35,334 nucleotides of DNA from Bacillota bacterium (GTDB taxonomy: Bacteria; Bacillota_I; Bacilli_A; Erysipelotrichales; Erysipelotrichaceae), in the NCBI GenBank assembly GCA_023249475.1, contig JAHFCO010000025.1, positions 1-35,334 of the forward strand. Direction: 5' to 3'. The notes under the pieces were generated by a model. It searched no databases. It had not been told where the DNA came from and saw only the letters and a list, made by a program, of their open reading frames with translations. Positions 1 through 35,334 of this stretch are shown here, piece by piece. The translations under genes and the position numbers were made by a program. The number at the start of each line of letters is the position of its first letter. Position 1 is the stretch's first letter.

Positions 1-649
1 GATGGTTCTCCCCGATGGTACGCAGACAGGCGTGTTTCGCCACCAAGGCGGCTTTTTCCATGGTCCCGCCGATCCCGATCCCCAGGATCATCGGCAAACA
101 GGCGTTGGGCGCCGCGATCCGTACGGTTTCCAGAATGGCTTTCTTCACTCCCTCGATTCCATCGGCCGGCGTCAGCATGACGACGCGCGACATGTTTTCC
201 GACCCGAACCCTTTGGTCATGATTTCCAGTTCCACACCATCCCCCGATACGAGTTCGACATGCAAAACCGACGGTGTATTATCCAAGGTATTCTTACGTC
301 CAAACAGCGGATCGCCGACCACCGACTTCCGCAGGTATTTCTCTTGATAGGATTCCTTAACCGCCTGGTCGAGCACGCTCTTGATGTCCCCGTTGACAAG
401 ATGGACATCTTGTCCAAGCTTCAAAAAGAACACGACCATCCCCGTATCCTGACACAAGGGGATCGAGCGGCTACGGGCGATCCCTTCATTCTCGATCAGC
501 ACGCCAAGGATATCCTTCGCCCCGGCATCCCGCTCGCTTAGATAGGCTTCCTTCAGACTCTTCGCTATGTCCTTGGGATATTCAAACGCGAGTTTGCCTA
601 ATTCTTGTTTGGCGAACGCCGCGATGATCCGTACATCGATTTCACGCAT
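1..649 (-). CDS. Fumarate hydratase class I, alpha subunit (partial)
   Basis: This gene runs off the left edge, so only the first 216 residues are visible. The family uses a [4Fe-4S] cluster for reversible hydration of fumarate to malate, or of a related dicarboxylate such as tartrate. The motif PLCQDTG (residues 64-70) carries a cluster cysteine at C66. The motif KGFGSEN (146-152) and the stretch around C184 followed by the glycine-rich GIGIGG (190-195) match the N-terminal half of FumA/TtdA-type enzymes. In two-subunit forms a separate beta subunit follows; it would lie outside the window. The ATG at 649 is preceded by GGAG about 7 bases upstream. Fumarase and L-tartrate dehydratase subunits look alike here, so the substrate is not settled. 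Confidence 0.88.
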   Translation of the reverse strand, partial: MREIDVRIIAAFAKQELGKLAFEYPKDIAKSLKEAYLSERDAGAKDILGVLIENEGIARSRSIPLCQDTGMVVFFLKLGQDVHLVNGDIKSVLDQAVKESYQEKYLRKSVVGDPLFGRKNTLDNTPSVLHVELVSGDGVELEIMTKGFGSENMSRVVMLTPADGIEGVKKAILETVRIAAPNACLPMILGIGIGGTMEKAALVAKHACLRTIGENH

Positions 650-698
650 AAGGTTTCTCCGTTTCTATGTCTACTTTACCATAAAATCAACCTGAAAA

Positions 699-726
699 TG
701 GAAAAGAACTCCCGAAGAAGTTCTTT
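699..726 (-). terminator. UUCG-tetraloop hairpin, terminator or attenuator
   Basis: On the minus strand AAAGAACTTC pairs with GGAGTTCTTT (one G-U) around a C(UUCG)G tetraloop. The stem has 10 base pairs and is followed by TCCATTTTC. No minus-strand gene lies immediately upstream. It therefore either ends a short RNA started near position 782 or acts as an attenuator about 50 bases before the fumarase start. Confidence 0.5.
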
Positions 727-782
727 AGTGTGCTGCTGAATGTTACGTGGTGTCAGCCCACCCGGGTTGCACGATGCCCTTC
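700..782 (-). ncRNA. Candidate small RNA or fumarase 5' leader
   Basis: A good promoter (-35 at 812-817, -10 at 789-794) reads leftward into about 80 bases without a convincing ORF, ending in the UUCG hairpin at 703-726. The transcript could be a free small RNA or an attenuated leader of the fumarase gene. It contains GGTG/CACC and CGTG/CACG complementary pairs. I do not recognise a known RNA family. The call rests only on the promoter-terminator arrangement. Confidence 0.33.
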
Positions 783-788
783 CGTTTC

Positions 789-817
789 AGTATATACCTA
801 TCGACTGTCGGATTCAA
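789..817 (-). promoter_or_regulatory. Sigma-A-type promoter reading toward the fumarase
   Basis: On the minus strand TTGAAT (812-817) is separated by 17 bases from TATACT (789-794). This is the best promoter in the 329-bp gap between fumarase and the padR gene. The rest of that gap holds a small reading frame on the plus strand with no recognisable features, which I do not count as a gene. Confidence 0.5.
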
Positions 818-936
818 CGGGAAGACCCGTCGAAAATCGCAAGACATTCGTTTTACCCTCTACTTTCCATCTTGGTGTCGAAGGGATACGGAGTTGCCGA
901 TAATGCTTGTAAAAGAATTATCATAGGCTCTTGTAA

Positions 937-955
937 TACATCGAGATTCTATGTA
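937..955. promoter_or_regulatory. Inverted repeat, possible PadR operator
   Basis: TACAT (937-941) and ATGTA (951-955) form a perfect inverted repeat with 9 bases between, ending 23 bases before the padR start. PadR regulators commonly bind ATGT/ACAT-type dyads and repress themselves. The order of the half-sites here is the reverse of the classic ATGT-N8-ACAT site, so the assignment is tentative. Confidence 0.35.
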
Positions 956-978
956 AACTATGCTTAGGAGGTCGATGT

Positions 979-1320
979 ATGGACAAGAACTATCTAAGTG
1001 GAAGTTCAAGTTTGATCCTTCTCAGTCTGATAAGTCGAAAAGATATGTACGGCTACGAATTGATCAAGGAATTGGAGATCTTATCCGATATGTCGTTTCA
1101 GTTTAGAGAAGGGACGCTCTATCCGATCCTCCATAAATTGGAGAATATGCGATGGATCGAATCGTATATCACGAAGGCTGAAACCGGCAAAGAGCGGAAG
1201 TACTATAAAATCACACGCCTTGGGTTACAACAGCTTCACGAAGAAAAAAAGAAGTGGGAAGAATTCCAAGATTCTTTAAACAAGGTCTTAGGCGGTTCTC
1301 GTTATGTCGGTCAATTCTAA
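979..1320 (+). CDS. PadR family transcriptional regulator
   Basis: A 113-residue winged-helix regulator of the short PadR type. The N-terminal helices (about 5-35, with the motif DMYGYEL) and the wing-region motif REGTLYPILHKLE (about 43-55) are diagnostic, followed by KYYKIT and a C-terminal dimerisation helix rich in Glu/Lys. The length is typical of PadR proteins that sit in front of HAAS-domain genes. AGGAGG lies 7 bases before the ATG. The reading frame overlaps the next gene by 17 bases, so the two are translationally coupled. It probably represses the three-gene operon 979-5053, and its signal is unknown. Confidence 0.93.
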   Translation: MDKNYLSGSSSLILLSLISRKDMYGYELIKELEILSDMSFQFREGTLYPILHKLENMRWIESYITKAETGKERKYYKITRLGLQQLHEEKKKWEEFQDSLNKVLGGSRYVGQF

Positions 1321-2050
1321 AGATGATTTTATCAACTGCGTTGTAAAGCAGGTCAAGTTCCCCTTCGATCGCAAGCCGATCGCAAAGGAACTCGAAGACC
1401 ATATCGATCAACTCGAAAGTTTCTTCCTATCGACCAAATGCAGCCCAGACGAAGCACAACGAAAAGCCGTTTTAGAGATGGGGGATCCGCTTGAAGTCGG
1501 AAAAAGCCTGAACGACGTCCACAAACCTTTGCTTGGTTGGTTGTGGATCTTCAATAAATACCTCTGTATCCTCATCGCCATTTATTCATCGATCCTATTC
1601 ATGACGAAAGTCTATACGACCTGGGAGAATTCGAGGGAACGCACGCCGCCGGTGTTTGAAGGGGAATCGGCTTTCCAAAGCATCGGGATCGACCCGGTGG
1701 AAATCCAGATCGTCTACGATAAAACAATCTATCAAAAAATCGACTTGCATTGCGAAACCATCCTGTTTGAACGAATCCTGTTGAATTCGGATGGCACGAT
1801 GATCCTACTTTATCAAAGCATCAAAGAGTTCGATCCGTTCGGATTGGATGTAAGCGAATATCCCATCCAGAACATGTCGACACTCGTTCATTCCAACAGA
1901 CGCAAGATTCGGTTCAATCCTGAACGCGTAAAAGCGCTTGAAGGTCATCGAATCCTTGTGACCCAAGACGAATCACTTCTCGAAGGGGAAATCGTTCTTG
2001 AATTCTCACACCATATCGGGGTTTCACGTATCACTATCAAGGGGGAATAA
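1304..2050 (+). CDS. HAAS/permease-prefix domain membrane protein
   Basis: A 248-residue protein with a cytoplasmic N-terminal helical domain (about 5-72). Its features, LEDHIDQLESFF followed by SPDEAQRKAVLEMGDPLEVGKSL, match the HAAS/permease-prefix fold found next to PadR genes. One transmembrane helix follows (about 82-102). The remaining 145 residues would lie outside the cell and match nothing I recognise. The start overlaps padR by 17 bases with AGGCGG about 8 bases upstream. In comparable operons such proteins are thought to link a PadR regulator to envelope functions. A role as an anchor or sensor for the exported propeller protein encoded 3 bases downstream is my inference. Confidence 0.75.
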   Translation: MSVNSKDDFINCVVKQVKFPFDRKPIAKELEDHIDQLESFFLSTKCSPDEAQRKAVLEMGDPLEVGKSLNDVHKPLLGWLWIFNKYLCILIAIYSSILFMTKVYTTWENSRERTPPVFEGESAFQSIGIDPVEIQIVYDKTIYQKIDLHCETILFERILLNSDGTMILLYQSIKEFDPFGLDVSEYPIQNMSTLVHSNRRKIRFNPERVKALEGHRILVTQDESLLEGEIVLEFSHHIGVSRITIKGE

Positions 2051-2053
2051 ATC

Positions 2054-5053
2054 GTGAAGGGTAAGAAAATCGTTCTGTATCTGTCGATCGCCATCGTTCT
2101 CGCCGTTTTTGCGCTTTTCATCAGTGGTCATCGCCTTTCCGCAACGGATGTCGTCAAAGAGCTTAACGCCAAAACGGACTTCAAACCCGCCGACATCATC
2201 TACAATCAACCGAGTAATAATCCGGAAACAAAGAATGTCGTAATCATCCTATCTAAACATGATAACTGGGTTCAATGCCGATCGGTTAAAAAAACTTTCG
2301 GTTTTTTATGGAAGAATAACGACTCGGATGTCGAACCCATCGATGTGTCGCAACAGGATCCAAGATTATCCAACGACGAGATCATACAGAACTATATCTT
2401 GCGTTGCAGCGGAATGGAATCCTATACCATCAAAAACACAAGCGGAAATCTTTCCAATGGATCGGATTTCATCCACCTTAAGGATTGGGTGTATTACGCT
2501 GTTTGTGAAATTGCGGATGGGACAGCTCTGAAGTACAGTGGAAACGGACTATACCGCATTAAGAGCGACGGTTCAGGCAAACAGAAAATCAATGATGCTT
2601 GCGTACAGTCCCTCTACACGGATGGTACCGACATCTATTTCGAAGGAAATCGATTGAATGTGGATACATTGGAAAGTATGAATGTTTATCAGAATATCGA
2701 TCCGAACTATCCGGTCATTCCCATTAACGATTATTTGATTTTCGTTGATCTATCCGGAAAGCGTGCCGTCAAAATCAATCTGGATGGTAGTTCTAAGACC
2801 GACTTGTCCAAAGAACCGGCAAGTGAATTGGGATTCTATAACGGATGGATTTATTACTCTACGAGTAGTTCTTTCCGAAGAGTAAGACTTGATGGAAGCG
2901 AAGATATGATTGTTTCGATCAGCCGCGTTGAATCGTACGTTTTCATCGATAACGCCATCTATTTCCCATCCAAACTCCATCGGAATCAGTTGTATCGCAT
3001 GGATCTCGACGGGGAGAATCGCGCAAAAGTATCCGAACAAAGCGTAGTTGCGTTAAACTATTATAAGGATCGGATCTATTACATCGATAGCGAACAATAC
3101 TTGATTCATTCGATGAAGGTGGATGGGACGGACGATGTCGTACTTTCAACCCGGAGCGCGGAAAACATCATCATCGAAGACGGTTGGTTGTATTTCAACG
3201 AGCAAGGCATCGTTTCTCAAAAGTTTAGGATTTCACTGACCGATGGAAAAGAGGAATCGCTCTTCACGATTTCCACTGCTGAAGTCGATCAACTGTTTAC
3301 CACCCACACGACAAGCGGTAATCAATCCAATGGATCACGTTTCGTCGTACTTGGAGACTATGTCTATTATTCCTCTTGTTTGGTCATCGATGGAATTGCT
3401 GACGTGGATGGATTTGAAGAAGACGGATTGTTTCGCATGAGAATCGATGGTTCAAGTAAACGGAAGATTGCTAGCGGGTGCCAAAGTCCTATCTTTACGG
3501 ATGGTGTTAACATTTATAGTGGATACCAAAAACTGAATTTCAAAACACTGAAACTTGAAGAAAGCGGATTTTCATCCTATGGTCCAGTAGTATTCTTTAA
3601 TGAATCCATGATTGCTTTCGACTTCCAATCCAGCAGCATTTTCCGATATGATCTAGTAAGCAAGAAGAAGAGCTTTGTTACGACCAATAGCACAAGCGAA
3701 TTTCGGTTTGAGAGTGGTTGGATCTATTATTTGACGCAAACCCCTGAAGTTAGTGTGCGTAAGGTGAAATATGACGGAACGATGGACAGACTTGTGGCTA
3801 TCGGTAACTTTAATCACTTCATCATCGTCGGTAACGCCATCTACTATCCCTCTTCGACGGATGGAAACAAGATTTACCGGATGGATCTTGATGGCAAAAA
3901 TAGTCGGAAAGTGTCGGATGCGACCGCCATCACACTCAACTCCGACGGGAAAAGGCTCTATTACGTCGATGGCGAAACACAATACATCCACTCGATGCTA
4001 CTTAATGGCACCGACAGAAAAGTTCATTCAACACGCCAAGCCAAAGACATTGCCATTTATAAAGGTTGGTTGTATTTCAATGATCAAGCCTTCTTCACAG
4101 GTAAGTATCGGATTTCCTTATCGAGCGGAGAAGAAGTGATCTATGAGATCAAATCGGTCGCGTCCGAAGCGACGGCTCCTGAAATCATTGAGGGGACATT
4201 CATAAGTAATCGATACGTCAGGAGCGGTGAGTGGATCTATTATGGAACGGAGAACGGAGTCTACCGAGTGCATCCTGACGGAAGTGATAAAAAGAAAATA
4301 TCGTCCCATGGATGCGCTTCACTGGTTATTGTGGGGAACTCTATCTATTACGTAAACATGGATTATTTCTGGACGATTTTCCGAATGAACCTCGATGGAA
4401 CACAGCCAATACTCGTCAAAGACATACCCTCGTCGGGCATCATTGTCAAAGACGGTTGGCTTTATAGCACTAGTTACTTAAACGGGGGGCTTTATCGATT
4501 GAAACTCGATGGAAGTTCATATCAGTACCTTACCAACAAAATCAGTGATGTCGACTTTATCACGGATGATTCGATCATAGGTAGACGCTGTGGCGAAGTT
4601 TGTATCGGTCTTTATCGAATCAATCTCGACGGAACCGGACTTTATGATTTCGAAACGGGTGAAGATTACATCCAAGTCTACTTGGTTCATGAAGGTTGGG
4701 TTTATTACTCGCTTTACTCACCAACAGATTCAAAAGCCACTTTTTTCAAAGTACGGTTCGATGATGTTAACCATGACATTATCAACGCAGAAAACGATCC
4801 ACTTAGTCGAATCTCAGAAGTCCATGATGGTTGGATGTACTCAGCCGATGAAGAGGGTAAATCCGTGGTCAGATCGAAGCTTGACGGGACCCAGCAACAA
4901 ACGATTATCAAAATCACGGATAGTAAACAAGGGTATATCAATCAGATTATCTTTCTAGGGGATAAAATACTGATGATTCAATATATCGATGGAGTCCAGA
5001 AACTTTTTATCTCGAACCTTGACGGAAGTGATCGCAAGCCTTTTGTAGAATAA
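2054..5053 (+). CDS. Large exported DUF5050-type beta-propeller protein
   Basis: A 999-residue protein starting at GTG with GGGGGA 8 bases upstream. Residues 6-26 form a signal peptide or membrane anchor. The rest is built from short repeats with the pattern [YF]R[MIV]xxDGS followed by K[IV]S and later a WIYY or WLYF strand, the signature of DUF5050/TolB-like propeller blades. The repeats fall into three large units, about 129-407, 420-700 and 718-999. The first two are clearly related, with TSGNLSNGS at 129 and TSGNQSNGS at 420, a period of 291 residues. The third is more diverged. It is probably a surface-exposed binding scaffold. No catalytic motif is visible. Third gene of the PadR/HAAS operon. 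Confidence 0.82.
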   Translation: MKGKKIVLYLSIAIVLAVFALFISGHRLSATDVVKELNAKTDFKPADIIYNQPSNNPETKNVVIILSKHDNWVQCRSVKKTFGFLWKNNDSDVEPIDVSQQDPRLSNDEIIQNYILRCSGMESYTIKNTSGNLSNGSDFIHLKDWVYYAVCEIADGTALKYSGNGLYRIKSDGSGKQKINDACVQSLYTDGTDIYFEGNRLNVDTLESMNVYQNIDPNYPVIPINDYLIFVDLSGKRAVKINLDGSSKTDLSKEPASELGFYNGWIYYSTSSSFRRVRLDGSEDMIVSISRVESYVFIDNAIYFPSKLHRNQLYRMDLDGENRAKVSEQSVVALNYYKDRIYYIDSEQYLIHSMKVDGTDDVVLSTRSAENIIIEDGWLYFNEQGIVSQKFRISLTDGKEESLFTISTAEVDQLFTTHTTSGNQSNGSRFVVLGDYVYYSSCLVIDGIADVDGFEEDGLFRMRIDGSSKRKIASGCQSPIFTDGVNIYSGYQKLNFKTLKLEESGFSSYGPVVFFNESMIAFDFQSSSIFRYDLVSKKKSFVTTNSTSEFRFESGWIYYLTQTPEVSVRKVKYDGTMDRLVAIGNFNHFIIVGNAIYYPSSTDGNKIYRMDLDGKNSRKVSDATAITLNSDGKRLYYVDGETQYIHSMLLNGTDRKVHSTRQAKDIAIYKGWLYFNDQAFFTGKYRISLSSGEEVIYEIKSVASEATAPEIIEGTFISNRYVRSGEWIYYGTENGVYRVHPDGSDKKKISSHGCASLVIVGNSIYYVNMDYFWTIFRMNLDGTQPILVKDIPSSGIIVKDGWLYSTSYLNGGLYRLKLDGSSYQYLTNKISDVDFITDDSIIGRRCGEVCIGLYRINLDGTGLYDFETGEDYIQVYLVHEGWVYYSLYSPTDSKATFFKVRFDDVNHDIINAENDPLSRISEVHDGWMYSADEEGKSVVRSKLDGTQQQTIIKITDSKQGYINQIIFLGDKILMIQYIDGVQKLFISNLDGSDRKPFVE

Positions 5054-5090
5054 TCTAAGTCGGTTAATCAAAAATATCTTAATTGAATGT

Positions 5091-5122
5091 GAAAGCCCCG
5101 ATGCAATGTCGGGGCTTTCTTG
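5091..5122 (+). terminator. Intrinsic terminator of the PadR/HAAS/propeller operon
   Basis: GAAAGCCCCGA (5091-5101) pairs perfectly with TCGGGGCTTTC (5109-5119) around a 7-base loop and is followed by a short T-rich tail. It lies 38 bases after the propeller stop codon. Confidence 0.9.
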
Positions 5123-5168
5123 TCTATAAGTAGGTAAATGTTAATCATCGATTTGAGTTACCACTCGT

Positions 5169-5594
5169 TTACTTTGAGAAAATCTTGAGATACTCGCCAT
5201 ACCCTTCGCTTTCCATCTTGTCATACGGGATGAAGCGCAAGGATGCGGAGTTGATGCAATAACGCAATCCACCCTTCTCTTTCGGACCGTCATTGAACAC
5301 ATGGCCCAGGTGGCTATCGGCGATTTTCGAGCGGACTTCGGTGCGGATCATGAAGTGGGACATGTCGGTTTTCGAGACGACTTGTTTGGGGTCAAGCGGC
5401 TTGGTGAAGCTTGGCCATCCGCAATGGGATTCAAACTTGTCCAAGCTAGAAAACAACACTTCACCGGAGACGATATCCACGTAGATGCCTTTTTCGAAAT
5501 GGTCGAAATATTCGTTTTGAAAAGGACGTTCGGTCGCGTTATGTTGGGTGACTTCAAATTGCAGGGGGGTGAGATGATCGAGTTTCTTTTCCAT
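5169..5594 (-). CDS. msrB: Peptide-methionine (R)-S-oxide reductase MsrB
   Basis: A 141-residue enzyme that reduces methionine-R-sulfoxide in proteins or as free amino acid, usually recycled by thioredoxin. The full SelR domain is present: GWPSF (59-63), HLGHVF (95-100), [11 protein letters not shown] (109-119) with catalytic C113, and a probable resolving cysteine at C58. The zinc-binding CxxC pairs of many MsrB enzymes are absent, which places it in the zinc-free subgroup. The ATG at 5594 has GAGGTG upstream. The 250 bases before it contain a potential structured RNA ending in an intrinsic terminator, so expression may be controlled by attenuation. Confidence 0.96.
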
Positions 5595-5636
5595 AATGCA
5601 CCTCTAGCCATAGTATAGAGAAAGCGGAGGGAGGAT

Positions 5637-5664
5637 GCAAAGAAAAGACCCGCAAACGCGGGTA
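5637..5664 (-). terminator. Intrinsic terminator upstream of msrB
   Basis: On the minus strand ACCCGC (5658-5663) pairs with GCGGGT (5648-5653) around GTTT and is followed by CTTTTCTTT. It lies about 45 bases before the msrB start and after a different terminator (5827-5853) that already ends the upstream gene. It therefore ends a separate RNA or an msrB leader. Confidence 0.75.
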
Positions 5665-5740
5665 TTGCCGAATCGAGGGTCCCTTTAGACGCGATGGGGG
5701 ATCGCACCCTGGATTCATCCGCCCCGGACCACCTCGCTTT
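5641..5740 (-). ncRNA. Candidate structured RNA (msrB leader or small RNA)
   Basis: On the minus strand a three-way structure can be drawn by eye. P1 is CGAGG (5732-5736), a two-base UG bulge, then GUCC (5726-5729), paired with GGACCCUCG (5674-5682). P2 is GGAU-GA-AUCC (5711-5720). P3 is GCGAU-CCCCC-AUCGC (5691-5705). GGGG between P1 and P2 (5722-5725) could pair with the C-rich loop of P3 as a pseudoknot. The terminator at 5637-5664 follows. This layout is typical of riboswitches, but I do not recognise a known class; similarity to T-box or SAM elements is only superficial. No folding calculation was done. Confidence 0.4.
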
Positions 5741-5826
5741 CTTTCATCGATCGACCATGGTGAATGTCCATCGATGGTTGATTTCAGTGTAGCGAAGGAT
5801 TGTGGCAGGAATGAGGCGAGGGTTGG

Positions 5827-5853
5827 AATAAAAAAGAAACCCGCTTACGCAGG
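5827..5853 (-). terminator. Terminator of the VOC-protein gene
   Basis: On the minus strand GAAACCTGCG, TAA, then CGGGTTTC form a stem overlapping the last codons and stop of the VOC gene, followed by TTTTTTATT. One mismatch or wobble is needed in the stem, but the T-tract is strong. Confidence 0.75.
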
Positions 5854-6261
5854 TTTCGAGGTGCTGAATTGCCAGTAGATGCCGAATTGATCGATGATGC
5901 TTGCGTAGAGAGGGCTCCAGAACGTTTCTTGAAGTTCCATTTCGACCGTACCGCCTTCTTTCAAGAGTTCATAGTATCTTCGGGTTTTGTTTGGATCGTC
6001 CGTCACGACGGTCAGGGAAATGTTGTTTCCGACGATGATTTCCATCCCCGGATAATAATCGCCAAACATGACGATGTCCCCTTCGATTTCCAATTCCGCA
6101 TGCATTAGAAGATTCGATGCCTCTTCATCCATCGGGTAATCCGGGTTGGGCATATCGCCGTATCGAATCAATTCGACGACGGGGGTTTCGAACACTTTGG
6201 AATAAAAATTCACGGCTTCTTCGCATTGTTTGTCAAAATTGACATAGGCTTGAACAGGCAT
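5845..6261 (-). CDS. VOC family (PhnB/glyoxalase-like) protein
   Basis: A 138-residue protein of the vicinal-oxygen-chelate superfamily, PhnB-like branch. Visible features are the opening strand VQAYVNFDKQCEEAVNFYSKVF (3-24, shown in part), the central MHAELEIEG and IVMFGDYYPG segments, the strand SLTVVTDDP, and the closing WSPLYASIIDQFGIYWQ typical of PhnB-like folds. The substrate is unknown, since this branch often lacks a demonstrated activity. An upstream in-frame ATG would add 26 residues, but the ATG at 6261 has GGAGGACAGATC directly before it and starts the family at its usual point. It stands alone, with its own terminator. Confidence 0.88.
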   Translation of the reverse strand: MPVQAYVNFDKQCEEAVNFYSKVFETPVVELIRYGDMPNPDYPMDEEASNLLMHAELEIEGDIVMFGDYYPGMEIIVGNNISLTVVTDDPNKTRRYYELLKEGGTVEMELQETFWSPLYASIIDQFGIYWQFSTSKPA

Positions 6262-6336
6262 GATCTGTCCTCCTTGATTGAGCACATCGTATCGATTTCC
6301 ATTCAAAATTGGAAGTAAAATGCATGGAAACAGAGA

Positions 6337-6361
6337 CAAACCCGGTCAGACACCGGGTTTG
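6337..6361 (-). terminator. Hairpin terminator at the end of the histidine kinase gene
   Basis: CAAACCCGG (6337-6345) and CCGGGTTTG (6353-6361) form a perfect 9-bp stem with a 7-base loop that overlaps the kinase stop codon. The minus-strand tail TCTCTGTTTCC is only moderately T-rich. Confidence 0.7.
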
Positions 6362-8136
6362 TTGAGTTTGATGATGAAGGAAGTTCCCTGTTGGAGCGTA
6401 CTTTCGACCCGGATGCTTTCACCTAGATGTGTCAGGATTTCCTTGGCGATCGAGAGTCCCAGTCCCGTGGATTTGGCAGAGCGGGCTTTGTCGACCGTGT
6501 AGAAACGATCGAAGATGTAGGGTAGGTCGACAGGATCGATCCCTTCTCCGTCATCCTGGACGATCAAGGTATAGTGGGTCGGGTGAGATTGGAGTTTGAT
6601 CTCGACGTTACCGTTCCTTGGCGTGAACTTGAAGGCGTTGTCGAGAAGGACGGTGAGTACCTGGTCCAAGCGGTCTTCGTTGCCGAGGTAAAGGTTGAAA
6701 GAATCGGAAAGAGTCAAATGAAGCTTGATCCCTTTTTCTTGGGCGATATGAAGATATTTCTCTTTCACGTCGATCAAGAACGGATTCAGGTCGAATTCCT
6801 TCCGCTCGAATCCCTGGGTCGTGGATTGAAGGCGGGAAAGTTCAAGCAGATCGTTGATCAGGCGCGTCAGACGCGCGGTTTCCTTAAGAATCAAGGCATA
6901 GTATTCCTTGCGTTTCTCGTCATCGCGGATCAATCCGTCATGCAAAGGATCAATCAAACCTTTGATCGCGGTCAGCGGCGTTCGTAGTTCATGCGAGACA
7001 TTGGCGACGTAATCCTTACGGAGTTGGTCCAGGCGTTCGCTTTCGGTGACATCCCGGAACAGTCCGACCGATCCGACCAAGACGTTGTTTTCATCCAGAA
7101 TCGGACGTAAAGTAATCCGCAGGATCCGATCCAGGTGGGTGAAGAGGAAGTCCATGTTTTCCTGATTCAACGAACGTCGGATCGCATCCTGGATTTGCGG
7201 GTCGTCGAGGATGGACAGGGCGTGTTGGTTGCCTTCATCGCTCCCGACCACCTGGTAGAACGCCGGATTGACGGTTTGGACTCTCCCCGTCGCATCGAAG
7301 GAAAGGATCCCGTCCCCCATCGACTCGACCAGTTTCATGAGTCGGTCGCGCTCGATCGCGACGTCATTGATCGTTTGACTCAGGTCGCTGCTCAGTTGAT
7401 TGAGCGAACGCCCCAGTTGTCCCAGTTCCCCTTGGTCTTTCACATCCGCCCGTAGGTCGAAGTTCCCCATCCCCATCCCTTGGGCGACGGCGACCATCTT
7501 GTTGATGGGTCGGGTGAAGATTTTCGAGAAGAAATAAATGGGGATCGCCATCAGGAATATCACCGCCAACATGGTCAGCACCAACACGCGGATCAACCCG
7601 TTGAGCGTGGATGTGATCTCATAGGCGGGAAGGATCATGGCGACCGCCCCGACCAGTTTTTGGTTGATGATGATGGGTTCGCCCACGACCAGACTCTCGA
7701 AGTCATGTCCGGTGGCGGTGAACATCGTATTCACGGAGCGGTTGGATAAGAGTTCGGCGGTGATGGCGGAAATTTTGTTCGTATAGTCGATTTCATTGGT
7801 CGTTCCGGGCTGGTCGTGCGAGTTCTCGCTACGGATCGGCCGGGTCGCATAGATGACGATCCCTTCGGTGTTCACGATGATCAATTGGCTGCGGTTGGCA
7901 TCCGATTGGGAAACGATGACCCGGTTCATCGCGTTCTCGTCGATGATCCCGAGGATGTAGTCCTGAACCAAACGGTTCATCGAACGCAACACCGGTTCCA
8001 TTTCCCGCGACTTGATGTCGGTGACCAGATTTCTTCCGATGGGGAGAAAAACCAAAAGCGTCAGGATCAACCCAACGCTAAAGAGGGAGACAAACAAGGT
8101 GAGTAAACGGAAAAAGAGGGTGTGGCGGAATTTCAT
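6346..8136 (-). CDS. Sensor histidine kinase with PAS and HAMP domains
   Basis: A 596-residue membrane kinase in the order TM1 (about 9-31), extracellular sensor domain (32-180), TM2 (about 182-204), HAMP (about 205-258), PAS (about 265-365), HisKA and HATPase. The phosphorylated histidine is H382 in NVSHELRTPL. The N-box asparagine is N500, the G1 box is DDGEG (528-532), and the second glycine box is STGLGL (556-561). This architecture is that of PhoR/ResE/WalK-type kinases. It is translationally coupled to the response regulator upstream: the stop TGA and this ATG share a base (TGATG). The signal is unknown. An extracellular single-Cache-like fold is plausible from its size, but I cannot confirm it. 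Confidence 0.93.
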   Translation of the reverse strand: MKFRHTLFFRLLTLFVSLFSVGLILTLLVFLPIGRNLVTDIKSREMEPVLRSMNRLVQDYILGIIDENAMNRVIVSQSDANRSQLIIVNTEGIVIYATRPIRSENSHDQPGTTNEIDYTNKISAITAELLSNRSVNTMFTATGHDFESLVVGEPIIINQKLVGAVAMILPAYEITSTLNGLIRVLVLTMLAVIFLMAIPIYFFSKIFTRPINKMVAVAQGMGMGNFDLRADVKDQGELGQLGRSLNQLSSDLSQTINDVAIERDRLMKLVESMGDGILSFDATGRVQTVNPAFYQVVGSDEGNQHALSILDDPQIQDAIRRSLNQENMDFLFTHLDRILRITLRPILDENNVLVGSVGLFRDVTESERLDQLRKDYVANVSHELRTPLTAIKGLIDPLHDGLIRDDEKRKEYYALILKETARLTRLINDLLELSRLQSTTQGFERKEFDLNPFLIDVKEKYLHIAQEKGIKLHLTLSDSFNLYLGNEDRLDQVLTVLLDNAFKFTPRNGNVEIKLQSHPTHYTLIVQDDGEGIDPVDLPYIFDRFYTVDKARSAKSTGLGLSIAKEILTHLGESIRVESTLQQGTSFIIKLNKPGV

Positions 8137-8813
8137 CAGATTTCCTCGAACTTATATCCGACGCCGTAGATGGTCTGGATGGCGTCGTGAAGATGGGGCG
8201 GTAGTTTGGCGCGGATCCGTTTGATGTGGGTATCCACCGAACGGGTATCCCCGTAATAGCTGTATCCCCAGACCAGATTGAGGATCTGGTCGCGGGTGAA
8301 GACTTGTGACGGATGGGACATCAACAGGAACAGGATTTCCACTTCCTTCGGGGTCGCGGCGATCGGCACCTGGTTGATCCGGATCGTATAGTTCTGTTGG
8401 TTGACTTCGAGATTCTTGTAGGCGATTTTCTGAACCGTCTTCTTATCACGGCTCTCGCTTAATCGTCTCTGGATCGCCTTGATCCGTGCGATGACTTCCC
8501 TGGCGCTGAACGGTTTCACGATGTAGTCGTCGGCTCCCAGTTCAAACCCGAGGATCCGGTCGATCTCTTCCCCTTTCGCCGTCAGCAACAGGATCGGCAC
8601 ATCCGATTCTTTGCGTATTTCCTTACAGACTTCCAGTCCGTTTTTCTTGGGCATCATGATGTCCAACACGATGAAATCGGGGTTGGCACTGCGAAACGCC
8701 AACAAGGCTTCTTCCCCGTCGGACGCAAACGTCGTCGCATACCCTTCTTCCTTCATGTAGACCCTTAGGGCCTCTTTGACGATCGGATCATCGTCGCAAC
8801 ACAGGATGTTCAT
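8136..8813 (-). CDS. OmpR/PhoB family response regulator
   Basis: A 225-residue DNA-binding response regulator. The receiver domain (1-115) carries the acidic cluster D7-D9, the phospho-acceptor D51 in LDIMMP, T78 and K100 in IVKPF. The C-terminal winged helix (about 128-225) contains ATPKEVEILFLL, the recognition helix region SVDTHIKRIRAKL and the wing GVGYKFE. It is the partner of the kinase that starts at its stop codon. GAGGTGAGTTGA precedes the ATG. The promoter region is short and may share a motif with the msrB promoter region. Confidence 0.95.
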   Translation of the reverse strand: MNILCCDDDPIVKEALRVYMKEEGYATTFASDGEEALLAFRSANPDFIVLDIMMPKKNGLEVCKEIRKESDVPILLLTAKGEEIDRILGFELGADDYIVKPFSAREVIARIKAIQRRLSESRDKKTVQKIAYKNLEVNQQNYTIRINQVPIAATPKEVEILFLLMSHPSQVFTRDQILNLVWGYSYYGDTRSVDTHIKRIRAKLPPHLHDAIQTIYGVGYKFEEI

Positions 8814-8890
8814 TCAACTCACCTCATGGGGGTAGGATAACAGAGAATTGTGGCGGAACTATGGACGCTTTTCGACACTTCACCGCAAGT

Positions 8891-9529
8891 TTATTGCGAT
8901 GCTTGATTCAGATGGATCTGAATGGGTGCCGTCAGTAGGTTCTTGAACTGTGTTTCATACGCTTCGACGGCCGCCGGGTTGTTTAAGGTGATCCCGATCG
9001 AAACGAACTGGACCAACACCCTCCCGTCTTCGAAGGTCTTGACGATGGAGGCGGCGCCTTCCTGTTCGATGATTTCCTGCGCGACTTCCTGCGAAGTGAT
9101 CTGGTAGGAATCATAGACCCAAAGTTCTTCATCATCATAATAGACGATGAAAATCATATCGGGGCTGGGATTGAGAACATGCATGAACGATGGCCAGGTT
9201 TGGATCGGGGCGTCCAGGACGGCGTTGCTTGAGCGGAGTTCGCATCGTGTCGCATTTTCTTCGGCGATGCAGTTCGACTCGCTGGCGAACAAGAGTGAAA
9301 TGGAGGTGAATACCATGGCGTTTTGATTGAGGATGTCGGGGTCGAATTGATCCAGAAGGGCCTGAAGATTCTCCTTTTCTTTCGTCAAGGTCAGCACTTC
9401 GTTTCGTAGTTCGTCGATCTTCGCTTCTTGTTGGGCGATGACTTCTTGGTATGCGGCGCTATTGTCTTCGGCTGGCGTACATCCTGTCAAAAAGAGGATA
9501 AGAATGAGGAAAAGGATGGATTTTTTCAT
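8891..9529 (-). CDS. Lipoprotein of unknown function with coiled coil
   Basis: A 212-residue protein with a lipoprotein signal peptide: two lysines, a hydrophobic run (4-14) and the lipobox LTGC with acylated C17. Residues about 26-62 (repeated E/K/L heptads) form a coiled coil. The remaining 150 residues contain two cysteines (in SNCIAEENATRCEL) that could form a disulfide, and otherwise match no family I recognise. It probably sits on the outer face of the membrane. GGGAGAGCC lies before the ATG. It lies immediately upstream of the two-component pair on the same strand, but has a promoter of its own. Confidence 0.7.
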   Translation of the reverse strand: MKKSILFLILILFLTGCTPAEDNSAAYQEVIAQQEAKIDELRNEVLTLTKEKENLQALLDQFDPDILNQNAMVFTSISLLFASESNCIAEENATRCELRSSNAVLDAPIQTWPSFMHVLNPSPDMIFIVYYDDEELWVYDSYQITSQEVAQEIIEQEGAASIVKTFEDGRVLVQFVSIGITLNNPAAVEAYETQFKNLLTAPIQIHLNQASQ

Positions 9530-9556
9530 GGATGGCTCTCCCTGATTTCAATTTTC

Positions 9557-9562
9557 ATTATA
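9557..9562 (-). promoter_or_regulatory. -10 element of the lipoprotein gene
   Basis: A perfect TATAAT on the minus strand lies 28 bases before the lipoprotein ATG. No good -35 is visible at 16-18 bases. It lies just after the terminator at 9586-9614, so the lipoprotein is not cotranscribed with the reductase gene. Confidence 0.5.
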
Positions 9563-9585
9563 GTCCATCGTCAAAAAAACTGGAA

Positions 9586-9614
9586 TAAAAAACGCGGGAA
9601 TCGTCTTCCCGCGT
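9586..9614 (-). terminator. Strong terminator of the ArsR/reductase operon
   Basis: On the minus strand ACGCGGGAA and TTCCCGCGT form a perfect 9-bp stem with a 5-base loop, followed by TTTTTATT. It lies 8 bases after the reductase stop codon. Confidence 0.95.
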
Positions 9615-9621
9615 CTTATGT

Positions 9622-12093
9622 TTAAATGAATAACGTCGTTCCGACGTTTTCGTTGGATGCGATGTACGTCGCGACGCCACCGTATTCGATCCCGTCGATG
9701 AGTTCTTCTTTCTTGATGCCCATCAGATCCATGGACATCGTGCAGGCGATGAACTTCACGCCCAGATCCAAAGCATTCTTCATCATGACGTCGAGTTGGT
9801 CGACGCCTTTGGTTTTCATGATGCCTTCGATCATCGCTTTCCCCATCCCGCCCATGTTCATGCTGGAGAGCGGAAGTTTGGATGCGCCTCTGGGCATCAT
9901 GACGCCGAACATCTTTTCGATCAGATTCTTTTCGGTGGCGACGTTCTGCGGTTTACGCAACGCGTTCAATCCCCAGAAAGTATAGAAGATGGTGACTTTC
10001 TTGCCTTGGGCGGCCGCGCCTTGGGCGATGATCATGGCCGCCAACGCTTTGTCCAATTCCCCGCTGAACAGAACGATCGTGGCGTTTTCCTGGGTGTTGG
10101 GGGTCAATGCGCCTAAGGTGCAATTGACATCCTTGTGTCCCTTGACGATCTCGGCGATGTACTTGTTGCCTTCGGTCACGTTGGAGACCAAGGTATGACC
10201 ATTACTGGCACTCCAGGTTTCCACGTCCTTCGCGAATCCCGGATCGGTCGCGATGATCTGGATGTGGTCGCCTTCATTGGCTTCCGTGATGGCTTTATAG
10301 GTGGCCATCAAGGGTCCCGGGCATTGCAGCCCGACGACGTCGACAACTTTTCTCTCACTCATGCTCTTCCCCGTGATTTCATCGACTTTCGTATCGACCG
10401 ATTTCTTCGTGGTGCTGAGTTCGTACTTGAACGACTTGTAGGTGGAGTATCCGCCGGAAACGTTGAAGAGTTTGGTGAATCCATTGGCTTTGAGGATGCG
10501 GATCGCGATGTAGGCGCGTAATCCGACCTGGCAGTTGACATAGATCGGTGTGTCTTTGGAGACCTTGATTTCACCGATGCGTTGTCTCAGTTCATCGACT
10601 TCGATGTTGACGGCGCCCGGGAAGTGTCCGGTCGAAAATTCGATCGGCGTACGGACGTCCAATAGGTACGCCCCTTCTTTCGCCAGTTGTTCGACCTGTT
10701 GGACATAGGCGACGCTGTAATCTTGATGCATCACGTTTTCGGCGATATAGCCGAGGATGTTGACCGGATCCTTCGCACTGCTGAAGGGCGGGGCATAGCT
10801 GAGTTCGAGGTCGGAAAGCTGGGTGACTTTCGCCTTCAGCTTGATGGCCGTGGCGATGACGTCGATCCGTTTTTCCGTCCCTTCTTGCCCGACCGCCTGG
10901 GCTCCCAGGATTTCACCCGTTTCCGGATTGAAGAGGAGTTTCAAAGCGATGTTGGTGGCGTTAGGATAATAGGAAGCATGGTTCCCGCGGTGGGCATGGA
11001 TCGCCTGGTTGGGGATTTTCTTCATGTCGAGCAGACGTTGGTTGTTGCCGGTCGCCGCGACGGTCAGGTTGAAGACTTTCAGGACGCTGGTTCCCAAGGA
11101 TCCGTTGTATTGGACGTCGTAGCCGTTGATGATGTCGGCGACGATGCGTCCTTGGCGGTTCGCCGGCCAGGCCAAGGCGATGGCGGTGTCCCCGCCGGTA
11201 ACGACATCTTTGACTTGGATGGCATCCCCGATGGCATAGATATCGCGGATGACTTCACCGGTCGCGGCGTCGAAGGTTCTGAGTTGGGGGTTGGTGGCGA
11301 TGTGTCCGCGCGGTCCGAGTTGGAGTCCGCCGTTCTTCGCCAGTCCGTTCTCGGGGACGACCCCGATGGAGAGGATCAAGAGGTCGGTATCGACTTCCTT
11401 ACCGGATTCAAGATGGATCGTATGTCCGTTGTTGGAGAAGTGGGAAACGCCGTCTCCCAGGACCAGTTCCACCCCATGGGTGTTGAGTTCCTGATGGACC
11501 ATCTGCGCCATTTCGAAATCAAGCGGCGCCAAGACTTGCGGCATCTTTTCGACCAAGGTGACCTTGATGCCTCTCTCGACCAGGTTTTCGGCCATTTCGA
11601 CGCCGATGAACCCGCCCCCGACGACGACCGCCGTCTTGGGTTGTTTTTCTTTGATGAAGTTGTAGATCGCATCCGTATCCGGGATGTTACGCAATACGAA
11701 GAGGTTGTTCGCTTCCTTGATGCCCGGGATCGGCGGTTGGATCGGCTTGGCTCCGGGGGATAGAATCAAAACGTCGAACGATTCGGTGTAGGTCGCGCCG
11801 GTTTGCGTGTTGCGGACGGTGACGAACTTCTCGGTTTTGTTGATTTCGGTGACTTCGTTGAAATTGCGGATGTCGAGGTTGAAGCGTTCGCTCATCCCTT
11901 CGACGGTCTGGACGAACAGTTTGTCGCGTTGCTTGATGACGCCTCCGATGTAATACGGTAGCCCGCAGTTTGCGAAACTGATGTACTCGTCCCGTTCGAA
12001 CAGAATGATCTTGTCTTCTTCGTTTAGACGACGAAGACGTGCGGCTGCGGTCGCGCCTCCCGCGACCCCTCCTACGATAAGAATTTTCTTCAT
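9622..12093 (-). CDS. CoA-disulfide reductase-like flavoprotein fused to rhodanese, TusA and DsrE domains
   Basis: An 823-residue four-part protein for handling persulfide sulfur. Residues 1-450 are a FAD/NAD(P)H disulfide reductase with the FAD-binding GGVAGG (8-13), active cysteine C43 in NCGLPYY, NAD-binding GGGFIG (159-164) and FAD motif YAIGDA (286-291). Residues 460-560 are a rhodanese domain with catalytic C521 in NCQVGLR. Residues 582-650 are a TusA/SirA domain with C591 in LQCPGPL. Residues 670-823 are a DsrE-like domain with a cysteine at C784. All four sulfur-carrying cysteines are intact. Related proteins reduce CoA disulfide, CoA persulfide or polysulfide. Sulfur relay between domains is inferred. 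Coupled to the ArsR gene through an ATGA overlap. Confidence 0.95.
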   Translation of the reverse strand: MKKILIVGGVAGGATAAARLRRLNEEDKIILFERDEYISFANCGLPYYIGGVIKQRDKLFVQTVEGMSERFNLDIRNFNEVTEINKTEKFVTVRNTQTGATYTESFDVLILSPGAKPIQPPIPGIKEANNLFVLRNIPDTDAIYNFIKEKQPKTAVVVGGGFIGVEMAENLVERGIKVTLVEKMPQVLAPLDFEMAQMVHQELNTHGVELVLGDGVSHFSNNGHTIHLESGKEVDTDLLILSIGVVPENGLAKNGGLQLGPRGHIATNPQLRTFDAATGEVIRDIYAIGDAIQVKDVVTGGDTAIALAWPANRQGRIVADIINGYDVQYNGSLGTSVLKVFNLTVAATGNNQRLLDMKKIPNQAIHAHRGNHASYYPNATNIALKLLFNPETGEILGAQAVGQEGTEKRIDVIATAIKLKAKVTQLSDLELSYAPPFSSAKDPVNILGYIAENVMHQDYSVAYVQQVEQLAKEGAYLLDVRTPIEFSTGHFPGAVNIEVDELRQRIGEIKVSKDTPIYVNCQVGLRAYIAIRILKANGFTKLFNVSGGYSTYKSFKYELSTTKKSVDTKVDEITGKSMSERKVVDVVGLQCPGPLMATYKAITEANEGDHIQIIATDPGFAKDVETWSASNGHTLVSNVTEGNKYIAEIVKGHKDVNCTLGALTPNTQENATIVLFSGELDKALAAMIIAQGAAAQGKKVTIFYTFWGLNALRKPQNVATEKNLIEKMFGVMMPRGASKLPLSSMNMGGMGKAMIEGIMKTKGVDQLDVMMKNALDLGVKFIACTMSMDLMGIKKEELIDGIEYGGVATYIASNENVGTTLFI

Positions 12094-12389
12094 GCGATTT
12101 CCTTTCCTTCCTCATTGAAGAGGCATACGATGACCCGGACCACTTCCGGATTCACCAGTTCATAATGGTTGGTGTTCCCGCTACGTTTCACAGACAAGAC
12201 GCCGGCGGATCTGAGCTTGGCAAGATGTTGGGAGACCGCGGATTGCGAGACGTTCAGACATTCTTCCATATGCGAGACGTTGCATGAGCCCTGTTTGAGA
12301 AGCCCGCGAACGATGCACAGACGGATCGGATGAGCCAACACTTTAAGTAGTTCGCTTTTTTGCGTATACAGTTTCTCGTCGAATTCCAT
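12090..12389 (-). CDS. ArsR family winged-helix repressor, probable sulfur sensor
   Basis: A 99-residue ArsR/SmtB-type regulator. The helix-turn-helix spans about 35-63 with SQSAVSQHLAKLRSAG, and a wing follows (65-78). It lacks the classic ELCVCDL metal site. Four cysteines are present (C25, C36, C44, C89). C25 in the helix before the HTH and C89 in the C-terminal helix lie roughly where persulfide-sensing SqrR/BigR-type proteins carry their pair, so thiol or persulfide sensing is plausible but unproven. First gene of the operon with the sulfur-handling reductase, overlapping it by four bases. GGAGGTACACC precedes the ATG. A perfect dyad inside its promoter is the likely autoregulatory operator. 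Confidence 0.93.
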   Translation of the reverse strand: MEFDEKLYTQKSELLKVLAHPIRLCIVRGLLKQGSCNVSHMEECLNVSQSAVSQHLAKLRSAGVLSVKRSGNTNHYELVNPEVVRVIVCLFNEEGKEIA

Positions 12390-12409
12390 GGTGTACCTCC
12401 TAGTCCATT

Positions 12410-12441
12410 AGTATATTAGATTTTTCTAATATACTTGTCAA
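12410..12441 (-). promoter_or_regulatory. Promoter of the ArsR/reductase operon with embedded operator
   Basis: On the minus strand TTGACA (12436-12441), a 17-base spacer and TAATAT (12413-12418) form a strong promoter. AGTATATTAGA (12410-12420) and TCTAATATACT (12425-12435) form a perfect 11-bp inverted repeat with a 4-base centre that fills the spacer and covers the -10. A repressor bound here would block RNA polymerase, which fits the ArsR protein encoded directly downstream. Confidence 0.88.
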
Positions 12442-12685
12442 TACATCGACAACCGAAAAGAAGACGAAACGAAAAAGTTCCGCTGCCACGGAACCTTTTC
12501 TTGAAACAAATCATCCGATCTTTGTGAAGATTGAAAGGAAACATACGAGTGACGGCGATTCATTGAAATTCATCCAGGAGGGGGAGATCGCCATCGACTC
12601 GGGGGATGGTGTGATGTACTTGTCGAACACTGTTAGTATCGCTGATCAAGATGTCGCGAATGTGTCATCAAGACGAAAAAACGGT
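12442..12685. other. Spacer between two operons, no gene found
   Basis: These bases separate the ArsR promoter from the terminator of the DprA-like gene. Apart from the hairpin at 12472-12499 they hold short open frames on both strands with no recognisable domain, no good ribosome binding site and no repeat. I see nothing else that I can support. Confidence 0.5.
12472..12499. terminator. Bidirectional hairpin terminator
   Basis: AAAAAGTTCCG (12472-12482) and CGGAACCTTTT (12489-12499) pair over 11 bp, with one G-U, around CTGCCA. Both strands end in a T-run, so it could stop transcription from either side. It isolates the ArsR promoter from readthrough from the right. Confidence 0.65.
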
Positions 12686-12686
12686 G

Positions 12687-12714
12687 AAAAAAAGAGAAGC
12701 ACGACGTGCTTCTC
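12687..12714 (-). terminator. Terminator of the WYL/DprA-like operon
   Basis: On the minus strand GAGAAGCAC, GTC and GTGCTTCTC form a perfect 9-bp hairpin followed by TTTTTTT. It overlaps the stop codon of the DprA-like gene. Confidence 0.92.
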
Positions 12715-13609
12715 AAGCGAACTGTTTGATCATGGCCATCAGTTCTTCATCGGAGTCGACGGAGATGATGTAACGGCTATCGATGAATTTCAAGGAAAGG
12801 AGGATGTATTTGGGAAGGATGACCGGTTTATGCAACGCGACGCAGTAACCGGCTTCGCGATGGGCGCTCCCCCCTTCTTTGGCGCTCATGACGACCGACA
12901 CTTTTCCGATCGAGGCCAACATCCTGCCGATCAGTTCCGACTCGCTTTTCAGCATGCCCGCCTGGGTCGGAGGGAACGGGGAAAGGGTCAAGGACGGCGG
13001 CGAGAAAAGTTGGCGTTTGATGGAAGCGCTCAGGCTTCCTTCCACGAAGGATTTGACCAAGGGCATATGCAGAAGCGTGATGCTGGGGAAACGGTTCTCC
13101 TGGGAGGCCGCCTGGACGCAGGTGTCAAGCGGATCGTCGAAACCCGACATCACGATGTATCCTTCTTTCCCCAAGGCTTCGCTCAGGTTCTTCGCATGGA
13201 TCATTTCTTTCTCGTTGGCGCTCCGGCTCCCGACGATCGCGATCTTCGGATGTTTGCGGTTCAACAACGAAAGGTTCCCGCAGCCATACAGAAACAAAGG
13301 CGCTTCCTCTTTCAAATCCTGAAGCAAGCTCGCGGGATATTCCTCGTCGAACTTACTGATGATCTTCGTATTCGGTAGCAACTTCGCGAACGCCCCGACG
13401 GTTTCCCGTTGGATCATCTGGAACACTTTCGGATAGTCCTGGATGAATTTGGATGCCGGGCAATAGTTGAAATAGAATTCGGAAACCTGGAGAAGTTCGT
13501 GAAACCTATCACGAGTAATCATTTGGTTCAACTTCGCATCGTCCTGCACCAGTTTGCGCAGGATCTCGAAGTTGATCGCGATTTCCCGATTCCGTTGATA
13601 ATGATTCAC
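12713..13609 (-). CDS. Divergent DprA/SLOG-superfamily protein
   Basis: A 298-residue protein related to the DNA-processing factor DprA, which loads RecA onto incoming single-stranded DNA. The family frame is visible: YPASLLQDL (91-99), APLFLYGCGN (103-112), the Rossmann strand KIAIVGSRSA (122-131), GYIVMSG (150-156), SELIGRMLASIGKVSVV (224-240) and EGGSAHREAG (245-254), then KPVILP. The DprA motif with invariant GID and histidine after SG is replaced here by FDDPLDTCVQAA, so nucleic-acid binding may be altered. The start is GTG with AAGGAG upstream, 15 bases after the WYL stop. It is either a degenerate natural-competence protein or a SLOG-type sensor or effector regulated by the WYL protein. 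Confidence 0.78.
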   Translation of the reverse strand: MNHYQRNREIAINFEILRKLVQDDAKLNQMITRDRFHELLQVSEFYFNYCPASKFIQDYPKVFQMIQRETVGAFAKLLPNTKIISKFDEEYPASLLQDLKEEAPLFLYGCGNLSLLNRKHPKIAIVGSRSANEKEMIHAKNLSEALGKEGYIVMSGFDDPLDTCVQAASQENRFPSITLLHMPLVKSFVEGSLSASIKRQLFSPPSLTLSPFPPTQAGMLKSESELIGRMLASIGKVSVVMSAKEGGSAHREAGYCVALHKPVILPKYILLSLKFIDSRYIISVDSDEELMAMIKQFA

Positions 13610-13624
13610 ACGTTTCTCCTTGGT

Positions 13625-14605
13625 TTATACGTCGTAGATTCCACTTGTTTTATGGATCATTTCCTTAAACCGGTCGACGGCATTCTGCGGTCCGACCAGT
13701 TTCATTTTGTCTTCGAACTGGAAAATCCAAGCCATGAACGTCGGGCTGAAGACGATCGGTACGCTGACCAGGAACCGTTTCTCCCCATACGGGGTCAATA
13801 CCACGTCGGATCCGAAACGGTCGAAGATGACCCCGATCAAATCATGGCTGCAATCGAGTTCGACCTTCATTTCTTCGCCGCCGAACATGTTGAAGATTTT
13901 CTGACAGTATTCGCGGACATCCTTGTCCGCCGGCAGTTCTTCGAAATGTTCCTCGCACATCGCCACATCGACCATCTTGTCGACGCGATAATTGACGAAC
14001 TTGGCGTATTTCTCATGGTAGGTCACCAGATAGTAGTTTTCATCGTCCCAGACCAGGATGCAAGGCGTCGCGATGTAGGGTTGTCCGTTTTTGCGGAACT
14101 TGACTTGTTTATCGACATCGATGTCGAAGTAGCGGAAGCTCACTTTACAGCGGTTGGCGATCGCGTTGTGAAGGATGTCGACGCTGTAGTAGATTTTCTC
14201 GTTGGTCGTTTTGAGCCGGTTGGTGACGTAGACCCGGTTCAGTTGTTTCGCCTGGTTCTCGCTGGCCAATCCGTTGATCTTGCGGATCAATTCGTCGCTC
14301 TTCTTTTGGGTGATGAATTTCGAATATTGGACGGCGTCGACCAAAAGCTTCAACTCGGGGAGTTCGAATTCGCGCGACCCGACGAAGTACCGGTTGCGTT
14401 TTTCCCGGTTACAGAGGATGTCCACCCCGTACTCTTTCAGCAGTTCGATGTATTCATAGATGCTTTTGCGCTCGCTGCTTAGGCCCATCGACTGTAATTC
14501 GTCGATGATCTCCTGCACTGTCACCGGATGTTCCTCATCCGTCTTCTCCAACAAAAACCTGAGTACATACAAAAGTTTAAGTTTACTGTTCCCGGTCGTG
14601 GTCAT
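13625..14605 (-). CDS. WYL-domain transcriptional regulator (YafY-like)
   Basis: A 326-residue regulator. The N-terminal winged helix (about 8-72) has LLYVLRFLLEKTD and SERKSIYEYIELLKEYG, typical of HTH_11. The WYL domain (about 140-210) contains YIATPCILVWDDENYYLVTY with the YYL triplet at 191-193, then NYRVDKM with R207. A C-terminal WCX-like extension follows (about 230-326). WYL domains bind ligands such as nucleic acids or nucleotides, and many control defence or DNA-damage genes. It is the first gene of a two-gene operon with the DprA-like protein. A dyad overlapping both promoter elements suggests autoregulation. Confidence 0.92.
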   Translation of the reverse strand: MTTTGNSKLKLLYVLRFLLEKTDEEHPVTVQEIIDELQSMGLSSERKSIYEYIELLKEYGVDILCNREKRNRYFVGSREFELPELKLLVDAVQYSKFITQKKSDELIRKINGLASENQAKQLNRVYVTNRLKTTNEKIYYSVDILHNAIANRCKVSFRYFDIDVDKQVKFRKNGQPYIATPCILVWDDENYYLVTYHEKYAKFVNYRVDKMVDVAMCEEHFEELPADKDVREYCQKIFNMFGGEEMKVELDCSHDLIGVIFDRFGSDVVLTPYGEKRFLVSVPIVFSPTFMAWIFQFEDKMKLVGPQNAVDRFKEMIHKTSGIYDV

Positions 14606-14626
14606 CGTTCAATCCTCGCTCATTCT

Positions 14627-14661
14627 ATTGTACTCTATCACGATTTTTATCTCAAGAGTAC
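14627..14661 (-). promoter_or_regulatory. Promoter and candidate operator of the WYL/DprA-like operon
   Basis: On the minus strand TTGAGA (14650-14655) and TACAAT (14627-14632) are 17 bases apart. GTACTCT (14630-14636) and AGAGTAC (14655-14661) form a perfect 7-bp inverted repeat with 18 bases between. One arm touches the -35 and the other the -10, the expected layout for repression, probably by the WYL protein itself. Confidence 0.75.
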
Positions 14662-14803
14662 AGAAACAAGGACAATTTAGCCGTGGCAGTAACCCAACCT
14701 TGCTTATTTTACCTCATTTTTCACGATTGGAACGTTTTTTCGCTTCAACCGTCAAAAACCCGTCCTGAAATCGTTCGCTTGGCCAAGCCCTGGGAGCGGG
14801 ATA

Positions 14804-14812
14804 TGCTAAAAT
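14804..14812 (+). promoter_or_regulatory. Extended -10 promoter of the MBL hydrolase gene
   Basis: TGC followed directly by TAAAAT (14807-14812) forms an extended -10 element 21 bases before the ATG at 14834. No convincing -35 is present, as is usual for extended -10 promoters. The bases 14662-14803 hold nothing else that I can identify. Confidence 0.5.
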
Positions 14813-14833
14813 GGGGAAAAGCGAGGTAAGGAT

Positions 14834-15553
14834 ATGAAGATTTCCGAAGGATTCGAAGTGTTGGTGATCCCTCAAGAGCACGGGGCGTATCACCTTTCCC
14901 TCCTGTTCACTGAAACGGAAGCCCTCTTGGTCGACACGGGGAATCCCGGACAGGAGGATGCATTGGAGAAAGCGCTAAACGAAGCGGGTCTTTCGCTTGA
15001 GCGCATCACGAAAATCGTCATCACCCATCACGACCGCGACCATATCGGAGGGTTGAGGGAACTACGGCGCAGACTTCCTAAGGTGAAAGTGTGGGCCCAA
15101 GTGGATGAAATCCCCTTCATCGACGGGAGCGTCCCCGCGCTGAAAATCCAGGACCTCGACCCGGTTTTCGATACCTTACCCGAAAAGAAGCAACTCTTCG
15201 TCACACAGATGAAGAAAATCTTCCCGTCGATCACCGCTCCGGTCGATTTCGGATTGAAGGATGGCGACGTGTTGGATTTCGATGGCGGCATCGACGTCAT
15301 CCATACACCGGGGCATACCTTGGGCCACATCTGCCTTTACCATCGAAAATCCAAAACCTTGATCGCCGGAGACGCCATGAACATCCAAGAAGGCAAGCTG
15401 ATCGGGGCCAACCCCGAGTTCACCCACGACCTTCGCGAAGCGGCGACTACGTTGAAGCGCTTATCCCATTATGATATCCAACGCATCGTTTCCTATCACG
15501 GCGGAATCTTCGAAGACCATCCCGATCAAGCCATCCTCTCCTTAACACACTAA
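14834..15553 (+). CDS. Metallo-beta-lactamase-fold hydrolase
   Basis: A 239-residue metallohydrolase with the signature THHDRDHIGG (64-73). Metal ligands are H65, D67, D69 and H70, the HxDxDH variant common in YflN-like proteins. Also present are H157 and H161 in HTPGHTLGH (157-165), D180 in IAGDAM and a late histidine in YHGG. The domain fills the whole protein. The substrate cannot be told from sequence; relatives include glyoxalase-II-like, lactonase-like and phosphodiesterase-like enzymes. The ATG has GAGGTAAGGAT upstream. It is a single-gene unit with its own extended -10 promoter and terminator. Confidence 0.93.
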   Translation: MKISEGFEVLVIPQEHGAYHLSLLFTETEALLVDTGNPGQEDALEKALNEAGLSLERITKIVITHHDRDHIGGLRELRRRLPKVKVWAQVDEIPFIDGSVPALKIQDLDPVFDTLPEKKQLFVTQMKKIFPSITAPVDFGLKDGDVLDFDGGIDVIHTPGHTLGHICLYHRKSKTLIAGDAMNIQEGKLIGANPEFTHDLREAATTLKRLSHYDIQRIVSYHGGIFEDHPDQAILSLTH

Positions 15554-15576
15554 CGGCCCCTTGCGAGGCCGTTTTT
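15552..15576 (+). terminator. Terminator of the MBL hydrolase gene
   Basis: AACGGCC (15552-15558) and GGCCGTT (15567-15573) form a 7-bp stem around an 8-base loop, followed by a T-run. It begins at the stop codon and lies just before the convergent flavodoxin gene ends. Confidence 0.9.
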
Positions 15577-15580
15577 CATG

Positions 15581-16039
15581 TTAGTGCAGTTGTTTCGCCC
15601 ATTCTTGGGCACGAAGAATTTCACCGTCTTTCAGAGGACCTTCCTTGTCGAGAACGAAGAACGCCTTCGTCCCGACGGATTGCCCGCCTTTTGAGACCAG
15701 GATCTTCAGGATTTTCTCCCCGGCGTAACCGAAGAACTTCACCATCGTCGACAACACCTTACTGTCGACGACCCCGACATCGACCCGCGTATCGAAGGAT
15801 GCGACACGCACGGAACGAAGCGAATCGGATGGAAGGGAGCGCAGGAACGAGTTGAGGGTGGGCATGGCGTTGAACGCGCGGGTCGGTGATCCGACCACCA
15901 GCAAATCGACGTTCAAGTCGTCGGGTTTTACGGTGGAAACATGTTTCAGAGAGGATGTTTCACCCAAACCGTCGACGATCGCCCTGGCGATTTTCTCCGT
16001 ATTTCCGAATACGGAATCATAGATGACCAATGATTTCAT
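15581..16039 (-). CDS. Flavodoxin-family protein
   Basis: A 152-residue FMN-binding electron carrier. The N-terminal strand and phosphate-binding loop are clear: SLVIYDSVFGNTEKIA (3-18), with the expected Ser/Gly-Asn-Thr residues. DLLVVGSPTRAFNAMPT (45-61) matches the second FMN loop, followed by the third, VASFDTR. The C-terminal segment contains VSKGGQSVGTKAFFV, as in flavodoxin-like oxidoreductases. The aromatic residues that stack on FMN in classic flavodoxins are not obvious, so it may be a diverged member. GGAGGTTTCGTT precedes the ATG. It is the second gene after the LURP-one-like gene (41-base gap). Confidence 0.88.
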   Translation of the reverse strand: MKSLVIYDSVFGNTEKIARAIVDGLGETSSLKHVSTVKPDDLNVDLLVVGSPTRAFNAMPTLNSFLRSLPSDSLRSVRVASFDTRVDVGVVDSKVLSTMVKFFGYAGEKILKILVSKGGQSVGTKAFFVLDKEGPLKDGEILRAQEWAKQLH

Positions 16040-16080
16040 AACGAAACCTCCTTGAGGATGACCTCGAAATCACGGAAGGA

Positions 16081-16575
16081 CTAATGGTTGTTGGTGGAGG
16101 AATTGGCGCGTTGTTGGGACATGACCGCATCGATCGCCAAGACGACGGCCAAGGCCGGCACTTCGTTCTTACTGTCGGGGACGTTCAAGACATAGGTGTC
16201 CCCCCAGGTGAACCATTGCTTGCTGATTTCGACGACCGGACCTTCTTCCGCATAGACGGCGTATTCATGTCCGCTGAAATTCCCTTCGACCTTCCAATCC
16301 AAGCCCAGAATATCGTACTTCGGTTTCAAGATGGAAAACTTCGCCTTGATTTCGGCGACTTCTTCCCCGTTGATCGTAACGAAGAAACGTGGCAATAGGC
16401 TTAGTACTTTTTGGTGGATATAGGCGAGTTCGTTCCCGCTCAGATCGAGAAGGTGCAGTTTCTTGCCAAGCGAGAACACTTCCCCTTCGACTTTATAACG
16501 TTCATTCCCCGCTTCATCGTACACCGTAAACTTGTCGCCCCAAGAGAAGACTTTTTGTTTGATGAGTAGTTTCAT
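16081..16575 (-). CDS. LURP-one-related (YxjI-like) beta-barrel protein
   Basis: A 164-residue protein of the LURP-one/tubby-like fold: KLLIKQKVFSWGDKFTVYD (2-20), then FSLGKKLHLLD, NELAYIHQKVLSLLPRFFV and the C-terminal TWGDTYVLNV. These are repeated W/Y-rich strands of a 12-stranded barrel around one helix. Family members are small, often next to signalling or phospholipid genes; no biochemical role is established. A longer in-frame start at 16617 exists, but the ATG at 16575 has GGAGGTTTACT directly upstream and aligns with YxjI-like starts. It forms an operon with the flavodoxin gene. Confidence 0.88.
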   Translation of the reverse strand: MKLLIKQKVFSWGDKFTVYDEAGNERYKVEGEVFSLGKKLHLLDLSGNELAYIHQKVLSLLPRFFVTINGEEVAEIKAKFSILKPKYDILGLDWKVEGNFSGHEYAVYAEEGPVVEISKQWFTWGDTYVLNVPDSKNEVPALAVVLAIDAVMSQQRANSSTNNH

Positions 16576-16594
16576 AGTAAACCTCCGTGATTCC

Positions 16595-16600
16595 ATTATA
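16595..16600 (-). promoter_or_regulatory. -10 element of the LURP-one/flavodoxin operon
   Basis: A perfect TATAAT on the minus strand lies 19 bases before the LURP-one ATG. At the 17-base position the -35 is poor, so activation by a regulator is possible. Confidence 0.5.
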
Positions 16601-16650
16601 TCCTTTTTATTTCGCATTTTCCTTAAGATTTCATCGGGTAATCAAGTGGA

Positions 16651-18057
16651 TCAGTCGTGTTCCACGACATCGTTGAAGCGCAGGATGAAGACGCATCCGC
16701 CTTCTTGGTTGCTCTCGCACCGGATTTGACCCCCATGCATTTCGACGACCTTCTTGACGATCGACAAGCCCAGCCCCGTCGACCCGCTCCCTACCTGCTT
16801 CGATGTCGTGAATCGATCGAATAACGTCGGGATCAATAGCGGGTCGATTCCGACCCCGTCGTCTTCAACCCTCACTTCAAACCCTTCCTTATCCTGACTC
16901 GCCGAAATGCCGATCGTAATCGGTCTTTCGTTGTGTTGGATCGCATTGGTGACCAGATTCGTAAACACCCGATCCATCCACGCCGGATCGATTTCAAGAC
17001 CGAAATACCCGTCGGGGATGTCGATGCGTACGCCGCATCCGGCTTGTTCGATGACGGGAAGCAGGTCGGCGATCGTCATGCGAAGGTATTCATAGCCGTT
17101 CACCTTGGTTTTCTTCATCTTGAATTCGGCGCTCTCCAAGGTTGATAGATCGAACAACGAATCGATCAGTGTCTTTGCGCGTAACCCGTGGTTTTTGATC
17201 AGGGAGGAAAATTGATGTTGCTGCTGCGGAGTGGTTTCCTGATTCGTCAGGATGTCCGCGAACCCCAGGATGACGGACAACGGATTGCGTAAATCATGCG
17301 AGATGTCGAGGATCAACTGTTGCCGTTTCTCTTGCGCAACCACCAACGCGTCTTCCTTCTTCTCGACTTCTTCCGCCATCTCGTTAAACAACTCCCCGAC
17401 CGCTTCGAACTCTTTCGATGCTTTCATTACGACCCGGTGGGAATAATTCCCTTGCTTGATTTGCGTAACGGCCTCGGATAGTTTGCGGATCGGTTTCAAA
17501 AACTGCCGCGAACCGATTCTCGACAAGACGACCACACCGAAGCTCAACAGCAATCCAAGGAGAATCAGCATCGAAAAAATCGCGTTCATGACCGCGTCCT
17601 TGTCGTTGGACTCGTAGGCTTTATTTGCGACGATCGCAAGGTCGATGCGCAACGACGTCGGGAAGACAACGACGACCCACCCCTGCAATGCTTCGCTATA
17701 TTCGATCTGAAGGCTATACGGAAGTCCGACTTTTCGCGAATCGGTTAAGAATCGGGTGAATTCCTGCGTACTCATCGCTTTGGTTCCAAAAGGATCGATC
17801 CCGCCTAAATGATCCAACCTCAGGTTCGAATTGATGAAGTAGACCCCGCCGTTCACTTCGGCGATTTCCGCGATGGCGGATTCTTCCATTTCGTTTTGGA
17901 TGAGAAAGCTCGGTGGGAACCGGTCTTTCACCAGGTTCTGCGACAAGATGTGATTGACGAAGTCCGTCATCGCCAACCCGACGAAAAGGACCAGGACGAT
18001 AAATACAAGAAGATAGACATAGTTCCGCAAGACCTGCGTATTGACCCGGCTTCTCAT
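16651..18057 (-). CDS. Sensor histidine kinase (second two-component system)
   Basis: A 468-residue membrane kinase: TM1 (about 12-32), extracellular sensor (33-157), TM2 (about 158-179), HAMP (about 181-235), HisKA with H254 in DISHDLRNPL, N-box N371 in NLVTNAIQHN, G1 box DDGVG (399-403) and STGLGL (426-431). There is no PAS domain. It overlaps its response regulator by four bases (ATGA), so the two are produced together. The short sensor domain contains no motif I recognise. Given the envelope-type genes across the divergent promoter, a cell-wall or membrane signal is likely, by inference. Confidence 0.93.
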   Translation of the reverse strand: MRSRVNTQVLRNYVYLLVFIVLVLFVGLAMTDFVNHILSQNLVKDRFPPSFLIQNEMEESAIAEIAEVNGGVYFINSNLRLDHLGGIDPFGTKAMSTQEFTRFLTDSRKVGLPYSLQIEYSEALQGWVVVVFPTSLRIDLAIVANKAYESNDKDAVMNAIFSMLILLGLLLSFGVVVLSRIGSRQFLKPIRKLSEAVTQIKQGNYSHRVVMKASKEFEAVGELFNEMAEEVEKKEDALVVAQEKRQQLILDISHDLRNPLSVILGFADILTNQETTPQQQHQFSSLIKNHGLRAKTLIDSLFDLSTLESAEFKMKKTKVNGYEYLRMTIADLLPVIEQAGCGVRIDIPDGYFGLEIDPAWMDRVFTNLVTNAIQHNERPITIGISASQDKEGFEVRVEDDGVGIDPLLIPTLFDRFTTSKQVGSGSTGLGLSIVKKVVEMHGGQIRCESNQEGGCVFILRFNDVVEHD

Positions 18058-18737
18058 GAGTTGTCCTTACGAAAACGATAACCAAGGCCATGGATCGTTT
18101 GGATATAGGCGATGTCTTGTTTATTGTCGTCGATGAGCTTGCGCAGATGGCTGATGTGGACCATCACCGTGTTGTCATCCATATAAGAATCCTGATGCCA
18201 GATCGCTTCATACAGCTGCGCTTTGGTGAAGACGCGACCGGGGTGTTCCATGAAGTGTTTCAACAACAAATACTCCTTCGTGTTCATTTGGATCAAGGTC
18301 CCGTCGACCGTGACCGTACAAGCGATGGTATCCAACACGATTCCTCCGATCCGAATCCGTTGAGCGGCTTCGGTTTCACGATGCGTCCTACGATAAATCG
18401 CTTCGATCCGTGCGATGAGTTCTGAAATCGCGAACGGCTTCACCAGATAGTCATCGGCACCCAGGCCGAACCCGAGCACCTTGTCCATCTCCTCCCCGCG
18501 GGATGTAATGAACACCCAGGGGATGTCGGATTTCTCGCGAACACGGCGCAACAGGTTCAAGCCGTCGAGCCCCGGCATCATGATGTCGCACAACACAAGG
18601 TCGAACGGATCTTGGGATAAATTCTCGAGTGCTTTTATGCCATCATTGGCGATCACAACCGAATGTCCCGCTTTTTGGAGTTCAAATTGCATCAGGAAAG
18701 CCAGGTCTTTTTCATCTTCAGCCACCAGGATTCGCAT
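18054..18737 (-). CDS. OmpR/PhoB family response regulator (second system)
   Basis: A DNA-binding response regulator of 227 residues from the ATG at 18737. An in-frame GTG 12 bases upstream (18749) is possible, but GAGGGACCCT fits the ATG better. Numbered from the ATG, the phospho-acceptor is D51 in LCDIMMPG, the switch residues lie in FITSRG, and the conserved lysine is K100 in LVKPF. The C-terminal winged helix includes NTKEYLLLKHFMEHPGRVFT and MVHISHLRKLIDD, ending HGLGYRF. It is probably the factor that binds the phased TTTAAG repeats found 80-120 bases upstream, next to the divergent methyltransferase gene. Confidence 0.95.
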   Translation of the reverse strand: MRILVAEDEKDLAFLMQFELQKAGHSVVIANDGIKALENLSQDPFDLVLCDIMMPGLDGLNLLRRVREKSDIPWVFITSRGEEMDKVLGFGLGADDYLVKPFAISELIARIEAIYRRTHRETEAAQRIRIGGIVLDTIACTVTVDGTLIQMNTKEYLLLKHFMEHPGRVFTKAQLYEAIWHQDSYMDDNTVMVHISHLRKLIDDNKQDIAYIQTIHGLGYRFRKDNS

Positions 18738-18764
18738 AGGGTCCCTCACTCATCGCTTTTCCCC

Positions 18765-18793
18765 ATTATAGAAGATGGCCAAAGGCAATGCAA
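18765..18793 (-). promoter_or_regulatory. Promoter of the second two-component operon
   Basis: On the minus strand TTGCAT (18788-18793), 17 bases, TATAAT (18765-18770). The regulator ATG follows 28 bases after the -10. Confidence 0.8.
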
Positions 18794-18818
18794 TTGACGA
18801 AACGGGGGATGGGCATGG

Positions 18819-18857
18819 TTTAAGGAATATTTAAGATTCATGCGGTTTCGATTTAAG
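18819..18857 (+). promoter_or_regulatory. Phased TTTAAG direct repeats, probable response-regulator site
   Basis: TTTAAG occurs at 18819-18824, 18830-18835 and 18852-18857, so successive starts are 11 and 22 bases apart. All copies face the same side of the helix, the arrangement recognised by OmpR/PhoB-type dimers. The first two lie upstream of the -35 region of the plus-strand promoter, and the third falls inside its spacer. The divergent response-regulator gene is the obvious candidate binder. Confidence 0.68.
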
Positions 18858-18867
18858 AATCCCTGGC

Positions 18868-18873
18868 TATAAT
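18868..18873 (+). promoter_or_regulatory. -10 element of the methyltransferase/serine hydrolase operon
   Basis: A perfect TATAAT, 28 bases before the ATG at 18901. The -35 at 17 bases (GTTTCG) is poor, which together with the upstream direct repeats suggests an activator-dependent promoter. Confidence 0.7.
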
Positions 18874-18900
18874 CACGATGTACTTTACAGGAGGTTCCCT

Positions 18901-19512
18901 ATGTTTCAACTTGACTCGCATTATTATGATTTGTTTGGCGTCGTATTCTTCAGCGCACTTTATTCGGCCGTCTTACTGTTGTCCCCCTATTATCGCAAAA
19001 TGTCCGCCAAGCCAAAAAAAGCCTACTTCGCCTTCGTCCTCGCGTTTGCGATCGAGATGCACGGCATCCCCTTCAGCATGCTGGTGATTTCATGGTTGTT
19101 CAATAAATCGTTGCCCATGGGTTTCCTTTGGGGTCATACCTTGTTCCCTTACATCGGCTACTGGGGCATGTACATCAACATCGCCTTGGCGATCACCGCA
19201 CTCCTTATCATAAGCAATGGGTGGAAGAACATCTATAAGCACTATTGGTCGAAACCCGAGGGTCAAGGCGAACTGGTCACCTCCGGCATCTACCGCTATA
19301 TCCGCCATCCCCAATATACCGGCTTGTTCCTACTGAGCCTTGGCATGCTGATCGAATGGGTCACCCTTCCTTTGCTTCTCATGTTCCCGATCATCGTCGT
19401 GATGTATAGCCGACTCGCGGATCGCGAAGAAGAAGACATGGTCAAGGAATTCGGTGATGAATACATCCACTACAGAAAGAGAACGAAACGGTTCATTCCG
19501 TTTCTATGGTGA
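18901..19512 (+). CDS. Integral membrane methyltransferase, isoprenylcysteine/phospholipid type
   Basis: A 203-residue membrane protein with about five hydrophobic segments (around 12-32, 43-65, 78-108, 143-170). The C-terminal SAM-binding signature of the ICMT/PEMT family is intact: GIYRYIRHPQYTG (129-141), then ADREEEDM with the conserved paired glutamates and DEYIHYRKRTKRFIPF. Bacterial members methylate lipid or small-molecule targets, most of them unknown. GGAGG lies before the ATG. It is the first gene of a two-gene operon with a membrane-bound serine hydrolase, divergent from a two-component system. Confidence 0.9.
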   Translation: MFQLDSHYYDLFGVVFFSALYSAVLLLSPYYRKMSAKPKKAYFAFVLAFAIEMHGIPFSMLVISWLFNKSLPMGFLWGHTLFPYIGYWGMYINIALAITALLIISNGWKNIYKHYWSKPEGQGELVTSGIYRYIRHPQYTGLFLLSLGMLIEWVTLPLLLMFPIIVVMYSRLADREEEDMVKEFGDEYIHYRKRTKRFIPFLW

Positions 19513-19515
19513 TCT

Positions 19516-21228
19516 ATGAATAAAATACTTATGAGCGTCATGTTGTTGATCGGTTTATGTTTATCCACCTTGAATTTGCAGGCAAGTACGGAGGATCCAA
19601 GTCTTCCGCAGAGTCTGAGCCCCTACATCGGGGATGCCACCGGCGTCATCTATGCGGTGATCGACGATGAGGATGAATATGTCGGGGCGATGGGGTATGC
19701 GGACAAGGAAAACGAAATTCTCGCAGATCCCACTGAGACGGCGTTTCGCATCGGTTCCATTTCCAAAACCTTCGTCGCGATCGCGGTCCTACAATTGGTG
19801 GACCAAGGATTGCTTGATCTGCATGAAGACATCACACGCTATCTTCCGTCGGAATTCCACTTCAGTTATCCGATCACGCTCCATCATCTCCTGACGCATA
19901 CGGCCGGATTTGAAGACTTGATCAGCGGCATCGTCGTCATGGATGAAGAAGACCTTCTTCCCCTGCATTCCAGTTTGCTACGTTATCAACCTTCCCAGAC
20001 CTTCAAACCATCATCGATCGTTTCCTATTCCAACTATGGCTTGGCGCTGGCCGGATACATCGTCGAGCGCGTCACCCGCATGAGTTTGATCGAATACAGC
20101 GATCGATACATCTTTGAACCCTTGGGGATGTCGAATACGACCTTCGACCCAAACGATGCCGATACTTTGATCTCGCAAGCCTACGACATGGATGGCAATG
20201 CGCGTTTCGAACCGATCATCAACCTCTACCCCGAAGGTTCGGTCGTCAGTACCGCCCAGGATATGCTGAAGTATATGCGTTGGTGCCTCCAACCAACGGG
20301 AGGGATCTTGAGCGACGAGAGTAAGGAGAAACTCTTTTCTACGCAATACGTCTCATCTTCGGAATTCCTTGGGATTTCCTACACCTGGAACCTTCACCTA
20401 AAGAACGGCCATCGCGTGATTGAGAAACGAGGGGAAACCGGGAATTTCAATTCACAGATCATCCTGCTTCCGGAAGACAACACGGCATTGTTTCTTTCGT
20501 TCAATTCGCCGTTGCCATGGAAGCAAATCCACTCGATCGTCGATGACTTTCTTGCGCCGATCCTTTCCTCTTCGGTCGCCACCGACTCCCTGCCCCCGGA
20601 AATATCCCTGGACATCGCCGGGACATACCGTGCCGCCCGATCCAATTTCACGACGATCGAGAAACTCTATAGTTTCCTGATTCCCGACCGAACGGTCTCC
20701 ATCACCGGCGATGTGTATCGCGGGTTTACGATGAACGGAGAGCCCATGACCAACATCGGACGGAACTATTATTCATCGCCATTGGGAAACGTGAAGTTCA
20801 TCGAGAAGGACAGAGAGATGGTCTTGTTGACCGACAGTGCCTTGAGTTATGTCCAAGCCCCACCCCTGGAGAATCCACAGTGGCAGTGGATCGCTTTGGT
20901 TTCCTACCTTCTTCTGTCCATACTCCTTGTCGTCTTATCGATCCGTTCACTTTGGATGACCCGCCATCTTCGTCTCTTGGACCTCTATGCCTTCGCAACG
21001 TTCTTCTTCCTCATCGGACTCGTCAATTGCCTAAACAATGCGATTTCCGCTTACAATCTCCTTCAGCATTCCTCATCCATTCAGTTCTATACCCTTGCCT
21101 CCATCGTTTCGACGCTAGCCTTCGTAGTCACTCTCCTAGCCAAGAAACACTTCATACAAGCCACCTTGGTAAGTACGATCGCTACGGGATTCATCGCCTT
21201 CTCGCTCATCAATCATTTGATTCGCTGA
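19516..21228 (+). CDS. Membrane-anchored serine hydrolase, class C beta-lactamase/PBP4* family
   Basis: A 570-residue protein. A signal peptide (1-24) leads into a beta-lactamase-fold domain (about 33-345) with catalytic SISK (S81, K84) in RIGSISKTF and the YSN motif (Y171). The third motif, normally HxG or KTG, appears as KRGETGNF and is not canonical. A small beta-rich domain follows (about 365-450), then four transmembrane helices (about 459-567). The layout resembles Firmicutes FmtA/Pbp-like esterases that act on envelope polymers; antibiotic resistance is not implied. No clear ribosome binding site exists, since the ATG follows the upstream stop by 3 bases and probably depends on translational coupling. 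Confidence 0.9.
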   Translation: MNKILMSVMLLIGLCLSTLNLQASTEDPSLPQSLSPYIGDATGVIYAVIDDEDEYVGAMGYADKENEILADPTETAFRIGSISKTFVAIAVLQLVDQGLLDLHEDITRYLPSEFHFSYPITLHHLLTHTAGFEDLISGIVVMDEEDLLPLHSSLLRYQPSQTFKPSSIVSYSNYGLALAGYIVERVTRMSLIEYSDRYIFEPLGMSNTTFDPNDADTLISQAYDMDGNARFEPIINLYPEGSVVSTAQDMLKYMRWCLQPTGGILSDESKEKLFSTQYVSSSEFLGISYTWNLHLKNGHRVIEKRGETGNFNSQIILLPEDNTALFLSFNSPLPWKQIHSIVDDFLAPILSSSVATDSLPPEISLDIAGTYRAARSNFTTIEKLYSFLIPDRTVSITGDVYRGFTMNGEPMTNIGRNYYSSPLGNVKFIEKDREMVLLTDSALSYVQAPPLENPQWQWIALVSYLLLSILLVVLSIRSLWMTRHLRLLDLYAFATFFFLIGLVNCLNNAISAYNLLQHSSSIQFYTLASIVSTLAFVVTLLAKKHFIQATLVSTIATGFIAFSLINHLIR

Positions 21229-21260
21229 TTCATCCGTTTCAATGATCCTTCATTGCATAA

Positions 21261-21298
21261 ACAAACATCCCTTATCGACAATGATAAGGGATGTTTGT
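21261..21298. terminator. Long-stem terminator shared by convergent genes
   Basis: ACAAACATCCCTTATC (21261-21276) and GATAAGGGATGTTTGT (21283-21298) form a perfect 16-bp stem with a 6-base loop. It lies between the convergent serine hydrolase and alpha/beta hydrolase genes; T-rich flanks exist on both sides, so it can serve both. Confidence 0.9.
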
Positions 21299-21309
21299 CT
21301 TGTTTGACG

Positions 21310-22215
21310 TTATTTCAGAACGCGATCGAGAAAAGCGAACACGCGATCGATGTTGGCTTGGCTGGCGAACTGCGGGTCGCCATGATCCGCCCCTTTTAAG
21401 ATCGAGAATTCGACGCGGTTTTCACCGGCGACTTCCTTCAACTTTTCGGCGAACGCGATGGATTGCTGGACGGGGACCAAGTGATCGACATCCCCGTGTT
21501 GAATCAGGAAGAACGGCGAGTCCGGATGGACATAGGTCATCGGGTTCGCTTGCACCACGACGCTCGGGTCGAGCTTGGTGATCTGCCCACCCATGTATAA
21601 CGATTCAGGTGAATCGGCCTCGCTGTGATTCTGGGGACCCAATCCGTTCTGTGCGAGTTGGTTGTCCATCGCCAGGAAATCCGTAGGGCCGAACCAGTCG
21701 ACACAGGCGTTTACCTGGGTGTCGAACTCGGGATGCCCTAACCCCAAGTCATCCAATTCAAGGTTTTTCGGGGTGAGCGCGATCATCGCGCTTAGGTTCC
21801 CGCCGGCGGATCCACCGACCACGGCGATTCGATTCCGATCGAATCCATAGGTGTCCGCCATCGCTTTGATGAACCGAACCGCCGCCTTGCAATCGTGGAC
21901 GGCCGCGGGGAATTTCGCTTCATCGCTTAACCTGTAGTTGATGCTGACGACCGCATATCCGCGTTTGAGTCCTTCCAGGTAGGGGGTCAGTTGATGATCC
22001 CGTTTATCCCCTTTTTTAAAGGCTCCGCCATGGATGTGGATCAACACGGGGAATTTCCCTTCCGCTTTATCCGGAAGATAGATGTCCAAGGTTTGCGATT
22101 TCGATACGAAAGCATACGGGATATCCAAATGCTTGATTTCAATCATTGAGATATCCGCCGGTTTCTTCTTCGTTCTCTCTGACGAGTAGGCCGGGATCAT
22201 GTCGTCTTTTTTCAT
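21310..22215 (-). CDS. Alpha/beta hydrolase, carboxylesterase/lipase (BD-FAE-like)
   Basis: A 301-residue esterase-type enzyme, numbered from the ATG at 22215. The oxyanion-hole motif HIHGGAFKKG (60-69) and nucleophile elbow GGSAGGN (134-140, S136) are clear. The acid is D242 or D244 in QHGDVDHLVP and the histidine is H278 in GADHGD. This pattern is that of acetylesterases and feruloyl-type esterases, which often remove acyl groups from plant sugars. A longer frame starts at 22257, but AAGGATGAAGAAACG precedes the chosen ATG and the extra residues overlap the hairpin. It follows the PTS EIIC gene, so deacylation of an imported sugar is a reasonable inference. Confidence 0.92.
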   Translation of the reverse strand: MKKDDMIPAYSSERTKKKPADISMIEIKHLDIPYAFVSKSQTLDIYLPDKAEGKFPVLIHIHGGAFKKGDKRDHQLTPYLEGLKRGYAVVSINYRLSDEAKFPAAVHDCKAAVRFIKAMADTYGFDRNRIAVVGGSAGGNLSAMIALTPKNLELDDLGLGHPEFDTQVNACVDWFGPTDFLAMDNQLAQNGLGPQNHSEADSPESLYMGGQITKLDPSVVVQANPMTYVHPDSPFFLIQHGDVDHLVPVQQSIAFAEKLKEVAGENRVEFSILKGADHGDPQFASQANIDRVFAFLDRVLK

Positions 22216-22231
22216 CGTTTCTTCATCCTTT

Positions 22232-22264
22232 CGAGAAAAATGTGCACTGACATGCACACTTTTC
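22232..22264 (-). terminator. Weak terminator between EIIC and hydrolase genes
   Basis: On the minus strand TGTGCA (22253-22258) and TGCACA (22241-22246) pair around TGTCAG and can be extended by G-U and A-T pairs to about 10 bp, followed by TTTTTC. It would reduce, not abolish, readthrough from EIIC into the esterase. It may instead be an operator dyad. Confidence 0.5.
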
Positions 22265-22283
22265 GAGTTGACTTGATGTCGCT

Positions 22284-23555
22284 TTATTTTTTCAGGTCGG
22301 CGTCGCGCTTGAGGATCTGTTGATCATAGATGCGTACGAAGGGATAGATCAACACCATCGCCAAGGGGATGGCCAACAATTGCCACAATGCCAACATCCA
22401 GTTACCTTGAACCAAGCCGTAGAGTACGACGGGCATCGACATCGGGATCTGCGCTCCGGTCAGCGGAGGGACGATTTTTAGTGTGAAGCCAAGGTAGAAG
22501 AACACGTTGGTCACGATCGGAATCAACAATACGGTGGGAATGAACATGACCGGATTCAATACGGTCGGCAGTCCGAAGACCATCGGTTCCCCGATATTGA
22601 AGATGGCGGCAGGCATCCCGATCTTAGCCGTTTCCTTAAGTTGTTTCGACTTGCTGAAGAGATAGACCGTCAGGAGGATCGCCACGGTCGATTGGCCGAC
22701 GGCGGTCAAGAAACTCATCCCCATGAAATTGGTGACGGTCTCGCCGGCTTGAAGCTGCGCAAGGCGTTGCATGTCCAGCCCGATCCAGATGGGGATCATG
22801 ACGGAACCGACGACGTTGAATCCATGGATACCGAACCACCAAAGCAGTTGGATGACGACGGTCGCGATGAGATAGGCGCCAAACGATTCACCCATACCCA
22901 GCAGAGGCGTTTGAACGAACTTGAAGATGAATTGATGGATGCTGCCGTAACTCGTCATTCCGAACAAACCCGCCACGATGACGAACAGCGCCGTCGTCAA
23001 CAATGCCGGGATCAAGCTGGCGAAACTACGTTCGACATAGGGCGGCACACCTTCGGGCATTTTGATCGTCCACTTGTTTTTCGTGATGAAGACGACGAGT
23101 TTGACGGAGACCAATGCAACAAGGATAGCGACGAACAATCCGCTCGCCCCCAGCCAAGCGAAGTCGTACTGCGTTACGATCATCGGGAAGGAACCCGACT
23201 GCATGAACGGCGTGACCACGAAGAACGAAATCAAGGCGATGACCCCCGCGGAAAGCGCGTCGACCCCTTCGTTCTTTGCGTAGTTATAGGCGATGAGGAA
23301 TGACGTGTAGACGCTCATCAACCCGAGGGTGACGTAATAGGGGATCAAGACATAACGCTGGATCCCGCTTGTGGTCAACGCGTTGACAAAGGCGTTGATC
23401 GGGAAGTTCGCGATCAGATAGGAAACCGAACCGACGATGGTCACCGGAAGCAAACTCATGAACCCTGACGAAACCGCCTGCAAGCTTTTATTATTGGAGA
23501 TTTTCTCTGAAATCGGAAGCAAATACTTTTCTAGGATGTGAACCAGTTTATCCAT
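22284..23555 (-). CDS. PTS EIIC, lactose/cellobiose family
   Basis: A 423-residue sugar-translocating channel of the Lac/Cel family (CelB/ChbC/LacE-like), with about ten membrane segments. The start MDKLVHILEKYLLPISEKISNN and the conserved FGIHGFNVVG, IFNIGEPMVFGLP and FYLGFTLKIVPP (in the last third) match CelB-type proteins. The EIIA and EIIB partners are not in this window and must be encoded elsewhere. Its promoter contains the 14-bp palindrome also found before the RpiR gene that lies just upstream, so this regulator probably controls it. Confidence 0.95.
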   Translation of the reverse strand: MDKLVHILEKYLLPISEKISNNKSLQAVSSGFMSLLPVTIVGSVSYLIANFPINAFVNALTTSGIQRYVLIPYYVTLGLMSVYTSFLIAYNYAKNEGVDALSAGVIALISFFVVTPFMQSGSFPMIVTQYDFAWLGASGLFVAILVALVSVKLVVFITKNKWTIKMPEGVPPYVERSFASLIPALLTTALFVIVAGLFGMTSYGSIHQFIFKFVQTPLLGMGESFGAYLIATVVIQLLWWFGIHGFNVVGSVMIPIWIGLDMQRLAQLQAGETVTNFMGMSFLTAVGQSTVAILLTVYLFSKSKQLKETAKIGMPAAIFNIGEPMVFGLPTVLNPVMFIPTVLLIPIVTNVFFYLGFTLKIVPPLTGAQIPMSMPVVLYGLVQGNWMLALWQLLAIPLAMVLIYPFVRIYDQQILKRDADLKK

Positions 23556-23591
23556 ACTCTTCCTCCTTGGATGTGAACCCTTTCTGTTTCA

Positions 23592-23620
23592 ATTTTATCA
23601 CAATGTGAAATGCATTTCAA
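23592..23620 (-). promoter_or_regulatory. Promoter of EIIC with RpiR-type operator
   Basis: On the minus strand TTGAAA (23615-23620), 17 bases, TAAAAT (23592-23597). The perfect palindrome TGAAATGCATTTCA (23606-23619) covers the -35 and part of the spacer. The same 14-bp sequence lies in the promoter at 24452-24481. Confidence 0.85.
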
Positions 23621-23651
23621 ATAATATTTTTTATGATTTACATACCAATTA

Positions 23652-23673
23652 AAAGAGATCTTTCGATCTCTTT
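23652..23673 (-). terminator. Terminator of the first RpiR-type gene
   Basis: On the minus strand AAAGAGATC, GAAA and GATCTCTTT form a perfect 9-bp hairpin with a GNRA tetraloop, ending in TTTTAATT. It overlaps the stop region of the regulator. Confidence 0.75.
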
Positions 23674-24434
23674 CACAGACTCAGGTAATATATGAGGATT
23701 TCATTGAAGATCGCGAGGATCGGCACACTATCCAGCAAGGATTGGCTTTTCAAGTTGGTGATCGAGGGGAGCACCACGGCTTGCGTGCTCTTTTTCTTGT
23801 ATTCGGTGTCCGGGTTCATGGTGACCAGGATCGTTTTCGCATTCCCGCTTTCCGCCAATTGAAAGGCGTATTTGACGATCGACGACTTTGCCCCGACCGA
23901 GTAGATCAAAAAGAGGTCCTCTTCCTTGACGCACATATCGATCGTATGAAGCTTCTCCTCCGAGTCGAAGACCGATGTCTCGATGCCGAACATCAGTAAG
24001 GCATAATGGAGTTGCCATGCGGAAACCGAACTGTTGACCACCCCGACGATCCGGATTCGCCGTGCACCGCGGATCAGCCCGACGATCCCCGTCATTTCGC
24101 TGTCCTTTACGAATTGCGGCAGAAGTTTCAGAATATCATGGTATTTATTGACGATCTTCTCGATCTTCTCGATCGGCTCGCTCTCGATCGATGGCATTTG
24201 CGACGTACTGTTGACGTACTTGATGCATTCATACTTGAACTCGTTGTATCCGCTATACCCGATTTTCTGACAAAAGCGCAGGATCGTCGGCTTGGTCATG
24301 TCGATTCTTTCCGCCAGTTCGGAAAACGAGTTCCGCTGGACGTGGATCAGATTCTCGAGAATCAAGTCGCAGACCTTAAGTTCGCTCTTGGTCAAGGTAT
24401 TGCGCTTACTGTGAATATTGGCTAGGAAGTCCAT
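23673..24434 (-). CDS. RpiR/MurR family sugar-responsive regulator (left copy)
   Basis: A 253-residue regulator. The N-terminal helix-turn-helix (about 1-75) carries LTKSELKVCDLILEN and DMTKPTILRFCQKIGYSGYNEFK. The C-terminal SIS domain (about 120-250), RRIRIVGVVNSSVSAWQLHYAL, binds a phosphosugar. Numbering starts at the ATG at 24434, which has AACGAGGTGATGAA upstream. It stands alone between its own promoter, with a perfect 18-bp palindrome, and a terminator. The same palindrome core controls the EIIC gene downstream, so it is the probable repressor or activator of EIIC and the esterase and also regulates itself. Confidence 0.93.
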   Translation of the reverse strand: MDFLANIHSKRNTLTKSELKVCDLILENLIHVQRNSFSELAERIDMTKPTILRFCQKIGYSGYNEFKYECIKYVNSTSQMPSIESEPIEKIEKIVNKYHDILKLLPQFVKDSEMTGIVGLIRGARRIRIVGVVNSSVSAWQLHYALLMFGIETSVFDSEEKLHTIDMCVKEEDLFLIYSVGAKSSIVKYAFQLAESGNAKTILVTMNPDTEYKKKSTQAVVLPSITNLKSQSLLDSVPILAIFNEILIYYLSL

Positions 24435-24451
24435 TTCATCACCTCGTTTCT

Positions 24452-24481
24452 ATTATACATTCATTTGAAATGCATTTCAAA
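24452..24481 (-). promoter_or_regulatory. Promoter and 18-bp palindromic operator of the RpiR gene
   Basis: On the minus strand TTGAAA (24475-24480), 17 bases, TATAAT (24452-24457). TTTGAAATGCATTTCAAA (24464-24481) is a perfect 18-bp palindrome that overlaps the -35. Its 14-bp core recurs before EIIC. Confidence 0.9.
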
Positions 24482-24504
24482 ACGAAATCATGATTTGTTT
24501 CTCA

Positions 24505-24534
24505 ATGAAAAATAGTCCGGGATCCGGACTATTT
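24505..24534 (-). terminator. Terminator of the mannosidase/PTS operon
   Basis: On the minus strand AAATAGTCCGG, ATC and CCGGACTATTT form an 11-bp hairpin followed by a T-run. It overlaps the EIIA stop codon. Confidence 0.92.
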
Positions 24535-25011
24535 CAGTTTCAGCTCGAGGACGGGGTCGACGGCACTGATTTTACCGTTGACCTTCATGAAATTCATATC
24601 GAACATCGCGCTGTTGGTCACGACGACCATCGTCGTCTTGGAATACCCTTTTTGCATGATGCCTTCGAAATCGACTTTGAGTAACGGTTGACCGGCTTTG
24701 ACTTCCTGCCCTTCAGTGACCAAGGACTCGAACCCCTCCCCCTTCAATTCGACCGTATCGATCCCGACATGGATCAACACTTCGACGCCCGACTCGCCGA
24801 TCAATCCGACCGCATGCTTCGTCGGGAACACGAAGGCGATTTTCCCGTCGAAGGGAGCCACGATCGTCGTGTCGTCCGGTTCGACCGCATAGCCTTCACC
24901 CATCATCTTCTTGGCGAACACTTCATCGCTAACGTGACTCAACTCGATCAATTCCCCGCTAACGACTGCGTTTACCTTAAGTTTTTTCTTACCGAATAAC
25001 AGTGATTTCAT
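24529..25011 (-). CDS. PTS EIIA, glucose family (Crr-like)
   Basis: A 160-residue soluble phosphocarrier. It accepts phosphate from HPr on H81 in VLIHVGIDTV and passes it to the EIIB domain. The second conserved histidine H66 lies in TKHAVGL. The order SGELIELSHVSDEVFA, GEGYAVEP and APFDGKI matches the family. AAAGGATCCACG precedes the ATG. It is the last gene of the operon with the mannosidase and EIICB, 56 bases after the EIICB stop. Confidence 0.95.
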   Translation of the reverse strand: MKSLLFGKKKLKVNAVVSGELIELSHVSDEVFAKKMMGEGYAVEPDDTTIVAPFDGKIAFVFPTKHAVGLIGESGVEVLIHVGIDTVELKGEGFESLVTEGQEVKAGQPLLKVDFEGIMQKGYSKTTMVVVTNSAMFDMNFMKVNGKISAVDPVLELKLK

Positions 25012-25067
25012 CGTGGATCCTTTCTATGGTGGTGATGTCGACCCGTTTTCATAGGTCGACACGCTTT

Positions 25068-26681
25068 CTACTTCAAACTGAACAGATAGTTGTCGACGAC
25101 GTTGCGGACCTTGGTGATTCTGCCGCCATACACGATATGGACCACGTTCTTCCCCGGACGGACGATCCCGTTGGGTTGGGTCTTGTTGATCAGGGCTTCG
25201 TTGACAAGGGAGTCGTCTTTGAGTTCGACGCGTAGACGGGAGATGCAGTTGTCCACATCGACGATGTTCGCGGCTCCGCCGAGTCCTTCAATGACGAATT
25301 TCGCCAATTCGACATCTTTGTCGGCTTGAACCACGGCCGCGTTGGTGTCGGAATCTTCGTCGACGAAGTCGCTTTCACGACGTCCGACGGTCAAGACGTT
25401 GAACTTGCGGATGATGAAGGAGTAGGTGTAGTAGTACATCGCAAAGAACAAGGGACCGGCGATCAGGTAGATGTACCATTTGGTATCCATGCCTTGAAGG
25501 ACACCGAAGACGAACCAGTCGATGATGCCGCCTTGGATGTTCCCGATCGCGACGTTCAACAATGCGGGTACCCAGAAAGCCAAACCGGCAAATACGGCGT
25601 TGACGACCCAGAGGATCGGGGAGATGAAGATGAAGGTGAATTCGATCGGTTCGGTGATGCCGGTGAGGATGACCGCGGTCAAGCCGGCCATGAAGAATTT
25701 CAGAACACGGTCGCGTTTCTCAGGCAGAGCGCATTTGTACATGGCGAATACGGCCGCAGGCATCCCGAAGACCATATGCAGGATTTTGCCTTGGGCAAGA
25801 TACTGGGTCGCATTGGTCGAGAAGGCCAGGTTGTTTTCCAATTGATACAAGTAGATCTGGAGCGCGCCGACCAGCGACGTGCCGTTGATCGTCTCGACGC
25901 CGCCAAGAGCGGTGAATCGGAACGTTTGGTTCAGGATATGGTGCAATCCGGTCGGGTTGATGACTTTTTCGACGAATCCGTAGAAGAAGGCGCCCCAGAG
26001 TCCGGCATCGCTGATCATTTTACCGGATGCGATGATGGCGGTGTTGACGACCGGCCAAACATAGGTCAGCGCAATCCCGACAAGCACCATCAGCAAGGTG
26101 GTGATGATCGGTACGAAGCGTTTGCCGCTATAGAACGATAAGGAAGCATGGAGTTCGGTTGCACGGAATTTATTGTGGATCAGGACGGTCGCGACCCCCG
26201 CGATGATTCCGCCGATGACATTCATATTATAGACGAAGATCCCTAGGACGTTGGTGAAGAGCGCGTTGGTCAACGTCGCGTCGACTTGGCTCAAGCCCTT
26301 GACTTCCATCAGGCTGGCGACGGATGTGGTCGCCGAAGTCAATCCTTGAAGTTGCAGGAAATAACTCATCCCCATCAACATCGCGATGTAGCCGACCAAA
26401 GCGGAGTAAACCGCGACTTCACGGTCGCGCTTTACCATCCCCAACGGAATGGATAGGGCGAATAAGACAGGCAGTTGACCAAACGGTAGACCGGCGATCC
26501 GGCGAATCAGACCCAGGACGTTCTGGATGTTCGTATCGGCCAGGAAAGGAAGGGTTTTAATGATGTTCGGGTTTTGAAGCGCAGCCGCCAAGCCAAGGAA
26601 GATGGCCATGAACGACAAGAGCGAGATCGGGAACAATAACGACTTTCCAAAACTTTGGAAATTCTTTTTGAATTCAGACAT
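25068..26681 (-). CDS. PTS EIICB, glucose/maltose superfamily
   Basis: A 537-residue fusion. The EIIC domain (about 1-420) has some ten membrane segments with the family signatures GLHHILNQTFRF, FMFGMP-like MVFGMPAAVFAMYKCA and TGITEPIEFTFIF. A linker rich in acidic residues leads to the EIIB domain (about 455-537), whose phosphorylated cysteine is C479 in VDNCISRLRVEL. The family includes glucose, maltose (MalX) and alpha-glucoside permeases. Because an alpha-mannosidase is made from the same transcript, the substrate is probably a mannose-containing glycoside. AAAGGAGAAAGAA precedes the ATG. Confidence 0.95.
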   Translation of the reverse strand: MSEFKKNFQSFGKSLLFPISLLSFMAIFLGLAAALQNPNIIKTLPFLADTNIQNVLGLIRRIAGLPFGQLPVLFALSIPLGMVKRDREVAVYSALVGYIAMLMGMSYFLQLQGLTSATTSVASLMEVKGLSQVDATLTNALFTNVLGIFVYNMNVIGGIIAGVATVLIHNKFRATELHASLSFYSGKRFVPIITTLLMVLVGIALTYVWPVVNTAIIASGKMISDAGLWGAFFYGFVEKVINPTGLHHILNQTFRFTALGGVETINGTSLVGALQIYLYQLENNLAFSTNATQYLAQGKILHMVFGMPAAVFAMYKCALPEKRDRVLKFFMAGLTAVILTGITEPIEFTFIFISPILWVVNAVFAGLAFWVPALLNVAIGNIQGGIIDWFVFGVLQGMDTKWYIYLIAGPLFFAMYYYTYSFIIRKFNVLTVGRRESDFVDEDSDTNAAVVQADKDVELAKFVIEGLGGAANIVDVDNCISRLRVELKDDSLVNEALINKTQPNGIVRPGKNVVHIVYGGRITKVRNVVDNYLFSLK

Positions 26682-26710
26682 TTCTTTCTCCTTTGTTACG
26701 TGTTAGGTAG

Positions 26711-29272
26711 TTATATGATGAATTGAAGGATTTCTTGAGGGTTGAGTTGCGTTGTTTCCAACGGCCGTGGCGAGGATTCCATCGCGTCGATGCGACGTAC
26801 GCCTTCAGGCAGTTCCATCAGAATCGGTTGATCCCACGGGTTGAACACCCTCACCATGAGATGGTTTCCATCTTCCGTGCGTTTGGTCGCACTGACGATG
26901 GCGCCTTGCAACTCCAATGATAATGCGAAATCCGGTTTATGCAACTGCTTTGGCGTATTTAGATTGAAGCGGTTGAATTCTTTCTTCTGATAGCCGATCA
27001 GAGGACTTACATACGCCTTGGCGCACTGCGCGGGATGGCATGAACCGAAATCGAACCGCAAAGCGAAGCGGAACGTGAATTTCTGACCAATCAACTGATT
27101 CCCCGGTGTTTCCACTTCGATCCCCGAGGGTCTGCCGGGTCGATTGACGAGATTCCGCTTTCCAAGATGCGAGAAACTGCGATAAAGCGTCACATAGATT
27201 CGATCGTCGACCACTTCGTATTCTTTCAACCCCTGCGTGAAGATCGCCGCTTTCCGCCGATCTTCCTCGATCATGACATAGCTCTGGCAGGTTTCGACGC
27301 TGACCGGTTTCTCAACCCACGCCTCCTTTTCCCAGACCTCCAATTCCTCTTTAAGATATATCGGCTTGTGTTGGGCGGAAAGATATCCGTCGACCAACAC
27401 GCGATCGGCCCGGCGCTGCGTTTTGAACGCGATCCGGTATCGGGTATCGATGCTTTGATTGACCGTGCTCAGTTCGCAATGGATCATTGCGTCCCCCCTG
27501 AACAGGCGAATCGATCCTTGATAATGGATGGTTTGGGCGTCGACCCCCGCCGCCCTTTCATCCAAGGTCGCGGGAACCACCATGTCCAAATCAAACATTA
27601 GTTCCTGCATGAATCCCCCACATTGAGTCCGTGTCTTGAACCGACCTGTCTGAGTGCTTGAAACGATTCGATCCACAACCGGCGGCGAGTAATCGTAACT
27701 GTCCCCGGCATCCCCTCCGTTTTCGATGGACAGGAGGTTCTCGATGACTTCCCCGCTGGCTTTATCGAGAAGCGTGATCTGATTGTTTTCGATCATGATC
27801 CGATATCGCTCGTTTTCGATGGCGGATTGCGATACTTCCCCACTTTGCGCGGTGTCTCGATGATCCGTCTCTTCGTATCTTAAATATCGAACCTGTAACC
27901 CTTTGATCTCATCAAGAACAAAGACGACTTTACTAAGATAGACTTGAATATCCAACAACCGTGCGGCGACCTGCCTGTCGATTTTCCCTGCGTCCTCGAC
28001 CGTCTGCTTTACAAGCGTATAGTCGATTTCTTTCCCCTGTTCGTCATAGAGTTTGAAATGCGACGAACGGGTTTGCAGTTCTACTTCCACTCTCTCCTCC
28101 TTTCTGTGTTGGGGTAATAGATTCGCAACGACTATCGTTCTACTTTCGTCCCGGTCGGCCATCGCCAACAGTCGCAAGTACAACTCGATCTGGGTGTCGA
28201 CCAACTCTTTCGCGTTGATCAGACGTTGTTTGATGTCTTGGTTGACATCGTCGGTATTGCATCCGCCGATACTGTCATGGGCATGGACGCCGAACAACAG
28301 TTTCAGGATCTTCTCGATGACCGCATGCGGATACAACATCCCGGCTTCGCTCAGGATCACCGCGAGGGGTTCAAGGACATCGAACACTTTATGCTCGATT
28401 TCGCTATTGAGGAGTTTAATGTCCATCCGCGTCGAACCGATCGTGCGATGGATGCGGGAATGTTTACTGTGGGTCAGTTCACCCTCGACCACTTCCAAGG
28501 GTTGCCCCTTCAAGGCCGTGATGTAGGATTCGAAGTCGCTCACCTTCACGTCGTCCTGCGGGTACATCGCTTTCAGTTTCGCGACGATTTCCTGGATGTT
28601 TTCCTGTATGGGCATTTGGTCGTGCCCGTTCATGATCAAGCGCGCGTCGGTGGATGAGTATTTATCGAGTACGGACAAGATCTTGTCCATCCTCTGCTTC
28701 AACGGGATTTCTTGGTTTTCGAGGTATTTCGCCCCTTGGTATCCGGTCGCAAGGTTGACCCCGATGATCTGTGAACCATCCACGCCTTCCCAGAGAAAGT
28801 CGGAGTGTTGCGCCTTCAGTTCGCTGAACCCGCGCCAGAAGATGGTCGATTCGATCTTGAACATCCGATAGATTTGCGGCATCTGGCTCGCATGCCCGAA
28901 GGTATCCGGTGCATATCCGACCAACATGGGATCCCCGAAATCCTGCGCCCGCTTGATTCCGTAGTAGAGGTTGCGTAGAATCGATTCCCCATGGACCAGA
29001 AGCAGATCCGTTTGCGTATACCAAGGTCCGACACGAAGTTGCTTATTCCCGACGAAGCGCTTTAGTTTCGATTCGAAGTCCGGTTGGAGTTCCAGCACAT
29101 CGTCGATCATGACGCTTTGCCCATCCAGGATGTAGATGCATTGCGGATTGGACGCCAAATAGTCGAAGACGTTCTCCATGTGGTTATGCAACCATACTTT
29201 CGTCTCGTCTTTGGAGAAATACCACTCACGATCCCAATGCGTGTGCATGATGATCTGGATTTGTCTGCCCAT
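26711..29272 (-). CDS. Glycoside hydrolase family 38 alpha-mannosidase
   Basis: An 853-residue cytoplasmic alpha-mannosidase with the layout of MngB (mannosylglycerate hydrolase). The zinc site begins with HTHWD (10-14: H10, H12, D14), the nucleophile is D123 in GYAPDTFGHASQMPQ, and further zinc contacts lie in FGVHAHDSIGGCN. The catalytic domain fills about 1-270, followed by the GH38 middle domain and C-terminal beta domains. No signal peptide is present, which fits cleavage after phosphorylating uptake. GCGAGGAGGG precedes the ATG. It is the first gene of the operon with EIICB and EIIA, placed 120 bases downstream of an RpiR gene. E. coli mngB is paired with a fructose-type PTS, whereas here the transporter is glucose-type. 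Confidence 0.95.
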   Translation of the reverse strand: MGRQIQIIMHTHWDREWYFSKDETKVWLHNHMENVFDYLASNPQCIYILDGQSVMIDDVLELQPDFESKLKRFVGNKQLRVGPWYTQTDLLLVHGESILRNLYYGIKRAQDFGDPMLVGYAPDTFGHASQMPQIYRMFKIESTIFWRGFSELKAQHSDFLWEGVDGSQIIGVNLATGYQGAKYLENQEIPLKQRMDKILSVLDKYSSTDARLIMNGHDQMPIQENIQEIVAKLKAMYPQDDVKVSDFESYITALKGQPLEVVEGELTHSKHSRIHRTIGSTRMDIKLLNSEIEHKVFDVLEPLAVILSEAGMLYPHAVIEKILKLLFGVHAHDSIGGCNTDDVNQDIKQRLINAKELVDTQIELYLRLLAMADRDESRTIVVANLLPQHRKEERVEVELQTRSSHFKLYDEQGKEIDYTLVKQTVEDAGKIDRQVAARLLDIQVYLSKVVFVLDEIKGLQVRYLRYEETDHRDTAQSGEVSQSAIENERYRIMIENNQITLLDKASGEVIENLLSIENGGDAGDSYDYSPPVVDRIVSSTQTGRFKTRTQCGGFMQELMFDLDMVVPATLDERAAGVDAQTIHYQGSIRLFRGDAMIHCELSTVNQSIDTRYRIAFKTQRRADRVLVDGYLSAQHKPIYLKEELEVWEKEAWVEKPVSVETCQSYVMIEEDRRKAAIFTQGLKEYEVVDDRIYVTLYRSFSHLGKRNLVNRPGRPSGIEVETPGNQLIGQKFTFRFALRFDFGSCHPAQCAKAYVSPLIGYQKKEFNRFNLNTPKQLHKPDFALSLELQGAIVSATKRTEDGNHLMVRVFNPWDQPILMELPEGVRRIDAMESSPRPLETTQLNPQEILQFII

Positions 29273-29306
29273 GTGAACCCTCCTCGCGGAAATCGCTTAC
29301 ATGCAA

Positions 29307-29334
29307 ATTATAGAAGGGCACAAACGTCATGCCC
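29307..29334 (-). promoter_or_regulatory. Promoter of the mannosidase operon with inverted repeat
   Basis: A perfect minus-strand TATAAT (29307-29312) lacks a good -35. At the -35 position the inverted repeat GGGCA (29316-29320) / TGCCC (29330-29334) is found. A weak -35 overlapped by a dyad fits control by a regulator, possibly the RpiR protein encoded next door. Confidence 0.55.
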
Positions 29335-29357
29335 TCCATCGATACGGATAATTATCC

Positions 29358-29386
29358 ATAATAAAAGCCCCGAGGACTCGGAGCTT
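29358..29386 (-). terminator. Terminator of the right RpiR-type gene
   Basis: On the minus strand AAGCTCCGA and TCGGGGCTT pair over 9 bp, with one G-U, around GTCC and are followed by TTATT. It lies just after the RpiR stop. Confidence 0.85.
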
Positions 29387-29392
29387 GTTTTC

Positions 29393-30133
29393 CTACATAT
29401 TCTTTCGTTTCGCCTTGAATTCGATCTCCAACTGGTCGATGATTTCATTCAGCATGATGATCATATGCAACTGCTGTTCCCTTGAAATCCCGTCGAGTTT
29501 GTCGACCGGCACATCGTGCAGGAAGGTCGCATCGCAATATTGCGTGATCGCACTGTTGCTTTTGGTGATCGCCAGTACGGTCATGTGCAATTCTTTCGCC
29601 CGTTTCACCATCTGGAGACATCGCATGGTCTCGCCCGAACTCGAAATCACAAGGAGCAGGTAATCCTTGAAATTCTCCAACATTTTCTCTTGTTCGATCA
29701 AGATGGTCGGGATCCCGAAATAGAGGAGTTGGCGTTGGAAATACTGTGCCGAAATGTTGGAGGCACCCAACCCGAAAAGCAACACTTTACGGTTTCCGTT
29801 GAGGATCTGTTTCACGACTTCCTGCGTCCCTTCGAAACGGATCTTTTCCAAAATGTTTTCCGTTTTCGAAATATGGCGTGTCGTCGCCGTATCCATCAAA
29901 TGAAGATCCTGTGCGATAGCGAATTTCAACTCGCTGAAGCCTGCGAAACCCAAGGTTTTGCAGGCCCGGTTCACCGTCGCTTGGGAAGTGAAACTCTTCT
30001 CCGTCAGTTGCGTGACGGTCATTTTTGGCAATAATCGAAAGTTCTTCTCCAGAAAGTCGAGGACCGCTTCCTCGCTGCTACTGACAGGATGCCCGAAATT
30101 ACGTTCTTTGAGTTGATTGATGACTTTGTACAT
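29393..30133 (-). CDS. RpiR/MurR family sugar-responsive regulator (right copy)
   Basis: A 246-residue regulator: HTH domain (about 1-75) with VSSSEEAVLDFLEKNF and SFTSQATVNRACKTLGFAGFSELK, then a SIS domain (about 105-240) with KVLLFGLGASNISAQYFQRQL and VISSSGETMRC. The SSSGET sequence is the phosphosugar-contacting loop of SIS domains. It lies upstream of the mannosidase/PTS operon on the same strand but is separated by a terminator, so it is probably a local regulator of that operon. GAGGAGGACTCCG precedes the ATG. I did not find the palindrome of the left RpiR gene here. Confidence 0.93.
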   Translation of the reverse strand: MYKVINQLKERNFGHPVSSSEEAVLDFLEKNFRLLPKMTVTQLTEKSFTSQATVNRACKTLGFAGFSELKFAIAQDLHLMDTATTRHISKTENILEKIRFEGTQEVVKQILNGNRKVLLFGLGASNISAQYFQRQLLYFGIPTILIEQEKMLENFKDYLLLVISSSGETMRCLQMVKRAKELHMTVLAITKSNSAITQYCDATFLHDVPVDKLDGISREQQLHMIIMLNEIIDQLEIEFKAKRKNM

Positions 30134-30228
30134 CGGAGTCCTCCTCAGTGGTTTCCCTAGTCAAATCTTACCATAATTACCCAATCTCGGCGCAGGGTTC
30201 AATCGGGTTCTCCCGACATTGCATATCT

Positions 30229-31113
30229 CTAGACCGACTCGAGAAGCTTGGCGAGCCTTTGAATCATCTCTCTCGATTCCGGTATCCCAAACAACATCCA
30301 GGCATGAAGCATGTCTTCATATTCGAAGTAGTCCATTTCGATTCCTTCCATAGTACATCTTTCTTTGAGTTTGCGTGCATCCGCAAGCATGATTTCATGG
30401 GTCCCGACAAAACAAACGATACGCGCCAATCCCTTGAGATCCCCATGAATCGGCGAAATTCGTTTTGCCTTTTCCTCGGTGTCCGGCCCATATACCCTAC
30501 CCACATTCTGCAACCCCTCCACATCCAGGATGAGGTCGAGATCGGCCAATTTTTGGATCTCGGGATTGGTCAACTCGGCATCCAACCATGGGGACAACAG
30601 TACGATCCGCCGAGGTTGAGGAAGCGTTTCTTCCTTCAACATCATGGCTAGCGCAAGCGCTAGCCCGCCTCCGGCAGAATCACCGATGATGAGGAGGTCC
30701 GAGGCATTCTTGTCAGAGAGTAAATGGCGATACGTTTCCATCAGTAGGGCAAACGTCTCCTCCGCGTGTCCGTGAGGCGCTAAAGGGTAGTCGGGAATCA
30801 TCATGGAGCAATTTAATTCGCGCATCAACTTAACGACGAACTTCCAGTGAAGATAACTCATGCCATAAAGGTAGGCTCCGCCGTGAAGATATAGGACATG
30901 GCGTGATGGAATCACGCCCTTTGGTTGAAGAATGACCACGTTCCGATCTAGAATCTTGATCATCTTTACTTTGGCGGCATTGTATATGAAAGGTGGCGGA
31001 AATCCAGCCTTGGAATCCGTCTTATTTTTGCCTGATAATCCACGCGAATAAATCTTCTCTTTTGGAATCATTCTAAATATAGAATTCAGAATCTTGCTTT
31101 GAAAACTTGCCAT
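30229..31113 (-). CDS. Alpha/beta hydrolase, hormone-sensitive-lipase (Aes) family
   Basis: A 294-residue esterase of the HSL family. HGGAYLYG (77-84) is the oxyanion-hole motif, GDSAGGG (144-150) holds nucleophile S146, and H270 in MLHAWMLF completes the triad. The acid is E240 or D245 in GTHEIMLADAR; in this family an aspartate is usual here. The substrates are probably short acyl esters. GAGGTACT precedes the ATG. It is a single-gene unit, and the terminator of the tRNA lies upstream. It differs from the esterase at 21310 in family and sequence, so it is not a duplicate. Confidence 0.9.
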   Translation of the reverse strand: MASFQSKILNSIFRMIPKEKIYSRGLSGKNKTDSKAGFPPPFIYNAAKVKMIKILDRNVVILQPKGVIPSRHVLYLHGGAYLYGMSYLHWKFVVKLMRELNCSMMIPDYPLAPHGHAEETFALLMETYRHLLSDKNASDLLIIGDSAGGGLALALAMMLKEETLPQPRRIVLLSPWLDAELTNPEIQKLADLDLILDVEGLQNVGRVYGPDTEEKAKRISPIHGDLKGLARIVCFVGTHEIMLADARKLKERCTMEGIEMDYFEYEDMLHAWMLFGIPESREMIQRLAKLLESV

Positions 31114-31180
31114 AGTACCTCGACGGTTCGATCCGATCGACCCAGTTCAACGTATCATGGATACCACTTCATTTCAAGAC

Positions 31181-31202
31181 AAAAAAATCCACTTTCGTGG
31201 AT
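31181..31202 (-). terminator. Terminator of tRNA-Leu
   Basis: On the minus strand ATCCAC, GAAA and GTGGAT form a hairpin with a GNRA loop, followed by TTTTTTT. It lies 12 bases after the tRNA 3' end. Confidence 0.93.
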
Positions 31203-31213
31203 GTTTTTTCTCA

Positions 31214-31296
31214 TGGTGCACCAGGCGGGACTTGAACCCGCACGGTTGCCCACACGCTTCTGAGACGTGCGCGTATGCCTATTCCGCCACTGGTGC
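31214..31296 (-). tRNA. tRNA-Leu (anticodon CAG)
   Basis: 83 bases in cloverleaf order: acceptor GCACCAG / CTGGTGC, D-arm with GGCGGAATAGGCATACGC, anticodon stem CACGT/GCGTG with loop CTCAGAA (anticodon CAG, codon CUG), a class II variable arm around TGTGGGCAACC, and T-arm GCGGG-TTCAAGT-CCCGC. The terminal CCA is encoded. The long variable arm and anticodon identify leucine. Confidence 0.97.
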
Positions 31297-31311
31297 GTGA
31301 CTTGCTTTACA

Positions 31312-31317
31312 ATTATA
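31312..31317 (-). promoter_or_regulatory. Extended -10 promoter of tRNA-Leu
   Basis: TGT followed by TATAAT on the minus strand lies 15 bases before the tRNA 5' end. A TTGACG is present upstream but only 8 bases away, so it cannot act as the -35. Confidence 0.5.
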
Positions 31318-31539
31318 ACAAATTCCGTCAACATTTCCATACTTTTTTAAGAAAAAAAAGGATGTCGCAAATTTTACTCCCTCTGTAAGGAGGGAATACA
31401 TATAAAGCAAGATTACAAAAGCAAACACAGCATCAAAGCAAAAGCAGAATGATAAGGAAACATCAATGTTATAGTATTTTTTTGTTCAGAAAATATAACT
31501 ATGATATATGATCCTAAAAAGTAGTTGCTGTCACATCGC
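31318..31539. other. A+T-rich spacer beside tRNA-Leu, no gene found
   Basis: This stretch is much richer in A and T than the rest of the window. It holds a perfect TCCCTC/GAGGGA inverted repeat (31378-31395), which may be a weak terminator for the gene at 31540, and several scattered AAAGCA words (31404-31446). No duplicated tRNA end is visible. Confidence 0.5.
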
Positions 31540-32664
31540 TCATAATCTAGCACAATAACTCATTAATGCGAATTTCGTTTGATCTCGCATTTCCTTACTA
31601 TGAGTTACTATGAATTTATCAATTGCTTTTACATCATTCTTAATTAAAATAAAGTTTTCAATCTCTAATTCAAAGTCTTTGGCTTGCCTGGCTTTGTTTT
31701 CTACATCAATTGATGTGATGCTTTCATCTAGCTCTACCACTGCGACAATTCCATCCTGCATAAAATTAGTTTCAAAGAAATAATCCGTGTAATATATATC
31801 GTCTGAACTATACATAGTTTCAGTAATACCAAGTTCCTCAAATAAACCACGTTTTACGCAAAAATCTAGCCTGGGTTTCGAAATAAATGAATCATAATCT
31901 GTTTGCGACATTGCTTCAGTCGCCGAAACATAAATCCAACTTCCCCCGTTTGAGTAAGCAGCATTCTGAGAACGTCGCGTTAGAATGATTTCGTTGCTAC
32001 TTTTTAATCGCACAATGATACTTACACCTATAGATGTTCTTAGAAATTTGAGTTCATTATTTAGACTGTTTAAAGAAAAAATCTGGTCAAGCGGTTTCAA
32101 AGAATCAATCGTTTCTTCGATCACCTTATGAGTAAAATGGTCGGTATTGAATAACTTAATAGTTAAAATTGGCTTTTCAACTTCATCACAGGTACGTGAG
32201 AATGAATCCACATAGCTTACTCCATATCGTGCCCCATTAAAATACAGACCATTCTTTCTTTCCAAAAATCCCTTTGCGATTTTTGTCCGGGCATGTTCCA
32301 ATGCTTCCTTGAAGATTTCTTGAGAAACGCCTTTTATGGATATTGGAAAGTCACAAACATCTTCTTGCGAAAAACTTCCGCTACTAGCAGGTAACGATGG
32401 TAGCAAATCATGGGGAAATGCTAAAAACATTTCAGTTCTTTCATCCATTTGAATGTAAATATCAGCAATCGTAAACTTAGGCTTACCAATTGCTAGTGTC
32501 AAGATAGGCGTCTCTTCCAATATGATCTTTTCTTTCAAGTTTCTCACTTTTTTCTGAACTTTTTTGTGCCTTATGCGTAGATTTACCTTCTCATAAATCG
32601 CATCAAATAACTTTTGAGCAAAATAACCAACTAGAAATGATACTACTGCGATTATAATTTCCAT
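31540..32664 (-). CDS. Membrane-anchored NUDIX-like protein, probable defence-associated
   Basis: A 374-residue protein with an N-terminal membrane helix (about 2-20), a basic linker (KVNLRIRHKKVQKKVRN), a middle region of unknown fold, and a C-terminal NUDIX-like domain (about 210-360). The box RGLFEELGI matches REUxEExGU at every conserved position except one Glu-to-Gly change; the metal-binding EE pair is kept. The layout recalls the SMODS-associated membrane-NUDIX proteins of nucleotide-signalling defence loci, but I cannot confirm the family. The DNA and codon use are far richer in A+T than both neighbours. The ATG at 32664 has AAAGGA upstream; a TTG two codons earlier is too close to it. 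No partner gene is visible. Confidence 0.55.
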   Translation of the reverse strand: MEIIIAVVSFLVGYFAQKLFDAIYEKVNLRIRHKKVQKKVRNLKEKIILEETPILTLAIGKPKFTIADIYIQMDERTEMFLAFPHDLLPSLPASSGSFSQEDVCDFPISIKGVSQEIFKEALEHARTKIAKGFLERKNGLYFNGARYGVSYVDSFSRTCDEVEKPILTIKLFNTDHFTHKVIEETIDSLKPLDQIFSLNSLNNELKFLRTSIGVSIIVRLKSSNEIILTRRSQNAAYSNGGSWIYVSATEAMSQTDYDSFISKPRLDFCVKRGLFEELGITETMYSSDDIYYTDYFFETNFMQDGIVAVVELDESITSIDVENKARQAKDFELEIENFILIKNDVKAIDKFIVTHSKEMRDQTKFALMSYCARL

Positions 32665-32670
32665 AGTCAA

Positions 32671-32811
32671 TCCTTTCTATAGAATATTTGAATACCAAAT
32701 CAATACTAGTTTTTGCTAAGATGTGGCTAATACCAAACATTTATATGTTTTTTTCAAAAGACAAATATAGTAAGCGAAACAATAAGTTACTAGGAATCCG
32801 ACCTATTAATC
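32671..32811. other. A+T-rich spacer upstream of the NUDIX-like gene
   Basis: No gene found. It contains an all-A/T hairpin (32735-32750) and no direct repeat of the other edge of the A+T-rich stretch. A promoter for the NUDIX-like gene is expected here, but I could not identify one that fits its ribosome binding site. Confidence 0.4.
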
Positions 32812-33612
32812 TTACAGGTGTAAATCGCGACGGGGGAAACGGATGAACGCCATTCCCAATCCGATCAAAATCAAGAGGAGACTCAACCCGAGATAGAGAG
32901 GATCCAGTGTCAACTTATCCAGGATGTCGGGGGAGGGGAAATACTTGAAGGGAAGGAAGGGTCTCATCCATCCGGAGTTTTCCAACATATCCATGACGAC
33001 CGTACCCAGATAGGCGAAACCCATGACGCTCAACATGATCATGGAAGACTTACGGTTGTCTCTCAGAGCGCCGGACAAGCCGAACGACAGACAGTAGAAA
33101 ACCAGCATGATAAGGATCAGTGAAATCAAGAAGAGCGTGATTTCCGATGTGATGTCTTCACTCGGGGCGACTTTCTTCACCAACACGAACGAAATCACGG
33201 CTTCGACCGCGACGAACGCCACGACATAGACCAGTCCCGCCAACAGTTTTTGACCGAGGACCGAAGCGCGGAAAATCGGTTTGACCATCAGGAACTCCGC
33301 GGTTTTGTCTCTTTCCTCTTTCGCCAAAATCCCGGCGCCCAGGATGATCGCATAGACCGCCCCCATGATCATCAGATAGAAATGGATGATCGCATAGAAG
33401 CCACCGATCGATGTCACGTCGATGTTATACATGCCGAACATCGCCAAGAAGGCCTTGGGGAGTTTGTCCATCAGATCCGTGATGTCCTGCCCGCCCGTCG
33501 CATACATCCCCGTGAATTTCCCGATGCCGCCGCCGACCATCGCAAGAATCCCGATCGACCAGAACAACAGGTATTTCCAATACATTTTCAATTCATGAAA
33601 AAACAGGTTCAT
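32812..33612 (-). CDS. ABC-2 type exporter permease (second)
   Basis: A 266-residue membrane protein with six hydrophobic segments: about 14-32, 56-80, 103-130, 138-160, 170-190 and 235-255. It contains the segment IILGAGILAKEERDKTAEFLMVKPI, the EERDKTAEFL motif being typical of ABC-2 permeases. The start at 33612 has AGGAGG 8 bases upstream; a GTG within that binding site (33621) is not used. It forms the membrane pore with the other permease 13 bases upstream. Together with the ATPase it makes a drug, lantibiotic or polyketide-type exporter; the substrate is unknown. Confidence 0.9.
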   Translation of the reverse strand: MNLFFHELKMYWKYLLFWSIGILAMVGGGIGKFTGMYATGGQDITDLMDKLPKAFLAMFGMYNIDVTSIGGFYAIIHFYLMIMGAVYAIILGAGILAKEERDKTAEFLMVKPIFRASVLGQKLLAGLVYVVAFVAVEAVISFVLVKKVAPSEDITSEITLFLISLILIMLVFYCLSFGLSGALRDNRKSSMIMLSVMGFAYLGTVVMDMLENSGWMRPFLPFKYFPSPDILDKLTLDPLYLGLSLLLILIGLGMAFIRFPRRDLHL

Positions 33613-33624
33613 AGCGTGCACCTC

Positions 33625-34419
33625 CTAGAGCGCATGGATGTCTTTACGAACGAAGATGATGAAGCTGGATCCGACAAGGAGGACGATCAAGGCCAGCGAC
33701 CACATCAAGAACACGGGTTCGAAGGACCGGGTCGAGATGATATCGAATTTATCGAAGAACTGAAACGGAGAGAAATAGCGGATCCAAGGGTCGTCGAAGA
33801 CCCCTTTCAACATATTTAAAACGAAGAAGCCGAAGACGACGGAGAGGGAGACCGGGGCGATCGAGCGCAGTTTGCGAAAGGTCGCGCCGCAGAAGATGCC
33901 GATCGATGCGAAGATCAATTGAAGGATGAACGTACTCAGGCTGACCAGAAGCAATCCGCCCATCGAATACGGTTCATTGATGACCCCTAACCCGAAAATC
34001 GTCGCAATCAACAAGACAAGGTTCGTGACGGCGAGGATCGTGAAGATGCTTGCGACCTTCATGGCGAAAACCATCGGTCGCGTCACCGGTTTGGTCAACA
34101 GGAACTCAGACGTACGGGTGCGTGTTTCGCGACCCATCGTTCCCAAGCCGACGATGATCCCTTGAAACGCAACCATCAGTTGGATATAGACTGCGATGAA
34201 GGAGTAAAACCCAAGGACCGTGAAGAATTGGTCGGGATCGAAATCCAACGCGATCAAAAGTTCCTTCGGATAATTCTGCAACATCTCGATCAAAGACGCC
34301 GAACTTTCATAGAAAATCGGGAAGATCTGAAGAAACAAAAACGCCACCAAGCACAGGACGAGCATCCAGATCAGCGTGCTTTTCAGGTTGCTTTTGATTT
34401 CGAAAGTAAAAATGTTCAT
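33625..34419 (-). CDS. ABC-2 type exporter permease (first)
   Basis: A 264-residue membrane protein with about six hydrophobic segments. The segment GLGTMGRETRTRTSEFLLTKPVTRP is the counterpart of the EERDKTAEFL motif in the other permease. Both proteins share a layout with little sequence identity beyond this region, so they are ancient paralogs. The ATG is 3 bases after the ATPase stop, with AAGGAG before it. It is the middle gene of the exporter operon. Confidence 0.9.
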   Translation of the reverse strand: MNIFTFEIKSNLKSTLIWMLVLCLVAFLFLQIFPIFYESSASLIEMLQNYPKELLIALDFDPDQFFTVLGFYSFIAVYIQLMVAFQGIIVGLGTMGRETRTRTSEFLLTKPVTRPMVFAMKVASIFTILAVTNLVLLIATIFGLGVINEPYSMGGLLLVSLSTFILQLIFASIGIFCGATFRKLRSIAPVSLSVVFGFFVLNMLKGVFDDPWIRYFSPFQFFDKFDIISTRSFEPVFLMWSLALIVLLVGSSFIIFVRKDIHAL

Positions 34420-34422
34420 GGC

Positions 34423-35301
34423 TTACTCCTTCTCGTAGTAGTGCATGAAGATCTCTTCGAGATCGGGTTCGCTCATGCTGATGCGGGATACGTCCAACAA
34501 CGAGAGTTTCTTCAACAATTCGTTGGCTTCCCCGTTGTACAGGAAAGACACTTCGCTGCCGTTGACCTTCACATTGTTCATCGACCCGTTGAAGAAGTGC
34601 TCGGGGAGCAGGGATTTCGTTTCCATATCCACTTTCAAATACGTATTTTCCTTCAATGAACTCATGGTGTCGATGCGTACGATCTTGCCGTCTTTGATGA
34701 TGGCGACCCGGTCGCAGATCTTCTGCACTTCGCTGAGGATATGCGAAGAAAACAACACGGTCGCCCCGCGTTTGTTTTCTTCCTTGAGGATTTCGAAGAA
34801 CGTTTGTTGCATCAACGGATCCAAACCCCCGGTCGGTTCATCCAGAATGATGACTTTCGGGGAATGAAGCAAGCCCTGGACGATCCCGACTTTCTTCTTG
34901 TTGCCATAGGAAAGGTCGTCGATCTTGCGGTTGAGATCCAAATCCAAACGTTTCGCCAGTTCCTTGATTTTCGCTGAACAATCCTTCCGATAAAAGGAAG
35001 CCGAATAAGCGAGCAAGTCTTTCACTTTCATATTATCGTAGTAGAAGACTTCGGATGGGAGATACCCGATTTCTTCGTGGATTTTCCGGTAGTCTTTTTG
35101 ACAATCCAAACCGAAGATCGATGCCGACCCTTGCGTCGGTTTGATCAGATCCAGAAGCAAACGGATCGTCGTCGATTTTCCCGCCCCGTTCGGACCGATG
35201 AATCCGAAAATCTCGCCTTCTTCGATGGACAGATCGACTTCCACGATGCCGCGCGATTTTCCATAATACTTTGTCAGTTTCTTTGTTTCAATGATGCCCA
35301 T
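34423..35301 (-). CDS. ABC exporter ATPase
   Basis: A 292-residue ATPase of the ABC-2 export type (BcrA/NatA-like). Walker A GPNGAGKST (36-44), signature LSYGNKKK (130-137, the usual GG appearing as YG), Walker B IILDEP (151-156) with the catalytic E155, and H187 in SSHILS are intact. The last 90 residues form the usual C-terminal extension ending in LEEIFMHYYEKE. A start 30 bases further upstream is open, but AGGAGGTTATC sits at the ATG used here. First gene of the operon; its promoter lies at or beyond the right edge. Confidence 0.95.
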   Translation of the reverse strand: MGIIETKKLTKYYGKSRGIVEVDLSIEEGEIFGFIGPNGAGKSTTIRLLLDLIKPTQGSASIFGLDCQKDYRKIHEEIGYLPSEVFYYDNMKVKDLLAYSASFYRKDCSAKIKELAKRLDLDLNRKIDDLSYGNKKKVGIVQGLLHSPKVIILDEPTGGLDPLMQQTFFEILKEENKRGATVLFSSHILSEVQKICDRVAIIKDGKIVRIDTMSSLKENTYLKVDMETKSLLPEHFFNGSMNNVKVNGSEVSFLYNGEANELLKKLSLLDVSRISMSEPDLEEIFMHYYEKE

Positions 35302-35334
35302 GATAACCTCCTGAAGGATGTAGGACCCCACACG

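What the first reader, a model, noticed from the sequence alone, without database searches (positions are those of the whole stretch)
31318..32811. A+T-rich islet with a lone membrane-NUDIX protein beside tRNA-Leu
The sequence composition changes abruptly. One 60-base line inside (32521-32580) has 19 G or C bases, while a line in the neighbouring ABC permease gene (33121-33180) has 28. The only gene encodes an N-terminal membrane anchor with a NUDIX-like domain whose box (RGLFEELGI) retains the EE metal pair. This architecture recalls membrane-NUDIX effectors from nucleotide-second-messenger defence systems, but here it stands alone, without a visible nucleotidyltransferase partner. A stand-alone effector of a new kind, or a remnant of a larger island, are both possible.
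Basis: partly seen in the sequence, partly recalled or inferred. Interest (0 to 1): 0.72.

Follow-up and report, generated by a model that had tools for sequence, protein, structure and literature searches.

The report
Acquired membrane-anchored Nudix gene
A foreign, A+T-rich single gene beside a tRNA encodes a membrane-anchored relative of the nucleotide-sugar enzyme NUDT22 whose nearest found relatives are fused to TIR immune-signalling domains, so it may be a one-gene nucleotide sensor or effector of bacterial immunity, though that function is untested.

Summary
A 1456-bp islet (31357-32812; G+C 33.6% against 49.9%) carries one gene (31540-32664, minus strand, 374 aa). A 92%-identical sister genome has the empty site: 25 bp holding most of the ABC operon's intrinsic terminator. 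The islet sits between the permease stop codon and that terminator's T-run, on the 5' side of tRNA-Leu. No homologue turned up in the relatives searched, except in two same-family genomes. The protein has one N-terminal membrane helix plus a divergent Nudix protein. By profile and by predicted fold its best solved match is human NUDT22 (UDP-glucose hydrolase), over both domains. The Nudix box keeps R272, E276 and E277 but has lost its glycine and the RE glutamate. The nearest relatives found, 29-30% identical, carry a TIR domain where this protein has its membrane helix, then the same module and a PP2C-like tail (by eye). Streptomyces has TM and soluble versions. No link to CBASS was found: no Sa_NUDIX or PADLOC match, and no SMODS, TIR_2 or ThsB_TIR protein above cut-off in its genome. 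Most likely it is horizontally acquired cargo that works as a membrane-tethered nucleotide sensor or effector; a membrane-bound NDP-X hydrolase is nearly as likely.

The parts
31357..32812 (.). A+T-rich islet (1456 bp), absent from sister genome G001, where 25 bp take its place
   Evidence: blastn: 30263-31356 and 32813-35330 match L010 contiguously at 92%; GC 33.6% against 49.9%
31540..32664 (-). gene for the membrane-anchored NUDT22-like Nudix protein, 374 aa, ATG start
   Evidence: intact ORF, homologues aligned over most of its length
32599..32661 (-). single N-terminal membrane helix (residues 2-22)
   Evidence: Kyte-Doolittle 19-residue maximum 1.7 at residues 2-3, next best outside the N-terminus 0.99; helix 2-47 in the model, mean pLDDT 87 for residues 1-20
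32524..32589 (-). basic stretch after the helix (residues 26-47), pointing to a cytoplasmic C-terminal domain
   Evidence: 11 K/R/H against 2 D/E in residues 26-50; positive-inside rule, inference
32050..32484 (-). NUDT22-like N-terminal domain (residues about 61-205), includes YFNxxxYG, invariant E163 and D175
   Evidence: NUDT22 profile match upstream of the Nudix fold; structural alignment starts at residue 61
31639..32049 (-). Nudix-fold domain (residues about 206-342)
31828..31917 (-). divergent Nudix box E250...R272-G-L-F-E276-E277-L-G279: box Gly replaced by Glu, RE glutamate replaced by Gly, EE pair kept
   Evidence: R272, E276, E277 and E250 invariant in 11 diverse members, residue 273 Gly or Ala in all; hhalign to Nudix profile
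31663..31665 (-). invariant E334 before the last strand, candidate general base or third metal ligand
   Evidence: invariant; aligned with a Glu of NUDT22 in the weak second stretch; role is inference
31345..31356 (-). T-run of the ABC operon's former terminator, left at the far side of the islet
   Evidence: G001 has the complete terminator AAGGTGGGAACATTCCCACCTT-TTTCTT at this site; the window keeps only the T-run
32812..33621 (-). upstream co-directional ABC permease gene; the islet begins at its stop codon (still ending HL*)
31214..31296 (-). tRNA-Leu (CAG), present in both genomes

Best explanation
A single foreign gene was inserted between the last gene of an ABC-transporter operon and that operon's terminator. 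It encodes a cytoplasm-facing, membrane-tethered protein of a bacterial NUDT22-like Nudix family for which no description was found. In this family the same two-domain module (NUDT22-like N-terminal domain plus divergent Nudix fold) carries alternative N-termini: a membrane helix (here and in most Streptomyces members found), a TIR domain (two same-family genomes, which also have a PP2C-like tail), or nothing. The most likely mechanism is that the Nudix module binds, and perhaps slowly hydrolyses, a nucleotide of the NDP-X class (ADP-ribose-type or UDP-sugar), and that binding drives clustering or opening of the membrane helices, as proposed for the TM-macro ThsA effectors of Thoeris. Shown: absence from the sister, foreign composition, family, predicted fold, domain swap, conserved acidic residues. 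Inferred: direction (insertion), ligand, oligomerisation, membrane effect, immune role.
For: Empty site in the sister. Foreign composition. Absent from 195 other family genomes, 391 of the phylum and 394 of the class (the one other class hit, G489, is an ordinary Nudix hydrolase); of 316 order genomes only G728 and G734 have homologues. NUDT22 is the best PDB profile hit for three profiles (E 4.6e-4, 2e-4, 0.012) and the top fold hit (Foldseek E 4e-5, prob 1.00; Z 12.3, rmsd 5.6, 231 aligned over residues 61-374, other Nudix proteins Z 9.5 or less). Nudix profile match. TIR-Nudix fusion relative at 29% identity over 347 residues, E 3e-35, TIR_2 3.5e-12 and ThsB_TIR 1.3e-8; window groups with it at 100/100 support. 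One TIR-Nudix gene lies next to a TIR-AAA_16-TPR gene, another near a recombinase-like gene.
Against: No TIR_2, ThsB_TIR or SMODS protein above cut-off in its own 96%-complete genome, so no obvious producer of a signal. In Streptomyces about 21 of 31 loci lie beside thiC in a shared chromosomal place, which suits a housekeeping enzyme better than defence. The model is of low confidence (mean pLDDT 54, pTM 0.51). Fold does not tell binding from catalysis. No partner gene is shared across all loci.
Confidence: 0.4

Rival explanations
1. Membrane-anchored NDP-X (nucleotide-sugar) pyrophosphatase: like NUDT22 it hydrolyses UDP-sugars or related nucleotides at the inner face of the membrane, controlling envelope precursors or salvaging UMP; a metabolic gene that happened to be transferred.
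For: NUDT22, which hydrolyses UDP-glucose (PMC10101856), is the best match by profile and fold; EE pair plus E250 and E334 are invariant, as expected for metal-dependent catalysis; fixed place beside thiC in many Streptomyces.
Against: The glutamate of RE in the Nudix box is replaced by Gly or Ala in all 11 members tabulated; TIR fusions and a mobile location are unusual for a metabolic enzyme.
Confidence: 0.35
2. CBASS-type membrane-NUDIX effector (Cap16-like) that lost or never needed its nucleotidyltransferase.
For: Same broad architecture, membrane helix plus NUDIX; Cap16 is described as a TM effector with a NUDIX domain (PMC10419184).
Against: No PADLOC match for it or 23 relatives and no Sa_NUDIX match; no SMODS protein above cut-off in the genome; the fusions found among relatives are with TIR, not CD-NTases.
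Confidence: 0.05
3. Lineage-specific loss: the gene is ancestral and was deleted in the sister genome.
For: Only two genomes of the genus are held, so direction rests on indirect evidence; two same-family genomes of another genus have distant homologues.
Against: The empty site carries an intact operon terminator exactly at the junction, which the islet interrupts in the window; composition and codon use are foreign; absent from nearly all relatives searched.
Confidence: 0.07
4. Decaying or chance-retained cargo without a function in this host.
For: Lone gene, foreign codon usage, long branch (1.44).
Against: Full-length ORF without stops or frameshifts; all ten invariant positions of the family alignment kept; it sits co-directionally downstream of an operon whose terminator has been displaced, so read-through transcription is possible.
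Confidence: 0.13

Closest known systems
Human NUDT22 (UDP-glucose/galactose hydrolase; PDB 5lf9, 5lor, 5lou)
   Same: Profile match over the segment before the Nudix fold and the fold itself; predicted fold aligned over residues 61-374; unconventional Nudix box (NUDT22 is a published outlier that lacks a conventional box, PMC5688067)
   Different: NUDT22 is a human enzyme without the N-terminal membrane helix seen here; identity is about 12-14% in the structural alignment; activity of the window protein untested
Thoeris ThsA effectors with TM plus macro domain (PMC11204291)
   Same: Membrane helix followed by a cytoplasmic nucleotide-recognition domain; TIR enzymes make the signal in that system, and TIR is fused to the same module in relatives here
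   Different: Macro domain instead of Nudix; Thoeris has a thsB partner, and none was found in this genome
CBASS Cap16 (membrane effector with NUDIX domain; PMC10419184) and Pfam Sa_NUDIX
   Same: Membrane segment plus NUDIX label
   Different: No profile match; no CD-NTase found; relatives are TIR fusions or stand-alone
TIR-Nudix-PP2C-like proteins of genomes G728 and G734 (loci L078, L079)
   Same: Same NUDT22-like module, 29-30% identical, all tabulated invariant residues shared
   Different: TIR replaces the membrane helix; extra C-terminal domain of about 265 aa
Streptomyces TM and soluble homologues (L003, L012-L044)
   Same: Same domain order; TM helix at the same place in most
   Different: About 17-26% identical, depending on the alignment; many lie beside thiC; soluble ones lack the helix

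Membership tests
Nudix superfamily (clan) | Nudix fold | tested here: met
   Predicted model (low confidence) matches Nudix structures throughout the top of the list; hhalign to a Nudix profile prob 88%, E 3e-6 at the box
Nudix superfamily (clan) | Canonical Nudix box GX5EX7REUXEEXGU | tested here: not met
   G replaced by E250, RE glutamate by G273; R272, E276, E277 kept. No Pfam NUDIX match. Described as a divergent homologue on fold and profile, not as a canonical Nudix hydrolase
NUDT22-like | NUDT22 best match by sequence profile, including the domain before the Nudix fold | tested here: met
   E 4.6e-4, chain residues 103-300, profile built without the window protein; E 2e-4, with it
NUDT22-like | NUDT22 best structural match over both domains | tested here: met
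   Z 12.3, rmsd 5.6, 231 residues, above other Nudix (9.5 or less); model pLDDT 54, so provisional
NUDT22-like | Hydrolysis of UDP-glucose/galactose | not testable with these tools
   Needs an assay; one box glutamate is missing
CBASS membrane-NUDIX effector (Cap16 / Sa_NUDIX) | Match to the Sa_NUDIX or PADLOC models | tested here: not met
CBASS membrane-NUDIX effector (Cap16 / Sa_NUDIX) | Neighbouring or encoded CD-NTase | tested here: not met
   None among the neighbouring ORFs (by eye); PF18144 gives only a sub-threshold 13.3-bit hit in the genome
Thoeris | ThsB TIR partner | tested here: not met
   PF08937 and PF13676 find nothing in G000; draft genome, 96% complete
Thoeris | ThsA effector domain (SIR2-SLOG or macro) | tested here: not met
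   No Pfam match to either; Nudix fold instead
tRNA-associated integrative element | Integrase and attachment repeats at the tRNA 3' end | tested here: not met
   Islet on the 5' side; no integrase; only weak A+T-rich repeats

The most novel reading that the evidence does not exclude
A one-gene bacterial immune effector family in which a NUDT22-type Nudix module is the nucleotide sensor and swaps its N-terminal output between a membrane helix and a TIR domain, spread as single-gene cargo, with no dedicated signal-making partner.
Probability: 0.25. Interest if true: 0.75.

Novelty: new variant of a known kind. Interest (0 to 1): 0.55.

Why it matters
The profile and fold matches suggest a bacterial branch of the odd, outlying human Nudix enzyme NUDT22, and link that fold to TIR domains and membrane helices, frequent outputs of nucleotide-signalling immunity. 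Two phrase searches of the paper library turned up no description of membrane or TIR-Nudix proteins of this kind. If the immune reading holds, it adds a new sensor domain to a well-studied logic, and the single intact gene makes it easy to test. If not, it is a membrane-bound nucleotide-sugar hydrolase of unknown role.

Tried and rejected
Single-protein scans of Pfam, NCBIfam, PADLOC, PHROGs and the PDB gave no convincing match for the window protein. The weak SieB and holin hits cover only the membrane helix region and were set aside. AlphaFold2 on the single sequence was useless (pLDDT 34); the alignment-based model is usable but modest. The hit in G143 is a flavodoxin-like protein in a TGA=Trp organism, a false match. 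The hit in G489 is an ordinary Nudix hydrolase. No relatives of the Nudix module were found in phages or in viral contigs by four pattern scans. The three phage hits cover only the PP2C-like or TIR parts of L078. The idea of a 3'-tRNA integrative element was rejected (islet on the 5' side, no integrase). Direct repeats near the junctions are imperfect and A+T-rich and were not taken as duplications. The PP2C-like tail of the TIR fusions rests on motif order read by eye; Pfam and PDB scans did not confirm it. The caspase-like start of the protein beside soluble Streptomyces members is likewise by eye.

Full report
OBSERVATION. The stretch has 33.6% G+C against 49.9% for the rest of the window; the lowest 1456-bp stretch sampled upstream is 42.0%. 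The gene's third codon positions are 30% G+C, against 55-73% in five neighbours, and its codon usage is the least like that of the other window genes, though the esterase is not far off. The gene is 31540-32664, minus strand, 374 codons with the ATG start.

INSERTION SITE. A sister genome of the same genus (G001) aligns at 92% on both sides: window 30263-31356 and 32813-35330 lie about 25 bp apart there. That spot holds an intrinsic terminator, AAGGTGGGAACATTCCCACCTT followed by TTTCTT, on the minus strand just after the ABC permease gene. In the window the permease keeps its last residues HL and a stop codon, the hairpin is gone, and the T-run remains at the far end of the islet. So a block of 1456 bp sits between stop codon and T-run. 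It lies on the 5' side of tRNA-Leu (31214-31296), has no second ORF of 60 aa within it and no integrase. No terminator-like site was found between the permease and the new gene, so read-through from the ABC operon is possible (inference). That this is an insertion rather than a loss in the sister is inferred from composition, from the intact terminator at the empty site, and from rarity in relatives; only two genomes of the genus are held.

DISTRIBUTION. Profile searches found no other member in 196 genomes of the family, 395 of the class (apart from an ordinary Nudix hydrolase in G489) or 392 of the phylum. Among 316 of the order, two same-family genomes of another genus, G728 and G734, have homologues. 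Streptomyces and relatives have many: 31 loci and several plasmid copies. In about 21 of the 31 the gene lies beside thiC in a shared neighbourhood, and in the rest it stands in varied places. Soluble versions in S. pseudogriseolus (L037) and on an S. clavuligerus plasmid (L013) lie divergently beside a protein of about 1510 aa; the L037 copy has AAA_16/NACHT-like and beta-propeller matches, and the L013 copy has the same length and arrangement.

PROTEIN. One hydrophobic helix (residues 2-22) is followed by a strongly basic stretch (11 K/R/H against 2 D/E in residues 26-50), which by the positive-inside rule puts the large domain in the cytoplasm. No library model recognises the rest. With 24 aligned sequences AlphaFold2 gives a modest model (pLDDT 54, pTM 0.51). 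Its six best Foldseek matches are all human NUDT22 (E 4e-5 to 4e-4). VIA-align gives NUDT22 Z 12.3 (rmsd 5.6, 231 residues) over residues 61-374, with other Nudix proteins at 9.5 or less. Sequence profiles agree: a profile of six bacterial members without the window protein finds NUDT22 at E 4.6e-4 over residues 103-300 of the chain, one with window and TIR relatives finds it at 2e-4, and no other solved protein is significant in either. A profile of ordinary Nudix proteins aligns at the box with probability 88%. A profile of only the window protein and its two TIR relatives found nothing in the PDB.

ACTIVE SITE. Across 11 diverse members R272, E276, E277, E250 and E334 are invariant, while the glycine that opens the Nudix box is E250 and the glutamate of RE is Gly or Ala. 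NUDT22 is itself described as lacking a conventional box (PMC5688067) and still hydrolyses UDP-glucose (PMC10101856), so activity cannot be ruled in or out.

TIR RELATIVES. L078 and L079 are 781-aa proteins: TIR (for L078 TIR_2 3.5e-12, ThsB_TIR 1.3e-8), then the same module at 29-30% identity (E 3e-35 over 347 residues; the match begins just after the membrane helix), then about 265 residues with PP2C-like motif order (by eye; not confirmed). The window protein groups with them at 100/100 support, though its branch is long. A third, distant relative, L080, has a weak TIR-like start (TIR_2 0.007, below cut-off) and lies about 6.6 kb from a recombinase-like gene. L078 lies 1.6 kb from a TIR-AAA_16-TPR gene. 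A change of N-terminal part between TIR and membrane helix over a constant nucleotide-binding-type module resembles immune effectors such as ThsA of Thoeris, where a TM-macro form exists beside SIR2-SLOG forms and ligand binding is proposed to cluster the helices (PMC11204291). Nudix domains have been listed among possible effectors acting on ADP-ribose or NAD in conflict systems (PMC7159879).

WHAT SPEAKS AGAINST AN IMMUNE ROLE. The own genome has no TIR_2, ThsB_TIR or SMODS protein above cut-off, the gene has no visible partner, and many Streptomyces copies look like fixed chromosomal genes. The membrane-bound hydrolase reading is therefore nearly as likely.

VERDICT. The CBASS comparison is not supported; a NUDT22-like module with TIR and TM variants is. 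Function remains an inference.

Noticed in passing
window 21060-30262: A second, larger difference from sister genome G001: about 9.2 kb (including a GH38-like alpha-mannosidase gene at 26711-29272 and an RpiR-type regulator at 29393-30133, both named by eye) is replaced there by about 290 bp, 1.1 kb away from the islet.
   Followed up: no
L078 (763-3108, +), L079 (439-2784, -): TIR + NUDT22-like Nudix + PP2C-like three-domain proteins in two same-family genomes; no such architecture was found in the papers searched.
   Followed up: partly
L081 12039-14507 (-): TIR-AAA_16-TPR gene near the TIR-Nudix-PP2C-like gene; G728 and G734 each carry six or seven ThsB_TIR matches.
   Followed up: no
L037 3252-7781 (-) and L013 407-4939 (-): Soluble NUDT22-like genes of two Streptomyces species lie divergently beside a protein of about 1510 aa, with AAA/NACHT-like and beta-propeller matches in L037 and caspase-like motifs by eye, a possible conflict system.
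   Followed up: partly
L014 5970-9077 (+): In about 21 Streptomyces-group loci the TM-Nudix gene lies beside thiC, usually directly after it; the reason for the linkage is unknown.
   Followed up: partly
L082 2-1507 and L080 784-2229: The distant TIR-like-Nudix gene is A+T-rich (GC 35% against 44% around) and lies about 6.6 kb from a serine-recombinase-like gene, so it too looks mobile.
   Followed up: no
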